From the NCBI GenBank assembly GCA_003222535.1, contig QHWJ01000332.1, positions 1-60,882 on the forward strand: a stretch of DNA of 60,882 nt, read 5' to 3'. The translations under genes and the position numbers were made by a program. This document shows, piece after piece, positions 1 through 60,882 of the stretch (position 1 is its first letter; every line of letters begins with the position of its first letter). This stretch comes from Acidobacteriota bacterium. Lineage in GTDB: Bacteria > Acidobacteriota > Vicinamibacteria > Vicinamibacterales > CAVVIG01. The notes beneath the pieces were generated by a model. The model worked only from the letters and a program-made list of their open reading frames with translations. It ran no database searches and was not told the DNA's origin.

Positions 1-24
1 GGCAATATCGGGCAATATTTGAAG

Positions 25-132
25 GAGGAGCAACGCAGCCAGCGCCGGGGTCCCCAACGCGGCAGCCGCGTTGGGGTGGGGCGGGGATGCATCGCCGGTC
101 GAATGCAGCCGGACTTTTACCACGGGCTGCTA
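25..132. repeat. Inverted long repeat with palindromic core, left copy
   Basis: The core at 52-76 is a palindrome, CCCCAACGCGG-CAG-CCGCGTTGGGG. The whole block, including the flanks GGAGGAGCAACGC, GATGCA and CCACGGGCTGCT, recurs in inverted orientation at 60334-60443. Positions 1-203 hold no gene. Just after the block, at about 134-160, lies a piece of the CGCCTGAAAGGCTCGCG repeat family. Confidence 0.75.
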
Positions 133-203
133 AGCTCGCCTGAAAGGCTCGCGCCGAGCGGCCCTGTTGGGACCGCCATATGGCTTTGAAACCGGCTAAC
201 GAC

Positions 204-1355
204 TCAGTTAGCCGCGGCCTTCTGTTCGGCGCTTTCAGCGGGCGCACTGGACAGAATGCCTGCCAGATGTGCCGCGAAGATTGAGGCCAGAGCCTGGATG
301 CCCTCCGATGTTTCACCCCCACTCCGGATTTCGGCGGACAGGGCGCCGATGCAGCCGTCAGCCGAAAGAATAGGCGCGACCACGGCGCCGCTCGAGCCAC
401 TCGGGCGGGAGGGGACGATCTGCAGCACGCCCGAACGGTACGCGGCCGCGGCCGCGTTGTTGGCCGAGCGCGGCACCGGCGGAATGCGCGCGATCATCTC
501 CGGGCTGTAGCCGTGGAACAGCACCGGCCGCAGCTCCGCGCCCGCGGTACTGCCCATCCATACAATCAGCCCGCTCGCGCCCATCACGTCGCCCGCGCGG
601 CCGAGAATCTTCGTCAACTCGTCGAGATCGCGAACCCGGCCGAAGTCGGTGGCCAGCTCCGCCGCCGCCTTGAACATGGCTGGGGGCGCGAAAGGGGTGG
701 CCGGCGCCGCATGCGGGGCCTGCGCTATCGACAAGCCCGTGTCGGCCGTGTCCTCGACATCGGCCGAGCGCGGCACCGGGATCAGCAGTAACACGACGAC
801 CGCCGCGACCGCCGCCGCACTGCCGAGCGCGATGGCCTGCCGCTTCCGAATCGCCGCCATCTCGCGGTCGGACGCCTGATGCTCCGCCAGCCGGGCAGTT
901 TCGACCTGGCGGCCCGCGGTGACCGCTAGGTCGCTGCCTTCCGCGAAGATGACGTCGGCGGCCATCAATGCCTGTCCCGACTTCAAATACTCGCGTGCGC
1001 GCTTGTCGACGTTCACGAATTCGCCGCTCGTCGCCGCAGCCGCGTCGAGAGCGGTTCGCGTGCCGGCGGCGGCGGATTGATGCAACGACGTGAGCGCCGC
1101 CGTCGCCGCTTCCGTGGTCGCCGACACCCTGTTCATCCAGAACCCGGCGCCCTGTCCAGCCGCGACGTACGCCTGCTGGGCGACGCGCGCGTCCGCGAAC
1201 GCGTCGGTCGCCTCGCGCGCGTGCTGATCGAACGCGCGCACCGAGGAAACGAGGACGCCGATCTCTTCTTCGGAGCGGATGAGGAGGAAGGCGGCGGCGC
1301 CGATTGCGATACAGGCCACCGCTCCGAACGTCAGTCGCAACGCTCGTGATCGCAT
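204..1355 (-). CDS. Two-TM membrane protein with C-terminal GAF domain
   Basis: 383 aa. A membrane segment at about residues 9-26 is followed by a roughly 145-residue alanine-rich helical extracytoplasmic region, a second membrane segment at about 174-193, a proline-rich linker, and a cytoplasmic GAF-like domain at about 230-370 (LIVWMGST, VVAPILSADGCIGALSAEI). The layout resembles the sensor part of a chemoreceptor or histidine kinase, but no HAMP, kinase or methyl-accepting domain follows, so it may sense a ligand or redox state and signal through partners. The frame is open far upstream (to 2342), but only the start at 1355 puts the signal-anchor at the N-terminus. The ligand is unknown. 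Confidence 0.7.
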   Translation of the reverse strand: MRSRALRLTFGAVACIAIGAAAFLLIRSEEEIGVLVSSVRAFDQHAREATDAFADARVAQQAYVAAGQGAGFWMNRVSATTEAATAALTSLHQSAAAGTRTALDAAAATSGEFVNVDKRAREYLKSGQALMAADVIFAEGSDLAVTAGRQVETARLAEHQASDREMAAIRKRQAIALGSAAAVAAVVVLLLIPVPRSADVEDTADTGLSIAQAPHAAPATPFAPPAMFKAAAELATDFGRVRDLDELTKILGRAGDVMGASGLIVWMGSTAGAELRPVLFHGYSPEMIARIPPVPRSANNAAAAAYRSGVLQIVPSRPSGSSGAVVAPILSADGCIGALSAEIRSGGETSEGIQALASIFAAHLAGILSSAPAESAEQKAAAN

Positions 1356-1421
1356 CTTTTTGCAGCCCCCCGTGGACGCGGGGCTGAGACCGAAGCGCCG
1401 CCAGAGTATCATAAGCGCCCC

Positions 1422-1535
1422 ATGCTCGCGACGGGGATGTTGCTTCTGCTCACGATGAGCCCGGCGCGCGTCGCTGTCGTGAACCCGGGCTCGCCGTTTT
1501 TCTCGCGCGCGATTTCGTTCAGGTCGCTCGGCTGA
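1422..1535 (+). pseudogene. N-terminal remnant resembling a periplasmic substrate-binding protein
   Basis: A 38-codon frame starts with a hydrophobic leader (MLATGMLLLL), then reads ARVAVVNPGSPFFSRAI, like the first strand and helix of sugar-type periplasmic binding proteins. It ends at once in the repeat GTCGCTCGGCTGAAGG...CTCGCGCTCC (1523-1550). No continuation is seen downstream. It may be a truncated gene cut by a repeat; chance similarity is possible. Confidence 0.3.
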
Positions 1536-1743
1536 AGGCCCTCGCGCTCCAGGCGGCTCTTTGCAGGGCGAGGCCTTCATGCCCATTGGTTGGGAGGCAG
1601 GTGGAACGTACTGTCCGATCAGTCTCTGCTGGTCCGCATGGAGGCGGAACTCCACCACTGCTTGCAGGCAAGGCGGGGTCGGGCCACAATTCCCGGCTGG
1701 CGGCGTTACTGGATAATGATCATCAAAGAAGACAGGAGAGTTT

Positions 1744-3567
1744 ATGCGAATGCGACGATTCGTCTTCGGCGGCATTCTCGTCCTCGGCGTTTGTGGCACG
1801 GTGTACCTGAGCGCACAGGACCCATCCGACGAAGTTCGGATCTCGACGATGCGCCCCGTCGTCCGCGGCCGCACGCAGGCGGCCGCCTCGATGAAGGCCG
1901 AGGCGACCCGGGCCGCTGATCGGATTCTGCAGGCGGGTGGCAACGCGTTCGACGCCGCTGTCGCCGGCCAGGCGGTGCTCGGCCTCGTCGATGCGGCGTC
2001 CAACGGCGTCGGCAGCGACGCGGTGATCCTCGTGTATGACGCCAAAGCGAAAGCCGTCGTGTCCATCAACGCGGAAGGCACCGCGCCGCGGCTCGCGACG
2101 ATCGAGTGGTACCAGAAGAACCTCGGAGGAAAGCTGCCGCAGAGCGACACGCTGCTCTCGGGTACGGTGCCCGGCGTGGTCGACGCCTGGTACACGCTGC
2201 TCGACCGCTGGGGCACGATGACGTTCGCGCAGGTGCTGCAGCCGGCAATCGACACGGCCGAGAACGGCTTCCCGATCGGCGAGCGGATGGCTGCCGCCAT
2301 CGCCGGATCGCGCAAGCTCAAGAAGTACCCGACGAGCGTCAAGGTCTACTTCCCGGGCGGGGCGGCGCCCAGGCCGGGAGACATTTTCAGGAATCCCGAT
2401 CTGGCGCGCACGTTGCGGAAGCTGGTCGACGCCGAAAAGGAGAACGCCGGCAGGGGCCGTCATGAGGCATTGAAAGCCGCGCGCGATCGCTTCTACAAGG
2501 GCGACATCGCGCGGACGATGGCGAAGTTCTCCGAGGAGCAGGGCGGTCTGTTCCGATATGAGGACTTCGCGTCGTACACCGACAAAGTCGAGACGCCGGT
2601 CTCGATCGACTATCGCGGCTACCGCGTCTACAAGAACGCGTCGGCGAATCAGGGCCCGACCGAGCTCTTCGCGTTGAACATCCTAGAAGGCTACGACCTC
2701 AAGAAACTCGGCCACAACAGCCCCGATTACATCCACACGAGCATCGAAGCGGTCAAGCTGGCGCTCGGCGATCGCGAGAAGTATCTCGGCGACATGGATT
2801 TCATCCAGATTCCGTACGAGGGCCTGCTGTCGAAGGAGTACGCCCGCGAGCGCCGGACGCTGATCGATCCCGAGCACGCCTCGCTCGAGCTGCGGCCGGG
2901 CGTCCCCGAGAAGTTCACGAAGACGACGCAGGCGTTGAACAGGCCGGTCCACATCAATCTCGAAGGGGAGGCCGATCACGAAGGCGACACGAGCTACCTC
3001 GCCGTGATCGACAGGGATCGCAACATGGTGAGCTTCGAGCCCAGCCTGCACAGCGGCTTCGGCACCGGCGTCGTGATGGCGGACCTGGGATTCATCTTCA
3101 ACTGCCGCGGCGACTACTACTCGCTGGTGGCTGGCGAAGCCAACGCGCTGGCCCCGGGCAAGCGGCCGCGCAGCACCCTGCAGAGCACGCTGGTCATGAA
3201 GAGCAACCAGCCGTTCATGATCGTCGGCAGCCCCGGCGGAGACGATCAGGTGTTCCGCACGATTCAGACGCTCTTGAACATCGTCGATTTCGGCATGAAC
3301 GTGCAGGAAGCGATCGAGGCTCCGCGCTGGGCGACGCGAAGCTTCCCGGCCTCGCCGTTTCCACATACGATGTACCCGGGTGAGATGTCGGTCGAGCAGC
3401 GCGTGCCCGAGGCCGTCCGCGAGGCGCTCATAAAGCGGGGTCACAAGCTGCGGGTTGGCGGTCCGTGGACGATGGGGTCGCTGGCGGCGATTGTGGTCGA
3501 TCAGAAGACGGGCGTGCTGAGCGCCGGCACGGATCCGCGCGTCGACGCGTACGCGATCGCGTGGTAG
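1744..3567 (+). CDS. Gamma-glutamyltransferase family protein, secreted
   Basis: 607 aa, an Ntn-hydrolase that normally self-cleaves and transfers or hydrolyses gamma-glutamyl groups, for example of glutathione. A signal peptide covers about residues 1-24 (RRFVFGGILVLGVCGTVYLSAQ), so it acts in the periplasm. The motif GGNAFDAAVAGQAVLGLVD is typical of the large subunit. The autoprocessing site GDTSYLAVID puts the nucleophile at Thr416, and the oxyanion glycines GSPGGDDQ follow. The stretch near residue 220 (AEKENAGRGRHEALKAARDRFYKGD) is longer than in many relatives. A Shine-Dalgarno AGGAG lies 6-7 nt before the start. A second, broken homologue is at 43304-44873. Confidence 0.88.
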   Translation: MRMRRFVFGGILVLGVCGTVYLSAQDPSDEVRISTMRPVVRGRTQAAASMKAEATRAADRILQAGGNAFDAAVAGQAVLGLVDAASNGVGSDAVILVYDAKAKAVVSINAEGTAPRLATIEWYQKNLGGKLPQSDTLLSGTVPGVVDAWYTLLDRWGTMTFAQVLQPAIDTAENGFPIGERMAAAIAGSRKLKKYPTSVKVYFPGGAAPRPGDIFRNPDLARTLRKLVDAEKENAGRGRHEALKAARDRFYKGDIARTMAKFSEEQGGLFRYEDFASYTDKVETPVSIDYRGYRVYKNASANQGPTELFALNILEGYDLKKLGHNSPDYIHTSIEAVKLALGDREKYLGDMDFIQIPYEGLLSKEYARERRTLIDPEHASLELRPGVPEKFTKTTQALNRPVHINLEGEADHEGDTSYLAVIDRDRNMVSFEPSLHSGFGTGVVMADLGFIFNCRGDYYSLVAGEANALAPGKRPRSTLQSTLVMKSNQPFMIVGSPGGDDQVFRTIQTLLNIVDFGMNVQEAIEAPRWATRSFPASPFPHTMYPGEMSVEQRVPEAVREALIKRGHKLRVGGPWTMGSLAAIVVDQKTGVLSAGTDPRVDAYAIAW

Positions 3568-3591
3568 ACATGAGAACCGGTTTTCAAAAAG

Positions 3592-3660
3592 TGTAGGGCG
3601 ACCGTTTCCGCCTTCGCCTGAAGCTTCGGCGTACCGCCGTAGCCTTGGCGGAGGCGGTTA
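3592..3660. repeat. Palindromic intergenic repeat (GGCGACC / CCTGAAGCTTCGG family)
   Basis: After GTAGGGCGACC comes a block with the arms CCGCCTTCGCCTGAAGC and GCCTTGGCGGAGGCGG around CGGCGTACCGCCGTA. Almost the same block occurs in inverted orientation at about 48331-48377. GTAGGGCGACC also recurs beside the hairpin at 7180-7200. Confidence 0.6.
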
Positions 3661-3683
3661 GAGTCGCCGTTCGGGGGAGCTGT

Positions 3684-4916
3684 ATGCGAATCCTTTCTCG
3701 ACTTGCGATCCTGCTGGCGGCGTGCGCGGCTGGTCTGACGGCACAGTCGACTTCGAAGCAGCTGCCACCACCGTTTCAAACGCCGTCCGCGGACAACCGC
3801 TCGCGAATCGTGCCGCGGCCCGCCGGCGCTCGAATCAGAGTTCCCTCGGGATTCACGGTCGACGTCGCCGCCGACGGGTTCGACACGCCGCGCTTCATGC
3901 TGCTCGGGCCGGGGAACGAGATTCTCATGAGCGACAGCGTCTCTTCCCGCGACAACGCTGGCAGTGTCTACGTCCTGCTCGACAGGAATCGCGACGGCAA
4001 GATCGACGCGAAGACGAAAATCATCGAGGGGCTCGATCGCCCCTACGGTCTCGCGCTCTGGAAGGACTATCTCTACGTGGCGGAAACCACGTCGCTCAAG
4101 CGCTACAAGTACGACGCCAAGGCGATGAAGGTCACTACGCCGGGCGAGGAGATCGTGCCGATGAAGAATTTCTCGAAGGGACACTGGACGCGCACGGTGC
4201 TCTTCGACCGTAAGGGCGAGAAGATGTACTTGACCGTCGGCTCGGGTTCGAACGTCGATGCCGGCGAGGATCCGATGCGCGCGGCGATCCATCGCTTCAA
4301 CCCGGATGGAACAGGTCACGAAACGTTCGTCTCCGGTACACGAAACCCGATTGGCCTGCGCTCCTATCCAGGGACCGATACGCTATGGGCGGCCGTTCAG
4401 GAGCGGGACGGTCTCGGAGACGACCTGGTGCCGGATTACTTCACCGCTCTCAAGCCCGGCGCCTTTTATGGCTGGCCGTACGCCTACATCGGCCAGAACG
4501 AGGATCCGAGGCGCAAAGGCGAAGCGCCGGAGCTGGTCAGGAAAACGACCGTGCCGGATGTCCTGCTGGGCGCGCACGTCGCGGTCCTCGACGTGCTCTT
4601 CTACACCGGCAAGATGTTTCCCCCGGAGTATCAAGGCGGCGCACTGATCGCGCGGCACGGCTCCTGGAACCGCTCCAAACGGGTCGGGTACGACGTCGCG
4701 TTCCTTCCCTTCAAGAACGCACGGCCCGCGGGAGAGCTGCGCGATTTTCTTTCCGGGTTCATGGTGTCACCCGATTCGGGTGATGTCTGGGGACGTCCCG
4801 TCGGGCTGCTGCAGCTTGCGGACGGATCGCTTCTGATGACCGACGACGGCGGCAGGAAAATCTGGCGCGTGGCCTACAAGGCCGGTCAATCCACGACAGC
4901 CGCGGGGGCGAAGTAG
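3684..4916 (+). CDS. L-sorbosone dehydrogenase-like six-bladed beta-propeller protein
   Basis: 410 aa, exported: the leader RLAILLAACAAGLTAQ covers residues 4-19. The body matches the sorbosone/glucose dehydrogenase (GSDH-type, often PQQ-dependent) beta-propeller family: VPSGFTVDVAADGFDTPRFM, GLDRPYGLALW, a WTRTVLFD strand, GSGSNVDAGEDPMRAAI, GTRNPIGL, DDLVPDY, FYGWPYAY and SWNRSKRVGYDV, ending in LLMTDDGGRKIWRV. Such proteins oxidise sugars or aldehydes in the periplasm; the actual substrate cannot be read here. GGGGGAGC 4 nt before ATG is a good ribosome site and selects this start. The gene follows the gamma-glutamyltransferase across a repeat and is probably a separate unit. Confidence 0.82.
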   Translation: MRILSRLAILLAACAAGLTAQSTSKQLPPPFQTPSADNRSRIVPRPAGARIRVPSGFTVDVAADGFDTPRFMLLGPGNEILMSDSVSSRDNAGSVYVLLDRNRDGKIDAKTKIIEGLDRPYGLALWKDYLYVAETTSLKRYKYDAKAMKVTTPGEEIVPMKNFSKGHWTRTVLFDRKGEKMYLTVGSGSNVDAGEDPMRAAIHRFNPDGTGHETFVSGTRNPIGLRSYPGTDTLWAAVQERDGLGDDLVPDYFTALKPGAFYGWPYAYIGQNEDPRRKGEAPELVRKTTVPDVLLGAHVAVLDVLFYTGKMFPPEYQGGALIARHGSWNRSKRVGYDVAFLPFKNARPAGELRDFLSGFMVSPDSGDVWGRPVGLLQLADGSLLMTDDGGRKIWRVAYKAGQSTTAAGAK

Positions 4917-4967
4917 AAGGACTCGTCTTGCCGATCGAGCGACACGGCGCGGCGAACGCTCACTCTA

Positions 4968-5528
4968 CTACTCTGCGAACACGCGTGCGGCCCGGAAGGT
5001 GAGGCCGGGCAGAGAAGGCGAGCGCACGTCCTGAGTCTCGTCGTACGTGGCGACCAGCTCGTACTCCGATCTGCGAAGCAGGTAGACCTCGAGCGTGTTT
5101 TTCACGGGGTCGACGATCCAGTATTCAGGCACGGCGAACCTGGCGAGAAGCTGCATCTTTCGACCGCGGTCGCGGGCCTCGGTGCTGCGAGACAGGACTT
5201 CCACCGCGAGATCGGGCGCTGCCCGTGGCGTCCGCATCATGTCGATGACGTGGCGGCGCTCCTCGCGGAAGAAGACAACGTCGGGCTGGACGACGTCGTG
5301 CTCGGAGAACACGATGTCCATGGGCGCCTCGAACACAAGGCCGCCGACCGCCCGTTCGTATTCGACGAGGATTTCGCAAATGTGCAGAAGCACGCGCTGG
5401 TGCCTGGGGAAAGGCGATGGAACCACAATCACCTCGCCGTCATACAGTTCGTACCGGCGCCCGTCGTCCGGCCACGTTTGCAATTCGGCGAAGGTGACTC
5501 TCGGATCTGTCGCCCTCATGAACCGCAT
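4968..5528 (-). CDS. Uma2 family restriction-endonuclease-fold protein
   Basis: 186 aa, a usual length for Uma2 (DUF820). Signature pieces are TFAELQTWPDDGRRYELYDGEV, SPFPRHQRVL, the PD motif in DVVQPDVVFF, and PDLAVEVLSRST followed by RDRGRKMQLLARFAVPEYWIVDP, which is the PD-(D/E)xK-like core. Their role is unproven; these genes are common, often in multiple copies, in Cyanobacteria, Chloroflexi and Acidobacteria. An in-frame ATG at 5519 is a possible alternative start. It is monocistronic and convergent with the sorbosone-dehydrogenase-like gene. Confidence 0.88.
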   Translation of the reverse strand: MRFMRATDPRVTFAELQTWPDDGRRYELYDGEVIVVPSPFPRHQRVLLHICEILVEYERAVGGLVFEAPMDIVFSEHDVVQPDVVFFREERRHVIDMMRTPRAAPDLAVEVLSRSTEARDRGRKMQLLARFAVPEYWIVDPVKNTLEVYLLRRSEYELVATYDETQDVRSPSLPGLTFRAARVFAE

Positions 5529-5633
5529 TCTACATCGTCGGTGCGAGAACCATGCCGCGCCGGGTAGTCGCGTTTTCCTGAATGAATTCGCGCGGTGCCC
5601 GGACGACGTCCGCAGAAATTGCCGCGGCTCGGC

Positions 5634-5858
5634 ATGATGAGCGAGACAGCGATTACTTGGGTGATGTTCGCATTTCTTGCGGTAGCGGTCGTTTTGTCCA
5701 GTTTAGATCCGGTGCTGGGCGTGATAATCGGGGTGGCCGGTTTTGTGGTCGTAGTCGTCTTGCAACTCATCACGAACGAGATGAAAGAAAGCAGCAACGG
5801 CCCCGTCTCCTCGCAGTCGGCTGACCGATACAACGACAAAGAAGAGAGCGACCACTAG
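5634..5858 (+). CDS. Small hydrophobic membrane protein, unknown
   Basis: About 74 aa from either of two adjacent ATGs (5634 or 5637). Two hydrophobic stretches, ITWVMFAFLAVAVVLSSL and VLGVIIGVAGFVVVVVLQLI, make a membrane hairpin, followed by a hydrophilic tail. No family is recognised and the ribosome site is weak. The base composition (richer in A/T than the neighbours) makes it uncertain; the opposite strand is also open but gives an implausible low-complexity protein. Confidence 0.4.
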   Translation: MMSETAITWVMFAFLAVAVVLSSLDPVLGVIIGVAGFVVVVVLQLITNEMKESSNGPVSSQSADRYNDKEESDH

Positions 5859-5903
5859 CTTCGTCGATTGGAATAATCTGCAGTCTGAAATCCCCGGGTT
5901 CTT

Positions 5904-6227
5904 TCAGTCCTCGAGATCCTCACGGTACACCGGCTGTGCCGGATTGACGCGACCATCGGCGACGGCGGCGACCAACCGGTCGTACGCCGTCTTCGCTTCC
6001 GGGAGCGTCGCGTAGCCGCGCTCCCATTGCAGCGCACCGCCGTCCGAGTAGATGAGCGTGAAAAACCGGCCGGACGCGTACTCGAGCTCGAGCAGGCTGT
6101 TCGGCATGTCGGGATCACCCTGCTGACCGAGCACGTCCATCAGCGCGACGGACCACTCCCGCCCCTTCGGATCGGCGACGACCTGGCGCTCGAGATACTG
6201 CCAGTCGTCCAAGCTCCACAAAGGCAT
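5904..6227 (-). CDS. Hypothetical 107-aa soluble protein
   Basis: It begins MPLWSLDDWQYLERQVVADPKG and has an SLLELEYASGRFFTLIYSDGGALQWERGYATLPEAKTAYDRLVAA body, which reads as a compact alpha/beta domain with aromatic strands. No family is recognised. It is the last gene of the minus-strand run that starts near 14.9 kb and may be co-transcribed with the response regulator upstream. Confidence 0.6.
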   Translation of the reverse strand: MPLWSLDDWQYLERQVVADPKGREWSVALMDVLGQQGDPDMPNSLLELEYASGRFFTLIYSDGGALQWERGYATLPEAKTAYDRLVAAVADGRVNPAQPVYREDLED

Positions 6228-6235
6228 AGCAACTC

Positions 6236-6300
6236 AGGAATCTGGTAATTGGGTAATCTGGTAATCGGGTAATTTGATTGGGGAATTTAATCGGGTGATT
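6236..6300. repeat. Array of GGTAATC-type short units
   Basis: About seven imperfect direct copies of an 8-nt unit (GGTAATTG, GGTAATCT, GGTAATCG, GGTAATTT and so on). The array runs into the 3' end of the next gene and supplies its last codons and stop (6287). A related array with an inverted half is at 58919-59063. Confidence 0.8.
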
Positions 6301-6670
6301 TCGTGACTGGTGCGAGGAGCTGGTCGAGCGCCCGCGCAACCTGCGCACCGGTGAACGGTTTCGGGATCAGCAGGACGTGCTGCGCCTGCCGCGAACGGAG
6401 GCTGGCGTCAGCCTCCTCCGGCGTATCGCTGATGATGACGATCGGGAGATCGGCATGAGCCGTCTCGTCTCGCACCATGTCGAAGAGCGATTCGCTCATG
6501 TCGTAAACCGAACAATCGAGCACGAGCGCGTCGACGCGCTCGGCGACGATCCATGCGGCGATCGTATCCGTGTAGCCGGTGGCGACGACCTCGTAGCCGC
6601 GGTCGCGCAGCGCAAAGGACAGCAGCTCGGCGATCTCGGGAGTGTCGTCGATCAGGAGGATGCGAGGCAC
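6287..6670 (-). CDS. Single-domain response regulator (REC)
   Basis: 127 aa from a GTG at 6670. This start gives VPRILLIDDTPE, the first strand of a receiver domain. Acidic pair Asp8/Asp9, phospho-acceptor Asp52 (ALVLDCSVYDMSE), Ser81 (VIISDTPEEA) and Lys104 (LIPKPFTGAQ) are all in place. There is no output domain, so it probably signals by protein-protein contact (CheY/Spo0F style). The reading frame extends about 80 codons upstream, but that part is encoded by the CTTGGTCC repeat and is not credible protein. The C-terminus KSPD lies in the adjacent repeat. Confidence 0.8.
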   Translation of the reverse strand: MPRILLIDDTPEIAELLSFALRDRGYEVVATGYTDTIAAWIVAERVDALVLDCSVYDMSESLFDMVRDETAHADLPIVIISDTPEEADASLRSRQAQHVLLIPKPFTGAQVARALDQLLAPVTKSPD

Positions 6671-6674
6671 GCCG

Positions 6675-6803
6675 GTCCTTGGTCGCTGGTGCTTGGTTCT
6701 TGGTCCGTTCGAGGTCCTTGGTCCGTCCTTCTTCCTTGGTGCGCACCTAGGACCACGGACCACGGACGGACCGAGGACAAAGGCCCAAGGACTAAGGACT
6801 ACA
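6675..6803. repeat. Inverted array of CTTGGTCC-type units
   Basis: The left half repeats CCTTGGTC / GCTTGGTTC / CCTTGGTCCG. After GCGCACCTA the right half repeats the complement (GGACCACGG, GGACCACGG, CCGAGGAC, CCAAGGAC). The two halves could form a long imperfect hairpin between the response regulator and the next gene upstream. Confidence 0.8.
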
Positions 6804-7140
6804 CCGTCTGCGGCAGCCGCCTCATCTTTCCTGCTGCCGGCTCCAGGTCCAGCACCCACACGCGACCGCCGGCCGTGTAGTAGGCGCGTTGATCGCTTTC
6901 GATCATCGCGCCCCATGCCTCCAGCGTGCGCATCGCGAAGGTGTAGCCCTGGAAGTTTTTGCGCGTGTGGTCGAGCAATTCATTCGTGTGCCAGTTGTCG
7001 GTGAGGATGGCGTCGCCGGCATGCACGCGGACGACGGTGTAGAAGCGGTCGTGAGCCGCCTCGGGCCGTACGTCGCGTGTCGACCCGCGCTTCTTGCCTT
7101 CGTTGACGATGTAGCTTTCCTGGGTGATTGGATCAGTCAT
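6799..7140 (-). CDS. Hypothetical 113-aa protein
   Basis: It starts MTDPITQESYIVNEGKKRG and contains DRFYTVVRVHAGDAILTDNWHTNELLDHTRKNFQGY and LEAWGAMIESDQRAYYTAGGRVWVLDL. It looks like a small soluble protein with a C-terminal beta-hairpin; no family is recognised. It sits between the oxidoreductase beta subunit and the response regulator on the same strand. Its final codons abut the CTTGGTCC repeat. Confidence 0.6.
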   Translation of the reverse strand: MTDPITQESYIVNEGKKRGSTRDVRPEAAHDRFYTVVRVHAGDAILTDNWHTNELLDHTRKNFQGYTFAMRTLEAWGAMIESDQRAYYTAGGRVWVLDLEPAAGKMRRLPQTV

Positions 7141-7179
7141 CTCTCAGCCTGTGACGCGAGCCTTTCAGCCCCGCGGTCC

Positions 7180-7200
7180 GGCGACCCTGAGAGGGTCGCC
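7180..7200. repeat. 8-bp perfect hairpin (GGCGACCC/GGGTCGCC)
   Basis: Perfect stem with a 5-nt loop (TGAGA), followed by CTACG. No T-run follows on either strand, so an intrinsic terminator is unlikely. The end GGTCGCCCTAC matches the GTAGGGCGACC at 3593-3603, which suggests a repeat family. Confidence 0.5.
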
Positions 7201-7218
7201 CTACGCAGCTGCGCTGTA

Positions 7219-8283
7219 TCACACCGTTTCCGCGATCGCGGCGGCCGCTTCCGCGGACGCCATATCGACCAGGTTCTTCGCGTCGGCCGCCCGGATCAAG
7301 GCTGCAGGCAGCTCGACTTTCATCATCCGCCACTGCTCGTTGGCAAACTTCTGCAGCGTGGCGATGTGCTCGGCGTGCAGGTGGCCAAAGCGTCCCTGCA
7401 GCTTCAGGTACTCGGAGACCGGCCGCATGTTCTGCGGGCGGAAGCTGTAATCGAACTCGCGTTTTTCGGGATTCCATTCCCAGATCGGGTACAGCCCGCA
7501 TTCAACCACCAGCCGGCCGAGATCGATCGAGCGCGGCGTCTCGTACACGAAACCCTTCTGGCACGGGGTGTAGACCATCAGGTACGACGCGCCCTTGTGA
7601 TTGAGGCCCTTGCGCACCTTGTTCATCAGGTCGATCGGATAGCCCACGCTCGCGGTCGCCACGTAGCAGTGGGGGTGGCCGGCCGCCATCATGCGCGCGA
7701 GATCTTTCGGGAACAGCTTCTTCGCTTCCGGAATCGTCGGGCCTGGCGGCGAGAACGTCGTCATTCCGCCGTAGGGGGTGCGCGACGAGGCTTGAATGCC
7801 GGTGTTCGCGTACTGCTCGTTGTCGTAGCAGATGATCAGGCAGTCGTGGTTCCGGTACAACGCACCCGAAATCGACGCGAGCCCGATGTCCGACGCGCTG
7901 CCGTCGCCCGCCTCGCAGATGATGTTCGGAAAGGCCCCCTTCCATTTGCCTTTGCGGATCATCGCTTCGTACGCAGCCGCGACACCCGCGGTGAAGCTGC
8001 CCGAGCTGCCGATCTGCGTATGCGCCCAGGGCACGTTGTACGGGGTGCACAGATACGAGCTGTTGGCGACATACATGCAGCCGGTGGGTCCGACCAGGAT
8101 CGTGTTGTCGCCTGACGCCTTGCTCGTCATCCGGTACTGGATGGACGGCCCGCACCCGGCGCATGTGCGGTGGCCCGGCACGAACGGCTCGGTCTCGGGC
8201 AGCTCGGGGTTGTAGAAGCGCGCCCCCTGATTCGGGCTCGGAAACATCGGCAGCATCTGCCGTTGAATTTCAATCGCAGGCAT
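7219..8283 (-). CDS. porB: 2-oxoacid:ferredoxin oxidoreductase beta subunit (pyruvate synthase type)
   Basis: 354 aa. This is the thiamine-diphosphate subunit that, with alpha and gamma, interconverts pyruvate or another 2-oxoacid and acyl-CoA plus CO2 using ferredoxin. Cys41 and Cys44 (CAGCGPS), Cys69 (PTGCMY) and Cys241 (TPCQKG) fit the cluster ligands. The TPP motif is GDGSASDIG at 126-134 with YDNEQYANTG at 153-162. A strong GGAGG lies 5 nt before the ATG. It is the last of the four subunit genes, which are separated by repeat-filled gaps of about 75-155 bp rather than overlaps. Substrate choice (pyruvate, 2-ketoglutarate, branched) is not decidable by eye. Confidence 0.9.
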   Translation of the reverse strand: MPAIEIQRQMLPMFPSPNQGARFYNPELPETEPFVPGHRTCAGCGPSIQYRMTSKASGDNTILVGPTGCMYVANSSYLCTPYNVPWAHTQIGSSGSFTAGVAAAYEAMIRKGKWKGAFPNIICEAGDGSASDIGLASISGALYRNHDCLIICYDNEQYANTGIQASSRTPYGGMTTFSPPGPTIPEAKKLFPKDLARMMAAGHPHCYVATASVGYPIDLMNKVRKGLNHKGASYLMVYTPCQKGFVYETPRSIDLGRLVVECGLYPIWEWNPEKREFDYSFRPQNMRPVSEYLKLQGRFGHLHAEHIATLQKFANEQWRMMKVELPAALIRAADAKNLVDMASAEAAAAIAETV

Positions 8284-8288
8284 CGTTC

Positions 8289-8366
8289 CTCCAAAAACGA
8301 ACGCAGAGTTCGCAAAGCACGCAGAGCAAAGCTTTCTCTGCGATCTCAGCGCTCTTTGCGTTCATA
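8289..8366. repeat. Inverted array of CGCAGAG/CGCAAAG units
   Basis: AACGCAGAG-TTCGCAAAG-CACGCAGAG then, after a short centre, CTCTGCG and CTCTTTGCGTTC. It fills the gap between the alpha and beta subunit genes. The left-half unit recurs at 44930-44952. Confidence 0.75.
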
Positions 8367-8378
8367 CGTCGTGACATG

Positions 8379-9584
8379 TTACTCCTCGAACCCGACCCAG
8401 TGCGTGCGCTTTTCGATCGCCCCGCGCTTTTGCGCGTCGAGCATCTTGTTCGTCATCCAGTAGAACTCTTTCAGCACGATCGCCTCGCCGCCCATCCCGG
8501 CCATAAATGAGACGACGAGCGGACGCGTGGGGCTTTCGTAGAGAGCCGCACACGCCTCGGCGTACAGGACGCCGCCGCTGCTCACGCTGCCCAGGCCGAG
8601 GTTGGTCTCGATGACGCCGACCACCTTGAACTTGCTGAGCGCGTCCTTGACGCGATCGGTCGGGTAGGGCCGGATCGTCTTGAGCCGCACGAGGCCGACC
8701 TTCGCGCCGCGCTCCCGCATGTGGCGAATGGCGTATCGCGCCGTCACCGCGTGAGCGCCTTGAACGAAGAAGACCACGTCGGCGCCGTCGGTCATGAATT
8801 CCTCGAGCCAGGGGTCGTACCGGCGTCCGAAGATGCGGGCGAATTCGTCATGGGCCTGCTCGATGACCGGTACGGCACCTTCCATGGCGCGGGCGCGCTC
8901 CAGCTGCAGCGGCGGGCCCTGCTCGGGCATGATCTGCGGGCCATGTGAAACGGGACGGCGCGGATCGAGCGGGTACGGATGCGTGTAGGGCGGCAGGAAC
9001 TCCTGCACCTGTCCCGTGTCGGGCAGCTCGACGTCGGTCGTGATGTGCGACACGAAGAACCCGTCCTGGCAGACCATCTGCGGCAGGAGCACGCGGCGAT
9101 CTTCGCCGATACGGAAGCCGAGCAGATGATTGTCGAACGCTTCCTGCGCGTCGCACGACCAGCCCATGAGCCATCCCATGTCGCGCGCCGACAGCGCGTC
9201 GGTGTGCTCCGACCCGAAATCGCCCGGCGGATCCAGCGTGCGGTCCGCGATCATCATCTGCACCGGCATGCGGGTGCCCGAGATCGGCGAGTAGAGCTCG
9301 TACGCGAACTGGACGCCGACGCCGGAGCTGCCGGTGAAGACGCGCGCGCCGCTCGACGAAGCGCCGTGCGCGATGCTCAGCTGCGAGTGCTCGCTGTCGG
9401 CCACGATGTACTCGGCGTCGAGCTCGCCATTCGCCACCATCTGCGCCAGCGCCATCATTGTCGCCGTGTAGGGCCGGATCGGATAGGCCGTAATCACGTC
9501 GACGTCGGCGTACTTGGCCGCCTGCGCCGCCGCGACGCAGCCGTTGATCCGGACTTTCTTTTTCTTTGCGACTGCGGTTGCCAT
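8379..9584 (-). CDS. porA: 2-oxoacid:ferredoxin oxidoreductase alpha subunit
   Basis: 401 aa. It shows the pyrimidine-binding and transketolase-C-like domains of the family: ITAYPIRPYTATM, ADSEHSQLSIAHGASSSGARVFTGSSGVG, MPVQMMIADRTLDPPGDFGSEHTD, then a C-terminal half with VVFFVQGAHAVTARYAIRHMRERGAKVGLVRLKTIRPYP and GVIETNLGLGSVSSGGVLY. It binds the second half of TPP and CoA together with the beta subunit in the cytoplasm. The usual PITPS motif reads PIRPY here, a small departure near the active site. Confidence 0.9.
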   Translation of the reverse strand: MATAVAKKKKVRINGCVAAAQAAKYADVDVITAYPIRPYTATMMALAQMVANGELDAEYIVADSEHSQLSIAHGASSSGARVFTGSSGVGVQFAYELYSPISGTRMPVQMMIADRTLDPPGDFGSEHTDALSARDMGWLMGWSCDAQEAFDNHLLGFRIGEDRRVLLPQMVCQDGFFVSHITTDVELPDTGQVQEFLPPYTHPYPLDPRRPVSHGPQIMPEQGPPLQLERARAMEGAVPVIEQAHDEFARIFGRRYDPWLEEFMTDGADVVFFVQGAHAVTARYAIRHMRERGAKVGLVRLKTIRPYPTDRVKDALSKFKVVGVIETNLGLGSVSSGGVLYAEACAALYESPTRPLVVSFMAGMGGEAIVLKEFYWMTNKMLDAQKRGAIEKRTHWVGFEE

Positions 9585-9599
9585 AGGTGACTCCGTATC

Positions 9600-9682
9600 A
9601 TGGCTAAGGGCTAAGGGCTAATGGTTCGTGGGCAATCGGCCTCCATCGACCGTATGCCATCAGCCATCAGCCATTAGCCATG
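9600..9682. repeat. Inverted array of GGGCTAA / GCCATCA units
   Basis: Left half: GGCTAAGGGCTAAGGGCTAATGG. Right half: GCCATCAGCCATCAGCCATTAGCC, its approximate complement. It lies between the flavoprotein gene and the alpha-subunit gene. Confidence 0.75.
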
Positions 9683-9683
9683 G

Positions 9684-11528
9684 CTATCGCCAGTTCTCTA
9701 TATCCTTCGGCGCCTTGTCCGGCAATCGCCGCAGCTCCTCCGCCTGGCGTCCATGAAGCCCCGGGGTGATCGCGAACGCGGTGTCCATCCGGACTACGCC
9801 CGTATCGAAGTCGAGCTCGGGCACCCCCTCGAGGCACCCCGTCGGACATTCCTCGATGCACACGCGGCAGCCTTTGCAGTAATCGACCAGGATTTTGTAG
9901 AGGCCGTTCGAGCGCACCGAGCGCACGATGCACGGCTCGGGACAGACCAGATAGCAGTTGTCGCACGCGTTGCAGGTGCCGCAGCTGAAGCAGCGGTTGG
10001 CCTCCTCGGTCGCCTGCTCTTCCGAATACGCCTGGATCACCTCGTCCTGCGTGCGGCGGCGGCTCGCCGGCTCCAGCATCGCCTGCCGCACGCGCGGGAA
10101 CTTCGGGAAGTAGGTCATGTTCATCCGGGCCAGATCGGTGATCACGTCGATCGGGACCATCCGCTCCTGCAGCGGCACGCCGCGGAGCACCTTGTCGACG
10201 TTGAACGCCACGCGCTTGCCGTCGCCGACGGCGTTCACCACCATCAGCGGCTGGCCGGATCCGACCTGCACGACGTCGCCCGCGGCGAAAAAATTCGTGT
10301 CGCCGAGACGGCCGAACCGATCGATCCTGATCGTGCCGCGCTCGTTCTTGAACTCGTCGGGCAGCCACGGGAGCGACGCATGCTGCCCCACCGCGATGAT
10401 CACGTTGTCGACCGCGAAGCGCTCGGCCGGCGACTCCCGATCGACCGCGATCGGCGAGGCATTGATGGCGCCGCTGAACCGCGCCCGACAAAGCTGCAGC
10501 GCTTCGACCTTGCCGTTGCCCAGCGCGGCCGTCATGGCCCGTCCGTGCATCAGTTCCACGCCTTCGGCGACCATGTCGTGCAGATCCTCCGGCACGCACG
10601 GCATCTCGCTCGTGTTGCCTTCCACGGTGATCATGGTCACTTCTTCCGCGCCTTGCCGAAGCGCCTCGCGCGCGCAGTCGATCGCCGTGTTGCCGCCGCC
10701 GATGACGGCGACGCGCGGGCCCAGCTTGACCTTCGACGTGCCCATGCCGATGTCGCGAAGGAACGGAAGCCCGTACACCACGCCGTGCTTGTCTTCGCCG
10801 TCGGCGCGCACGCTGTTCGGCTCGGTCAAGCCGACCGCCAGGACGCAGGCGTCGTAGTTCTTCTTCAGCTCGTCCCACGAGACGTCCTTGCCCACCTCGG
10901 TGTTCGTCTTGATGGTGATGCCCAGCTCGACGAGCCGTTCGATCTCGCGATCGAGCACGTCCTGCGGGAGCACCCAGTCGGGAATGCCGCCGCGATTGAG
11001 CCCTCCGGCTTTGGGCGACTTCTCCAGAACGGTGACCGTGTAGCCAAGACGCGCCAGCTGGTACGCCGCGCTGTGTCCCGCCGGCCCCGATCCGACGACG
11101 GCGACTTTTTTGCCGTTGGGACGGCCGGCCGTCACCACGTCGCGCGGCAAGGCCTGGCCGAGGTCGCCGAGAAACCGCTCGACCGCGCGAATGGAAATCG
11201 CTTCGTCGTACTGGCCGCGGTTGCAGGCCTGCTCGCACGGGTGGTAGCACACGCGGCCGGTGACCGACGGAAACGGCATGTCTTCCTTGATGAGCGCGTA
11301 CGCGTCGAGATACTTGCCGCGCTTCACGAGGTCGAGATAGCCCTGGATCTTCTCGTTCGTGCCGCACGCGTTGTTGCACGGCGGCATCTTGTCACGGTAC
11401 ACCGGCCGTATGGCGCGCCAGTTGCCGGTGGGAAACAGGTCCTGACCTCTTTCCTGTGACGGCGCCGGCGTGATCCCGGCAAACGGCACCGCGAGCCAGT
11501 CGGGAATGTGTGTGCCTTTGGTCGACAT
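9684..11528 (-). CDS. GltD-like FAD/NAD(P) oxidoreductase fused to a ferredoxin domain
   Basis: 614 aa. An N-terminal cysteine-rich Fe-S domain (PPCNNACGTNEKIQGY, GRVCYHPCEQACNRGQYDEA) as in glutamate synthase small subunit and dihydropyrimidine dehydrogenase is followed by the FAD fold GSGPAGHSAAYQLARLG, the pyridine-nucleotide fold VIGGGNTAIDCAREALRQGA and the FAD-closing motif FFAAGDVV. A C-terminal region has CFSCGTCNACDNCYLVCPEPC and CKGCRVCIEECPTGC, a two-cluster ferredoxin. It sits between gamma and alpha, so I infer it replaces the delta (ferredoxin) subunit and couples the 2-oxoacid enzyme to NAD(P)(H). Confidence 0.85.
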   Translation of the reverse strand: MSTKGTHIPDWLAVPFAGITPAPSQERGQDLFPTGNWRAIRPVYRDKMPPCNNACGTNEKIQGYLDLVKRGKYLDAYALIKEDMPFPSVTGRVCYHPCEQACNRGQYDEAISIRAVERFLGDLGQALPRDVVTAGRPNGKKVAVVGSGPAGHSAAYQLARLGYTVTVLEKSPKAGGLNRGGIPDWVLPQDVLDREIERLVELGITIKTNTEVGKDVSWDELKKNYDACVLAVGLTEPNSVRADGEDKHGVVYGLPFLRDIGMGTSKVKLGPRVAVIGGGNTAIDCAREALRQGAEEVTMITVEGNTSEMPCVPEDLHDMVAEGVELMHGRAMTAALGNGKVEALQLCRARFSGAINASPIAVDRESPAERFAVDNVIIAVGQHASLPWLPDEFKNERGTIRIDRFGRLGDTNFFAAGDVVQVGSGQPLMVVNAVGDGKRVAFNVDKVLRGVPLQERMVPIDVITDLARMNMTYFPKFPRVRQAMLEPASRRRTQDEVIQAYSEEQATEEANRCFSCGTCNACDNCYLVCPEPCIVRSVRSNGLYKILVDYCKGCRVCIEECPTGCLEGVPELDFDTGVVRMDTAFAITPGLHGRQAEELRRLPDKAPKDIENWR

Positions 11529-11537
11529 GAGTACCTT

Positions 11538-11606
11538 TCAGAAATTGGTGAGTTGGTGAGTTGGTGAGTTCGCGATTTCAATCACTAAGTCACCAAGTCG
11601 CCAACT
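11538..11606. repeat. Inverted array of TTGGTGAG units
   Basis: Three tandem TTGGTGAG units, a short centre, then CACTAAGTCACCAAGTCGCCAACT, the degenerate complement. The array ends at the stop codon of the gamma-subunit gene. Confidence 0.8.
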
Positions 11607-12252
11607 AGGCTACTGCCGCCCCCAGCGGCATGATGTGCAGCTGGTCGAGCGCGGCGCGGAACGCGGCTTTGTTTGCGATCATGGGCTCGATCGTCTCGAT
11701 CTTGACGATGCCCGTCGTCTTGACGACGGCGGCAATGAGCGGCGCGGCGATGTCGGGCGCGATCGCGTTGTTGCGCTCGGCCGCCCCTTCCGTCGACAGG
11801 CGGTCGAGACCAAGCTCCCCCAACCGGTAGTACAGCCATTTGTGATCGGCAATCTTCGCGGCATCGACGCACACGAGCCGCGCGAGCCGTTCGGAGCCGG
11901 GCACGAAGCGGATCATGTATTCGGGCGTGTAGTGCGTATTGATCACGAGCGTGCCGCCGGGCGGCATCCCGCGCATGTAATCCCACCCCTTGACCATCGT
12001 CTGCTCGACCAGCACGACGATGTTCGGCTGGTCGTTCTCGTACGTGAGCGCGTTTTCGATCACGCTGTCGCTCACGCGGCAGTACTTGCGCGTCGGGGCG
12101 TTGGTGCGGTCGGGGTTGTCGACGTAATTCTCCATCGCCTGCGCGAACCGGCCCTCGAGCCGGCCGGCGGCAGCGACCGAATTGACGATGTCGCGGCCCT
12201 CCTTGTCCATGATGATGCCGCGCGTCCACACGGTGAGCTCTATGTAAGCCAT
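11605..12252 (-). CDS. porG: 2-oxoacid:ferredoxin oxidoreductase gamma subunit
   Basis: 215 aa. It starts MAYIELTVWTRGIIMDKEGRDIV, equivalent to the GRGGQG region of gamma subunits though diverged, and continues ENALTYENDQPNIVVLVEQTM, MPPGGTLVINTHYTPE and the C-terminal GIVKIETIEPMIANKAAF. It has the usual gamma-subunit length. It is the first subunit gene of the cluster. The frame is open further upstream because the next gap is coding-like repeat DNA; ATG 12252 is chosen by homology. Assignment rests on motifs and context. Confidence 0.75.
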   Translation of the reverse strand: MAYIELTVWTRGIIMDKEGRDIVNSVAAAGRLEGRFAQAMENYVDNPDRTNAPTRKYCRVSDSVIENALTYENDQPNIVVLVEQTMVKGWDYMRGMPPGGTLVINTHYTPEYMIRFVPGSERLARLVCVDAAKIADHKWLYYRLGELGLDRLSTEGAAERNNAIAPDIAAPLIAAVVKTTGIVKIETIEPMIANKAAFRAALDQLHIMPLGAAVA

Positions 12253-12254
12253 GA

Positions 12255-12300
12255 TGATCCTCGGGTCCGCCCTGATCCGCGGGTCCGCCTGAAGGCGGAC
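12255..12300. repeat. CGGGTCCGCC / AAGGCGGACAC repeat
   Basis: Two direct copies of CGGGTCCGCC(C/T)GA, followed by the palindrome TCCGCCTGAAGGCGGA. It belongs to the same GCCGGAC/GCGGAC family as 13275-13336 and 12400-12425. Confidence 0.6.
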
Positions 12301-12301
12301 A

Positions 12302-14596
12302 CTACCGGAATCCTCGGTCCTCGGTCGTCCTGTCGTTAGTCGCCGTGTCGCCGGTCGCAAGAATATCGCCGGTCGCGCCGGTCGTGTCTTCGGCAGTGTC
12401 CGGCTTCGGCCGGACCTCCTGCACCGCTTCGAAATCGCGCCGGCGCACGACGAACGGCCTGTCACGCGCGCCGCGCTGGAATTCGGCAATCGCCAACAGC
12501 GTCGCTTTCTTGCACAAGGTTTCGATGTCGGCTCCCGTGAGCCCCGCGGCCCGTCGGGCGAGCTCCTCGACGTCGACGTCCGACGCGAGCGGCACCTGCC
12601 GGCAGCAGAGCCGGGCAATCGCCGCGCGATCGGCCGCGTCGGGTTTTGCAAAGCGAACGATATAGTCGAACCGCCCGCTCCGCAAGAGCGCGGGCTCCAC
12701 GCGTTCGGGGCGATTGGTGGCACCCAGCAGAATCACGCCTTTCACGTCGCGCAGGTTGTCGATCTCGCGCAGCAGCTGGCTGAGAATGCGCTGATAGACG
12801 TCGGCGCCGAAGTGATCGGCGCCCAGCCGAGGCGCGATGGCGTCGATCGTGTCGAAGAACAGCAGACACGGCGTCGCCCGCCTCGCCTTCTTGAAGACCT
12901 CGCGCAGCGCCTTTTCGGATTCGCCGAGCCACTTCGAATACAGCTGCGGGCCATCGATGGCAATGAGCGGGATCTGCTTTTCACCGGAGAGCGCGCGCGC
13001 CATCGCCGTCTTCCCGGTCCCCGACGGCCCGACGAGCAGAATGCCGCGCGGAGGAGCCAGCCCGACCTGCTCGTAGATATCGTCGTGCATATGCGCGTGC
13101 TCGACCACGGCGTCGAGCAGCCGCTTCACATCGTCCAGCCCTCCGAGCGAGGCGAACCTCGACGGGCTCTTCTCGACGAGGAATTCCCGCGTCGCGCTGG
13201 GCTCGACTTCCTTCAATCCGGTCAGCCAGTCGTCGCGCGTCACCTGCAGCGTCGCGAGGTCGCCGGCCTCGTCTGTGGCGTCCGGCTTCAGTTGAACCGT
13301 CTGGTTCGGCGTGGTCCGGCTGAAGCCGGACGCCACGGGACTTGTGGACAGGAACCTCCGCAGGGCGACCATCCCGACTTCCTGGCACAACGCTTCGAGA
13401 TCGGCGCCCACGAAGCCATGAGAATGGTCGGCGACGTCCCGAAGATCGACATCGGGACCGAGCGGCATGGCGCGCGTGTGGATTTTGAGGATCTGAAGCC
13501 GGCCCTGGGTGTTCGGCACGCCGATCTCGATTTCGCGATCGAAGCGCCCCGGGCGTCGGAGCGCCGGGTCCAGGACTTCCGGAATGTTCGTGGCGCCGAT
13601 GACGATGACCTGACCGCGCGACACGAAGCCGTCCATCAGGCTCAGGAGCTGCGCCACGACGCGCTTCTCGACCTCGCCGGCCACTTCGGCTCGTTTGGGC
13701 GCCACCGCGTCGATCTCGTCGATGAAGAGGATGGCCGGCGCGCGGCGCGCCGCCTCCTCGAAGACCTCGCGGAGCCTGGCTTCGCTCTCGCCGTAGAACT
13801 TCCGCATGATCTCGGGGCCGTTGAGGTGAATGAAGTGCACGCGGCTCTCGGCGGCGACGGCGCGGGCGAGCAGCGTCTTGCCCGTGCCGGGCGGCCCGTA
13901 CAACAGCACGCCCTTCGGCGCGAGGATGCCCAGCCGCTCGAAGATGCGCGAATGCTTGAGCGGCAGCTCGACGATCTCGCGCACCCGCGCGACCTCACGC
14001 TCCAGCCCGCCGATGTCCTCATAGGACACCGCGGGCGCGCGGGCGGCGGTCTGCTCGCCGTCGACGAGCCGGATGTCGGTGCGCTTCCCGATCACCACGG
14101 GGCCGGAGGGAATCGTGCGCGCGACGTGAAAGTTCACCGCCTTGGCATATGTCGGCACCCGCACCACGCAGCCCGCGACGACCGGCACGCCCTGCAGATC
14201 CTCGAGCATGCGCTCGGGCGCGATGATGGCCGGCGCAGCTCCTTCCCACAGAGGCGAGAAGCGAACGGCCACGGCCTGCGCCGACTCGACGGGGGCCACC
14301 GACACCTGCTCCTGTAGTCCCGCGCCGCAGTTGCTGCGCGCCGTGCCGTCGATCTGAATCGAGCCCTTTTGTCCCTCCTCCGAGAGCTCGGCGCGCGCGA
14401 CGGCGACCGCCGTGCCGGTGATCTTCAGGATGTCGCCCGGCCGGGCGCCAATGCGCACGAGGTCGTCCGGCGCGAGCCGCGCGATCGCGTGGCCGATATC
14501 TTCGACCCGCGCTTCCGCGACCCGGAGCGTCAGCGTGACGGCCGCCGGTGTGTGGAGCGGCTCGGACGCGCGAAGATCGCCGGGGGGGACCGTCAT
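12302..14596 (-). CDS. Cdc48/VAT-like double AAA+ ATPase
   Basis: 764 aa. An N-terminal double-psi-barrel-type domain (about 20-185: LVRIGARPGDILKITG, VVIGKRTDIRL) precedes two AAA modules. D1 has Walker A GPPGTGKT at 234-241, Walker B FIDEID with Asp293/Glu294, and GATNIPEVLDPALRRPGRFD. D2 has Walker A GPSGTGKT at 523-530, but Walker B reads FFDTID, so the catalytic Glu is Thr583 and D2 may bind but not hydrolyse ATP. A palindromic repeat encodes residues 419-441 between D1 and D2, and the tail after about 728 is also repeat-derived. The likely role is a hexameric unfoldase. ATG 14596 overlaps the stop of the upstream gene (ATGA). Confidence 0.85.
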   Translation of the reverse strand: MTVPPGDLRASEPLHTPAAVTLTLRVAEARVEDIGHAIARLAPDDLVRIGARPGDILKITGTAVAVARAELSEEGQKGSIQIDGTARSNCGAGLQEQVSVAPVESAQAVAVRFSPLWEGAAPAIIAPERMLEDLQGVPVVAGCVVRVPTYAKAVNFHVARTIPSGPVVIGKRTDIRLVDGEQTAARAPAVSYEDIGGLEREVARVREIVELPLKHSRIFERLGILAPKGVLLYGPPGTGKTLLARAVAAESRVHFIHLNGPEIMRKFYGESEARLREVFEEAARRAPAILFIDEIDAVAPKRAEVAGEVEKRVVAQLLSLMDGFVSRGQVIVIGATNIPEVLDPALRRPGRFDREIEIGVPNTQGRLQILKIHTRAMPLGPDVDLRDVADHSHGFVGADLEALCQEVGMVALRRFLSTSPVASGFSRTTPNQTVQLKPDATDEAGDLATLQVTRDDWLTGLKEVEPSATREFLVEKSPSRFASLGGLDDVKRLLDAVVEHAHMHDDIYEQVGLAPPRGILLVGPSGTGKTAMARALSGEKQIPLIAIDGPQLYSKWLGESEKALREVFKKARRATPCLLFFDTIDAIAPRLGADHFGADVYQRILSQLLREIDNLRDVKGVILLGATNRPERVEPALLRSGRFDYIVRFAKPDAADRAAIARLCCRQVPLASDVDVEELARRAAGLTGADIETLCKKATLLAIAEFQRGARDRPFVVRRRDFEAVQEVRPKPDTAEDTTGATGDILATGDTATNDRTTEDRGFR
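13275..13336. repeat. Palindromic repeat inserted in frame in the AAA ATPase gene
   Basis: Perfect 17-bp arms GTGGCGTCCGGCTTCAG and CTGAAGCCGGACGCCAC flank a 28-nt centre. On the coding strand it reads VASGFSRTTPNQTVQLKPDA without a stop, in the linker between D1 and D2. Confidence 0.85.
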
Positions 14597-14919
14597 GGCT
14601 CGACGTGAAACCGGCTCTGGATCTGACGGACGAAGCGTTCGAACACGGCGGCGAGCTGCTCCTGCTCGGGATGGTTCGGCGGTTCGGCGGCGATTTGCAC
14701 GGCGGTCCGCTCCGCGCCTGCGTCGACGAGGTGAATCGTGCCGAGGTTGGTGTGCTCGATGGCCCACCCGTCGCTCTTGACCGCGGTGACCGCCATGGAC
14801 AGCGCCGTGGCGTCGCTCTCCCACGGTACGACGATGGCGGCGACATGGCCCTGGCCGCGGGCGTATTCCTCGATCGCGCGTGACACGACGAGGGGCGATC
14901 CGTTTGCGATGAACTCCAA
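14593..14919 (-). CDS. Hypothetical protein coupled to the AAA ATPase
   Basis: About 108 aa from a TTG at 14919 (no ATG or GTG fits; a run of G precedes it). Sequence includes SRAIEEYARGQGHVAAIVVPWESDATALSMAVTAVKSDGWAIEHTNLGTIHLVDAGAERTAVQIAAEPP and ends in a helix (QLAAVFERFVRQIQSRFHVEP). It looks like a small alpha/beta domain of unknown family. The ATGA overlap with the ATPase gene implies translational coupling and perhaps an adaptor or partner role. The true start is uncertain because the 5' side is repeat DNA. Confidence 0.5.
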   Translation of the reverse strand: MEFIANGSPLVVSRAIEEYARGQGHVAAIVVPWESDATALSMAVTAVKSDGWAIEHTNLGTIHLVDAGAERTAVQIAAEPPNHPEQEQLAAVFERFVRQIQSRFHVEP

Positions 14920-14929
14920 ACCCCCCCCT

Positions 14930-15066
14930 GGTATTGCGGATCTCGGACTGCGGATTGCGGATTGCGGATTGCGGATTGAATTGAAGATTGGCTGTTTCAA
15001 ATCGCGACCGGCAATCCCAATCCGCAATTTAATCCGCAATCCGCAATCCGCATTCCGCGATCCGCA
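14930..15066. repeat. Inverted array of GCGGATT units
   Basis: At least five GCGGATT-type units on the left (CGGACTGCGGATTGCGGATT and on), a 50-nt centre, then CAATCCGCAATCCGCATTCCGCGATCCGC as the inverse. It lies between the divergent hypothetical gene (minus) and the GntR gene (plus), so any promoters must lie in or beside it. The same unit occurs inside the gene at 15872-16732. Confidence 0.85.
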
Positions 15067-15084
15067 ATGTGTTAAAGTGGCCCG

Positions 15085-15879
15085 GTGGTCGAACCAGTCA
15101 GGCGGGTGAGTCTGACACCCGTTCCGCGGCGTGTCAAGCGGCCTGGCGGTTCCCGGCAGCGGCCCGCGGAGGCTCAATCGCTCGTGATCGAGCCGATCCG
15201 AAAGACGCGTGTCGCCGAGGAGATCGCCGACCGCATCCGAGTGCTGATTCTCGACGGCACCTTCCCCGCAGGCTTGCCGCTGCCCGCCGAGCGCCAGCTC
15301 GCCGGACGGTTCGGCGTCAGCCGCGGGTCGATCCGCGACGCGTTCCGCACGCTGGAAACCATCGGTCTGCTCGCGACGCGTCACGGCCAGGGCACGTTTC
15401 CGCAGGAGCTGGACGTCGACCGGCTGGTGGCGCCGCTGGCCTCGGTCCTGAGCTACCGCCACGATCTCCAGGACGAGCTGCTGGACGTGCGCCGCATGTT
15501 CGAGCCCGCCGTGGCCCGCGTCGCGGCCTCGCGCATGACCCGTGAAGATCTCGCCGACCTGCAGCGGATTCTCGACGCGCAGCGCAAGAAGCTCAAGAGC
15601 GGCCGGTCGGCCATCGTCGAGGACACGGCGTTTCATGGCGTCCTCGCTCGCGCCACGCGCAATCGCGTGGTCGTCAGCATCATGGCGACCCTGAACGATC
15701 TGCTCGTGGAATCGCGCAAGCTCACGCTGAAACAGAAGGGCCGCCCGGTGCGATCCATCAGGGGACACGAGGCCGTGGTGGCGGCCTTGCGCAAGGGAGA
15801 CGGCGAGGGCGCGGCACGAGCCATGCGAGACCACATCGATCAGATCGCCGAGCTGCTGCAGCACGCGTCCCATGGATGA
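15085..15879 (+). CDS. FadR-type GntR family transcriptional regulator
   Basis: 264 aa from the GTG at 15085; a shorter start at GTG 15184 (VIEPIRKTRVAEEI) gives a cleaner N-terminus and may be the real one. The winged helix is clear: VAEEIADRIRVLILDGTFPAGLPLPAERQLAGRFGVSRGSIRDAFRTLETIGLLATRHGQGTFP. The FCD-type all-helical C-terminal domain (RRMFEPAVARVAASRMTREDL, DTAFHGVLARATRNRVV, GHEAVVAALRKGDGEGAARAMRDHID) would bind a carboxylic acid effector, often with a metal. It overlaps the next gene by 8 nt. Targets are unknown. Confidence 0.88.
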   Translation: MVEPVRRVSLTPVPRRVKRPGGSRQRPAEAQSLVIEPIRKTRVAEEIADRIRVLILDGTFPAGLPLPAERQLAGRFGVSRGSIRDAFRTLETIGLLATRHGQGTFPQELDVDRLVAPLASVLSYRHDLQDELLDVRRMFEPAVARVAASRMTREDLADLQRILDAQRKKLKSGRSAIVEDTAFHGVLARATRNRVVVSIMATLNDLLVESRKLTLKQKGRPVRSIRGHEAVVAALRKGDGEGAARAMRDHIDQIAELLQHASHG

Positions 15880-16732
15880 CACGCTGCGCGCGCAGCGGGA
15901 CTTCGCGGTCGGTCAGCTCGAGAATCTGACTCGCCGCGGCCGTCAGCTCAGTGACGCGCTTGCGGCCAATCCGGACGCTGCACCCTCGCTGGCGGCGGCC
16001 CGGGCCTGGCAGCAGGCGGCGGCTGCGGCGATCCACCAGCTCTCCGCCGGCAGCAAGGCGCACTGGCTCTCCCGCGCGTTCAGCGGTGCGCTTCTCATCC
16101 GATCGGCGGAAGGCGGCGCGGTCGTCGAGGCGGACTCGACGCAGATTGTGGACCGGATTCTCGACGTCCTGGGGCAAGCCGCGACGTCGCTGTCCCGCAT
16201 GGACGGAGTCGCGGCCGCCTCGTCCAACGCCGCGCCGCGCCCCCGCCGATTCGAGTTCGTGCACAACGTGGAGCTTCGGCCCGTTCTCGATCAGGCGTTC
16301 ACGGACAGCGGCCGCGCCCTCGAGGACGGCGACTTTCAACGGGCGTTCATGACGTCGTGCGGCATCCTCGAAGCCATCATCACTGACGCACTTCAGCATT
16401 GCGGATCTCGGATTGCGGATTGCGGATTCGATCGCGGGTTCAATCGTTCAATCCAATCCGCAGTCTCCGATCAATCCGCAATCCGCAATCCGCAATCCGA
16501 AATGACAGGCCGCGTCGCCGACTGGTCTTTCGACGCCCGGATCGCCGCGGCGGAACGCGAGGGCCTCATTCGCGGCGGCTGCGCGCGTCTGCCGCCGGTG
16601 GCGCGGACGTATCGCGATCTCACCGATGCCGAAGGCCAGTTCCGGTCCGACGTGTCCGTGTCCGAGCGCGACGCCCGGGTCACGACTCAAGTGCTTCACG
16701 TCGTCATGAGGGACCTGGATCCCGGTCGCTAG
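15872..16732 (+). CDS. Helical protein of unknown function with an in-frame repeat insertion
   Basis: 286 aa, overlapping the GntR gene and probably co-expressed. The N-terminal two thirds are helical (LENLTRRGRQLSDAL, HQLSAGSKAHWLSRAFSG, MTSCGILEAIITDALQH). At residues 177-211 it reads CGSRIADCGFDRG to IRNPQSEMTG, encoded entirely by a GCGGATT repeat array, after which the normal protein resumes (WSFDARIAAAEREGLI, ARTYRDLTDAEGQF). The C-terminus differs from a second partial copy at 21302-21414 by one inserted C, which here gives DLDPGR and a stop. No family is recognised. It may be functional with a loop insertion, or decaying. Confidence 0.55.
   Translation: MDDTLRAQRDFAVGQLENLTRRGRQLSDALAANPDAAPSLAAARAWQQAAAAAIHQLSAGSKAHWLSRAFSGALLIRSAEGGAVVEADSTQIVDRILDVLGQAATSLSRMDGVAAASSNAAPRPRRFEFVHNVELRPVLDQAFTDSGRALEDGDFQRAFMTSCGILEAIITDALQHCGSRIADCGFDRGFNRSIQSAVSDQSAIRNPQSEMTGRVADWSFDARIAAAEREGLIRGGCARLPPVARTYRDLTDAEGQFRSDVSVSERDARVTTQVLHVVMRDLDPGR
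16399..16503. repeat. GCGGATT inverted array inside a coding sequence
   Basis: The left half has TTGCGGATCTCGGATTGCGG and further units; the right half has AATCCGCAATCCGCAATCCG. It keeps the surrounding reading frame open across about 105 bp. Confidence 0.85.
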
Positions 16733-16750
16733 CAGCTAGCCCCAAAACCA
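16630..16750 (+). repeat. Duplicated segment, copy 1 (3' end of the unknown gene)
   Basis: It matches 21302-21414 apart from three substitutions, one extra C (GACCTGG against GACTGG) and a 7-bp difference at GCTAGCAGCTAGCCCC. Copy 1 is the 3' end of the upstream gene; copy 2 stands among gene fragments. Confidence 0.85.
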
Positions 16751-16815
16751 CGAAGAGCACGAAATACACGAAAAGCACGAAACAGATCATGTTGTTTCGT
16801 GTCTTTCGAGTTTTC
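16745..16815. repeat. Inverted array of GCACGAAA units
   Basis: CCACGAAGAG-CACGAAATA-CACGAAAAG-CACGAAA, then TTTCGTGTCTTTCGAGTTTTCG as the inverse. A half-array of the same kind is at 44973-45000. Confidence 0.75.
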
Positions 16816-16818
16816 GTA

Positions 16819-16922
16819 TGGCCTCGAATTTGCCCGACGTGTCGGTCTGGAAGGCCCACTGCCCCGTGAGGCGGTGCACGTTCGCGGGCGTGATTTGCGT
16901 GAGCGGACTGTGGCGCTGATTG
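16819..16922 (-). pseudogene. Fragment of a PQQ-dependent dehydrogenase gene
   Basis: The minus strand reads [19 protein letters not shown] and then AFQTDTSGKFEA. This is the N-terminal part of a quinoprotein dehydrogenase and differs at about 7 of 104 positions from 40405-40508 in the intact gene. Nothing else of the gene is present. An adjoining hydrophobic minus-strand frame (start about 17061, MALIGAEAAAASAVTFFAAAIAF) runs into the fragment and may be another remnant. Confidence 0.75.
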
Positions 16923-17122
16923 CCGCGGCCGCTGCTGCGACCAGGACGATCGCCGGCACGATCCGCAAACCAATCGAGTCGGCAAGATCCGCGAAGGCGA
17001 TGGCGGCAGCGAAGAAGGTGACCGCCGACGCGGCCGCCGCCTCGGCGCCGATCAGGGCCATTCGGGATTCGCTGCTAGAGCTAGACAGGTCGCGAAGAGC
17101 TTATCATCCCAATCCACCGACC

Positions 17123-17812
17123 ATGTTCATCGGACACTTCGGCCTCGCGTTCGGGGCCAAGCGCATCGCTCCGACCGTCTCGCTCGGGTTGCTGTTCGCC
17201 GCGTGCCAGCTCGCCGATCTGCTGTGGCCGACGCTCCTGCTGCTCGGCATCGAGCGCGTGATCATCGAGCCGGGCAACACCGTGGTGACACCGCTCGACT
17301 TCGTCAGCTACCCGTACTCGCACAGCCTGCTCACGTTGGGCATTTTAGGCATGTCGCTCGGCGGCGCCTACATGGGGCTGCGGCGCGCGCCGGCCGCCGC
17401 CGGTGCCACGCTGTTCCTCCTCGTCCTCAGCCATTGGCTGCTGGACGTGCTGACGCACCGGCCCGACATGCCGCTCACGCCGACGAGCCGGACGCACGTC
17501 GGCCTCGGCCTGTGGAATTCCTTCTGGGGCACGGTCGTCGTCGAAGGCCTGCTGTTCGCCGTCGGCCTGGCGCAGTACCTTCGCACGACGCGCGCGCGAT
17601 CGCGCGGCGGGGCGATCGTCCTGTGGTCGCTCGTCGCGTTCATGGTGATAATCTACGCCGGCAACCTGTTTTCACCGCCGCCTCCATCGGCGACCATGGT
17701 CGCGTGGGCGGCGCAGGCACTGTGGCTGCTGGTGGCCTGGGCATGGTGGGCCGATCGTTGGAGGAGCGTCGATGGGAACGCGAGATCCGAAAGTAGACGC
17801 GTATATCAATAA
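17123..17812 (+). CDS. Multi-pass membrane protein, YdjM-like/metal-dependent hydrolase-like
   Basis: 229 aa with about six membrane segments (LGLLFAACQLADLLWPTLLLL, SLLTLGILGMSLGGAYMGL, LFLLVLSHWLLDVLTH, VVVEGLLFAVGLAQYL, AIVLWSLVAFMVIIYAG, MVAWAAQALWLLVAWAWWAD). The start MFIGHFGLAFGAK, the mid-protein PYSHSLL and the SHWLLDVLTHRPD motif carry conserved His and Asp as in the YdjM/YbcI-like inner-membrane proteins. The biochemical role is unknown. The 3' end overlaps the next gene by 41 nt. Confidence 0.75.
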   Translation: MFIGHFGLAFGAKRIAPTVSLGLLFAACQLADLLWPTLLLLGIERVIIEPGNTVVTPLDFVSYPYSHSLLTLGILGMSLGGAYMGLRRAPAAAGATLFLLVLSHWLLDVLTHRPDMPLTPTSRTHVGLGLWNSFWGTVVVEGLLFAVGLAQYLRTTRARSRGGAIVLWSLVAFMVIIYAGNLFSPPPPSATMVAWAAQALWLLVAWAWWADRWRSVDGNARSESRRVYQ

Positions 17813-18459
17813 GGCCGCCGATTTCGCGAAGCCGATCCTCGCGCATTTTCGCGAGACGGTGCACGCCGCCTGTCCCGACGTCGTCGAGGAGATGAAGTGG
17901 AGCTTTCCGCATTTCACCTGCAAGGGCAGCCTGTGCAGCATGGCGGCATTCAAGGAGCACGCCGCGGGTCGGATTCTGGAAGGCGTCGCTGGTCCTCGGC
18001 GACGAGGCGAAGAGCCGCGACGGGATGGATCGTCTCGGACGTATCATGACGCTCGCCGACCTGCCACCCGGCAAAACGCTGACGGCATACATCAAGAAAG
18101 CCGTTGCGCTGAACGACGAGGGCATCACGGAAGCGCGCGCGCCGAAGACACCGGGGAAGCCGGTGCGCGTGCCCGCCGGTCTCGCCGCGGCGCTGAAGAA
18201 CAACAAGAAGGCGCAGGCGGCGTTCGACAACTTCCGTCGGAGCCATAGGCGCGAGTACGTCGAGTGGATCACCGATGCGAAGACCGACCAGACGCGTGCG
18301 CGCCGGCTGAAGACCGCCGTCGAGCAGATGGCTGAGGGAAAATCGCAGAACTGGAAAGGAAATACGAGAAGAAAGCAGGGGCCGGGGGCTAGGGGGCTCA
18401 AGGCTGGGGCAGGGCCTGGCAGCTTCGCGTCGGGGACTGGGGGACTACGCCGCTCATGA
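17772..18459 (+). pseudogene. YdeI/OmpD-associated-family gene with a +1 frameshift
   Basis: The first frame gives MGTRDPKVDAYINKAADFAK, then HFRETVHAACPDVVEEMKWSFPHFTCKG up to KEHAA. At about 17965 one extra base moves the coding into another frame, which continues FWKASLVLGDEAKSRDGMDRLG, then LADLPPGKTLTAYIKKAVALN to RREYVEWITDAKTDQTRARRLKTAVEQMAEGK. Rejoined they make a typical YdeI-like protein of about 200 aa (DUF1801-type N-terminus, YdeI C-terminus). GGAGG lies 6 nt upstream of the start. It is either a recent mutation or a sequencing error. The last 25 codons come from a G-rich repeat-like stretch. Confidence 0.8.
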
Positions 18460-20924
18460 ACCTGCGGCTCGCCATCCGCACGTTGCGCGCGACGCCGGTC
18501 GTCACGGCGGTCGCCGTGCTCTCGCTTGCGCTCGGCATCGGGGCCAACACCGCGGTCTTCTCGCTGGTCAACGGTCTGTTGCTTCGGCCGCTGCCGGTCG
18601 TGCGGCCCGATTTACTGGTCGGTGTCTCCACCGGCAACGAGCCGATCGAGCGATCGAACTTCAGCTACAACACATTCGATCAGATTCGCCGTCACGCCGA
18701 GGCGTTCGATGGCGCGCTGGCGTTCAGCAATTGCTGCGGCCAGTCCACCGTCACGATCGGCACCGAGCGGTGGGCCGTCGATCGCTTCTTCGTCAGCGGC
18801 GACTTCTTCTCGACGCTCGGCCTGACGCCGGCGGCCGGACGCTTCTTCACCCCGGCCGACGATGTCGCCGGCGGCGGCGCCGACGGGCCGGTCGCGGTGA
18901 TCAGCGAGCGGCTCTGGCGCGATCGATTCGGTGGCCGCGCCGACATCGCCGGGACGGCGATCGTGCTCGAGCGCGTGCCGATGACGATCGTCGGCGTCGC
19001 GCCGCGCGGTTTCCACGGCATGGAGATCGGGCGCAACATCGACGTGATCCTGCCGGCTCGACTCGAGCCGATCGTGCTCGCCAGCACACCGTTCGACGAC
19101 AACACTGCGTGGCTGAACGTGATGCTGAGACTCAAGCCCGACGTACCTCGCGACCAGGCCCTGGCGTCGCTGCGCGCCGCGCAGCCGCAGATCAGGGGCG
19201 GCTCGCTCCCGGCGGGTTTCCGCGCCGGGTTCCTCAACGCGCCGTTCACGCTGACGACGCTCGGCGGCGGCCTGTCGGCGCTGCGCCAGCGATTCGAGCG
19301 TCCACTCCTCGCGTTGCTGATCGTGGTCGGCGTCGTCCTGCTGGTTGCGTGCGCGAACATCGCCAGCCTGCACATCGGGCGCGGCGCCGCGCGAGGACAC
19401 GAACTGAGCGTCCGGCTCGCGCTCGGCGCATCGCGGCGGCAACTCGCGCAACAGCTGTTCGTGGAGAGTGTCGTGCTGGCGGCGGCCGGCACTCTCGCCG
19501 GATTCGTGTTCGCGGGCTGGGCCAGTCGCGCGATCGTCGCGCAGATGTCGTCGTCCGCGGTTCCCGTCGTGATCGATTTGTCCGCCGATTGGCGCGTGCT
19601 CGGCTTCACCTCGTCGGTGATGGTGATCGCCGTGCTCCTCTTCGGAACGGCGCCTGCCGTTCGGGCGACGCGCGTCGCGCCGATCGACGCGCTGAAGGCA
19701 CACGGCCGCACGGTCGGCGGCGCGGGCCGCTGGCTGTCGATGATCGTGGTCGCGCAGGTGGCCCTGTCGCTGATCCTGGTGGTGGGCGCTGGACTGTTCG
19801 TCTCGACGTTCGAGCAACTCGCCCGCGTCTCGCTCGGGTTCGATCGGACTCGCGCGACGGTGATCACGCTGACGGCGCCTACCGTGCCGGCGACCGAGCG
19901 CAACGCGTTCTACCATCGCATCGTCCGCGCGCTCGTGGAGGTGCCGGGGGTCGCGCACGTCGGCGGCACGCTGAATCCGCCGCTGATCGGCACCCTCCAC
20001 GGCGACATCGTGCTCACCAGAGTCGGCGTCGCCCCGCCGCCCGGCGCACCCGTGGTCGGGCAAGGCGCGGACGTCACACCAGACTGGTTCGCCGCCTACG
20101 GGACGGCGATCCGTGAGGGGCGCGCGTTCGACGATCACGATACGGTTGGCTCGCCACCGGTGATGTTGGTCAACGACGCCGTCGCCGGTCAGCAGTTTCC
20201 GGGACAGCGTCTGGTCGGCACACCGCTCCAGTTGACGTTCCGCTCGCAGGAGTTCGGCGACATCCCGATCGGCGTCAAAACCGTCGTCGGCATCGTCGAG
20301 AACACCGTCTTCCGGTCGATCCGATCGCCGGCGCAGCCGGCGTATTACGCGCCGCTCGCGCAGCGCAGCGATCCGATGTTATGGACCTACTTCTACATCA
20401 CCGTGCGGGCGAAGGCAGGATCGCCGGCGTTGCTCACCAGCAGCCTGACGGCAACGCTGCACGCGATCAATCCGGACCTGACGCTGACCTTCCGGCCGAT
20501 TGACGATCAGGTGAACGAGTCGCTCGCGCAGGATCGCCTGGTCGCGATGCTCTCGGCGTTTTTCGGCGGGCTGGCGCTGCTGCTGGCGGCGCTTGGCCTG
20601 TACGGTGTGACCGCACACGCGGTCGCGCAGCGGCGCGCCGAGATCGGCGTCCGGATGGCGCTCGGCGCGACGCCGGTCGGCATCGTCGGCCTGGTGCTGA
20701 CGCGGGTGTCGCTGCTGGTCGGCGGCGGCGTCGCGGTTGGCGTGATCGTCAGCCTGTGGGCGTCGAGGTTTGCCGCGTCTCTCCTCTACGGGATCGCGCC
20801 GCGCGATCCGGCGACGCTCACCGCCGCCTGCATCGTGCTCACGATCGTGGCCGCAGTTGCCGGATGGCTGCCCGCCTATCGCGCGTCGCGCGTCGATCCG
20901 TCAGAAGTGCTCCGCACGCAGTGA
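18456..20924 (+). CDS. ADOP-type orphan ABC permease (MacB/FtsX domains)
   Basis: 822 aa. It starts [36 protein letters not shown], the hallmark of these acidobacterial permeases, followed by a large periplasmic core (about 45-270), an FtsX block of membrane helices (LALLIVVGVVLLVACANIASL, VVLAAAGTLAGFVFAGW, VMVIAVLLFGTAPAVRATRVAPIDALK), a second periplasmic core and a C-terminal FtsX block (LSAFFGGLALLLAALGLYGVTAHAV to PAYRASRVDPSEVLRTQ). No ATPase gene is adjacent. The substrate is unknown. The start overlaps the stop of the frameshifted YdeI gene (ATGA). Confidence 0.9.
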   Translation: MNLRLAIRTLRATPVVTAVAVLSLALGIGANTAVFSLVNGLLLRPLPVVRPDLLVGVSTGNEPIERSNFSYNTFDQIRRHAEAFDGALAFSNCCGQSTVTIGTERWAVDRFFVSGDFFSTLGLTPAAGRFFTPADDVAGGGADGPVAVISERLWRDRFGGRADIAGTAIVLERVPMTIVGVAPRGFHGMEIGRNIDVILPARLEPIVLASTPFDDNTAWLNVMLRLKPDVPRDQALASLRAAQPQIRGGSLPAGFRAGFLNAPFTLTTLGGGLSALRQRFERPLLALLIVVGVVLLVACANIASLHIGRGAARGHELSVRLALGASRRQLAQQLFVESVVLAAAGTLAGFVFAGWASRAIVAQMSSSAVPVVIDLSADWRVLGFTSSVMVIAVLLFGTAPAVRATRVAPIDALKAHGRTVGGAGRWLSMIVVAQVALSLILVVGAGLFVSTFEQLARVSLGFDRTRATVITLTAPTVPATERNAFYHRIVRALVEVPGVAHVGGTLNPPLIGTLHGDIVLTRVGVAPPPGAPVVGQGADVTPDWFAAYGTAIREGRAFDDHDTVGSPPVMLVNDAVAGQQFPGQRLVGTPLQLTFRSQEFGDIPIGVKTVVGIVENTVFRSIRSPAQPAYYAPLAQRSDPMLWTYFYITVRAKAGSPALLTSSLTATLHAINPDLTLTFRPIDDQVNESLAQDRLVAMLSAFFGGLALLLAALGLYGVTAHAVAQRRAEIGVRMALGATPVGIVGLVLTRVSLLVGGGVAVGVIVSLWASRFAASLLYGIAPRDPATLTAACIVLTIVAAVAGWLPAYRASRVDPSEVLRTQ

Positions 20925-21058
20925 CGCGAGCCTGGGCCAGCGTCCGGCCTTGACGCGCCGGCTGATATCTCCACAATAAATACGCGGTCGACGACAGAGA
21001 TCTGCTGCATTCAGAACGTGATGCATGCGGGCGCAAGAACGGTCCGCTTGATGTTTCT

Positions 21059-21115
21059 GTAGCGCGAAGGCTTTTAGCCGAGCGATCGCCGCTCGCCTAA
21101 AAGGCTTCGCGCTAC
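21059..21115. repeat. 57-bp palindrome (GCGCGAAGGCTTTTAGCCGAGCG family)
   Basis: Arms GTAGCGCGAAGGCTTTTAGC and its near-perfect complement around CGATCGCC. The flank CGCGCTACGTATGCCT recurs at 34901-34916. Pieces of the family occur at 134-160, 1523-1550, 41541-41640, 43163-43325, 48249-48392 and 57583-57683. Confidence 0.85.
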
Positions 21116-21121
21116 GTATGC

Positions 21122-21304
21122 CTATGGCTGCTTTGCTTTCTGCTGCTCGGCGAGAATCGCGTGGAACATGGCCTCCGAGATGTTGGCTTCGGGCTTGCAG
21201 CTCGCGGGGTCGATGAAGGGGTTCGGCCCGCCGTTCTTGAGCTTCGCGTATTTCGCCTGCATGTTGTACTGGGCGCCGTAATCGCCGAATTGCACGTCGC
21301 ACGA
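21122..21304 (-). pseudogene. C-terminal fragment of a subclass B3-like metallo-beta-lactamase
   Basis: About 60 codons: QFGDYGAQYNMQAKYAKLKN, GGPNPFIDPASCKPEANISE and AMFHAILAEQQKAKQP, then a stop. This matches the last helices of B3-type MBL-fold hydrolases (F/Y-D-M-x-x-K-Y-x-x-L, GGPNPFIDP). The N-terminal domain with the zinc ligands is missing: the frame runs straight into the duplicated segment at 21302. Confidence 0.6.
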
Positions 21305-21414
21305 AGGCCAGTTCCGGTCCGACGTGTCCGTGTCCGAGCGCGACGCCCGGATCACGGCTCAGGTGCTTCACGTCGTCATGAGGGACTGGATCCCGGTCGC
21401 TAGCCCCAAAACCA
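21302..21414 (+). repeat. Duplicated segment, copy 2
   Basis: A copy of 16630-16750 with three substitutions. The reading frame equivalent to the unknown gene continues past the former stop as RDWIPVASPKTNS. Confidence 0.85.
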
Positions 21415-21415
21415 A

Positions 21416-21571
21416 TTCGTACGATTCGATTTCATGGCTCGATCGGAGGTACGGCTGCAACACGAATTGCCCCAGCAGACGAGGCCAGAAGGTGCGGTAA
21501 ACCGGCGGGACGAACTCGCAGGGCTTGTCGATGACGGTGTTCTGCAGGCGGGTCGCGAGTCCTGGCGGAGC
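21416..21571 (-). other. Open fragment with protein-like sequence, unidentified
   Basis: The minus strand reads PPGLATRLQNTVIDKPCEF, VPPVYRTFWPRLLGQFVL and QPYLRSSHEIESYEL without a start codon. Composition looks like a real protein piece, but I do not recognise it. Together with the MBL and duplicated fragments it fills the 745-bp gap 20925-21669. Confidence 0.3.
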
Positions 21572-21669
21572 CTACGGTTCAGTCGGCGAGGCTGTCAAAC
21601 GGTGATCGGCCGGCTCAGACGGATCGGCCTCGCTCCCGACCGTCGGCGACTCGGCTTAGAATCGCTGCC

Positions 21670-23154
21670 GTGCTGTACCGGTTCGGTCCCTTCACGCTGG
21701 ACGCCGGATCGTTCGCGCTTCATCGCGGCGACACGCCCGTCCCGCTCCCGCCAAAACTGCTCGACCTGGTTCGCTATCTCGTGGCGAAGCCTTCAACGCT
21801 TGTGTCCAAGGAGGAGCTGTTTCAGGCCCTTTGGCCGGACGTCGTGGTGACCGAGAATGCGCTGACGCAGGCGGTCTCGGATCTGCGCCAGGCACTCGGG
21901 GATGATCGCTCCAAGCCGACCTACATCCAGACGGTGGCGAAACGGGGCTATCGCTTCGTCGCGCCGGTTGAAGTCGTCGCCGACGAACCGGCGATGGCTC
22001 GGGCAGGTCGACGGCGAGAGACCTCGAGCCTCGATGCGCATCGGGCGCTCACCGAAGGACGGCTGCAGCTCGAGTCGCTGGACGCGTCCGATGTCGCTGT
22101 CGCCATCGAGAACTTCAAGCGGGCGCTCGACCTCGACCCGGGTTTTCCCGACGCGTACGTCGGCCTCGCGAACGCGCACTTCTGGATGTACGAGATGTCG
22201 CGCCACCGCGACCATCCGGACGCGTCGCTGCTTTCGCTCGCACTCGAGCAGGCGGAATGCGCCGTCGCGCTCGACGGCGAACTCGGCGAGGCGCACGCCA
22301 CGCTGGCCTACCTGCTGGTCGGTGCGAATCGATGTGACGAAGCGCGCGCGGCCGCGCAACGCGCAATCGCTCTCGAACCCGGATATTGGGCGCACTATTT
22401 CAGGCTCGGCAATGCGACGTGGGGCGGCGAGCGGCTGGCGGCGTTGCGACAGTGCCTCGACTTGTATCCGGATTTTCCGTTCGCGTACTTTCAAATGGCG
22501 ATGGTCCATGTGGCACGCAATGCTCTCGAGCTGGCCGCTCAGGCGTTACGCCAGGGGAGCGCCGTGCAGGAGGGCCGCCCGGACCAGCGCAAACGTTTTC
22601 CCGCCAATGGCCTGCACTGGATGCGAGGGCTCATTTGTCTGCGACGCGGCGATACACGAGGCGCCGTCGCGGACTTTGGCTTCGAGATCGATTCCGGCAG
22701 ACATCAGCTCTACGGGACCGAATACGCCATTGCGGCGATCAATGCGCATGGGTTTGCCTTGCTGCACGATGGTGAGCCGGCGCTTGCCCGGGAAATGTTT
22801 CAACGCGCTTTGGAGCTCTCCGACGATCAGACTCGCCCACGGCTGGGCCTCGCGCAGGCGCTGCTTGGTTTGGAGATGGTTCCCGACGCCAATCGAGAAC
22901 TCGCGCAGGTGCACGAGCACATTGCCGATCTTCAGCGCGTCCATCGAAAGGTGGACGCGGCAATCATGCAGGCCGGCGAGCTCGTTGTCCGGGGGAGGCT
23001 TGATGCAGCGCTCCAGGCGCTCTCGCGTATGCTCGCCGACACGCCGCCAGGATCCGCCGGCTGGTCCATTCCGATCGAGCCGCTCTTTGCACCGCTGAGA
23101 AACCTGCCGGCGTTCGAGGCGCTCCTCGCGACTCTGGGGACGCGCGCGCGATAG
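21670..23154 (+). CDS. Winged-helix (OmpR/CadC-type) regulator with TPR C-terminal domain
   Basis: 494 aa from a GTG. Residues 1-100 are an OmpR-type winged helix (RFGPFTLDAGSFALHRGDTP, LPPKLLDLVRYLVAKPSTLV, SKEELFQALWPDVVVTENAL, QAVSDLRQALGDD, YIQTVAKRGYRFVAPV), as in CadC and related one-component regulators. No membrane helix follows. The rest is a series of TPR-like helical pairs (AIENFKRALDLDPGFPDAYV, GLANAHFWMY, AVALDGELGEAHATLAYLLV, RAAAQRAIALEPGYWAHYFR, REMFQRALELSDDQTR). It probably binds DNA with the N-terminus and senses a partner or ligand with the TPRs. It is convergent with the lipid operon, 33 bp from its end, and is not obviously its regulator. Confidence 0.85.
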   Translation: MLYRFGPFTLDAGSFALHRGDTPVPLPPKLLDLVRYLVAKPSTLVSKEELFQALWPDVVVTENALTQAVSDLRQALGDDRSKPTYIQTVAKRGYRFVAPVEVVADEPAMARAGRRRETSSLDAHRALTEGRLQLESLDASDVAVAIENFKRALDLDPGFPDAYVGLANAHFWMYEMSRHRDHPDASLLSLALEQAECAVALDGELGEAHATLAYLLVGANRCDEARAAAQRAIALEPGYWAHYFRLGNATWGGERLAALRQCLDLYPDFPFAYFQMAMVHVARNALELAAQALRQGSAVQEGRPDQRKRFPANGLHWMRGLICLRRGDTRGAVADFGFEIDSGRHQLYGTEYAIAAINAHGFALLHDGEPALAREMFQRALELSDDQTRPRLGLAQALLGLEMVPDANRELAQVHEHIADLQRVHRKVDAAIMQAGELVVRGRLDAALQALSRMLADTPPGSAGWSIPIEPLFAPLRNLPAFEALLATLGTRAR

Positions 23155-23187
23155 CTTCACGGGCCCGACCACCTGCCCGACGACCGT

Positions 23188-23796
23188 TCACCGATGGAGG
23201 ACTTTGATCGCGTGGAGCGCGATGAGGCCGACAGGCCACATCGCGAAGACGACGAGAGCCAGCCGTCTCGGCCGAGGAACGACCACCGGTGAAACCATCG
23301 CCGCGCCGACGCCGACAAACAGCCCGATGACGAGCCATGGCAGCGTCGCCACGAGCAGATACGTGGCCCAGATCAGGGCGGCCACAGGTGTTGGTACACC
23401 GACGAACCCCGCATCGTCGTTCTCCGCGTTGTAAAAGCTCAAGCGTGTCGCCGCGGCGAGCACGTAAGCGCCGGCCGCAATCCACCAGACCGACGCGACG
23501 ACCGCGCCTTCAGGCGGGGACAGCGTTGCCATCACCACTACCGGCGCGACGCCGAAGCCGACGATGTCCACCAGGCTGTCGAGCTCGCGTCCTGTGCGGC
23601 GCTGCCGTTCGGTTCGCATGAAAGAGCGTGCGAAGCGACCGTCGAACGTGTCCGCCAGCGCGGCGACTGCCAGGAGTGCGCCCGCGAAAGCCGCGCCTCC
23701 CCGGCTGCCGGCGGCCGCCATCGCACCGATCGCGGCAGCGAGAGCCGTGTAAGTCAGCAAATTGCTCGGATGAACGTCGTGAATCGGCCCGCGCAT
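23188..23796 (-). CDS. CDP-alcohol phosphatidyltransferase
   Basis: 202 aa integral membrane enzyme that joins a CDP-activated lipid to an alcohol or amino-alcohol with release of CMP. The signature is ADTFDGRFARSFM then GRELDSLVDIVGFG: Asp52-Gly53, Ala56-Arg57, Gly69, Asp73 and Asp77, with a spacing that resembles phosphatidylserine synthase (PssA) more than PgsA. About six membrane helices are present. It is the last gene of the nine-gene lipid operon, 2 nt after the preceding stop. The head-group acceptor is unknown; serine is a fair guess from the PssA-like motif. Confidence 0.85.
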   Translation of the reverse strand: MRGPIHDVHPSNLLTYTALAAAIGAMAAAGSRGGAAFAGALLAVAALADTFDGRFARSFMRTERQRRTGRELDSLVDIVGFGVAPVVVMATLSPPEGAVVASVWWIAAGAYVLAAATRLSFYNAENDDAGFVGVPTPVAALIWATYLLVATLPWLVIGLFVGVGAAMVSPVVVPRPRRLALVVFAMWPVGLIALHAIKVLHR

Positions 23797-23798
23797 GT

Positions 23799-26450
23799 TC
23801 AGCTGAAGATTGTGTGAAGACGCCACCACGTCTTGACAATGCGCGGAAGAAACGCTTGCGGCTTGACGCGATTGATCATCGTGTAGAACGCCAGACGATT
23901 GATGATCAGATCGGCAAGCGCGGCGCGGAATCCCGCATGCCACTGGCCGGCGTCGATGGACCCGCCCGTCGCCAGAACGAGCGCCGCTCGATGACGCTCG
24001 ACCGAGCGGAGCGCCTCGTCCTCGGTCACGTCCGGCGACAGCACGAAGCACAGGAACTCGGCGAGGTCGGTCTGTGGGATGGCAACGGTCGCGAGCTCCC
24101 AGTCGTAAGCGCAGAGCTCGAACCGGCAGTCTCTCCGTCGAAGGGCGATGTTGCGCGTGTTGAAGTCGTTGTGAATGAGCGTCTGCGGCGATCGATCGAT
24201 GATCGACCAGCGATCGCCGATGGACTCGATGAGCATACGGTGAGTGGACACGATCGCAGGCGTCGTCCACTGAGCAAGGTACGGCTCGGCGTGATGACCG
24301 AGCGCGCGCCACAAGGGTCTCATCTCCAGAGCCGTTGCGCGTGACGGCACATGTCCGATCCAGTCGCGCTGCAACAATTCCGCGGCGCGCCCGTACCACG
24401 CAGCGTGAAGGTTGGCCAACCCGTCAATCGCCGTTTCGATGAACGACGGCGACCACGCGTCCGGTTCGCCGCTGCTGTCGATCAGCGCGACGCTGTCGAG
24501 GCGTTCCAGCGCGAGTCCCCACTCCCGTTTCTCGTCGTGCCGCCATGTGCCATAGCACACGGGCATGTGCGAACGTATCCGAGTGTCCGCCTCTTCGTAA
24601 ATCGTGAGCTCTCGCAGATGGCCGCCCCGGATCGGGAGGCGGTCCGCGTGGTCGGCCAGGGCCCTGCCAAGGGCGGGATCGCAAATCGCGCCGACTGTTT
24701 CCGCCACATCGATGACGTCGCTATCCTCGGGCTTTGCTTTGATGATGAGCGAAAGCACTTCGGCCTGGTTTCGCCGTTCGAAGGCGACGCTGTACTCGAA
24801 AAGTCCTGTTCGTCGCCCGTGTCGCCACGATGTAATCTCGCCGATGATGCTGTGATCGGACCGGCTCGAGACGAGGCGGTGTTCGCGGACGCGAAGACAC
24901 GGATCGGCGAAATGCTCGCGCAGCAGGCGTTCGACGAACGTGGGGTCCTCGTGGCATGCGGGTGGCGTGTGCAGTTGCGTCGCCGACCGCCGGTGCTGGG
25001 GCGCTGGCAGGACACCGCGCTCAATGTAGCGGTCAAAATAGCGTTCGAGCGTGTCCGCGTCGAGTCCCGGGCAGAGGAGTCCTTCGCCGGCCTCGGCTCC
25101 GCGCGTCCATCCGACACTCAACCGGCTCTTTCGCGTTTCCTGATAGAGCTCCGGAGTCGTGGAGCCGTCTGCGTGCTGTCGCAGGAAGAAACTGCGCAAC
25201 ACATGCAACGGATGATGGGACGACGTGGCCCCGCACGCCAGCTTTTCCCTCCATGCCTCGAAGGGCAGCAGAACGACGCGGTAGCCGAACAGGTTCATCC
25301 ACATGACGCACTCGCGCCAATGACGCGGGCGGGGGTTCGCGAAATGAAACGTCGGCGTGGGACCGGTGACCCTCTTCGACAACCGAACGATGGCGCGCGC
25401 GACATAGTCCACGGGCGGGGCGTCGATCTGCCAGTCGAGGTCGGGGGCCGCCGCCATGTGGATGCAGCCCTTCAGCATTGCCGCCAGAAGATCATCGGGG
25501 TTCGAGACACCCGATCGAGAGTCGCCGGCGAGAATCGACGGTCGGTGGATCGTGGTCGAGAGCCCGCGCCGGCCCGCCTCTCGCACGAGCGATTCAGCCA
25601 CGCACTTGCTTTGGGCGTACCCGAGCGGCAAGCGATCGACGAACGGCTGCATGTCGTCCTGTTCGCCGACCGACGACGGACCGTCGGTCGCGTAGCAGAC
25701 CGAGAGGCTGGAAACGAAATGGAAAGCAGCCCGCCGCGCCTCGCAAGCGAGGCGAAGCAGCTCACATGTGCCGATGACATTGACGTCACGCAGCCCGCGG
25801 TAGGACCGCACCCAATCGACGTCAGCGCCGGCGTGATAGATGGCATCGACACCGCCGGCGATCCGCGCGTAGTCGCCGGGCGACAGGCCCAGCCGGGGAA
25901 TGGAAAGATCTCCCTGGATGGTCTCGATGCGATTCGTAAAAGACGATGACCATACACCGTACTGCTCGAGATTACGGCGGACGCGAGCCATCCCTTCTTC
26001 TTCGCCCCCTCTTACCAGGCACCAGACGTTGGCCCCGGTTTCGGTGATGACCGCATCGATGAGATGCGCACCGAGGAATCCGGTCGCACCCGTCACCAGC
26101 ACCCGGCCGGCGGGCTCGGAAGGCGTGTGTGCCACCGAAGGACGAACATCGCCAGGCAGCACGCTGTCTCTCGCCATCAGTGCTCGGTCGTCACCAATCT
26201 CCTGTCCGCGAAGCGCCAGCGTGAGGGATTCGATATCCGGATGATCGCTGAGCAGCCACTCCGGCAGCGGCCGCTCGAACGCGTCTTCGAGCGCGGCGGT
26301 CAGCTCGACCGCTGCCAACGAATCGAGTGCGTAGAACGACAGCGGCCGGCCGAGGTCGATCTCCGCAGCGTCGATGTGGAGAAAGTCGGCCACGACGGCC
26401 ACGACCTGGTCGCGGACCTCGTTCGGTGACGTTTCAACGATCGCTGACAT
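23799..26450 (-). CDS. ACP - thioester reductase - APH-like kinase fusion
   Basis: 883 aa. Residues 1-80 are an acyl carrier protein with the phosphopantetheine site ALDSLAAVEL (Ser44). Residues about 115-480 are a short-chain reductase of the thioester-reductase type: NAD(P) motif VLVTGATGFLGAHL (121-127), FVSSLSVCYAT, GYAQSKCVAESLV (Tyr/Lys pair), THRPSILAG-like IHRPSILAG. Residues about 540-883 are a phosphotransferase of the APH/choline-kinase fold: LIHNDFNTRNIAL with His760, Asp762 and Asn767, and AYDWELA with Asp783. It would carry, reductively release and perhaps phosphorylate an acyl chain or its alcohol product. AGGAG precedes ATG 26450, which overlaps the acyl-AMP ligase gene by 17 nt. 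Confidence 0.85.
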   Translation of the reverse strand: MSAIVETSPNEVRDQVVAVVADFLHIDAAEIDLGRPLSFYALDSLAAVELTAALEDAFERPLPEWLLSDHPDIESLTLALRGQEIGDDRALMARDSVLPGDVRPSVAHTPSEPAGRVLVTGATGFLGAHLIDAVITETGANVWCLVRGGEEEGMARVRRNLEQYGVWSSSFTNRIETIQGDLSIPRLGLSPGDYARIAGGVDAIYHAGADVDWVRSYRGLRDVNVIGTCELLRLACEARRAAFHFVSSLSVCYATDGPSSVGEQDDMQPFVDRLPLGYAQSKCVAESLVREAGRRGLSTTIHRPSILAGDSRSGVSNPDDLLAAMLKGCIHMAAAPDLDWQIDAPPVDYVARAIVRLSKRVTGPTPTFHFANPRPRHWRECVMWMNLFGYRVVLLPFEAWREKLACGATSSHHPLHVLRSFFLRQHADGSTTPELYQETRKSRLSVGWTRGAEAGEGLLCPGLDADTLERYFDRYIERGVLPAPQHRRSATQLHTPPACHEDPTFVERLLREHFADPCLRVREHRLVSSRSDHSIIGEITSWRHGRRTGLFEYSVAFERRNQAEVLSLIIKAKPEDSDVIDVAETVGAICDPALGRALADHADRLPIRGGHLRELTIYEEADTRIRSHMPVCYGTWRHDEKREWGLALERLDSVALIDSSGEPDAWSPSFIETAIDGLANLHAAWYGRAAELLQRDWIGHVPSRATALEMRPLWRALGHHAEPYLAQWTTPAIVSTHRMLIESIGDRWSIIDRSPQTLIHNDFNTRNIALRRRDCRFELCAYDWELATVAIPQTDLAEFLCFVLSPDVTEDEALRSVERHRAALVLATGGSIDAGQWHAGFRAALADLIINRLAFYTMINRVKPQAFLPRIVKTWWRLHTIFS

Positions 26451-28221
26451 GGGTCTCCTGCCATCCGGCGAGGATCGGTAATGTGCCATCCTCTGCCTGC
26501 GCGGCGCACGTCGAGCGCTGAAGTTTCCCGCTCGTTGTCCTCGGTATCCAGCCGCACTCGACGAGGAAAACCGCGTGGATCTGCACGCCGTGAGCTTCGG
26601 CGACCGCGGCGCGGATATCAGCTATGCGGGCGGAGCTTGCACCGTCCAGGTCGAGCTCGCGGCGGTCGATTTCAGCCGCGATGCCGATAAGGTCTCCCGA
26701 TGTCCCACGACCGATCGCGAACGCCGCGACCACGCCTCCAGTGAGGGGATCGAGCCGATCGGCGACCGTACGCTCCAGATCCTGGGGGTAATGTTTGACG
26801 CCACGAACAATCAGGACGTCCTTGAGACGCCCTGTGACATAGAGCTCGCCATGACGTATGAAGCCGAGGTCCCCTGTTCGAAGGAACGGGCCCTGGCCGT
26901 CCACTGAATACGCGTTGAACGTGCGCGTGTTCTGTGCCGCCTGATTCCAATACCCGCGTGCCACACTCGGGCCCGCGACCCAAATCTCCCCCGTGTCGCC
27001 CGCTCGACATGGATGCGCGTTGGCCGGATCGACGATGAGGAGCCGCGTGCCGAATGACGGCCGGCCGCACGAGACCGCGTCGGGCTTTTCGGGCGAGGCC
27101 TCGGAGGGATGCCAGCGATCGCTTGTGACGAGAAGCGTGGACTCCGCCAGGCCGAACGAAGGACGGAATGAGGATGGCTGAAATCCGCAGCCGGCAAAGG
27201 TGCGCGCGAACGCGTCGAGCGTCTCGCGTCGGACCGGCTCGGCGCCGTTGTAGGCGGCACGCCACGCGCTCAGATCGAGGGTGTCGCGATCGGCCTTGGC
27301 GATCTTCCGCACGCACAAGTCGTAGGCAAAGTTCGGCGCGCCGCTTCGGGTCGCGCGATACTGCGAGATCGCGCGAAGCCAGCGCGCCGGGCGCTGTAGA
27401 AAAGCAGCCGGCGACATCAAGTACGCCGGACATCCGCTGTAGAGCGGCTGCAAGACCCCCTCGATCAGCCCCATGTCATGAACGACGGGTAGCCACGACA
27501 CCGATACCGTTGACTCATCGGTCTCTGCCAGGTGGAACGCGTATGCGAGGTTGTGCAGCAGGTTCCCGTGTGTGACCATCACGCCTTTTGGGCTCGCCGT
27601 CGATCCCGACGTGTACTGCAGGAACGCGATAGTGCTTCGATCCGGCGCGGGATCTCGCCAATCTGGCGCACTGTCCGTGATCTCGTCGCTCGCAATCACC
27701 TCGAGGCCCGGCGAAAAGGACAACCGTCCGATCGTCTCGCCCATCGTCAGCACAGCCGAGGGATCCGAGTCTCGGGAGATTGCGGCGAGTCGCTCGAGGC
27801 GCTGCGAGCCCGAACGCGAGACGGAACGACCGCCGCCGGGTGGAAACGCCGGCACCGCGATGACATTTGCAAACAGACATCCAAAGAACGCGCTGATGAA
27901 ATCGAGTCCCGGCGGGTAGAGCAGCAGCGCCCGCGAGCCGGGCCGTATCCGCAACTGGAGAAATGCCGCGATCGCGCGAGCGCGGCGTTCAAGCTCCGCG
28001 TACGTGACCGACGTGCCCTGCCGCTCGCCATCCTCGAGAAACGTGTAGGCGCACGACTCGGGCTGAGCGGCCGCCCGAAAGCGCAGCAGCTCGACCAGCG
28101 ATGCACCCACGAACGCCTTGCCGCGCGCGCCATCTCGCAACGCCGCGGCCACCGGCGCATTCGAGGCGTCAGCTTGCCTTCGCGGTCGCAGGTAGTTCGG
28201 AAACGCGTGTTGATTCGACAT
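26434..28221 (-). CDS. Fatty-acyl-AMP ligase (FAAL)
   Basis: 595 aa adenylate-forming enzyme. Domain order is typical: SLVELLRFRAAAQPESCAYT, FLEDGERQGTSVTYAELERR, PPGLDFISAFFGCLFANVIA and VPAFPPGGGR, A3 loop YTSGSTASPKGVMVTHGN (203-220), WLPVVHDMGLIEGVLQPLYS (FAAL HDMGLI motif), FGLAESTL, TGDLGFIRHGELYVTGRLKD, then VRGVKHYPQDLE. It activates a free fatty acid as acyl-AMP and passes it to a carrier protein, here most likely the ACP domain of the next gene, which it overlaps by 17 nt. ATG 28221 is preferred over an in-frame TTG 12 nt upstream. It overlaps the acyltransferase gene by 53 nt. Confidence 0.9.
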   Translation of the reverse strand: MSNQHAFPNYLRPRRQADASNAPVAAALRDGARGKAFVGASLVELLRFRAAAQPESCAYTFLEDGERQGTSVTYAELERRARAIAAFLQLRIRPGSRALLLYPPGLDFISAFFGCLFANVIAVPAFPPGGGRSVSRSGSQRLERLAAISRDSDPSAVLTMGETIGRLSFSPGLEVIASDEITDSAPDWRDPAPDRSTIAFLQYTSGSTASPKGVMVTHGNLLHNLAYAFHLAETDESTVSVSWLPVVHDMGLIEGVLQPLYSGCPAYLMSPAAFLQRPARWLRAISQYRATRSGAPNFAYDLCVRKIAKADRDTLDLSAWRAAYNGAEPVRRETLDAFARTFAGCGFQPSSFRPSFGLAESTLLVTSDRWHPSEASPEKPDAVSCGRPSFGTRLLIVDPANAHPCRAGDTGEIWVAGPSVARGYWNQAAQNTRTFNAYSVDGQGPFLRTGDLGFIRHGELYVTGRLKDVLIVRGVKHYPQDLERTVADRLDPLTGGVVAAFAIGRGTSGDLIGIAAEIDRRELDLDGASSARIADIRAAVAEAHGVQIHAVFLVECGWIPRTTSGKLQRSTCAAQAEDGTLPILAGWQETHVSDR

Positions 28222-28942
28222 GATGAACACCAAAGCGATGCCAGCCGACGAACATGTCTCGCACGTGCTCCTTGTGCTCGTGCAGCTGCTCGATGCGCCA
28301 CTCTGACGTATCGATGACCGGCATCACGTGGACGTGAACGACTCCGGGCCGCGCATCGAAGCCGAGTCCGGGATCGATCTCGCGAGGAATCCGGAAAAAG
28401 AGGGGCACGATGGGCGCTCTCAAGCTGATCGCCAGATGAAAGGCGCCCTTGTTGAAGTGACCGATTTCGCCGGTGGTGATGCGTCCTCCTTCCGGGCTCA
28501 GATATACCGATTCGCCAGTTCGTCGCAGGATGCGATCGGCGCGCTGGAAGATCCGGACGCGCTCCGCCTGCCGAGCCTGCGACACGGTGAAAAAGGTGCC
28601 CATCAACTGCGCGATGATGCCGAGCGGCACATATTTCCTGAGAAATCCGGACAGGAAAAACCGTGTATTCGGCAAGGCCAGCGCGACGAGGACGAACAGA
28701 TCGAGCGTCGACGTGTGATTCGACACGTAAACTGTCTGCGTTCGCGGGAACGCGCGGTCTTGATGGACGACGACCCGAACGCCCCACCATCGCAGCACCA
28801 GCCGGGCGGTGTGCGACGCAACGGCCGCGTACAACCGCCGCGCGCGGAACAATGTGACGATGGCAACGGGGATGAGGGCGAGCGCCGCGACGGAGATCGT
28901 CAGCAGGCTCGCTACCGACAGGACGATGACACGCGGGCGCAT
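28169..28942 (-). CDS. PlsC-family 1-acylglycerol-3-phosphate acyltransferase
   Basis: 257 aa. N-terminal membrane helix (VLSVASLLTISVAALALIPVAIV), then the acyltransferase motifs SNHTSTLD with His76 and Asp81 (HX4D), FFLSGFLRKYVPLGIIAQLM, SPEGGRITTGEIGHFNKGAF (usually EGTR; here EGGR, Glu151) and APIVPLFFRI. It would transfer an acyl group, possibly straight from the ACP, to a lysophosphatidate-like acceptor at the membrane. The start overlaps the methyltransferase stop by one base. Confidence 0.88.
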   Translation of the reverse strand: MRPRVIVLSVASLLTISVAALALIPVAIVTLFRARRLYAAVASHTARLVLRWWGVRVVVHQDRAFPRTQTVYVSNHTSTLDLFVLVALALPNTRFFLSGFLRKYVPLGIIAQLMGTFFTVSQARQAERVRIFQRADRILRRTGESVYLSPEGGRITTGEIGHFNKGAFHLAISLRAPIVPLFFRIPREIDPGLGFDARPGVVHVHVMPVIDTSEWRIEQLHEHKEHVRDMFVGWHRFGVHHVESTRVSELPATAKAS

Positions 28943-29883
28943 CAGCGTGCCTTTCTGCAGACGACCGTCTGCATCGCGAGGTTGCGTCGCTTGAGGAAGG
29001 GCAGCACCGGCAGCAGCAGAAGCTGGCCAGCGAAGTACGCGTAGATCGCCTTCTGCATGTTCAGCCCTCGCCCCTTGAGCAGTCGAAATGCGGTTCCGCA
29101 GAAGAGATAGAAATACGGCGGGAACGCCCCGTAGGGCAGGTGGTCGAGCACCTCGAACCCCGACCGCTCCATGGTTTTCAGGAGCAGCGCGCGATCGTAG
29201 AGCGCAGTGTGCTGAGGCGCCTGCACACCTGGCCACCGGTCGCCGAACAACCGGAACGTGACGCTGTCGAGCCTCGGCACTTCGACAATGAGCCGGCCTT
29301 CGGGCGCAAGACTCGCGTGGGCGTGTGCGAGCGAGCGCATCGGGTCGTAGTCGTGCTCGAGAAAGTGCCACATGGTGATGAGGTTGAATCGTTCCCGTTC
29401 GAACGGCTGGTCGTAAAACAAGCCGCGATGGAACTCGACCGCTCGAAGGGCCGGACGATCCCCAAGATCCATGAAGTCCACGCCGACGCCGGCGCAGCCG
29501 TGCCGGGAGCGCACGTGTGCCAGAAAAGTGCCCGCGCCGCAGCCGACGTCGAGCACCGCCGACGACGGTCCGAGCCGGAGGTAGCGATCGACGATCCGAA
29601 GCTTCTCGCGGTCGAGCGACTCGATGGCGCGCCGGAACAGCGGCGCAAGCCATCCCCAGTCGCTGGGCTGCCGATGCGCGATGTACTCCGACTCGTAGTA
29701 CGACTTGACATGCTCGAGCGTCGGCCGCGGGGACTGGTACACCAGGCTGCAGTCGCGGCAGCGGACGAACGTGAAGCGGCCGGGGCGGCCGGTGAGATCG
29801 TCCTCGGCCGTCAGGAACTTCGTGGCCGTCCCGCTGCCGCAGTAGTAGCAGGCGACGGCCTCGAACGCGGGTGCGGACATCAT
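28942..29883 (-). CDS. SAM-dependent methyltransferase with N-terminal zinc-ribbon
   Basis: 313 aa. The N-terminal CYYCGSG (Cys12, Cys15) and VRCRDCSLVYQ (Cys42, Cys45) form a small Cys4 ribbon common in methyltransferases of natural-product and surface-sugar loci. Then comes a class I fold: VLDVGCGAGTFLAHV (111-), VGVDFMD, FNLITMWHFLEHDYDP (post-I motif with WHFLEH) and PEGRLIVEVPRLDS. A hydrophobic C-terminal stretch (YAYFAGQLLLLPVLPFL) may attach it to the membrane. The acceptor is unknown; within this operon it may methylate a lipid head group. Start ATG 29883 overlaps the UbiA-like stop (ATGA). Confidence 0.82.
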   Translation of the reverse strand: MMSAPAFEAVACYYCGSGTATKFLTAEDDLTGRPGRFTFVRCRDCSLVYQSPRPTLEHVKSYYESEYIAHRQPSDWGWLAPLFRRAIESLDREKLRIVDRYLRLGPSSAVLDVGCGAGTFLAHVRSRHGCAGVGVDFMDLGDRPALRAVEFHRGLFYDQPFERERFNLITMWHFLEHDYDPMRSLAHAHASLAPEGRLIVEVPRLDSVTFRLFGDRWPGVQAPQHTALYDRALLLKTMERSGFEVLDHLPYGAFPPYFYLFCGTAFRLLKGRGLNMQKAIYAYFAGQLLLLPVLPFLKRRNLAMQTVVCRKAR

Positions 29884-30443
29884 GATGTGACTCCCGCGAC
29901 ATGACGCCTTCCGTGCAGTGCTTCGTACACGCACGCTGTCGCATAGGCGGCCATCGCGGCGGCTGAGAGCCTGCCGCCTTGCGGCACGCCGAGGACCGTC
30001 GCGACGACGACGACGAACGCCGGGTATTTGATCAAGAGGATCGAGAACCGCCACATGGCGTCGGGAACGTAGCGTCGTATCCGTCGATAGGCCGCGTAGA
30101 AGCCCAGATCCAGAAACACGATCTCGATTGCGGCGGTCGAACCGGCGACGCCGCAAATCGCGACGTTTGTCAGCGCGACGTACATCAACGCGCGCCGGTA
30201 CGGGGCCGCCGGTGTGCGAACCAGCACCCGTTCCGGATGCGCGGTTCTGTCGTGGTCACGATCCTCGATGTCATCCCATAACCTGAACTGCAGCAGGAGA
30301 AGAACCGAGAGAGCGGTCGCGCCCACCAGCGCGGCCGATGCCGGCGGGGCCGTGCTGGCCCAGCGCGCGGCCGCAGCGATGCCGATGGCGGCGAAACCGA
30401 AAATCCGCAGCGGGAAACGTGCGCGCAGGTAGGCCCCCAACAT
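29880..30443 (-). CDS. UbiA-like prenyltransferase family membrane protein, short
   Basis: 187 aa with about five membrane helices. The segment LQFRLWDDIEDRDHDRTAHP corresponds to the first Asp-rich motif of UbiA enzymes (NDxxDxxxD), with the following ERVLVR as in PERPL. UbiA proteins are usually 270-300 aa with two Asp motifs; this one is shorter and no second DxxxD is obvious, though DLGFYAAYRRIRRYVPDAMW could be a remnant. A transfer of an isoprenyl or other lipid chain to an acceptor is possible, or the family has diverged to a new role. It starts 1 nt after the preceding stop. Confidence 0.6.
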   Translation of the reverse strand: MLGAYLRARFPLRIFGFAAIGIAAAARWASTAPPASAALVGATALSVLLLLQFRLWDDIEDRDHDRTAHPERVLVRTPAAPYRRALMYVALTNVAICGVAGSTAAIEIVFLDLGFYAAYRRIRRYVPDAMWRFSILLIKYPAFVVVVATVLGVPQGGRLSAAAMAAYATACVYEALHGRRHVAGVTS

Positions 30444-30444
30444 G

Positions 30445-33117
30445 TCAGCTCGCCAACGGGACCGCGATCGAGCAGATCCCTCGATCGCCGTCCACCGTTA
30501 CCAGCGCGCCGTGCGCGATTCGCCGTGTGGCGTCCTTGATCCCGACTACGCAGGGAAGACCGAATTCGCGCGCGATGATGGCGCCATGCGAGAGCATGCC
30601 ACCGCGCTCGATGACCAGGCCTGATATCAGACAGAACACTGGAGCCCACCCCGGATCGGTCTGACGGGTGACGAGCACGTCGCCCCGGCGCAGGTGACGG
30701 GCTTCGCGAACGTCGGCCAGGACCGCTGCGGGCGCCGTGATTGATCCTCCACACGCGCTCGTTCCGATCATGATCGCCGCATCGTCTGGCGGCGATTCGA
30801 AGCGGGCCGCAGCCACGTGGCCCTCGAGCGGAAGATAGCAGCCCTCCGGCAGGCGAACCGTGTCGGGTGGCCGCATGGCCGCAAGACGATCGTGATCCCG
30901 ACGGCGCAGCGTGATCAGATCCGCGGCGTGATAGGGGAACATGGAGCGTCCGTCTGCGAGATCGCTGACCTCCTGTACCGTCAACATGAACACGTCGTCT
31001 CGGTGCGTGATCACCGACCGGCGAACGAGCTCGTCTCCGATGGCGAGCGCGATGGCGCGGCAGCGAGTGTAGAGAAGCGCCTGCTTCAGCCGTACGCGCT
31101 CGCGATAGACGACGGCGCGTTGAGTGCAGGGGAGAAGGAATGCGACATAGATGGCTCGCAGAGGCGTGCGACTGGCGAGACCTCCGAACAGACGCCAGGT
31201 CTCGGCACGCCGGGTTGCTGCCTGCCGCGCGATCGCCGCCTCGGGCGGCTCGCCTTCCATCGCGGCGTATCCCTTGAGCAGATCGATCACCGGACGCGGA
31301 TCTTCCTGGAAGCTCGGCTCCGTGAGCATCAACTCGGCCGACGACCGGAATCCCCACTCAGCCAGAAATAGATCGAGATCGCGACGAAACGGCGCGAATC
31401 GGTTGTCGTGCCGGATCGCGCTCAACACGTCGGCTGGCTCGCCGTCGAAGAGCCCGCGCAGCGAAACATCCGATCGGATGGTCCGCGAAAGCGCCCAGAG
31501 GCGAAGCGGGGGAATGCTCGAGGGTACACCGGGCAATCCACGCAGCAGCCGGTTGTGCAGCGCTCGGTCGTCTTCACTCGCGAGCGCACGCTGGAGGAGC
31601 GCGTAGCACACCATCGCCGCGGTGTCGGCGAGCGATGCGTTTGTCCAGCGATGGCATCGGATATCGACAAATCCGCGGAGGTCGTCGACCAGCTCTCCGA
31701 GCGTCCGGCCGACGAGGCATTCTGGGCCGACGCGCGCGGCGAAGCGATCGGCCGCTCGCTCGAACGAGCGCACGCGACGGCGAAGGAACAGAAACTGCCA
31801 CGCAGTCTGCGCCGCGATCCGCAGAAGCTCCGCCGCCTGCGTCAGGCGACCGCGTCGAGTGTGCCAGCTCAAAGCATCGGGCGGCTGCGACGCCGTCTCA
31901 TCGACTCCGACGAACTGGTTGAACGCTGCCGCGAGCCGTTCGCCGAACGGCGCCATGCGAAGCACCGCGTGGATGTTCGTCAGGTTGTAGTACATCCGCG
32001 CCCCGTGGACGCCGATGACCCCGGCGAGGCGCCGGTCCATCGCGCGCAGTCGGCGCCGCGACACGCCGAAGGCGAGCCCGAGATTGCGGAAGTAGTGGTA
32101 GTAACCCGCCTCCGCGATCGAATAGAGCAGCGGCGAAATTGCCCGCGGGAAATTCTCGTTGACGTTGGCATTCGACCACAGCACATCGGGCCGACGATTC
32201 GGGTCGCCATCTCCCCCGGTGGATGTCGTGATGGGGCGGGTTTGGAGAATCCAGAGCACGCCGTCCTGGTCGATTGCCCACTCGATGTCCTGAGCCGCGC
32301 CCAGCTGGGCTTCCAGTCTGAGCGAAAGCCGTGACAGCTCGACGACCTGTTCTGGCGCGAAGGACGCGGTGCTGTCGATTCCGGCGGTCTCGGCGTCGGG
32401 CGATGTCGCGGTTTGAACACTCAGCGTTGTCCGCGAAACAACGAGCCGATACGGATCAACGCGGCCTGAGACCAGGGCATCCCCGAGGCCCGCGCAGTAC
32501 TCGATGACGAGATCGTCCGGCCCCGATTGCGCGAGGCCTTGCGGCGCTCGCGTGAACAGCACGCCCGATATGCGCGCCGCGATCTGTCGCTCGACGATGA
32601 CGGCCATGCTGCTGAAGGGCAGTCGGCGCGCCGCCCGGTAGAACAGCGCGCGGTTGGACCAGCACGACGCCCAGCACGCAAGAACAGCGTGGCGGAGCTC
32701 GGCCTCGCTCCTCACCCCGAGAATCGAATCGAACTGGCCGGCAAATGACGCCCGCGCGCCGTCTTCGCCACCCGCCGAACTGCGGACCGCGACTTCTTGA
32801 TGAAGGGGCAGTCGTCCGGCGATGGCGTGGAGCTCGTCCTGAACGGGGGCTGGGAGCGTCGCCGTCATCACGAGGGTTCGGATGGCCTCAGCTGTGCGCC
32901 GCAGCCGTTCCGGCTCGTTCGGATCGAGAGCTCGCGTCAGACGCTCGAGCCGATCGGTCAACCTGTTGTGGGCGATGAATTCATCAAAAGCTGCCCGCGT
33001 CAGCACTGTTCCCTCGGGAACCGGCGCCCCGAGGGCGATCAATCGGGCCAGGTTCTGCGCCTTGCCGCCGACCTCGGCCTCGTTGGTGGCATCAGCAAGC
33101 GCGATCCCGAACGTCAT
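30445..33117 (-). CDS. PEP synthase / rifampin-phosphotransferase-like dikinase
   Basis: 890 aa. An ATP-grasp-like N-terminal module of pyruvate phosphate dikinase type (GGKAQNLARLIALGAPVPEG, VAVRSSAGGEDGARASFAGQ, ISGVLFTRAP, AQDIEWAIDQDGVLWILQTR) is followed by a long helical middle region (about 330-780) and a C-terminal swivelling phospho-His domain (GDVLVTRQTDPGWAPVF, GLVIERGGMLSHGAIIAREF, GLPCVVGI; His844). There is no C-terminal PEP-binding TIM barrel, so the layout equals rifampin phosphotransferases and related enzymes that phosphorylate a small or lipid alcohol. ATGA overlap with the upstream gene. The acceptor is unknown. Confidence 0.8.
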   Translation of the reverse strand: MTFGIALADATNEAEVGGKAQNLARLIALGAPVPEGTVLTRAAFDEFIAHNRLTDRLERLTRALDPNEPERLRRTAEAIRTLVMTATLPAPVQDELHAIAGRLPLHQEVAVRSSAGGEDGARASFAGQFDSILGVRSEAELRHAVLACWASCWSNRALFYRAARRLPFSSMAVIVERQIAARISGVLFTRAPQGLAQSGPDDLVIEYCAGLGDALVSGRVDPYRLVVSRTTLSVQTATSPDAETAGIDSTASFAPEQVVELSRLSLRLEAQLGAAQDIEWAIDQDGVLWILQTRPITTSTGGDGDPNRRPDVLWSNANVNENFPRAISPLLYSIAEAGYYHYFRNLGLAFGVSRRRLRAMDRRLAGVIGVHGARMYYNLTNIHAVLRMAPFGERLAAAFNQFVGVDETASQPPDALSWHTRRGRLTQAAELLRIAAQTAWQFLFLRRRVRSFERAADRFAARVGPECLVGRTLGELVDDLRGFVDIRCHRWTNASLADTAAMVCYALLQRALASEDDRALHNRLLRGLPGVPSSIPPLRLWALSRTIRSDVSLRGLFDGEPADVLSAIRHDNRFAPFRRDLDLFLAEWGFRSSAELMLTEPSFQEDPRPVIDLLKGYAAMEGEPPEAAIARQAATRRAETWRLFGGLASRTPLRAIYVAFLLPCTQRAVVYRERVRLKQALLYTRCRAIALAIGDELVRRSVITHRDDVFMLTVQEVSDLADGRSMFPYHAADLITLRRRDHDRLAAMRPPDTVRLPEGCYLPLEGHVAAARFESPPDDAAIMIGTSACGGSITAPAAVLADVREARHLRRGDVLVTRQTDPGWAPVFCLISGLVIERGGMLSHGAIIAREFGLPCVVGIKDATRRIAHGALVTVDGDRGICSIAVPLAS

Positions 33118-33704
33118 GCGGCACGCGCCTTTCCGCCGAGTTGAAACAGGAGCAAGCTGAAAGACGCATGGAGAAGCGGGCCGACGATCAGAACATACGC
33201 CCAGGTGAGCCAGGACACCGGCGCCACGATCGTCAGCGCGACCAGCATTCCGAGAATCGAGTCGATTCGGTCGAAGACGCCGAAGAGCCGGCGCGCGTAG
33301 ACAGCGTCCGCAGCCTGGCCGGGCGCGATCCCAAGCTGGCGTTTCACGAACGAGTTCGGCAGCTCGCCGAGCATGAACCCCATGCCGGCCCACATGCCCA
33401 GGAGCCCGTAGTCTGCTGACGCTCCGGGCCATAGTCCCGTCTGGCCGGACGGCGATCCCTCGAGCAGGCCCGCGAGTGCTGCAAATGAGAGCCCGGTGGC
33501 CGGCACCATGATCACGAAGCCCCGCAGGGTCTTGTTCGCGCCGAAGATTCGTCGTCCGCGAAATGTCCTCCCTCCATCCAGCGGGATGGCAAAACGGCGG
33601 GAGAGGGGCAGCGCCAACCACGCGGTCTGTGAGACGCCCGCCAGCGTGAACGCGCCCACGAGAAAAGCGGCGCACGCAGCCGGGTTCAGTAGCGCGCCCG
33701 TCAT
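33114..33704 (-). CDS. CDP-archaeol synthase (CarS)-like membrane cytidylyltransferase
   Basis: 196 aa. The family signature is visible: LDGGRTFRGRRIFGANKTLRGF, then GLLGMWAGMGFMLGELPNSFVKRQLG and FDRIDSILGMLVA, with five to six membrane helices. CarS makes CDP-archaeol from CTP and unsaturated archaetidic acid; bacterial members of this DUF46-like family are related to CdsA. In this operon it can be expected to make the CDP-activated lipid that the CDP-alcohol phosphatidyltransferase at 23188-23796 uses. ATGA overlaps couple it to both neighbours. Confidence 0.78.
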   Translation of the reverse strand: MTGALLNPAACAAFLVGAFTLAGVSQTAWLALPLSRRFAIPLDGGRTFRGRRIFGANKTLRGFVIMVPATGLSFAALAGLLEGSPSGQTGLWPGASADYGLLGMWAGMGFMLGELPNSFVKRQLGIAPGQAADAVYARRLFGVFDRIDSILGMLVALTIVAPVSWLTWAYVLIVGPLLHASFSLLLFQLGGKARAA

Positions 33705-34660
33705 ACGTCGAACCCCGACTCATTCCGGTTTTGGAACAGAAACACGTCGCCGGGAATCGCGCGAGCGGCCGGTACCCACTCTCGCCAGCTCACTTCGTTG
33801 GCCGCAGCGTACGGAACTTCATTCAAGCGGTATCCCGGCACGAACGGATACATGTGATGGAGCTCGTGGGCGTCGAAGTGGAGGCAGATGCGCGACAACC
33901 ACGGTGGCAGGCGGAGCGATCGCGTAAAGGGCTCCTGAGCCAGGGCTCGATATGGTTCGACCACGCGGCCCTGGCTCAGCCCCATCGGCACGTGCGTGTG
34001 CTGGCTGAGGAGGAGCACATCCTCCGCCATCAGGGCCAGGACCAGCGCGACGCCCACAGTTCGGGCAACCGGCATTGGACCGACGAGCAGAACAACGGCG
34101 ACATACGTGGCAGTCTGCGCCACCGCGTTCGTGATGAAGTTCCGCCGGGCGCGTCGATCGGAGCGGAACAGTTGCATTAAACGAGGCATGTTCCAGAAGT
34201 TGTCGACGCGATACACGGTCGAGAAGAGCGGAATCCACCACTTCCAGCACACGTTCACCGCCCAGCGCTCGAATCGGCTGCGTGGCCGAGGCGTCAGCGA
34301 CACCGTCGTCGGATCGAGATCCTGCCAGCCGGTCCATCGGTGATGACGGGCGTGAATACGGCGCCAGCATTCGAAGGGAATCACGGCAAAGAAGCCGGCG
34401 ACATAGCCGGCAGGGCGGTGAAGAGCGTGGGTGCGAAAGAGCGTGTCGTGGCCGCACTCGTGCAGCACCACGAACCATTCGACAAGCGCCGCGGCGAGGA
34501 CGACCTGGCCAAGCGCCCACAGAAACACGGCGTCATGGCTCGAGAGCCAGCCGGCCGCTACGGTGGCGGCCAGGGTGCCGCCGACGACCAATATGCCACT
34601 CAGATTTCCTGGCTTCAGGTGGTACAGATCAGCCGAACGGGGAGGTGTGTCTGCTCGCAT
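33701..34660 (-). CDS. Membrane fatty-acid desaturase / hydroxylase
   Basis: 319 aa di-iron membrane enzyme. Three His boxes are complete: HECGHD at 67-72, HARHHRW at 103-109 and HELHH at 265-269, embedded in four or more membrane helices. It would desaturate or hydroxylate an acyl or alkyl chain with O2. It is the first gene of the lipid operon, so its 5' side (34661-34981) should hold the operon promoter; I could not fix a -35/-10 pair there. ATG 34660 is chosen because upstream codons run through non-protein-like sequence. The stop overlaps the CarS-like start (ATGA). Confidence 0.87.
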   Translation of the reverse strand: MRADTPPRSADLYHLKPGNLSGILVVGGTLAATVAAGWLSSHDAVFLWALGQVVLAAALVEWFVVLHECGHDTLFRTHALHRPAGYVAGFFAVIPFECWRRIHARHHRWTGWQDLDPTTVSLTPRPRSRFERWAVNVCWKWWIPLFSTVYRVDNFWNMPRLMQLFRSDRRARRNFITNAVAQTATYVAVVLLVGPMPVARTVGVALVLALMAEDVLLLSQHTHVPMGLSQGRVVEPYRALAQEPFTRSLRLPPWLSRICLHFDAHELHHMYPFVPGYRLNEVPYAAANEVSWREWVPAARAIPGDVFLFQNRNESGFDV

Positions 34661-34981
34661 GTTCGTCTGAGTTGAGACGTTACGGCAGGCGGCAGAGAGA
34701 AGTCCTGAGGACGCTCTGAATTTCAGATCAAGATCTTCTGAGCGCGTGTGGCCGATCAAGAAAGGCGCGCACTTGAGGGCGAAAAACGCCGGCAATCGGG
34801 ATGGCTCTTCGGTCGTCGAGTTACGGCTCGATGGAGTCGCGGCGCCAGCCGGCCGCTGAATCGGCGAGGTTATTCCGAAAGAACGCCCTCTAAAAGTTTC
34901 GCGCTACGTATGCCTGAGGAGGAAGTACTCGCCTGAAGCCGTCGGAATCCGACCGCCGGTGCCGACCTGAAGCGGTGTACA
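34661..34981. other. Divergent intergenic region upstream of the lipid operon
   Basis: About 320 bp between the desaturase start (minus) and the antitoxin start (plus). It holds a remnant of the CTCTAAAAG...TTTCGCGCTACGTATGCC repeat at about 34886-34916, matching the right arm and flank of the 21059-21115 palindrome. No gene is seen. Confidence 0.5.
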
Positions 34982-34988
34982 ATGTACA
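34976..34988. promoter_or_regulatory. Palindrome overlapping the antitoxin start, possible operator
   Basis: TGTACAATGTACA, a 13-bp near-perfect palindrome lying on the first ATG (34982). Phd/YefM antitoxins commonly repress their own operon at palindromes near the start; the TGTACA half-sites fit that idea. If correct, ATG 34991 could be the real start. Confidence 0.45.
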
Positions 34989-35242
34989 TCATGAAGCGGT
35001 ACACCGTCAGTCAGGTTCGTGGACGCCTCGCCGAAGCCCTCGATCAGGCAGACCGTGGTGTGCCGGTTATCATCGAACGAAAGGGAATCCGGTACTCCCT
35101 CAAGGCTGAACCGCCGGCGACGGCCCGACGGTGGAAGAAATCGGTGATCGAGATTCTGGATCCGGCGGTCGCCGAGGGCCAATGGACGTGGGACCTCGGT
35201 CCTGACGGCTTACGGTTCCGGGGCGGCCGTTCGCGGCGATGA
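34982..35242 (+). CDS. Phd/YefM-like antitoxin
   Basis: 86 aa (83 from the ATG at 34991). The N-terminal part MKRYTVSQVRGRLAEALDQADRGVPVIIERKGIRYSL is a prevent-host-death fold that dimerises and binds DNA; the C-terminal part (KKSVIEILDPAVAEGQWTWD) is the toxin-binding tail. Its stop overlaps the toxin start by 4 nt, the usual toxin-antitoxin coupling. Confidence 0.82.
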   Translation: MYIMKRYTVSQVRGRLAEALDQADRGVPVIIERKGIRYSLKAEPPATARRWKKSVIEILDPAVAEGQWTWDLGPDGLRFRGGRSRR

Positions 35243-35607
35243 TCCTGCTCGACACCAGCGCCCTGCTCTGGCTCGAGGGCGGCCATCGGCGTGTGCGCGT
35301 GTTGGCCTCCGGCCACCAGCCGCTCTATATGTCACCTGCGACCCTCCTGGAGCTCCAGATCCTGCGCGAAGCGGGCCGAATCCGGCTCCGGGCCGGATCC
35401 GTGGCGTCACTCGCCCACGACGATCGCTGGCTGCTGGACGAGCCACCTGCGGGGCGCTGGTTCGACACAGCACTCGATCTGACGTGGACCCGCGACCCGT
35501 TCGACCGCCTGATTGTCGCGCACGCGCAGCTCCGCGGCTGGCGTCTGGCCACCGCCGACAAAGCCGTGCTCGCGCATTTGCCTGAGGCGGGGCGATTGGA
35601 GCTGTGA
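35239..35607 (+). CDS. PIN-domain (VapC-like) ribonuclease toxin
   Basis: 122 aa. PIN landmarks are MILLDTSALLWLEG (Asp5), SPATLLELQILREAGRI (conserved Glu), TRDPFDRLIVAHAQLRGWRL (Asp pair) and ATADKAVLAH, together a Mg-binding RNase site. It cleaves RNA when freed from the antitoxin encoded just upstream. Length and gene order are standard. Confidence 0.87.
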   Translation: MILLDTSALLWLEGGHRRVRVLASGHQPLYMSPATLLELQILREAGRIRLRAGSVASLAHDDRWLLDEPPAGRWFDTALDLTWTRDPFDRLIVAHAQLRGWRLATADKAVLAHLPEAGRLEL

Positions 35608-35697
35608 CCGCGGATTCTCCTCAAACGGGTTGACACAGCACGTGTGACGCTCGAGCCCGATCGCTCCGGCCTGATCGCGTGCCAAGGAGTATTTGAG

Positions 35698-37416
35698 ATG
35701 AGCATGAATGAACAGAATTTCGCTCTGAATCGTCGGCGTTTTCTCGAATGCTTTCCCGCTGGAACCTTTGCGCTGATGCCGGGTGCCTTGATGGCAGTGG
35801 CGCAGGATGCACGGCGAATCACGCCCGAAATCCTCGAGGCGGCCGCGAAGATTGCGGGTGTCTCGTTTTCGCGCGAAGAGCAACAAGCCATTCTCGCGCG
35901 GCTGAATAGTCCGGCCGGGCCGCTCCCGGGCTTCGACGCCCTGCGACACGCCGATCTTGGAAACACTCAACCGGCATTCGTGTTCAATCCCGTTCTTCCC
36001 GGTAAAACTCTGCCGAGCGAGCGCCGGCCGTTCCGGCGGCAATCGATCGATGTCCGCTTGCCGGCGACGGATGAAGAGTTGGCATTCCTTCCCGTCACCC
36101 ATTTGTCGAGACTCATTGAGACCCGCCGGATTAAACCTTCCGATCTCACGAAGTTGTACTTGTCGCGGCTGAAGCGATACGACCCGAAACTACTGTGTGT
36201 GGTCAATCTCACCGAAGACCTTGCCTTGAAGCAGGCTCGTCAGGCGGATGACGAAATCGCCGCAGGCAGATATCGTGGACCGCTGCACGGCATTCCATGG
36301 GGGCTCAAGGATCTGTTCGCCGTTCGAGGAACAAAGACGACGTGGGGAATGTCGCCATATCGCGATCGTGTGATCGACATGGACGCCACGGTCTACAGCA
36401 AACTCACGGAAGCCGGCGCGATCCTCATCGCGAAACTTTCGACCGGAGCCTTGGCCGTGACCGCGCGCTGGTTCGGAGGCCTGACGCGCTGTCCGTGGAA
36501 TACTCAGGAGGATGCATCGGGATCGTCGGCCGGACCGGGCGCGGCGACTGCAGCAGGACTGGTTGGTTTCTCGGTTGGATCGGATACCGGCGGGTCGATC
36601 ATCGGCCCCGCCAGTCGCAACGGCGTGACTGGTCTACGGCCCACGTTCGGTCGCGTCAGCCGTCATGGCGGAATGGTGCTGGCATGGACGCAGGACACGG
36701 TTGGTCCGATATGCCGATCCGCCGAAGACTGCGCACTGGTGTTCAATGCGATCCAGGGACCGGACGGCAAGGACAACAGCCTCATCGATGTGCCGTTCAA
36801 TTGGGACGCAGCCTCGGATGTGGCCCAACTTCGCGTGGGTTACCTGCGCGCCGCGTTCGAAGGCCCGATCCCCGATAATCCCCGGGATCCCAGCATCGCC
36901 GAGTTCGAGCGCGCAACGCGCACCAATAATCAGGAGGCGCTTCGGGTCCTTCGCTCGCTCGGTGTGAACCTCGTGCCCTTCGACCTGCCGGATGTTCCGA
37001 TCTCCGCAATCGACTTCATCCGCTATGCCGAAACCGCGGCATTCTTCGATGACGTGACGCGAAGCGGTCTGCTCACGCAAGTTGAGGAAGGACCGGAGAA
37101 GAGCGCCAGGCCGATCGAGATCCGTAGCGCGTACTTCACGCCGGCAGTGGAGTTCATTCAAGCGAACCGGTTCCGCACGCGGGTCATGCAGAAGATGGAC
37201 GAGGCGATGTCTGGTCTCGACCTGTTTGTTGGGAGCCAGCAATTGCTCACGAACCGCACCGGTCACCCGGTGGTCAGCATGCCAAGCGGATTGTATCGTG
37301 GGTTACCGACCGCGCTGCACTTCACAGGCAAGATCTTCGGCGATTCGGAGATTCTGCTCCTTGCGAATGCCTTTCAGTCCGCGACGAGTCACCACTTGGC
37401 AACGCCACCTCTATAG
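35698..37416 (+). CDS. Tat-exported amidase (amidase signature family)
   Basis: 572 aa. The N-terminus ALNRRRFLECFPAGTFALMP is a twin-arginine type leader, so the folded enzyme is exported. The amidase signature Ser-cis-Ser-Lys triad is readable: PWGLKDLFAVRGTKTTWG (Lys), NTQEDASGSSAGPGAATAAG (cis-Ser) and VGSDTGGSIIGPASRNGVTG (nucleophile Ser). It is a member of the Asp/Glu-tRNA-amidotransferase A-like family, acting on an amide in the periplasm; the substrate is unknown. The ATG at 35698 follows AAGGAG; an upstream start would put residues before the leader. Confidence 0.85.
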   Translation: MSMNEQNFALNRRRFLECFPAGTFALMPGALMAVAQDARRITPEILEAAAKIAGVSFSREEQQAILARLNSPAGPLPGFDALRHADLGNTQPAFVFNPVLPGKTLPSERRPFRRQSIDVRLPATDEELAFLPVTHLSRLIETRRIKPSDLTKLYLSRLKRYDPKLLCVVNLTEDLALKQARQADDEIAAGRYRGPLHGIPWGLKDLFAVRGTKTTWGMSPYRDRVIDMDATVYSKLTEAGAILIAKLSTGALAVTARWFGGLTRCPWNTQEDASGSSAGPGAATAAGLVGFSVGSDTGGSIIGPASRNGVTGLRPTFGRVSRHGGMVLAWTQDTVGPICRSAEDCALVFNAIQGPDGKDNSLIDVPFNWDAASDVAQLRVGYLRAAFEGPIPDNPRDPSIAEFERATRTNNQEALRVLRSLGVNLVPFDLPDVPISAIDFIRYAETAAFFDDVTRSGLLTQVEEGPEKSARPIEIRSAYFTPAVEFIQANRFRTRVMQKMDEAMSGLDLFVGSQQLLTNRTGHPVVSMPSGLYRGLPTALHFTGKIFGDSEILLLANAFQSATSHHLATPPL

Positions 37417-37512
37417 ATGAGGAGTCCGCCGATTCCAAGGGCGACGAGCGTCAGTGTTAATCCGTACTCCTCGTAAAACGATTCAGGATTTTGCGCATGA
37501 CGATAGGAAGCA

Positions 37513-38895
37513 TTAGCAGCATGAAATCACCGCGGTGAACACCAGCATTCGCACATCTCCGGCCATGCCCGCAGCACGCGACAGGTCGGGAGGCAGATGC
37601 GGAGCGAGGGCGGCAGTCACGGCCAGTGCGACCAGAAAGCCAGCGATCCCGCCGATGCCGGCCAACAACAGACTCTCCGTCAGAAGTTGTCGTGCGAGCC
37701 GCCCGCGGCTGGCACCGAGCGCAGCCCGGACCGCCATCTCTGTTTGGCGCCCCGCCGCCCGGCTCAACAGAAGGTTCGCGACGTTCGCGCAGGCGATCAG
37801 CAGCACCAGTCCAACGGCGCCAAGCAGCGTCGCCAGTGGCGCGCGAACAGTCGCCGTGACCCGCTCCGCCAGCGAAACCGCCGCGATTCCCTTATCGCGG
37901 TTGTTGTCGGGATACAGTCGCGCCATGTTGGCCGCGATAACATCGAGTTCCGCCTGGGCCTCCGTGAGTGTGACGCCAGGCGCGAGCCGCGCGATCACCC
38001 GCAGCGGATGCGTCCCGCGCTGCAGTCGCTGAAGATCGAGCGCCAGCGGAACCCAAATGTCGGGTTGGCTGCGCGTCTGAAAATCTGCCGCCGTGCTCCC
38101 GAACTGAAAACCCGCCGGCAGGACGCCGACCACCGTGTAGCTGTCGTCGTTCAGGGTGATGGCTCTACCTGCGATCTCGCGGTCGGCGCCGAACTGTTCG
38201 CGCCACACTGAGTAGCCCAGAATCGCAACGCGATTCCGGCCAGGCCGGTCCTCCTCCGGAAGAAAATTGCGGCCCAGCGTGAAACGGGTCCCTAATACGG
38301 AAAAGAAACTCGACGAAACGTTCGCTCCGGCCAACCGCGACGCCTCGCTCTGTCCGTCCAGAATGAAGCTGGACGCACTCACCGCCGCCATCTCGCTGAA
38401 CGACCTGCTCGCGCCGCGCCAATCCACGAAATTCGCCGGTGCCACTGTGCTCGGCGTTCCATCGCGCTGCCGTTCCCAAAGCGTCACGATGCGGCTCGGC
38501 TCGGGATAAGGCAGCGGCTTGAACAACACCGCATTGCACACGCTGAAAATAGCCGTATTCGCACCGATCCCGAGCGCCAGCGTCACCACGGCTGCCGCCG
38601 CGAAGGCCCGATTCTTTCGCAGCATTCGGACCGCGTAGGCCAGATCCGCCCGCACTGACTCGATGGCCGGGAACATCTGCATGCTCCTCCGGTCGTCCTC
38701 CAAGAACGTGGTATTGCCGAACTGCCGCCGCGCCGCCAGCATGGCGGCTTCTGCCGTCATGCCCTGCCGGCGATAGCGCTCCGTCAGCAATCGGACGTGT
38801 TCCTCGATCTCCGCCTGAAACTCCGGGTCGCGCGGCTCATCGAGAACCGTGGCGCGAATCCGAGTCCACAATTTCAGAAGCCACCGCCGGATCAT
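37513..38895 (-). pseudogene. C-terminally truncated ADOP-type permease
   Basis: 460 aa of an expected 800 or more. It has the N-terminal helical extension of PadR-linked permeases ([33 protein letters not shown]), then the membrane helix [20 protein letters not shown], periplasmic core and first FtsX block ([37 protein letters not shown]), then stops at [12 protein letters not shown]. The second core and FtsX block are gone; the following 96 bp up to the amidase carry only a short unrelated frame. Probably non-functional. The start overlaps the PadR remnant (ATGA). Confidence 0.8.
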
Positions 38896-39035
38896 GACCT
38901 CTGACCCGCGAGCCGCAGCACGCGTCCGATCACTCCGGAAATCCGCTCCCAGTCCTCCGTCTCCCTCGCCAGTTGTCTCAGGCCGCTCTTCGTAATTGAA
39001 TAGAATTTTGCCTTCCGATTGTATCTCTGCTTCAT
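38892..39035 (-). pseudogene. C-terminal remnant of a PadR-family regulator
   Basis: [39 protein letters not shown] is the last strand and C-terminal helix of PadR proteins that precede these permeases. The DNA-binding helices are absent: the sequence joins the 3' end of the PQQ dehydrogenase at 39038-39040. Confidence 0.75.
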
Positions 39036-39037
39036 AG

Positions 39038-40675
39038 TCAATTCGAACCAGCTGGCAGCGCGTAGGCCGTCAGCGTGGTGCCGGATGGCAGCAGGACGTA
39101 CTGGCGGCCATCGACCATGTAGGTGATTGCTCCCGCGTACACCGCGGATCCAGTCTGGAAGTGCCAGAGATTCTTTCCCGTGCGCGCGTCGAACGCCATG
39201 AAGTTGCCCGAAGCGCCGGCGAACACCAGGCCCGAGGCAGTCGACAGCACGCCCGCCCATGACTGGGGGCTCGTGTAGGGAAAGTCCCAGCGCTTCTCCC
39301 CGGTCGCCACGTCGATCGCGCGCAAGGCGCTGCGCGATTCGCCGACCCGCTGGACGGCGCCGCCTCGATAGCTGTCGCCGGGGTTGTAGTCGTCCTTCCA
39401 CGTGTAGAAGATGCCGCAGGATTCCCGCGCCGTGACGAACAGGAGCCCGAGGGCCTTATCGAACGACGGTGGCATCCAGTTGGTCCCTCCGCTCTGATCC
39501 GGACACACCCGCGTCCCCTCTTCGCTTGGGATGTTGTTCGGAAGGAGCATGGGGCGGCCGTCGGCTCGAATCTCCTTCGCCCAGCTCGTCTCGATGAATG
39601 GCTTCCCCCTGATCAGTTTCCCGGTCGCCCGGTCGAGGAGATAGAAGAAGCCATTGCGGTTCGCGAACATCACGACCTTGCGCGGCTGACCGCCGATCGT
39701 CAGGTCGGCCAGGACGGGATTCTGGGTCGAGTCCCAGTCCCACACGTCGTGTGGCGTGAACTGATAGTGCCAGCGCAGACGGCCCGTGTCGGCGTCGAGT
39801 GCCACGATGGACGCGGTGTACAGGTTGTCGCCTTCACGCGCGCTCCCGTCGTAGTCCGGTCCCGCGTTGCCGGTGCCCCAGTAGACCAGGTTCAGCTCCG
39901 GATCGTACGCGCCGGTCGCCCAGGTCGATCCGCCACCTTTCTCCCAGGCCTTCGGGTCCATTCCCCGCCATGTGGTGTGGCCGGGATCCTCGGGTCCCGC
40001 CGTCGTGAAAAACCGCCAGCTGCGCTTCCCCGTCTGCGCGTCGTACGCATCGATGAAGCCGCGGACGCCGTACTCGGCACCGGCCATGCCGACGATGACC
40101 TTGTCCTTCACGACGAGCGGCGCCGCGGTCGCGCTGTAGCCGTTCCGGTAATTCTCCATGACGGTGTCCCAGAGCATGGCGCCGGTCTTCATGCTGATCG
40201 CCATGACGTGCGCGTCGAGAGTGGTCTTGAACAGACGATCGCCGAGCACGCCGAACCCGCGGTTGACAAGTCCGCAGCAGGCGATCAGATCTCTGGGCAG
40301 CTCGCGGCGTTGGCGCCAGAGCTGGCGGCCGGTCCGGGCGTCGATCGCCCAGCCGGTGTCGAGGGGGCCCGTGACGTAAATGATGCCGTCCAGCACGAGC
40401 GGTGTGGCTTCGAATTTGCCCAGCGTGTCGGTCTGGAAGGCCCACTGCGCCGTGAGGCGGTGCACGTTCTCCGGCGTGATTTGCGTGAGCGGACTATGGC
40501 GCTGATTGGAGTAGTCACCCGAGTAGATGAGCCAGCGCGACGCGTCCTTCAGACCGTCGCGCAAGTCCTGCGGCGTCACCTGCGGCGCGGCGATCTGCTG
40601 CGCGGCGACGGACCACGTGCCTGCGGCCGCTATCACGGCCGTCAGCTGTAAGGTGCGATCGATGATTGCGCGCAT
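39038..40675 (-). CDS. PQQ-dependent (quinoprotein) alcohol dehydrogenase-like protein
   Basis: 545 aa with a signal peptide ([18 protein letters not shown]). It is an eight-bladed propeller quinoprotein: [19 protein letters not shown], the adjacent Cys pair ACCGLVNRG (133-134), [71 protein letters not shown] with the catalytic-region Asp, and the W-motifs near the end. It oxidises alcohols or sugars in the periplasm and passes electrons to a cytochrome c; the upstream gene encodes a fitting diheme protein. No fused heme domain is present. GAGGAGG before ATG 40675 fixes the start. Confidence 0.87.
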
Positions 40676-40683
40676 ATGCCTCC

Positions 40684-41529
40684 TCAACGACGTTCCGCGT
40701 CCGTTACACGCAGCGTGGTCAGATACTGCAGGAGATCGTCGAGCGCGCGATCGTTCAGTTGCTCCGCGCTGTACGCCGGCATCACTGTCCGCGGCTCGGT
40801 CAGGATCTCGGTCAGGTTCGCTTTCAGATAGCCCTGAAGCCGCTCGCGCATGTCGACGATCTGGATCGAGAACTCATCTTCGTTCTTCTTCACGCCTCGA
40901 ATCCGCTGGCCGTCGCGCGTGACGACCGTCACCGCCTCGTAACCAGGCCGGACATTGTCGCTCGTGCCGCGCACTTTGTTCAGGAGCACGGGGCGCGAAC
41001 GGCCCGATCCGACCCGCGACAGGTCCGGGCCCAACTGCCCGCCCCGTCCGTTGACCATGTGACAACTGCTGCAGTTGGCGCGGAAGATCCGCTCGCCGTT
41101 TTGCGCGTCGCCGGAAGCGGGCGTGCTGGGAGCCGCTTTCAGCGTGTCCAGATACGCCAGCACCTGCCAGATGTCGCGGTCCGACACGCGCAGGGGGTCG
41201 GCGGGAGTCATCTCGGTGCCGGGCACGCCGCGGCGAACGATCCCGAACAGGCGCTCGTCGGTGTAGCCGGATGCCGACAGCCCGGTGATATCCGGACCGA
41301 TATAACCGCGCGCGTCCGGTCCGTGACAGCCCGCGCATCGCGAGCGGAACTTCGTGCCGCCTTCACGAATGGCGTCCTGGTTCCCCTGCAGCGGATTCTT
41401 CGTCACGCGCGCCTCTGTCCGCGCGGTCCGATCCTGCAGCGCCACACCCCCGCGATCCGGCGTCGCGGCAAGGAAGACACCGGTGAATCCGACCATCACG
41501 GCCCCCAGCACCGGGACGCTCCATCTCAT
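40684..41529 (-). CDS. Diheme c-type cytochrome, partner of the quinoprotein
   Basis: 281 aa, exported (WSVPVLGAVMVGFTGVFLAA). Two heme sites: CAGCHG (Cys65 to His69) and CSSCHM (Cys153 to His157). The second lies in a domain with the V-T-x-D-G-x-x-x-x-G insert (VTVVTRDGQRIRGVKKNEDE) and the end NDRALDDLLQYLTTLR, as in membrane-associated heme-binding domains. It ends 8 nt before the dehydrogenase start, so the two form an operon and the cytochrome is the likely electron acceptor. AAGGAG precedes ATG 41529. Confidence 0.87.
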   Translation of the reverse strand: MRWSVPVLGAVMVGFTGVFLAATPDRGGVALQDRTARTEARVTKNPLQGNQDAIREGGTKFRSRCAGCHGPDARGYIGPDITGLSASGYTDERLFGIVRRGVPGTEMTPADPLRVSDRDIWQVLAYLDTLKAAPSTPASGDAQNGERIFRANCSSCHMVNGRGGQLGPDLSRVGSGRSRPVLLNKVRGTSDNVRPGYEAVTVVTRDGQRIRGVKKNEDEFSIQIVDMRERLQGYLKANLTEILTEPRTVMPAYSAEQLNDRALDDLLQYLTTLRVTDAERR

Positions 41530-41540
41530 ATGTAACTCCT

Positions 41541-41640
41541 TCGCTCGCCTAAAAGGCTCGCGCTCCGCCTCGCCTAAAAGGCGCTCGCGCTTCATCCGCC
41601 GGAGCGCGAGGCTTTCATCCCGGAGAGCACGGGATGCAGG
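41541..41640. repeat. CTCGCCTAAAAGGC / GAGCGCGAGGC repeats
   Basis: Two tandem copies of CTCGCCTAAAAGG(C)GCTCGCGCT and one inverted GGAGCGCGAGGCTTTCATCC lie in the divergent gap between the cytochrome gene and the antiporter. They belong to the 21059-21115 family. Confidence 0.7.
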
Positions 41641-41775
41641 CAGCCGGGCGTTCAGGGGATCTACGCTACCTCCAAGCGGACCGGTTCGCCAGCGGTAAAT
41701 GAGGTACACTACCCGCCCGTTTCGCCAAGCAAGGGCGGGCGCGGTTCACACGCGGCGGGTTGAGGAGGCGGGTTG

Positions 41776-43038
41776 ATGAAGCCGAACAGTCGGTGGATAC
41801 AGCTGGTCGTGGGCATCATCTGCATGGTGATGATCGCCAACCTGCAATACGGCTGGACCTACTTTGTCGATCCCATGAACGCCAAGTACCATTGGGGCCG
41901 CACGGATATCCAGATCGCCTTCACGATCTTCATCGCCACCGAGACATGGCTGGTGCCGGTGGAAGGGTGGTTCGTCGATCGCTTCGGTCCGCGGATCGTG
42001 ATCATGTTCGGCGGCATCGTCGTGGCGCTCGGCTGGTCGCTCAACTCGGTCGCGAGTTCGCTCCCGATGCTGTACTTCGCGGCTGCGCTCTCCGGCATCG
42101 GCGCCGGAGCCGTCTATGGCACCTGCGTCGGCAACGCGCTCAAATGGTTCGCCGACCGGCGGGGCCTTGCGGCCGGCCTCACTGCCGCCGGCTTCGGCGC
42201 CGGCGCCGCGGCGACGGTTTATCCCATCATCCAGACGATCAAAACCTATGGCTATGAGAGCGCGTTCCTCTGGTTTGGGGTCGGCCAGGGGTTGATCGTT
42301 CTCGTGCTGTCACAGTTTCTGAGAGCGCCGAAGCCCGGAGAGGCGCCGAAGGCGGCGCCGCGATTCAGCCAGAGCTTGCGCGACTACACGCCGATGGAGA
42401 TGGTGCAGACGCCGCTTTTCTGGATTCTGTACGTGATGTTCGTGCTGGTCGCGGCGAGCGGCCTCGTCGTGACGGCGCAGGTGGCGCCGATCGCCAGGGA
42501 CTACAAGATCGCGGGATTGCCGGTGACCTTCTTGTTCATCAGCTCAACTGTGATCGTCATGGCCGGGATCGTCGACAACATCCTGAACGGATTGGCGCGG
42601 CCGACCTTCGGCTGGGTGTCCGACCACATCGGACGAGAGAACACGATGGCGATCGTCTTCGCCTGCGGCGCCGGCGCCTACTGGGCGCTTGGCACCATCG
42701 GCAACTCGCCGTGGACCTTCATCGCCACCGCAGGCCTCGTCTACTTCACCTGGGGCGAGATCTACAGCCTCTTCCCGGCGACCTGTACCGATATCTACGG
42801 GTCGAAATATACGACCACCAATGCAGGTCTGCTCTACACGGCGAAGGGCACCGCGTCGTTCCTGGTGCCGGCGGCGAGCTGGCTTCAGAGCCAGACCGGC
42901 AGCTGGCATGCGGTCTTCGTGGTGGCGACGATCGCCAATCTGGCGGTTGCCGCCACCGCCTTCTTCGTCGTCAAGCCGATGCGGGCGGCCAAGCGGACGG
43001 CCGAGCTCTCGTCGCCGCTCGCCCACGCGATTGAATAA
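41776..43038 (+). CDS. OFA-family MFS antiporter (oxalate/formate antiporter-like)
   Basis: 420 aa, 12 predicted membrane segments. The start RWIQLVVGIICMVMIANLQY, then GWTYFVDPMNAKYHW, is the OFA signature; VEGWFVDRFGPRIVIMFGGI is the loop 2-3 motif; GAVYGTCVGNALKWFADRRG and AAGLTAAGFGAG follow. Family members exchange oxalate for formate or carry other monocarboxylates. A remnant of an acyl-CoA synthetase follows directly, which fits a former oxalate-degradation context. GAGGAGG lies 7 nt upstream of ATG; an in-frame TTG precedes it. Confidence 0.87.
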   Translation: MKPNSRWIQLVVGIICMVMIANLQYGWTYFVDPMNAKYHWGRTDIQIAFTIFIATETWLVPVEGWFVDRFGPRIVIMFGGIVVALGWSLNSVASSLPMLYFAAALSGIGAGAVYGTCVGNALKWFADRRGLAAGLTAAGFGAGAAATVYPIIQTIKTYGYESAFLWFGVGQGLIVLVLSQFLRAPKPGEAPKAAPRFSQSLRDYTPMEMVQTPLFWILYVMFVLVAASGLVVTAQVAPIARDYKIAGLPVTFLFISSTVIVMAGIVDNILNGLARPTFGWVSDHIGRENTMAIVFACGAGAYWALGTIGNSPWTFIATAGLVYFTWGEIYSLFPATCTDIYGSKYTTTNAGLLYTAKGTASFLVPAASWLQSQTGSWHAVFVVATIANLAVAATAFFVVKPMRAAKRTAELSSPLAHAIE

Positions 43039-43058
43039 ACCCCTCGTCTTTCGTCGGC

Positions 43059-43142
43059 AGATGGTTCCGCACCGGCGATCGAGGCTACCTGGACGACGAC
43101 GGCTACCTGTGGCTCGTACGGAGTGCGGTCGACGAGATCGAT
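43059..43142 (+). pseudogene. Fragment of an acyl-CoA synthetase (AMP-binding) gene
   Basis: The plus strand reads RWFRTGDRGYLDDDGYLWLV, then RSAVDEID. This is the A7-A8 region of acyl-CoA synthetases (WFRTGDxGYLDxDGYL, normally followed by RxKEII). Only about 28 codons remain, before repeat elements. In its position after an OFA antiporter it could be left over from an oxalyl-CoA synthetase. Confidence 0.65.
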
Positions 43143-43162
43143 TTGCCCGCGCTGACACTGCG

Positions 43163-43325
43163 ATCGCTCGGCTAAAGCTAAAAAGCCTTCGCGCTACGGG
43201 GGCGCCTCGGTTTGCGGAGCGCGACGATCGTGGTCGAGCGGCCGCTGGCTTCTGGAGCGCGAAGACTTCAGCCGAGGTCACGGTCTGCTGGAGCGCGAAG
43301 GCTTCAGCCGAGCGATCCGAATACC
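43163..43325. repeat. Three copies of the GAGCGCGAAGGCTTCAGCCGAGCG repeat
   Basis: Copies near 43163-43197 (GCTCGGCTAAAGC...CTTCGCGCTACG), 43253-43279 (GGAGCGCGAAGACTTCAGC) and 43289-43316 (GGAGCGCGAAGGCTTCAGC). The last one runs into the 3' end of the gamma-glutamyltransferase pseudogene. Confidence 0.75.
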
Positions 43326-44873
43326 GGCGGCGCTTCAGGGATCGCCGCGCCGTCGTGCCGCGGGTCCGAGGCGCCGAAGTGGACGCCTGAGCCGTCGCTC
43401 ATCACCGCCTGTCCGTAGCCGAACGTTCCGGTCCGCGGAGGAACCGCCGCTACTTCATGTCCCAGCGTCGCGAGCTCGTTCCTGGCAGCCTGCGGCACGA
43501 GCTCCTCGACAAGCACATCCGCGCCAGTGAAGGTCCCTTTCGTGAAGCGCCCGGCCTCCAGCGCCTGCTGGATGTCCAGGCCGTAGTCGACGATGTTCGC
43601 GACGAACTGCGCGTGGGCCTGGGCCTGGTTGAACGCGCCCATGATCCCGAACCCGATTCGAGTGTCGCCCTTCCGCATGAATGCCGGAATGATCGTGTGC
43701 AGCGGCCGCTTGCGCGGCGCCAGCGCGTTCGGGTGCGTCTCGTCCAGCGTGAAGAGCGCGCCTCGATTCTGCAGCGCGAAGCCGGTTCCGGGCGGGACGA
43801 TCGCGCTGCCGAACCCCCGGTAGATGCTCTGAATCAGCGAGACGATGTTGCCGTTTTTGTCGATGACCGAAAGGTAGATCGTGTCGCCGCCGGCCGACGT
43901 GGTGAGGCCGTCGAAGACCGACGGCGCGACGGCGCGGGCGGCGCTCGCCGGATCGATCAGGCGCGCGCGTTCTTTCGCGTGCGCCTTGTCCAGCATTCCC
44001 GGGATCGGGGTCCCGGCGAAGCGCAGATCACCGACGTACTGCAGCATATCGGCGTAGGCGAGCTTTTTCGCCTCGATCATCACGTGCAGCGCCCTCGCGC
44101 CATGGAAGCCGTAGTCGGCGAGCGGGAATTGCTCCATCAGGTTGAGCATCATCAAGGCGGCGATGCCCTGCGTATTCGGCGGCAGCTCGTACACCTCCCA
44201 GCCCCGATAAGTCGTCGACATCGGCTCGACCCACTCGGGCTCGAGCTCGCTGAGATCGGCGGCGGTCATCGTGCCGCCTTTCTCACGAGAGATCGCGACG
44301 ATCGCGTCGGCCGTCCTGCCCCCGTAGAATCCCGCCGGTCCGTGCCTGGCGATCAGGCGCAGCGAGCCGGCGAGGTCCGGGTTTCTGAACAATTCGCCGG
44401 CGCGAGGCGCGCGGCCGTCTGGCAGGTACGTCTTCGCCGCATCGGGCTCGGCGGCCAGTTTTTCCGTCAGCCCCATCCACGAAGCAGCGATGACGTCGGA
44501 GACCGGAAAGCCCTCGTCGGCGTAGAAGATCGCCGCCGCGAGGAGATCCGACATCGGCCACGTGCCCAGGCGCGCGCGCAGCGCCTCCCATCCGGCGACG
44601 GCGCCGGGGACGGTCACCGCATGGATGCCGCTTTCCGGCATCCGCGCCACGCCCTTGGATTTCAGCAGCGCCGGCGTCAACCCGCTCGGCGCCCATCCGC
44701 TGGCGTTGAGCCCGTGCAACGTGCCGGTCCTGGCTTCGGGTGGCGACCGCGGCGTCAATCGCGTTGCCGCCGCGCTCGAGCACCTGCACGCCGGCGCGCG
44801 CCGCGAGCGGTTGGCTGGCGGCGACGATGCCGTACCGCGTGGCGATGCGCGATCGACCGGCAATTACACTCAT
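43304..44873 (-). pseudogene. Gamma-glutamyltransferase gene with an internal deletion and frameshift
   Basis: The N-terminus is in one frame (MSVIAGRSRIATRYGIVAAS, then VQVLERGGNAIDAAVA). The rest is in another (RTGTLHGLNASGWAPSGLTP, MPESGIHAVTVPGAVAGWEA, GGDTIYLSVIDKNGNIVSLI with the catalytic Thr, ALAPRKRPLHTIIPAF). About 30 conserved residues normally between DAAVA and TGTLHGLN (the ANAxLGLVEPxxxGIGGDLF region) are missing, so there is a deletion plus frameshift near 44740. No signal peptide is visible. The downstream part is intact, so a short protein from an internal start is possible but would lack the large-subunit N-terminus. Confidence 0.8.
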
Positions 44874-44927
44874 CCGGCGATCCTACACAACTCCTGTCAC
44901 GCTGCCACAGCGTCCACGACGCTTGAA

Positions 44928-45000
44928 CGCGGAGCCCGCAAAGCCCGCAGAGACAAGACCCGATTTTCTTGTTTTCGTGTCCTTCGTGTTTTCGTGGTTT
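44928..45000. repeat. Hybrid short-unit array
   Basis: The left half is of the CGCAGAG type (GCGGAGCCCGCAAAGCCCGCAGAG); the right half is of the inverse CACGAAA type (TTTTCGTGTCCTTCGTGTTTTCGTGG). It lies directly before the aminotransferase start, so the promoter or leader of that gene contains it. Confidence 0.65.
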
Positions 45001-45010
45001 ACTGTCCAGC

Positions 45011-46192
45011 GTGAAACCTGGCCGTCACTTTCTTCAAATCCCGGGGCCGACAAACGTGCCGGACCGGATCCTGCGCGCCATCGCGCACCCGACCATCGAT
45101 CACCGTGGCCAGGCCTTCGCGGTGCTCGGGCGCGAGGTGCTCGACGGCCTTCAGCGCGTGTTTCAGACCTCGGGACACGTCGTGATCTATCCCTCGTCCG
45201 GCACCGGCGCGTGGGAGGCGGCGCTCGTGAATACCCTGTCGCCCGGCGACAACGTGCTGATGTTCGAGACCGGCCACTTCGCCGTGCTCTGGCGCGACAT
45301 GGCCGCGCGGCTCGGTCTGCAGGTCGACTTCATTCCCGGCGACTGGCGCCACGGCGTCGATCCCGCCATCGTCGAACAGAAGCTCGCTGAGGATCGCGGC
45401 CGCGCCATCATGGCTGTCGCGGTCGTGCACAACGAGACGTCGACCGGCGTCACGAGTCGAATCCCTGACGTCAGGCGAGCGATTGATGAAGCCCGCCATC
45501 CGGCGCTGCTCCTCGTGGATACCATCTCGTCGCTCGGGTCCATCGACTATCGGCACGACGAATGGCGCGTGGACGTCACGGTGAGCTGCTCGCAGAAAGG
45601 TCTGATGCTGCCGCCGGGGCTCGGCTTCAACGCGATCAGCGAGAGGGCGCTTGCGGCATCTTCCTCCGCGCGTCTGCCCAGGTCGTACTGGGACTGGGCG
45701 CCGATGATCAAGGACAACGCGGCTGGCTTCTTCCCTTATACGCCGGCGACGAATCTGCTCTACGGGCTGCGCGAGGCCGTTCGGATGCTGATGGACGAAG
45801 GGCTGGTCAATGTGTTTGCCAGGCATCAGCGGTTCGCCGAGGCGACGCGCCGCGCGGTCGCCGGGTGGGGGCTCGAGATTCTGTGCGCGAAGCCTGAGGA
45901 ATACAGCCCCGCGCTGACCGCGGTCGTGATGCCTGCGGATCACGATGCGGACGCCTTTCGAACGCTCGTGCTCGAGCGATTCGATATGTCGCTCGGCGCC
46001 GGCCTTGGCAAGCTGAAGGGGAAGATCTTCCGCATCGGCCATCTCGGCGACTTCAACGACCTCATGCTCGCCGGCACCCTCAGCGGCGTCGAGATGGGCC
46101 TCGCCGCGTCCGGTGTTCCGTTCATGCGCGGAGGCGTCACGGCGGCGCTCGAGTACCTCGCTTCAGAGACGGGCAGGCCGGCGCTCACGTAG
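45011..46192 (+). CDS. Serine-glyoxylate / alanine-glyoxylate aminotransferase
   Basis: 393 aa PLP enzyme of fold type I, class V. It starts at a GTG (VKPGRHFLQIPGPTNVPDRI, the family's N-terminal motif). Further landmarks: TSGHVVIYPSSGTGAWEAAL, VHNETSTGV, LLLVDTISSLGSIDYRHDEW with the PLP Asp, and SCSQKGLMLPPGLGF with the Schiff-base Lys196. The C-terminal GKIFRIGHLGDFNDL holds the conserved Arg. It would convert glyoxylate plus serine or alanine to glycine. A hydrophobic upstream extension is ignored because it is repeat DNA. Confidence 0.9.
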   Translation: MKPGRHFLQIPGPTNVPDRILRAIAHPTIDHRGQAFAVLGREVLDGLQRVFQTSGHVVIYPSSGTGAWEAALVNTLSPGDNVLMFETGHFAVLWRDMAARLGLQVDFIPGDWRHGVDPAIVEQKLAEDRGRAIMAVAVVHNETSTGVTSRIPDVRRAIDEARHPALLLVDTISSLGSIDYRHDEWRVDVTVSCSQKGLMLPPGLGFNAISERALAASSSARLPRSYWDWAPMIKDNAAGFFPYTPATNLLYGLREAVRMLMDEGLVNVFARHQRFAEATRRAVAGWGLEILCAKPEEYSPALTAVVMPADHDADAFRTLVLERFDMSLGAGLGKLKGKIFRIGHLGDFNDLMLAGTLSGVEMGLAASGVPFMRGGVTAALEYLASETGRPALT

Positions 46193-46195
46193 GCA

Positions 46196-46303
46196 CCGCG
46201 CATGGGGCACTCTCACGTGGGGCGCCGCTTTAGCAGTGCCATGGGTAGGGCGCCGCGCATGGGACACTCTCTCAGTAGGGCGCCGCTTTAGCGGTGCCAT
46301 AGG
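46196..46303 (+). repeat. 57-bp direct tandem repeat, two copies
   Basis: Unit 1 is 46196-46252 and unit 2 starts at 46253. Both contain CCGCGCATGGG(G/A)CACTCTC and GGGCGCCGCTTTAGC(A/G)GTGCCAT. Their GTAGGGCGCCGCTTTAGC part may be another intergenic family. It fills the gap before the amidase and ends at its start codon. Confidence 0.8.
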
Positions 46304-46304
46304 C

Positions 46305-47714
46305 ATGACATCCGACATCTGCACTCTCAGCGCCATCGACCTCGCGCGGCTGATCCGCGCGAAGGATCTTTCTGCCCGGGACGTCGTGGCCGCGCACCTG
46401 GATCAGATCGAGCGCATCAACCCCGCGGTCAACGCAATCGTCACGCTCGTCGCGGACCAGGCGATGGCTCGTGCGCGGCTTGCGGACGAAGCCTCTTCGC
46501 GCGGGGAGCCGCTCGGACCGCTGCACGGGCTGCCAATCGCGCACAAGGATCTCCAACCGACGAAAGGGATCCGCACGACGTTCGGGTCGCCGATCTTCAA
46601 GGACTTCCTCCCCGCCGAGGATTCGCTGCTCGTGGAACGCTTCCGGAATGCGGGCGCCATCCTGGTCGGCAAGACCAACACGCCGGAGTTCGGCGCCGGA
46701 TCGCAGACGTTCAACGAGGTCTTCGGTTCAACGTTGAATCCGTACGACCGCAGCAAGACGTGCGGCGGAAGCAGCGGGGGAGCCGCGGTCGCGCTCGCCA
46801 CCGGCATGCTGCCGATCGCCGACGGCACCGACATGGGCGGGTCTCTCCGCAACCCTGCCAGCTTCTGCAATGTCGTCGGCTTGCGGCCGTCGCCGGGCCG
46901 GGTGCCGACGTGGCCGGCGGCCACGGCCTGGTCCACGCTGAGCGTCGATGGCCCGATGGGGCGCAGCGTCGCCGACGTCGCGCTGATGCTCAGCGCCCTC
47001 GCCGGGCCTGACGCGCGATCGCCGATCGCGCTCGACGCTGCAGGGAGCCGGTTCGCGGCGCCGCTCGATCGCGACGTCAACGGTGTGCGGATCGCGTGGT
47101 GGAAAAACCTGGGCGGCGTTCCCGTGGATCGCCGGGTTCGAGACGCCGTGAACGAGCAGCGCCCCGTGTTCGAGTCGCTCGGCTGCAGGGTCGACGAGGC
47201 CGAGCCCGACTTCACCGACTTCGACGCGGTGTTCAAGACCGTGCGCGCGCTGGCGTTCGTCACCGGTGTGGCTCCCCGCGTCGCGCGGCACCGCGGGCTG
47301 GTGAAGGACACGATTCTCTGGGAGATCGATCGGGGCGAGAAGCTGACCGCCGCGGAGATCGCGCGGGCGGAGACGAAACGGACCGAGCTCTATCAGCGCA
47401 TGCGCCGGTTCATGGAGCGCTACGAGTTCTTCGTGCTGCCGGTCGCGCAGGTCCCGCCGTTCGACGTCGATCAGCCTTACATCACCGAGATCGACGGCGT
47501 CGCGATGGAGACCTACATCGACTGGATGAAGTCGTGCTATTTCATCTCGCTCGTGGGGAACCCGGCGATCTCTGTACCGTGCGGGTTCATGGCTGAAGGG
47601 CTGCCTGTCGGTCTGCAAATCGTCGCCCGCCACCGTGATGACTGGGGACTGCTGCAGATCGCGCACGCGTTCGAGCAGGCGTCAGGCGTCAGCCGCCGCT
47701 GGCCCGGGCCGTAG
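46305..47714 (+). CDS. Amidase (amidase signature family), cytoplasmic
   Basis: 469 aa, no signal peptide. Triad: LPIAHKDLQPTKGIRT (Lys81), SKTCGGSSGGAAVALATGM (cis-Ser, 156/157) and DGTDMGGSLRNPASFC (nucleophile Ser180). The C-terminus PAISVPCGFMAEGLPVGLQI is the usual closing motif. Relatives include GatA, 6-aminohexanoate-cyclic-dimer hydrolase and other amidases; it is not linked to gatB/gatC here. It may be co-transcribed with the aminotransferase, 112 bp downstream of it across the tandem repeat. Confidence 0.87.
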   Translation: MTSDICTLSAIDLARLIRAKDLSARDVVAAHLDQIERINPAVNAIVTLVADQAMARARLADEASSRGEPLGPLHGLPIAHKDLQPTKGIRTTFGSPIFKDFLPAEDSLLVERFRNAGAILVGKTNTPEFGAGSQTFNEVFGSTLNPYDRSKTCGGSSGGAAVALATGMLPIADGTDMGGSLRNPASFCNVVGLRPSPGRVPTWPAATAWSTLSVDGPMGRSVADVALMLSALAGPDARSPIALDAAGSRFAAPLDRDVNGVRIAWWKNLGGVPVDRRVRDAVNEQRPVFESLGCRVDEAEPDFTDFDAVFKTVRALAFVTGVAPRVARHRGLVKDTILWEIDRGEKLTAAEIARAETKRTELYQRMRRFMERYEFFVLPVAQVPPFDVDQPYITEIDGVAMETYIDWMKSCYFISLVGNPAISVPCGFMAEGLPVGLQIVARHRDDWGLLQIAHAFEQASGVSRRWPGP

Positions 47715-47719
47715 TAGGC

Positions 47720-48185
47720 GCCCCGGGTGTTCTGCCCGGTTGCCTCAGCAGGATCACGGCGATCGCACCGAACGCGAGATTCGGCATCCAGCCCGCGGCG
47801 ACCGCAGGCAGCCAATCGATGAGCCCCGCCCATCGTGATTCCATCAGAAGCAGCAATCACCGGATCGATCAGCCGCTCCATTGCGGCGGTTCCGCAGACG
47901 CGTGATGCCATCGAGCGAAGGCGGTCGCCGGGCCGTATCATCGCGCGAACTCCGGGCTGAGACGGCGCGCGACGTGCGTCCACGCGTCCAGCACCCGTCG
48001 TCCAAACGCCGTCGGTTCATAGATGCGGCGGGGGAGGCCTCCGGCCTCCGGCGGAGCGTCTTCTTCAGTCGCCCTTTCGAGGCGGCGATCAACTGCAGTC
48101 CGTACAAGGCGGGCTCCCGAACGAGCAGGTCGAGGATCAACGCTTCCTTGGGAGGGAGCGTCGGGATGCGATGTGGGGCCGGCAC
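47720..48185 (-). pseudogene. Decayed PadR regulator and adjacent membrane-protein gene
   Basis: From GTG 48185: HRIPTLPPKEALILDLLVRE, then PALYGLQLIAASKGRLKK, the PadR winged-helix start. After an internal loss the C-terminal PadR part appears in another frame (GGLPRRIYEPTAFGRRVLDA, then RRLSPEF). Then MIRPGDRLRSMASRVCGTAA and MERLIDPVIA begin a membrane protein often found beside PadR in these genomes; only its tail (GWMPNLAFGAIAVILLRQPG) remains near 47740. Several frameshifts and deletions; not functional. Confidence 0.65.
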
Positions 48186-48195
48186 GCGTTCTATC

Positions 48196-48208
48196 TTACA
48201 CAATGTAA
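48196..48208. promoter_or_regulatory. PadR-type operator candidate
   Basis: TTACA-CAA-TGTAA, a perfect 5-bp inverted repeat with a 3-nt spacer, 11 bp upstream of the GTG start of the PadR remnant. This is the expected place for autoregulation by a PadR protein. Confidence 0.5.
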
Positions 48209-48248
48209 GACTGCTGTCAAGGCGGAGCCCACAAGCCGGTTGCGAACG

Positions 48249-48392
48249 CTCGGCTGAAGAACTCGCGCTTCACGCGGCCGCTGGAGGGCGAGCCTTTCAG
48301 GCGAGCCGAAGTCGCTCGGCTGACCAGCCTCCGCCAAGGCTTCGGCGGTCCGCCGTAGCTTCAGCGAAGGCGGAAAGCCTCGCGCTGCGATG
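48249..48392. repeat. Cluster of palindromic repeats of two families
   Basis: Copies of GCTCGGCTGAAG...CTCGCGCTTC, GGCGAGCCTTTCAGGCGAGCC, and the block with arms CCTCCGCCAAGGCTTCGGCGG and AGCTTCAGCGAAGGCGGA, which is the inverted counterpart of 3606-3656. No gene lies in 48210-48464. Confidence 0.75.
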
Positions 48393-48464
48393 AAGGCGGG
48401 AACGTGTCACCGCAATTGCAAAAATGCCGGCGGGCACCAACCGACTAGTGAGGGGCGAACGGTG

Positions 48465-50825
48465 CTAATCGCTGCGAAGAACGAGCGCCGGATCGGTTCG
48501 AGTTACTCGACGCGCGGGCGCGGCGATGGCAATGCCGACGACGAAAAACAAGACAGCAGCCACCGCGGCAAACGCCACGGGATCCGTCGAATCGATATCT
48601 GCGAGCACCGAACGGAGCATTCTGGATGCCCCTGTCGCGAGCAGAACGCCCGGGACCAGGCCTGCCGCAACGATCGCCGCCGCGCGTCCCGCAATTGCTC
48701 CTTGAAGCCGCGCCGGATTCGCGCCAAGGGCCAGGCGCAGCGCATACTCGAATCGGCGCAGTGCGAGGTCGTGCGTGACGATGCCGAAGATGCCCAGGCC
48801 GGCGACGACGACGGCAAGCGCAGCAAACGCAAGAAAACACACAGCCATCACGCGGCGTGTCGGCATACCGGGCGAGGTTTGCACGATGTCCTCCATCGGG
48901 CGCACACCGTACACGGGCAGCTCGCGATCCAATCGTTCCACTTCCGTGCGCAGTATTGAGAGGATGTCGGAATCTCCCTGGGATCTTCGGACGACGAGCT
49001 TGCTCGTTGGCGACGGCTGTTGCCAGGCGGAGAGGTAAATGGTGGGAAGGGCGGGCTCATCCAACGCCCGGTGCTTCACGTCCCCCGCCACGCCGACGAC
49101 TTCAGCCATCCGTCCCAGCGCAGCCACCCAGATCCGGCGCCCCGCCGAACGAGCATCGCCAAAGAGCTCGCGCGCGAGAGACTGACTGATGACGACACGC
49201 GAGGGGGCGGTTCGATCGTCACGCCCCTCGAAGCCGCGGCCATCGACGATCGGAATCTGCATCACGTCGAAATAACTGGTACCGGCGACACGGAGGACCG
49301 ATTCGCGATCGGCCTGCCCCTGGTGCGCGCCGACAAAACTCCGACCTGAATCGCCGGTGAGCGGAAGTTCGTCAACGATGGCGACATTTGCCCGTCCCAA
49401 TCGGTTGCTCAATGCCTGGTCGATGTTCTGGTAGAACGCCGCGACGCGCTGCAGGTCCGGGTAGCGCACGGCGGGCAGCGAAACACCAGCCGTGAGAACA
49501 TGGGCAGCGTCAAAGCCCGGATTGATGGCGAACGTCCTCTGCAGACTTCGGCCGACAACAGCCAGCGACGCGAGCAGCACGAAGGCGAGCGTGATCTCGG
49601 CGGCGACGAGGACGCGACGGAGTGCGAGCTCACGCGGACCAACTGCCGCACTTCGGGAGAGCAGGTCGCTGCCTTTGGCGCGCAGGCCGCGCGCGGAAAC
49701 GGCCAGCCCGCACAGCCAGGCGCACGGCCACGCGGCAAGCCCGAGTGCCGTTATCGCTCGCCAGTTCACCTGAAGGTCGCTGGTTGCTGCGCTGCGAAAC
49801 TGATCGAGGGCGAGACGGCCGACCAGCGGTGTGACCCAAAGGGCCACGAGGACGCCTCCGATGGCACCCGACGCGACGAGCACGTGTGTCTCGATGAGCA
49901 GCTGTTTCGCGAGCTGCCATGCGCCGGCGCCCAATGCCCGGCGAATGGCGAACTCGCGATGCCGCTCGATCGCACTCACGACGAGCAGGCCCGTAAGGTT
50001 GATCACCGCCAGCGCGATTGCCACCGAGGCACCGAGCAGCAGAAGAGGAACAATGCTTCCCAGAGCGCCGGCGATAACGCCTGCGAGCGGCAGCGCGACG
50101 GCCCGCGCGGGAGGAGTCGCGCGGCTGCTGACCTGGTCGAGAGTCAGCGAAGCTCGAGCTGCCGTGCTGCCCGGGGCCAGGCGCCCGAGCACCCGCACGG
50201 GCGGTCCGCCATCGCGCGAATCGGCCGCGAACCGCCGAAGCGGTACCCAGACGTCTGACGGATTGAGCCCGAACGTGAATCGTTTCGGAAGCACGCCAAT
50301 GACGGTCACACTGCGGCCGCCGAGCACGATCAGGCTGCCGAGAACGTTTCGGTCGTTCCCGAGTTTTGCGCGCCAGAAACCCTCCGACACGACCGCCACG
50401 TCGCTTTCGGCGTGCTCCTCGCTCCAGGTCCGCCCGAGCGTGGGTGACACACCGAGTAAAGAAAAGAACCCGGGGGTCACGGCAGTGGCAGACACACGCT
50501 CCGCCGGGCCGTGTCCGGTCAACGTCATGTTTGTCGGATCGAACCCCTCGATCTGCGGGACGACATGGCGGTACTCGCGCCAGCGTTCGAAAGTCGTCCA
50601 GCTCACAGGCCTCGGGAAAGCCCTCATGCTCTCCATCGGTACTTCGCCCAGCAGAACCAGGGATTCGGGCTCTGCAAAGGGCGGCGGGGTCAAAACGACA
50701 GCGTCGACGAGTGCGAAGAGAGCCGTGCCTGCACCTAACGTCACCGCAAGCGTCAGGACGGCGGCGGCGGCGCCTGTCGGCGATCTGCGAATGACGCGGC
50801 TGAAGTGGCGAAGCTCGATAAACAT
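48465..50825 (-). CDS. ADOP-type orphan ABC permease (MacB/FtsX domains)
   Basis: 786 aa. Start MFIELRHFSRVIRRSPTGAA, first membrane helix AAAVLTLAVTLGAGTALFAL, periplasmic core with LLGVSPTLGRTWSEEHAESD and IVLGGRSVTVIGVLPKRFTF, FtsX block (VPLLLLGASVAIALAVINLT, HREFAIRRALGAGAWQLAKQ), second core, and C-terminal FtsX block (VCFLAFAALAVVVAGLGIFG, FEYALRLALGANPARL, RTDPALVLRSD). It lacks the N-terminal helical extension seen in the copy at 37513-38895. Full length and apparently intact; substrate unknown. Confidence 0.9.
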   Translation of the reverse strand: MFIELRHFSRVIRRSPTGAAAAVLTLAVTLGAGTALFALVDAVVLTPPPFAEPESLVLLGEVPMESMRAFPRPVSWTTFERWREYRHVVPQIEGFDPTNMTLTGHGPAERVSATAVTPGFFSLLGVSPTLGRTWSEEHAESDVAVVSEGFWRAKLGNDRNVLGSLIVLGGRSVTVIGVLPKRFTFGLNPSDVWVPLRRFAADSRDGGPPVRVLGRLAPGSTAARASLTLDQVSSRATPPARAVALPLAGVIAGALGSIVPLLLLGASVAIALAVINLTGLLVVSAIERHREFAIRRALGAGAWQLAKQLLIETHVLVASGAIGGVLVALWVTPLVGRLALDQFRSAATSDLQVNWRAITALGLAAWPCAWLCGLAVSARGLRAKGSDLLSRSAAVGPRELALRRVLVAAEITLAFVLLASLAVVGRSLQRTFAINPGFDAAHVLTAGVSLPAVRYPDLQRVAAFYQNIDQALSNRLGRANVAIVDELPLTGDSGRSFVGAHQGQADRESVLRVAGTSYFDVMQIPIVDGRGFEGRDDRTAPSRVVISQSLARELFGDARSAGRRIWVAALGRMAEVVGVAGDVKHRALDEPALPTIYLSAWQQPSPTSKLVVRRSQGDSDILSILRTEVERLDRELPVYGVRPMEDIVQTSPGMPTRRVMAVCFLAFAALAVVVAGLGIFGIVTHDLALRRFEYALRLALGANPARLQGAIAGRAAAIVAAGLVPGVLLATGASRMLRSVLADIDSTDPVAFAAVAAVLFFVVGIAIAAPARRVTRTDPALVLRSD

Positions 50826-51164
50826 AAAAGCAACCGGGTGATCAGCAACGGGAATGCCAGCCCATGAGATAGAAATGCGTTGCAGAAGACATCTCAGCCC
50901 TCAGCGCCTCCGTGCGCGAATGGAACCGGGTTGTTCGATTGCGAACAGTAACGAAGCTTCGCCTCAAAACGGCCGAGTAACGATTCGTGGGCGAGCGAAT
51001 CTTCGTTACCAGGCGGCCGCCGTGCGGCCCCTAAGACAGCTTCTAAAGCCCAACCGGCGAAAACTTGCTTCAGTAGCGGCGACACTGGCTTAGAAGATGT
51101 CCGGGGGCAATGCGGGCCATCGCAATTCGATCACGGCGGGTCATCCAACAGTCCCGCGATCGGC
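50826..51164. other. Intergenic region without a recognisable gene
   Basis: About 340 bp between two minus-strand genes. It contains an imperfect inverted pair GTAACGAAG (about 50948) and CTTCGTTAC (about 51002), and no convincing coding frame. Confidence 0.45.
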
Positions 51165-52388
51165 TCACGTCCGTATCGCCGGGCTCGCTGGACCGTGTCG
51201 AGCAACCACACCGGACTGGCGAAGCGCGGCGATCTCGCGCTCGTTGTAGCCGGCTTCGGCGAGGACCTGGTCGGTGTGCTCCCCGAGCAGCGGCGCGCGG
51301 CGGCAGACATCGGGCGGCGTGGCGCTCAGCTTGATCGGCGACCCGAGCGTCCTGAGACGCCCGAGCGTCGGATGCTCGGTCTCGACGACCATCTGCCGCG
51401 CCACAACCTGCGGATCCGCAAACACCTGCGCGTAATCGTTGATCGGCCCGCAGGGGATGTCGTTCGCCTCCAGCAGCGCGAGCCAATGGCTGCGTGGCTG
51501 CTGCGACGTGATGGCCTCGATCCGTTCCGCGAGCGCCGCGCGATTCCGGACCCGGCTCGCGTTGTCGGCAAATTCGGCCATCCCGGTCCACTCGGCGTGA
51601 CCGAGCACCTCGCACAGGCGGCGAAACAACCGCTCGTTGGCGGCGCCGAGAGTAATGTAGCCGTCGGCGCACCGAATTGCCTGATACGGGGCGTTCATCC
51701 GGTGCGCGGATCCGAGCGCGGTGGGGATCCCGATGCCGGAAAAATACTCGGTGGCCTCCCACACCGACAGCGCGACGCCCGCGTCGACGAGCGCGGTGTC
51801 CACGTGCTGGCCGGCACCGGTGCGGTGACGATGCTCCAGCGCGGCGAGGATCCCGACAAGGGCGAAGAGGCCGGCGCTCAGGTCGGTGAGCGGCACTCCG
51901 GCCTTGACGGGCGGGCCGCCGGGCTCGCCGGTAATCGACATGATGCCGGCGACGCCCTGGGCAATGAGATCGAATCCACCTTTGCCGCGCTCGGGACCGG
52001 TCTGCCCGTAGCCGGAGATCGACGCGTAGACGAGACGCGGGTTCAGCGTCGCCAGCGCCTCGTAGTCGAGACCGAGTGCCCTCATCACGCCGGGCCTGTA
52101 ATTCTCGATTACGATGTCAGTCGCGCGGGCAAGCCGTGTGAAGATCTCCCGGCCTTCGGCCGCCTTGAGGTTCAGGACCACGCTGCGCTTTCCGCGGTTG
52201 ACGGCGTTGAAGGACGGGCTGTCGGCGCCGACGGCACCGGGCATCTGCCTCGTCGAATCGCCGGCGGGCGGCTCGATCTTGATCACGTCGGCGCCCAGAT
52301 CGGCGAGGAGCATCGCGCAGAACGGTCCGGCCATCACTTGCGTGACATCGAGCACGCGCAGGCCGTCGAGCGCACGTAATGTCGTCAT
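51165..52388 (-). CDS. CaiB/BaiF-type (class III) CoA-transferase
   Basis: 407 aa. Start MTTLRALDGLRVLDVTQVMA, then GPFCAMLLADLGADVIKIEP, NRGKRSVVLNLKAAEGREIF, ATDIVIENYRPGVMRALGLD, YASISGYGQTGPE, the catalytic-Asp region AGVPLTDLSAGLFALVGILA, and the C-terminal HPTLGRLRTLGSPIKLS. The family moves CoA between carboxylic acids (formyl/oxalyl, carnitine, benzylsuccinate and others). The divergent neighbour is an enoyl-CoA hydratase, so a joint role in acyl-CoA metabolism is likely. Its start is only 14 bp from the neighbour's start. Confidence 0.9.
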   Translation of the reverse strand: MTTLRALDGLRVLDVTQVMAGPFCAMLLADLGADVIKIEPPAGDSTRQMPGAVGADSPSFNAVNRGKRSVVLNLKAAEGREIFTRLARATDIVIENYRPGVMRALGLDYEALATLNPRLVYASISGYGQTGPERGKGGFDLIAQGVAGIMSITGEPGGPPVKAGVPLTDLSAGLFALVGILAALEHRHRTGAGQHVDTALVDAGVALSVWEATEYFSGIGIPTALGSAHRMNAPYQAIRCADGYITLGAANERLFRRLCEVLGHAEWTGMAEFADNASRVRNRAALAERIEAITSQQPRSHWLALLEANDIPCGPINDYAQVFADPQVVARQMVVETEHPTLGRLRTLGSPIKLSATPPDVCRRAPLLGEHTDQVLAEAGYNEREIAALRQSGVVARHGPASPAIRT

Positions 52389-52402
52389 CGCGTCATCTGA
52401 TT

Positions 52403-53179
52403 ATGCACACTATCTTCGAGACAGACGGCCCGCTGGCCATCCTGACGTTCAATCGCCCAGAAGCGCGCAACGCGATGACATGGGAGATGTACGAGGCGCT
52501 CGTCGACGCGTGCGACCGCGTCGATCGTGACGCCGCCGTGCGCGTGGTCATTCTTCGCGGCGCGGGTGGCAAGGCGTTCGTCGCCGGCACCGACATCGCT
52601 CAGTTCCAGAACTTCCGCGATCGCGAAGACGGCCTCAAGTACGAAGAGCGGCTCGACCGTGTGCTGGACCGGCTCGAGCGCGTCACGAAGCCGACGATCG
52701 CGCAGGTGCAGGGCGTCGCGGCCGGAGGCGGATGCGCCATCGCGCTCACATGCGATCTGCGCGTCGCAACGCCGGAGTCGACGTTCGGGATCCCGATCGC
52801 CCGCACGTTGGGAAACTGCCTGTCGGCCGCCTCGCACAGCCGGCTCGTGGACGTGATGGGCCCCGGCGCCGTGAAGGATCTGCTGTTCACCGGCCGGCTC
52901 GTACCGGCCGCCGAGGCGCACGCGCTCGGGCTGGTCAACCGTCTTGTCCCCGCGGCCGACATCGAGCATGCCGTTCACGCGCTCGCGACCGAGATCGCCT
53001 CGAACGCGCCGCTGACGCTGCGCGCGACAAAGGAAATGATCCGCCGCGTCATGGCGAAGCGTCGCCTTGCGGCCGGCGAAGACGCCGACCTCGTCGAGAT
53101 GTGTTACACGAGCAGCGACTTCCGTGAAGGCGTGACCTCGTTCCTGGCGAAGCGAAAGCCGACGTGGACGGGCAGCTAA
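52403..53179 (+). CDS. Enoyl-CoA hydratase/isomerase (crotonase) family protein
   Basis: 258 aa. N-terminal LAILTFNRPEARNAMTWEMY, oxyanion-hole segments GGKAFVAGTDIAQFQN and QGVAAGGGCAIALTCDLRVA, then ESTFGIPIARTLGNCLS and the C-terminal trimerisation helices. At the usual catalytic Glu positions it shows PIARTLGNCLSA instead of a clear Glu pair, so the reaction may not be plain hydration. It is divergent from the CoA-transferase. Confidence 0.87.
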   Translation: MHTIFETDGPLAILTFNRPEARNAMTWEMYEALVDACDRVDRDAAVRVVILRGAGGKAFVAGTDIAQFQNFRDREDGLKYEERLDRVLDRLERVTKPTIAQVQGVAAGGGCAIALTCDLRVATPESTFGIPIARTLGNCLSAASHSRLVDVMGPGAVKDLLFTGRLVPAAEAHALGLVNRLVPAADIEHAVHALATEIASNAPLTLRATKEMIRRVMAKRRLAAGEDADLVEMCYTSSDFREGVTSFLAKRKPTWTGS

Positions 53180-53389
53180 GTCGACCCATGCTCAAGTCGC
53201 GTCCACGGGGTTTGGCCACGGAGAGACTATGAGCGGGCCGCGCGAGTAAGCTCCTTTTAGGGTGTTAACGCCAATTGAGGCCGCGCTCGTGCCTCGATCC
53301 GATCGGCCACGTCCGTCGCGTAGCGACGCGCGTCGAACCTGCGGGGCGCCCTCCGTGTCTCTGTGTCTCAGTGGCTTGTCCGTCTGGTG
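53180..53389. other. Convergent intergenic region
   Basis: 210 bp between the hydratase and the AttH-like gene. It holds the hairpin CGTCGCGTAGCGACG (about 53315) without a T-run and a short CCGTGTCTCTGTGTCTCAGTG stretch. No gene seen. Confidence 0.4.
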
Positions 53390-54763
53390 TCAGTGCGGGC
53401 GGAACGTCTCCGCCGCGCCGCGCGCGCTGAAGTCCAGCACGCGATCGCCGACGTGGCCAGTCACGCGATACTCGCCGCCGAGCTGCAGAAAATCGAACGG
53501 CGTGCCTGACGCCGAGGCTGTCATCGACATCGCCGTGCGAGCCGAGCGCTCGACCGCGAAGGCGAGGTCGAGGTCGATCGCCCGGCCCCGCGCGTGAACG
53601 AGGATGTGGTGCTCACCGCTCTCCTCGATCGACACCGCCGTCGAAAATCCGATGGGGCCCTTCGAGCCGAGCACGCCAAGAAACCCCGGGATCCGATCGG
53701 GATCCGCGACGTCCCGCGGAGGGAATACACGGCCGTACACGAACGACAGATCGTCGTGCGCCACCTGCCCCCACTGCCACCGCACGCCTTTCCAGAAGCC
53801 CCAGTTGTGGTCGTGATATCCCGGGGCGTCTTGAAACGCGATCCGGTCGCGTCCAACCGTCAGCGTGCCTCCAACCTTTCCCGACAGCACCGGGGCTGTG
53901 TAACCGGTCAGCCAGCCGCGCGCGCCGCGGATCATCGCCGGCGGCAGCGACTGTCCGGGCCGGGCGTCGAGCACGAGCGTGCCGGCCGCCCCCGGCAGCG
54001 CCAGGTCGATCCGATAGCGCAGGCCGTCGAGCCGGACGCGATTGCCGCCGATTTCGAGATCCGGAGCGGTGCCGAGCACCTTCGCTTCGTCTATGTCGGC
54101 GCCCGCCGAGTAGCTCGTCGTCTGGCCGTCGCGATCGAGCTGCAGGCGCACGCCCGCCACGCGACGCCCGTGCGAAGGCGAGGCCGGTCCGACCATGAAC
54201 GTGAGGTAGAAGCGCACGCGGCCATCGCTCGTGCGGCCGTTGAAGTACAGCCATTCCGCCCAGGACGAGGAAAACTCAGGCGAATTCGGAATCGGATGGA
54301 ATCTGTCCATCGCGCGCAGGACGTCGCCGGCCTCCGGCGTCGACCACGCGCGATCCTCCGGCGCATCGGCCCATTCGGGTGCGTTCGCGACCTCGGGATC
54401 GCCGACCGCTTTTTCGAGGCTCGGAATGCCGCCGGTCACGGCGACCGGAGTCGCCGTCGGCCCGGCGATCAAGTACAGCGTCGCCTTCTTCGTCGGTGAC
54501 AGAGCAGTCGCTCGCGGGGCGAGATCCGGTGCCCCGAGGACGCTCGCCATGAAGAACCTGGCGCTTTCAACCGTTCCGTACCGTCCGCCGATCACCAGGT
54601 CGCCGCCGCCCTCGAGCGCTGGCGAATGCGCCTGCTCGAGAATCACGTCTCCGACGCCCAGCAGCGCCGCCATCGCGCCGATGCCGAATCCGAATCCGCA
54701 GGCGAGGACCGCCGTGCGAATCGGGCGCGTCGTGAGCGAGCGCATCGCGAGCCTGACGATCAT
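53390..54763 (-). CDS. Membrane-anchored CrtC/AttH lipocalin-like protein
   Basis: 457 aa. An FtsX-like N-terminal helix (RLAMRSLTTRPIRTAVLACG, then FGFGIGAMAALLGVGDVI) anchors it; the rest is the AttH/CrtC double lipocalin-like fold: HPIPNSPEFSSSWAEWLYFN, VRFYLTFMVGP, GVRLQLDRDGQTTSYSAGAD, then the signature GYHDHNWGFWKGVRWQWGQV, FVYGRVFPP, and a C-terminal strand set (DFLQLGGEYRVTGHVGDRVL). CrtC relatives hydrate carotenoids; AttH proteins work with AttEFG ABC systems. Last gene of a four-gene coupled operon, with ATGA overlap to the ATPase, so AttH is the better model. Confidence 0.78.
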   Translation of the reverse strand: MIVRLAMRSLTTRPIRTAVLACGFGFGIGAMAALLGVGDVILEQAHSPALEGGGDLVIGGRYGTVESARFFMASVLGAPDLAPRATALSPTKKATLYLIAGPTATPVAVTGGIPSLEKAVGDPEVANAPEWADAPEDRAWSTPEAGDVLRAMDRFHPIPNSPEFSSSWAEWLYFNGRTSDGRVRFYLTFMVGPASPSHGRRVAGVRLQLDRDGQTTSYSAGADIDEAKVLGTAPDLEIGGNRVRLDGLRYRIDLALPGAAGTLVLDARPGQSLPPAMIRGARGWLTGYTAPVLSGKVGGTLTVGRDRIAFQDAPGYHDHNWGFWKGVRWQWGQVAHDDLSFVYGRVFPPRDVADPDRIPGFLGVLGSKGPIGFSTAVSIEESGEHHILVHARGRAIDLDLAFAVERSARTAMSMTASASGTPFDFLQLGGEYRVTGHVGDRVLDFSARGAAETFRPH

Positions 54764-55443
54764 GCGTCGACCACCCGTCCGCCCTTCATGGCGAGGCGAC
54801 GGCCGGCCCGCGCCGCGACGACCGGATTGTGCGTGACGACGACGATCGCCGTGCCGCCTTCGTGCACGCGATCGAACAGATCCGCGATCTGTTCGCCCGT
54901 GGTTTCGTCGAGCTCGCCTGTCGGCTCGTCGGCGAGCAGCAGGGGAGGACGATTGGCGAGCGCACGGGCGATCGCGACGCGTTGCATCTCGCCGCCCGAA
55001 AGCTGAGACGGCCGGTGGCCGCTCCGCTCGGCCAGGCCGACGTAATCGAGGAGCTCGCGCGTCCGGGCGCGCCGGTCGCCTTTCGGGACGCCGGCCTCCG
55101 ACTGAGGGAGCTCGACGTTTTCCCACGCGGTGAGCATCGGCAGCAGGAAGAATCGCTGGAACACGAACCCGATGCGCGTCAGGCGGATGCGGCTCCGTTC
55201 GGATTCCGTCAGGCCGGCGACGTCGCGTCCTTCGAAGACGAGTGACCCACCGCTCGGCCGGTCGACGCAGCCCAACAGGTGGAGCAGCGTCGACTTCCCG
55301 CATCCCGACGGTCCGCTGATCGCGACGTAATCCCCGGCCTCGATACGGATCGACACGTGGCCGAGCGCCGTGACCGTGCCGGCCGGCATCGGAAAGACTC
55401 GCGTCAGGTCGCGTCCTTCAACCGTGGCAGTTGCCGGTGTCAC
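54760..55443 (-). CDS. ABC transporter ATPase, LolD/MacB type (AttE-like)
   Basis: 227 aa from GTG 55443. Walker A SGPSGCGKSTLLHLLG, Q-loop VFQRFFLLPMLTAWENVELP, signature SQLSGGEMQRVAIARALANR, Walker B LLLADEPTGELD, switch THNP. It powers the two permeases encoded upstream, most likely for moving a lipid or lipoprotein-like substrate out of the membrane. GTGA and ATGA overlaps join it to both neighbours. Confidence 0.9.
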   Translation of the reverse strand: MTPATATVEGRDLTRVFPMPAGTVTALGHVSIRIEAGDYVAISGPSGCGKSTLLHLLGCVDRPSGGSLVFEGRDVAGLTESERSRIRLTRIGFVFQRFFLLPMLTAWENVELPQSEAGVPKGDRRARTRELLDYVGLAERSGHRPSQLSGGEMQRVAIARALANRPPLLLADEPTGELDETTGEQIADLFDRVHEGGTAIVVVTHNPVVAARAGRRLAMKGGRVVDA

Positions 55444-56657
55444 GAAATAATCTCCCGTCGCAACGTCGCGGCGATCGGCAGGCGCGCCGCCAGCCAGATC
55501 GGGTACAGCGCCGCAAGCACTCCGGTCGCGCCCAGCAGCGCGGCGTACAGCAGCACTGTCCGCGGCTCGAACACGAAGAAATGCAGCCGCGCCGGCACGC
55601 CTGGCATCCCGCGCAGGATCCGATCGAGCGCGACGGCCAGCACACCCCCCAGCGGCAGGGCGGCGATCCCTCCGGTGCCGACGAGCAGCGCCGATTCGCA
55701 GAGCAGGTTCGCCGCGATGCGGCGTCGCGGAAAGCCAAGGGCGCGGAGCGCGGCCACTTCGCCCAGCCGCTGATTCACCGACATCGTCAACAGTGTGGCG
55801 ACGAGCAGGAACGCGAAGGCCAGCGTCATCGAGGAGAGGATGGCGGAGATCTGGCGGAAGTAGCTGAACGCGTTCTGATTGAACTGTTCGAGCACCTGAT
55901 CGTTCGAGTAGACGCGCAGGTCCGTACGCAGCAGCGCGATCGCGGCCGCTGCGGCCGAGGGTCCGGCGTCGGAGCGCGACGCGACGAGCACCAGATCCGC
56001 CGAGTCGCGGTCTTCCGCGCCATGAACGGCGGCGAATCCTTCCATCGTGGTGGCCACGGTGTATTCGTCCGAGGATTCGAACGTGAAGTGCCCGATGCCG
56101 ACGATGCGACAGTCGATGGCCGGCAGCGCGGACGCCACGCCCGGGAGAGTGACGCGGATCTGCAGCGACGCGCCGGGCTCGAGCTGAAGCTGCGACGCCA
56201 TCCCGGTGCTGACAATCAGCGGTGGCGGGCTGCCGGCGGGCGACACGAGCGGGAGCGAAGAGCCTTTCACGATGTCCCAGACGCCTCCGATCGCGTTTTC
56301 GGTGCTGCCGACGAGCGTGACGGTGACGCCGCGTGTCTGGCGGCCAGGCACGGTCGCCACGGCGCTGTCCGTGCGAACGAGTGCGACACGCTCGACCGCC
56401 GGCAGCTGTCCAATGGCATTCGCGAGAGCCGTCGCCCCGGCGATCGGCTCTCTGTGCACCATGGACCCCTGGGCCGCGAGCACGCGAACGTCGTAGCCCG
56501 CCGTGTCGAGCAGGTCGCGGAACGAGACGAGGAGGCCTCGCGACAGGAGCAGCATGTTGAAGAGCAGCGCGCCGATCACCCCCACACCGGTGACGGCCAG
56601 CACGGCCCGCGCCGGGTTGTGCGCGACCGTTCGCCGGGCGAGTGCCCATGCGTTCAT
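55440..56657 (-). CDS. FtsX-type ABC permease (AttF/G-like)
   Basis: 405 aa. One N-terminal helix (AVLAVTGVGVIGALLFNMLL), a periplasmic domain (about 45-270), then three helices with the FtsX pattern: MTLAFAFLLVATLLTMSVNQ, RLGEVAALRALGFPRRRIAA, LVGTGGIAALPLGGVLAVAL and LLYAALLGATGVLAALYPIW. It is the core membrane part of the transporter, with the next gene upstream as its heterodimer partner. ATGA overlap with that gene. Confidence 0.88.
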   Translation of the reverse strand: MNAWALARRTVAHNPARAVLAVTGVGVIGALLFNMLLLSRGLLVSFRDLLDTAGYDVRVLAAQGSMVHREPIAGATALANAIGQLPAVERVALVRTDSAVATVPGRQTRGVTVTLVGSTENAIGGVWDIVKGSSLPLVSPAGSPPPLIVSTGMASQLQLEPGASLQIRVTLPGVASALPAIDCRIVGIGHFTFESSDEYTVATTMEGFAAVHGAEDRDSADLVLVASRSDAGPSAAAAAIALLRTDLRVYSNDQVLEQFNQNAFSYFRQISAILSSMTLAFAFLLVATLLTMSVNQRLGEVAALRALGFPRRRIAANLLCESALLVGTGGIAALPLGGVLAVALDRILRGMPGVPARLHFFVFEPRTVLLYAALLGATGVLAALYPIWLAARLPIAATLRREIIS

Positions 56658-57517
56658 CGGCGGATCAGGGCCGGAAGGTCGCGGCGAAGAAGCGTCCAGG
56701 CCCCCACCAGCCCGGCGACGATGCCGAGCGGGACGGACAGCATGATGGACCGGAGCGCGATCGACATGGTGACCCGCACGAAGACGAGCGCCGTGTCGTA
56801 TCGCCACTGGAAGAAACGATTGATTGCCCCCTGCGCGGCGACGGCCACCAGGATGCCGAACACCGCGCCGGATGTGGCGATCAGCAGTCCTTCGACGAGC
56901 ACGCCCATCAGGATCGAGCGCTGCGAGACGCCGATCAGCCGGATGATGCCGACGGTTTCCCGCCGTTCTTCCGCCCGCATCGTCATCAGCGCGAGCAGAA
57001 ACGCGGTGCTGCCGAGCACCGTCACGGTCGCGACGGCGAGATGAAAACGCTCGAGCACCACGAAGGGATCGGGCCCGTCGCGCGTACGAGCCGTCGGACG
57101 TGCGAAGATGCCCGGGGCGCGAGCGGCCAGCGCCGACGCAAAGGCCGCGGCATCGTTCGGATCGGCCAGGCGGACGTTCACCGCCTTGACGGATTCCACG
57201 GAGCCCGGATCGGATGGGCTGGCGGTGATCGCGTTGAGGTCGGGCAGATGCATCCGCGCCTCGAGGCGTCTGGCCGTGAATCTCATCGGATCGGGCGTCG
57301 GCTCGTACGCGCCGCCGACGCGAAAGCGCATCGCGCCCGAGCCCGTGGCGTCGAGCGCGAGCGTCACGGTGTCACCCGTGCGCAGGCCCGCGTGCGCGGC
57401 GAGCTGGCGGGAGACGAGGACGGCCGGAAGATCCGGCCGAGCATCCGCGGTCACGGCGGGGAGCGCGGCGGCCGCCAGGAACGCGGCGACGAACGTGACG
57501 ACGGTGAACGCGATCAT
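56654..57517 (-). CDS. FtsX-type ABC permease, second subunit
   Basis: 287 aa, shorter than its partner. An N-terminal helix MIAFTVVTFVAAFLAAAALP, a reduced periplasmic domain, then VATVTVLGSTAFLLALMTMR, AEERRETVGIIRLIGVSQRS, EGLLIATSGAVFGILVAVAA and IMLSVPLGIVAGLVGAWTLL. First gene of the operon. The annotated start may be internal to a longer ancestral gene, since the periplasmic domain begins very early. Confidence 0.8.
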   Translation of the reverse strand: MIAFTVVTFVAAFLAAAALPAVTADARPDLPAVLVSRQLAAHAGLRTGDTVTLALDATGSGAMRFRVGGAYEPTPDPMRFTARRLEARMHLPDLNAITASPSDPGSVESVKAVNVRLADPNDAAAFASALAARAPGIFARPTARTRDGPDPFVVLERFHLAVATVTVLGSTAFLLALMTMRAEERRETVGIIRLIGVSQRSILMGVLVEGLLIATSGAVFGILVAVAAQGAINRFFQWRYDTALVFVRVTMSIALRSIMLSVPLGIVAGLVGAWTLLRRDLPALIRR

Positions 57518-57582
57518 CGAATCATCTGATTATCCGGTCATTGGGTGACGCGCGGATATAATTCAGCCGACTACGCCGTGAT

Positions 57583-57683
57583 CCCGCCGGAGCGCGAGCC
57601 CTTCGACTTGCCGCTCGTCCTGAGCCTGTCGAAGGATGAGCGTCTCGCTCGGGACAGGCCTTTCGCGCGAGCGCCGCGCTGAT
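57583..57683. repeat. GAGCGCGAG / CTCGCTC palindromic repeats
   Basis: Elements CCGGAGCGCGAGCCCTTCGAC, GTCCTGAGCCTGTCGAAGGA and CGGGACAGGCCTTTCGCGCGAG can pair with one another. CCTGAGCCTGTCGAAGGA is a repeat widespread in high-GC genomes. No gene in 57518-57720. Confidence 0.6.
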
Positions 57684-57720
57684 TCAGCGTCCAGGGCCGC
57701 GGTATTGTGGCATCTGCAGC

Positions 57721-57755
57721 CTTGAAATCTCGGTGTTTATCACCGACTTTTCAAG
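57721..57755. promoter_or_regulatory. 35-bp palindrome just upstream of the DUF4143 ATPase
   Basis: CTTGAAATCTCGGTG-TTTAT-CACCGACTTTTCAAG; 13 of 15 arm positions pair. It ends 21 bp before the ATG. It may be an operator for an autoregulatory ATPase or a hairpin in the mRNA leader. Confidence 0.6.
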
Positions 57756-57776
57756 GTAAGATAAGATGCGCTGGTC

Positions 57777-58919
57777 ATGGAACGCGACCAGGACGTGCTG
57801 GCGGTGCAGACCGCGCTGGGGCGATTCCCTGTGGTCGGGATCATCGGCGCCAGACAGGCCGGCAAGACCACGCTGGCCCGGGCGATCGCGAAACGTCAAC
57901 TCGGGCCAGTGACGCATTTCGACCTCGAGGACCCTGCGGATCTCGCGCGACTCGCCGACCCGCGGCTGGCCCTCGGCGATCTTCGTGGGCTGGTCATCCT
58001 CGACGAGATTCAGCGCCGGCCGGAGATCTTTCCGACCCTTCGAGTGCTCGCCGATCGTCGTCCGCGGAGAGTCCGGTTCCTCGTGCTTGGCAGCGCGTCG
58101 CCGGACCTGCTGCGGCAGGGGTCCGAATCGCTCGCGGGCCGGATCCACTACCACGAGCTCAAGGGGTTGTCCCTGTCGGACGTTGGCCGCACCCGCCTCA
58201 AGCGGCTGTGGCTTCGAGGCGGTTTCCCGCGTTCGTTCCTCGCGAAGTCGGAAACGGAAAGCGTCGCGTGGAGACGTGCGCTGATCCGGACGTTCCTGGA
58301 GCGCGACCTGCCACAGCTTGGCGTTCAGATTCCCGCGGAAACGCTTCGGCGCTTCTGGACGATGGTGGCGCACGTGCATGGTCAGACGTGGAACGCGTCG
58401 GAGTTCGGTCGTGCCTTCGGGATGGCGGACACGACCGTCCGCCGATATCTCGATCTCCTGACGGCCACGTTCCTCGTCCGTCAGCTGCAGCCGTTTCACG
58501 AGAATCTCGCCAAGCGTCAGGTCAAGGCGCCCAAGCTGTACGTGAGCGACAGCGGCCTCCTCCATTCGCTGCTCGGTCTCCATGACGAGCGGGATCTCGA
58601 AGGGCACCCGAAGGTTGGAGCGTCCTGGGAAGGATTTGCGCTGGACGAAGTGGTGAGACTCATGGGTGCCCGTGCGGAAGACTGCTACTTCTGGGCGACG
58701 CATGCGGGCGCGGAGCTCGATCTGCTGATCGTTCGAGGCAGGCGGCGCTGGGGGTTCGAGGTCAAGAAGACGTCGGCGCCCAGCCTGACCCGCTCGATGC
58801 ACATCGCGATGAAAGACCTGCGTCTCGATCGACTCGATGTGATCCACGCGGGGCGGGACAGCTTTGCGCTTGCCCCCAAAGTGCGCGCCGTGGCACTCGC
58901 CGACGTGGCGGCTAAATGA
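57777..58919 (+). CDS. AAA ATPase with DUF4143 domain
   Basis: 380 aa. N-terminal P-loop VVGIIGARQAGKTTLARAIA, Walker B LVILDEIQRRPEIFPTLRVL, sensor RFLVLGSASPDLLRQGSESL, a winged-helix-like middle (VAHVHGQTWNASEFGRAFGM, ADTTVRRYLDLLTATFLVRQ) and the DUF4143 nuclease-fold-like end (KLYVSDSGLLHSLLGL, SWEGFALDEVV, CYFWATHAGAELDLLI, RWGFEVKKT). Such genes are scattered accessory elements in many bacteria and archaea; function is unproven, with transfer between genomes frequent. Apparently intact and monocistronic. Confidence 0.9.
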   Translation: MERDQDVLAVQTALGRFPVVGIIGARQAGKTTLARAIAKRQLGPVTHFDLEDPADLARLADPRLALGDLRGLVILDEIQRRPEIFPTLRVLADRRPRRVRFLVLGSASPDLLRQGSESLAGRIHYHELKGLSLSDVGRTRLKRLWLRGGFPRSFLAKSETESVAWRRALIRTFLERDLPQLGVQIPAETLRRFWTMVAHVHGQTWNASEFGRAFGMADTTVRRYLDLLTATFLVRQLQPFHENLAKRQVKAPKLYVSDSGLLHSLLGLHDERDLEGHPKVGASWEGFALDEVVRLMGARAEDCYFWATHAGAELDLLIVRGRRRWGFEVKKTSAPSLTRSMHIAMKDLRLDRLDVIHAGRDSFALAPKVRAVALADVAAK

Positions 58920-59063
58920 ATCTGGTAATTGGATAATCTGGTAATCGGGTAATTGAATTGGGGGATTGAACTGGGGGAACGCCGATCCCTCAATCAATTC
59001 TCATTAATATTAATTATCCTAATTATCCAATTCAATTACCAGATTACGAGATTACTAGATTCC
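58919..59063. repeat. Inverted array of GGTAATC units
   Basis: Left half: TCTGGTAATTGGATAATCTGG and more units. A centre of about 60 nt follows, then ATTAATTATCCTAATTATCC and AATTACCAGATTACGAGATT as the inverse. The AT-rich look comes from the unit itself. The right half encodes the last residues (SSNLVIW) and stop of the MFS gene at 59036. Confidence 0.85.
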
Positions 59064-60322
59064 CCCGATTCTTCGAACGGCCGCTCCGGATGCATCGTGG
59101 GGGCCAGGATCGCGCCAAGGAGAAGAAATCCCAGCGATCCAACGAACGGCAACTGCCAGTTCGTGGTCCTGTCGATGATGAACCCGAACGCGATCGGCGA
59201 CAGGATCGCGGCCAGCGCGGAGCCTGTGTTCATCATCCCCGCAGCGGTGCCCGAAAACTTCCCCGCGATGTCCATCGGGATCGACCACATCGGCCCGATC
59301 ACGAGCTCGGCGAAGAAGAATGCCGCGCCGAGCGACAGGATGATCAAGACGAGGTCGTGGGTGAGGAAGACCGGCAACAGGCAGACGAATGAGCCGAGGA
59401 ATCCCATCATCACCACATTCCGGCGCGCTTTTTGAAGATCGCCCGTGCGATGCAGGACGCGATCGCTGACGACGCCGCCGAGATAGTCGCCGACGACACC
59501 GGCGAAGAACACTGCCGATGCGAAGAGCGCAGATTGCCCCAGCTGGTAGTGGTACTCGTGCAGGAAGTACGACGGCAGCCACGTCAGATACAGCCACAGC
59601 GTCCAGCCATAGCAGAAGTACACGATCGTCACCGGCAGCATCCGGCGCGTGAGCCGCCGCCAGGGCACCCGTGGGCGCGCGGTGGTCGAGGCGAGGCCGC
59701 GATTCGGCAGGCGCTCGAGCTCGTCACGTGTGATGCCGGGATGGTCGGCCGGCAGATCCCGGTAGTACCAGACCCACACGATCACCCACACGAGACTGCA
59801 GCAGCCGAGCACGACGAAGGAGCCGCGCCACGTCACGAGCGCGATCAGCCACGCGACGATGGGTGGCGTGATGAAGTTGCCGAAACGTGCGAAGGCGTGC
59901 GTGAGGCCCTGTGCGAAGCCGCGGCGATCGGGCGGCGTCCAGCTCTGCATCGCTCGCGTCGCGACCGGAAACGTTGCGCCTTCGCCGACCCCGAGCATCA
60001 CCCGCACCAGAAAGAGCATCATCAGGCTGCTGGCGGCGCCGGTGAGAATTGTGGCGGCGGCCCAGATCACGCCGCAGACGAAGAGGGTCAGGCGCGGGCC
60101 GAAACGATCGCCGACCCAGCCGCCGAACACCTGGAAGAGCAGGTACGGATAGCCGAACGCGGAGAGGACCAGCCCGAGCCTCGTGTTCGACAGCGACAGC
60201 TCACGTCTGATCTCCGGCGCGGCGGTTGCGATGTTCACGCGATCGACGTACGTGATCAGGTACATCACGCACAGCAGCCCGAGGACGACGGACGTCGGTG
60301 GCGGGCCTTTGAATTTCATCAT
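59036..60322 (-). CDS. MFS transporter, anion:cation symporter-like
   Basis: 428 aa, 12 membrane segments. The start VLGLLCVMYLITYVDRVNIA, then TAAPEIRRELSLSNTRLGLV, is typical of the ACS family (hexuronate, glucarate and phthalate carriers). Loop motif GGWVGDRFGPRLTLFVCGVI, then RVMLGVGEGATFPVATRAMQ, WTPPDRRGFAQGLTHAFARF and a mid-loop YRDLPADHPGITRDELERL (NPxDHPxxxxxE motif). Likely imports a sugar acid or aromatic acid with protons. An adjacent ATG at 60319 is equally possible as start. The last seven codons lie in the GGTAATC array. Confidence 0.88.
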   Translation of the reverse strand: MMKFKGPPPTSVVLGLLCVMYLITYVDRVNIATAAPEIRRELSLSNTRLGLVLSAFGYPYLLFQVFGGWVGDRFGPRLTLFVCGVIWAAATILTGAASSLMMLFLVRVMLGVGEGATFPVATRAMQSWTPPDRRGFAQGLTHAFARFGNFITPPIVAWLIALVTWRGSFVVLGCCSLVWVIVWVWYYRDLPADHPGITRDELERLPNRGLASTTARPRVPWRRLTRRMLPVTIVYFCYGWTLWLYLTWLPSYFLHEYHYQLGQSALFASAVFFAGVVGDYLGGVVSDRVLHRTGDLQKARRNVVMMGFLGSFVCLLPVFLTHDLVLIILSLGAAFFFAELVIGPMWSIPMDIAGKFSGTAAGMMNTGSALAAILSPIAFGFIIDRTTNWQLPFVGSLGFLLLGAILAPTMHPERPFEESGESSNLVIW

Positions 60323-60333
60323 CGGAGCGGCTC

Positions 60334-60443
60334 CAGCAGCCCGTGGTGCAACTCCATCTGCATTCGAGCGGCGCTGCATCCCTCCTCCACCCCAACGCGG
60401 CTGCCGCGTTGGGGACCCGGCCGTGGCGGCGTTGCTCCTCCCT
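60334..60443. repeat. Inverted long repeat with palindromic core, right copy
   Basis: Inverse of 25-132. The core at 60390-60414 is CCCCAACGCGG-CTG-CCGCGTTGGGG. Flanks GATGCAG, TTGCACCACGGGCTGCT and GGAGGAGCAACGC are shared. A further direct piece, TTGCACCACGGACTGCTAGA, lies at 60516-60537. Confidence 0.75.
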
Positions 60444-60615
60444 CACATACTACCGGTATGCTCGGTCGTCGCGCCTTGCCAGCCGGGCGCATCGCGGCTC
60501 TCGGTGCAACGATGGACTTGCACCACGGACTGCTAGACTACCTCATGAATATCGACAAGTGGCCGATACCGGTCTCTTTGTCTCCGAGCCGGACGCAACT
60601 CGATCCGAGGAACAA

Positions 60616-60692
60616 TTCGGAATTAGGAAGGAGGAATTTGGAATTCGTGCCCGCATTCCAACTTCACAATTCCAAATTCCAAATTTCCACCC
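60616..60692. repeat. Inverted array of GGAATT(T) units
   Basis: Left: TTCGGAATTAGGAAGGAGG and AATTTGGAATTC. Right: CAATTCCAAATTCCAAATTTCC. No gene in 60323-60719. Confidence 0.75.
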
Positions 60693-60719
60693 CGCATATG
60701 TCGGGCGACCCATTCAGGT

Positions 60720-60882
60720 TCACCCGATCAACGATCGCAGCAGCTGCGCGGGGTGCATGGCGCGGATGCCGGTGAAATGCGCGACCTGCTCCCGGCACGA
60801 CGTGCCGGGTGCGACGAGCACCGCGCTGGCCGTCATCGCGCGTGCCGCGGGCAGCAATCGACGCTCGCCGATCTGTCGAGAC
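60720..60882 (-). CDS. 3' end of an FAD/Fe-S oxidoreductase (GlcD/Dld-like), partial
   Basis: Fifty-four codons at the window edge: RRLLPAARAMTASAVLVAPG, TSCREQVAHFTGIRAMHPAQ and LLRSLIG, then a stop. The piece VxAPGxSCRxQxAHxTGxxAxHPAxLL is the last cluster-binding motif of the CCG/Fe-S domain at the C-terminus of FAD-linked oxidases such as large D-lactate or glycolate dehydrogenases. The catalytic part lies outside the window. Confidence 0.65.
   Translation of the reverse strand, partial: SRQIGERRLLPAARAMTASAVLVAPGTSCREQVAHFTGIRAMHPAQLLRSLIG

Follow-up and report, generated by a model that had tools for sequence, protein, structure and literature searches.

The window analyzed here comprises 60,882 nucleotides of an Acidobacteriota contig and contains, on the minus strand at positions 23188-34660, nine tightly coupled reading frames, some with uncertain start codons. 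The first gene, des (33701..34660), encodes a desaturase-family membrane protein of 319 aa (PF00487 FA_desaturase, E 1e-21). It is followed by carS (33114..33704), encoding a CarS-like CTP:lipid-phosphate cytidylyltransferase of 196 aa (PF01864, E 7e-12, over cut-off), and by a gene for an Rph/PEP-synthase-like dikinase-type phosphotransferase of 890 aa (30445..33117; Pfam PPDK_N and PEP-utilizers). The next two genes encode a UbiA-like membrane protein of 187 aa (29880..30443), assigned by a Pfam UbiA match below cut-off and its predicted fold, and a SAM-dependent methyltransferase of 313 aa with an N-terminal Cys4 motif (28942..29883; PF13489 Methyltransf_23, E 1e-23). Downstream are located plsC for a PlsC-type acyltransferase of 257 aa (28169..28942; PF01553, E 1e-18), a gene for a fatty acyl-AMP ligase (FAAL) of 595 aa (26434..28221; Pfam AMP-binding), a gene for an ACP-reductase-kinase fusion protein of 883 aa (23799..26450; Pfam PP-binding, NAD_binding_4 and APH) and a gene for a serine-transferase-like CDP-alcohol phosphatidyltransferase of 202 aa (23188..23796; PF01066 CDP-OH_P_transf, E 3e-12). 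The fusion protein is composed of an ACP domain with Ser44 (26220..26411; PF00550, E 8e-10, residues 14-77), a thioester reductase domain (25014..26102; TIGR01746, residues 117-479) and a kinase domain with APH/choline-kinase fold (23799..24950; PF01636, E 3e-6 for the protein).

With these starts, seven of the eight junctions are overlaps of 4 (des/carS and two others), 1 and 17 nt or gaps of 1 and 2 nt. The plsC-FAAL junction depends on the FAAL start codon, as ATG 28221 leads to a 53-nt overlap and GTG 28152 or GTG 28110 to gaps of 16 or 58 nt. Alternative ATG codons are also present for the methyltransferase (29880) and the fusion protein (26489). Repeats inside the operon were GC-rich matches and judged to be chance-like. 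The nine-gene minus-strand operon proposed in an earlier note was recovered with all its frames, and the nine functions named there agreed with Pfam/NCBIfam matches and conserved catalytic residues, the UbiA-like protein being identified via its sub-cut-off profile and the predicted fold. The idea of the same note that the operon makes its own fatty alcohol to feed a dedicated CDP-lipid branch gained support from the gene families, the conserved residues and the gene linkage.

Eight of the nine genes had Pfam matches above cut-off, and only the UbiA-like protein remained below (E 7e-4). Catalytic residues were at least 95% conserved in alignments of loci of the window's type (type A), as checked for the desaturase, the dikinase, PlsC, the ACP-reductase-kinase and the CDP-alcohol transferase. 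In the desaturase, this holds for the His boxes H67/H71, H103/H106/H107, H221/H223 and H265/H268/H269 (15 type A rows), and in PlsC (TIGR00530, E 5e-17, under cut-off) for N75, H76, D81, E151 and G152 (24 rows). Four cysteines of the methyltransferase (C12, C15, C42, C45), which may bind zinc, are likewise conserved at a level of at least 95% in 23 rows. The CarS-like protein matched NCBIfam PRK04032 (E 1.4e-16, under cut-off) and had 5guf as sole PDB match (E 0.07). For the CDP-alcohol transferase, archaetidylserine synthase was the best NCBIfam model, followed by PssA, all under cut-off, and the only PDB matches at E ≤ 0.01 were the PS synthases 7pow and 7b1k. The dikinase has an N-terminal ATP domain, an acceptor region of about 500 aa and a C-terminal swivelling His domain, whose H844 is at least 95% conserved in 17 rows; PPDK_N (14-300) and PEP-utilizers (810-880) were its only Pfam families at E ≤ 0.01. 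Its nearest PDB entries, 5fbs, 5hv1 and 5hv2 (E 4-5e-68), are titled phosphoenolpyruvate synthase, and we take them to be rifampin phosphotransferases. The NCBIfam equivalog for Rph scored 314.5 bits against a cut-off of 999, and only the domain layout agrees. The same layout, starting with the ATP domain and ending with the His domain, is found in the dikinase-type Rph and prodiginine ligases RedH and PigC, whose models, like the Rph equivalog, match the operon dikinase far under their cut-offs.

The conservation of the cluster was analyzed in 18 cases with good flanks, i.e., the window and 17 others picked for flank length with cut loci excluded, using HMMs trained on hits from the same loci. 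These cases span Acidobacteriota, Planctomycetota, Gemmatimonadota, Pseudomonadota and one further bacterium. The genes for CarS, the dikinase, the UbiA-like protein, the methyltransferase and the reductase-kinase were each present in all 18 cases, des and plsC in 17 each, FAAL in 15 and the CDP-alcohol transferase in nine. Individual loci require care in these counts: in L054, des possibly lies beyond the flank; L104 lacks plsC and has a fragmentary methyltransferase gene, which in L056 is in two pieces; the divergent CDP transferase of L076 on the opposite strand was counted and the type-B-like one of L110 was not. Fifteen of the 18 cases keep the order of whichever genes they have, and the identical nine genes in identical order occur in three further genomes, which argues against a chance arrangement. 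The possibility that the genes are unlinked in related genomes, which according to the earlier note would refute its reading, was therefore not borne out, albeit half of the cases lack the CDP-alcohol transferase. Counting the window, 8 of 162 genomes from the order and 2 of 396 from the phylum carry the cluster, which makes it rare. The genome survey and the scan of kinase relatives described below overlap, as L051, L052, L056, L057 and L088 seem to be the same contigs as the stretches G025, G034, G063, G066 and G065.

Judged by sequence models and PDB neighbours, the ligase is nearer to FAALs than to CoA ligases. It scored 416 bits with the fatty-acid--AMP ligase model PRK05850 versus 277 bits with the best CoA-ligase-named model (PRK07768) and 142 bits with PRK06187, all under the models' own cut-offs, and its nearest PDB entries were 7r7e (E 2e-140) and 3kxw (E 5e-121), followed by FadD23 and FadD32. 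In the fusion protein, S44 of the ACP domain is found in at least 95% of the type A rows having that column. The thioester reductase domain reached 296.8 bits with TIGR01746 (cut-off 213.35), has a conserved Y278/K282 pair and is nearest to MxaA (4u7w, E 4e-79), presumably an alcohol-forming reductase. No FAAL was found in five Pseudomonadota loci (L070, L076, L098, L115, L121), which form one clade (support 100/99). Their fusion proteins align only from residue 87-95 on, indicating that the ACP domain is gone, and Pfam detected no PP-binding domain in that of L115. The joint loss of FAAL and ACP domain in one clade supports a relay from FAAL via ACP to the reductase. In the host genome (95.5% complete), a single strong thioester reductase match was obtained, followed by one with an E-value of 7e-12.

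The kinase domain shows the APH/choline-kinase fold (AF2 model, pLDDT 93.6) and the catalytic residues of the HxDxxxxN ... D type (K571, H760, D762, N767, D783). Among the 50 fold matches listed, kinase-type folds reached Z 15.8-18.6, and the first Foldseek hits were Rv3168 and 25-hydroxy-steroid kinase. The latter has the same fold at 10-12% identity; as far as described in the part of the source used, it phosphorylates an alcohol of a hydrophobic molecule in catabolism and prefers a tertiary alcohol (PMC8449060). Of the 139 relatives of the kinase, the best 80 were examined; 26 are fused to a thioester reductase and 54 to an HMG-CoA-reductase (HMGR) domain, one of the latter loci (L101) ending at a contig edge before the partner and three (L068, L080, L110) being frame-split. 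A tree of 82 rows, from which L116 was omitted for its length, separated thioester reductase and HMGR rows by one branch (100/100). Since both partners convert thioesters to alcohols, the kinase probably phosphorylates the alcohol made by its reductase partner. That one kinase is joined to either of two unrelated thioester-to-alcohol reductases suggests a class of alcohol kinases of which we found no description.

Within the same 80 relatives, 23 of the 54 HMGR loci also contain genes for a UbiA-like protein, dikinase and CarS. These type B clusters, found in Marinobacter, HdN1, Thalassolituus and others, share UbiA-like protein, reductase-kinase fusion, dikinase, CarS and CDP-alcohol transferase (23/23) with the operon, but have an HMGR domain in place of the ACP-thioester reductase. 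An AMP ligase gene is present in 22 of the 23, and 21 encode a protein that has no Pfam match but looks GNAT-like by eye. The plsC and des HMMs matched none of them and the methyltransferase HMM only L117, weakly. UbiA matches were obtained for 7 of 13 type B members; in L107, Pfam found no UbiA and CarS only below cut-off. In nine actinobacterial genomes with the HMGR-kinase no CarS was found, and the four Streptomyces genomes included here gave no match to the dikinase at E ≤ 1e-30 either, indicating that the kinase is not everywhere tied to this phospholipid gene set. A constant neighbourhood of UbiA and kinase in Streptomyces was considered and rejected, as the UbiA of L102 matched only itself in the searched loci. 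One Streptomyces plasmid bears the HMGR-kinase without annotation. Regarding plasmid relatives of the operon's fusion protein, only the ACP and reductase parts were matched among the matches listed (20 of 94 records). In the HMGR fusions, the catalytic residues E559, K691, D767 and H866, in the human HMG-CoA reductase numbering that we assume for these columns, were kept in 49/49. The S684 column contained E or D and the H752 column N or D in 49 each, and no K occurred in the K735 column among 47 residues listed. Three plasmid HMG-CoA reductase controls, annotated as such rather than proven, likewise have neither K at K735 nor S at S684 and carry H at position 752 (3/3), so that only H752 contrasts. 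As the controls share two of the three changes, an argument on the substrate from these domains was rejected and kept as a hint only.

DGGGP synthase is described, in the part of the source used, as having nine helices and three motifs (PMC9385802). For the UbiA-like protein with its 187 residues, AF2 (pLDDT 91.3, pTM 0.86) predicts a UbiA fold cut down to about the first two thirds. Its best folds were tied, namely the UbiA homologue 4od5 (Z 14.8), DGGGP synthase 7bpu (Z 14.5), the membrane phosphoribosyltransferase 8j8j (Z 14.3) and the archaeal lipid synthase 6m31 (Z 14.2), and the best Foldseek hit, at E 0.06, missed the threshold of 0.001. Because five mostly helical models without clear match also reached a best Z of about 14, the fold assignment draws on motif 1 and the UbiA profile as well. 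Motif 1 is intact (D57, D58, D61, D65). The Y-x5-K of motif 2 was not seen, Y119 and K139 being 20 residues apart, and motif 3 is reduced, with E/D174 in 20/20 and D178 in 13/20 sequences (G178 in the window).

In PMC full texts queried with gene-set terms, some queries needing many terms jointly and most subscription papers and all preprints lying outside, no description of the gene set was recognised. The nine genes look like an undescribed assembly line leading from a fatty acid via a fatty alcohol and its phosphate to an unusual, probably ether-type, membrane lipid. In its full form, our tentative reading, with a probability of about 0.4, is that the operon produces a specialised glycerophospholipid in which one chain is reduced (alkyl) and held by an ether that the UbiA-fold protein forms. 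FAAL would activate a fatty acid and load it onto the ACP, the fused thioester reductase would free the chain as alcohol, and the fused kinase would convert this to an alkyl phosphate. The Rph-like dikinase might add a second phosphate, giving the alkyl diphosphate, or phosphorylate a later intermediate. In the manner of archaeal DGGGP synthase, which handles an isoprenoid chain, the UbiA-fold protein could then form an ether between the activated alkyl chain and glycerol phosphate. To our knowledge, wherever the alkyl donor of a UbiA enzyme has been established it is an allylic diphosphate, and saturated alkyl diphosphates donate poorly; the reaction would be easiest with an allylic (2-enyl) alcohol. 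PlsC would acylate the remaining hydroxyl, the CarS-like enzyme would form the CDP-lipid, and the CDP-alcohol transferase would attach the head group, most likely serine, while desaturase and methyltransferase may tailor the product. What the analysis itself demonstrates are the genes and their families, the conservation of catalytic residues, the linkage and the predicted folds; from these we infer every one of the reactions and their order, the ether step being the least certain. The compact operon, present in several phyla and with a candidate archaeal-type ether-forming enzyme, is a testable target.

Rather than a membrane lipid, the product might be a secreted small-molecule lipid, i.e., a secondary metabolite. 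The rare and patchy distribution, the presence of an MMPL-type gene in 17 of 23 type B clusters, the LolA-like gene in one type B locus examined by Pfam and the PKS/NRPS-like frames seen by eye near some actinobacterial relatives would fit this idea, but type A loci have no strong MMPL match (one weak match, 21 bits, in L118), and PlsC, CarS and CDP-alcohol transferase belong to membrane-phospholipid enzyme families; we consider it rather unlikely. An alkyl-phosphodiester lipid without an ether is unlikely. In that case the CarS-like enzyme, conserved in all 18 good-flank cases, would make a CDP-alkyl from exactly the kind of phosphomonoester that the fused kinase would supply, and the CDP-alcohol transferase would move the phospho-alkyl group to a PlsC-acylated acceptor. 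UbiA would then act elsewhere, but no task would remain for the dikinase and the UbiA-like protein, which are both equally conserved (18/18), and the CarS/CdsA substrates described in the part of the source used are glycerol-based (PMC9385802).

The near-tie of 8j8j with DGGGP synthase (Z 14.3 vs 14.5) raises the question whether the UbiA-like protein acts like the mycobacterial membrane phosphoribosyltransferase and uses the alkyl phosphate as acceptor for a phosphoribosyl group or the like, yielding a lipid-linked sugar phosphate instead of an ether lipid. Enzymes of this type accept a lipid monophosphate, and the fused kinase would make an acceptor of that kind, but PlsC, CarS and the serine-type CDP-alcohol transferase would remain unexplained, which makes this reading quite improbable. 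We regard it as very unlikely that the alcohol enters the same ether-forming step as in the myxobacterial ElbD system. The four domain types of ElbD, as far as its domain description covers them, are all present in the operon, but in separate genes, with different partners and with CarS, UbiA, dikinase and kinase in addition. Furthermore, no alkyl-DHAP synthase (AGPS) was found among three of the four FAD-oxidase_C proteins of the host, the nearest relatives of these three being lactate/glycolate oxidoreductases, ahead of AGPS entries; the fourth is L155. The host genome (95.5% complete) also gave no match for PcrB/GGGPS at E ≤ 0.001 (control positive in 7/14 genomes) and none for DUF2229, which presumably marks PlsA of the anaerobic Pls/Ger pathway (control positive in 4/14). 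Together with the single strong thioester reductase, these negative results speak in favour of our main reading.

Returning to an ether phospholipid formed by the UbiA-fold protein, two known systems invite comparison. ElbD is described, in the part of the source used, as combining a FAR1-like reductase, an acyl-CoA-synthetase-like domain, an ACP and an AGPAT-like acyltransferase (PMC9131029). On this description, both systems jointly use a reductase, an acyl-activating enzyme, an ACP and a PlsC/AGPAT-type acyltransferase, and to this extent the comparison with ElbD drawn in the earlier note holds. However, the four domains of the single ElbD protein are split over three adjacent genes (plsC, FAAL and ACP-reductase-kinase), a FAAL takes the place of the CoA-ligase-like domain, and five functions (CarS, dikinase, UbiA, kinase and CDP-alcohol transferase) go beyond the elb cluster as described. 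Moreover, none of the nine genes is a separate HAD (elbB-type) or epimerase (elbA/elbE-type) gene, the reductase domain also matching the Epimerase model. As far as the source defines an elb cluster, the operon is therefore not one, and a "split, extended" version of ElbD is not its best description, the later half resembling the archaeal order of UbiA, CarS and CDP-alcohol transferase. A bacterial ether-lipid route unrelated to AGPS, Pls/Ger and ElbD, in which a fatty acid is reduced, doubly activated as an alkyl (perhaps 2-alkenyl) diphosphate, attached by a minimal UbiA-type transferase to glycerol phosphate and processed by archaeal-type CarS and CDP-alcohol transferase, with the reductase partner of the kinase swapped between ACP-thioester reductase and HMGR domain, is the boldest and a doubtful extension of our reading. 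The archaeal ether phospholipid pathway, in the part of the source used, has DGGGP synthase (UbiA), CarS and a CDP-alcohol transferase, e.g., archaetidylserine synthase, in a like logical order (PMC9385802). Apart from the lack of a GGGP synthase match in the host genome, the operon would differ from it by a fatty instead of an isoprenoid chain, a shortened UbiA protein and the putative acylation of one position by PlsC.

The operon lies on the minus strand of the window, which is contig 23 of the 8.06-Mb host genome (95.5% complete), and comprises nine genes at positions 23188-34660. With the chosen start codons, seven of the eight junctions consist of either a 1-17-nt overlap or a 1-2-nt gap. 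The FAAL gene has an uncertain start, and two other genes contain alternative ATGs. Family searches with the window proteins bore out the nine families proposed in the earlier note, the weakest being the UbiA-like protein (PF01040, E 7e-4, below the cut-off). Among solved structures, the reductase is nearest to MxaA, the FAAL to 7r7e (titled polyketide synthase), 3kxw and FadD-type enzymes, the dikinase to 5fbs/5hv1 and the CDP-alcohol transferase to the PS synthases 7pow/7b1k; CarS matched 5guf only weakly. By eye, the surroundings of the operon include two small plus-strand genes just upstream (34982-35607) resembling a Phd-type antitoxin and a PIN-domain toxin, a convergent plus-strand gene downstream (21670-23154) resembling a winged-helix and TPR regulator and two flanking MacB/FtsX-like permease genes (18456-20924 and 37513-38895).

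With the CDP-alcohol transferase as marker (E ≤ 1e-20), matches were obtained in 8 of 162 genomes from the order and in 2 of 396 from the phylum, the window being counted in both. The reductase-kinase gene adjoins the marker in all seven other genomes of the order (the copy at locus L039 is cut by the contig end). The search for the same gene order that the earlier note had suggested recovered all nine linked genes in that order in three longer stretches (G063, G068, G185), and the remaining stretches agree with the window as far as their contigs reach.

Scanning the genomes of named species with a kinase-domain alignment gave 139 relatives, of which the best 80 were kept as loci and mapped with BLAST and home-made HMMs. 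Two main layouts resulted: type A, that of the window, with the kinase fused to a thioester reductase, and type B, with UbiA-like, dikinase and CarS genes beside a kinase fused to an HMG-CoA-reductase domain. Type A occurs in Acidobacteriota, Planctomycetota, Gemmatimonadota, Pseudomonadota and one further bacterium. In the 18 cases with good flanks, including the window, carS, dikinase, UbiA-like, methyltransferase and reductase-kinase genes are always present, the desaturase gene and plsC in 17 each, FAAL in 15 and the CDP-alcohol transferase in 9. Gene order is kept in 15; the desaturase gene is at the end in L110 and L126, and in L076 the CDP transferase gene is in front on the opposite strand.

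Among the best 80 relatives, the kinase follows a thioester reductase in 26 and an HMG-CoA-reductase domain in 54, with L101 cut before the partner and three of the 80 genes frame-split. In a tree of 82 kinases, one branch (100/100) separates 29 thioester-reductase from 53 HMG-CoA-reductase fusions. Thioester reductases and HMG-CoA reductases convert thioesters to alcohols, some thioester reductases stopping at the aldehyde. Since both partner families yield alcohols, the alcohol made by the fused reductase is, on the simplest reading, the substrate of the kinase.

UbiA-like, dikinase and CarS genes accompany 23 of the 54 HMG-CoA-reductase fusions, mostly in Gammaproteobacteria, with a CDP-alcohol transferase in 23, an AMP ligase in 22, a GNAT-like gene in 21 and an MMPL gene in 17. 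One such locus, L107 (2877-17692), was checked by Pfam; the others are L065, L069, L071, L074, L075, L078, L079, L081, L083, L084, L085, L090, L093, L094, L096, L099, L100, L103, L113, L117, L119 and L124. No published description of the type B cluster was found. On a Planctomycetota contig (L059:2-14899), type A methyltransferase, plsC, FAAL and reductase-kinase genes adjoin type-B-like genes for an AMP ligase, a UbiA-like protein and a dikinase fragment. The actinobacterial HMG-CoA-reductase fusions (L125, L127, L128 and L102, L105, L109, L111, L120) have neighbours differing from both types; among nine actinobacterial genomes with the fusion, CarS was found in none and a dikinase match (E ≤ 1e-30) in five. 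A UbiA-like gene and, by eye, PKS/NRPS-like frames lie near those of Gordonia, Nocardia and Antrihabitans, and no conserved UbiA was found beside the Streptomyces fusions at the loci compared.

FAAL was not detected in L070, L076, L098, L115 and L121, where plsC directly adjoins the fusion gene; a distant FAAL is less well excluded in L070 and L098, which have short flanks. These fusions align only from residue 87-95 on, and Pfam found no carrier domain in that of L115. The five form one clade of the kinase tree (100/99), in which FAAL and ACP were apparently lost jointly, a pattern to be expected where one loads the other.

Pfam matched UbiA (E ≤ 0.1) in 9 of 20 type A and 7 of 13 type B UbiA-like proteins, and profile comparison linked the two versions (hhalign probability 97). 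AlphaFold2 modelled the UbiA-like protein of the window with confidence (pLDDT 91.3, pTM 0.86). Foldseek ranked UbiA homologues first (best E 0.06, none ≤ 0.001), and in VIA-align 4od5 (Z 14.8, rmsd 3.1, 175 aligned), 7bpu (14.5, 4.0, 180), 8j8j (14.3, 3.5, 181) and 6m31 (14.2, 4.1, 182) were tied, followed by MoeN5 and soluble prenyl synthases (Z 10-13). Helical models may, however, reach Z values like those of the tied structures merely through the arrangement of their helices. R54, D58, D65, R72, K139 and Y140 are invariant in all 20 sequences. The model spans roughly residues 1-200 of the 275-290 in the fold targets, and motif 3 is reduced to E/D174; 13 of the 20 sequences have D at position 178, where the window protein has G.

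With moderate confidence, we propose that the operon product is an alkyl-containing phospholipid. The FAAL would load the ACP, and the reductase, kinase, dikinase, UbiA-like protein, PlsC, CarS and CDP-alcohol transferase would act in this order, with desaturase and methyltransferase as tailoring enzymes. The host genome (95.5% complete) gave no match to PcrB/GGGPS, DUF2229 or HMG-CoA reductase; it has one strong thioester reductase (next match E 7e-12), and three of its four AGPS-superfamily proteins, the three checked, are of the lactate/glycolate type. By this elimination, should the product be an ether lipid, the bond is probably made by an operon enzyme, the UbiA-like protein being the best candidate. 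Two points count against such a role, namely the chemistry that non-allylic donors would require and the shortening of this protein, and our confidence in the exact ether step is low.

Full-text searches of a PMC collection yielded no recognised description of this gene set. The archaeal ether-lipid pathway has three enzyme families in common with the operon (PMC9385802). Archaeal-type lipid synthesis in FCB-group bacteria depends on GGGP and DGGGP synthases (PMC7852524), the former without a match in the host genome. Clusters of the elbD type are known from sponge Acidobacteriota and Poribacteria (PMC9426513). The likeness to ElbD seen in the earlier note holds in part: going by PMC9131029, the operon falls outside the definition of the elb cluster, a separation based on published descriptions rather than on the ElbD sequence, but it shares four domain types with ElbD.
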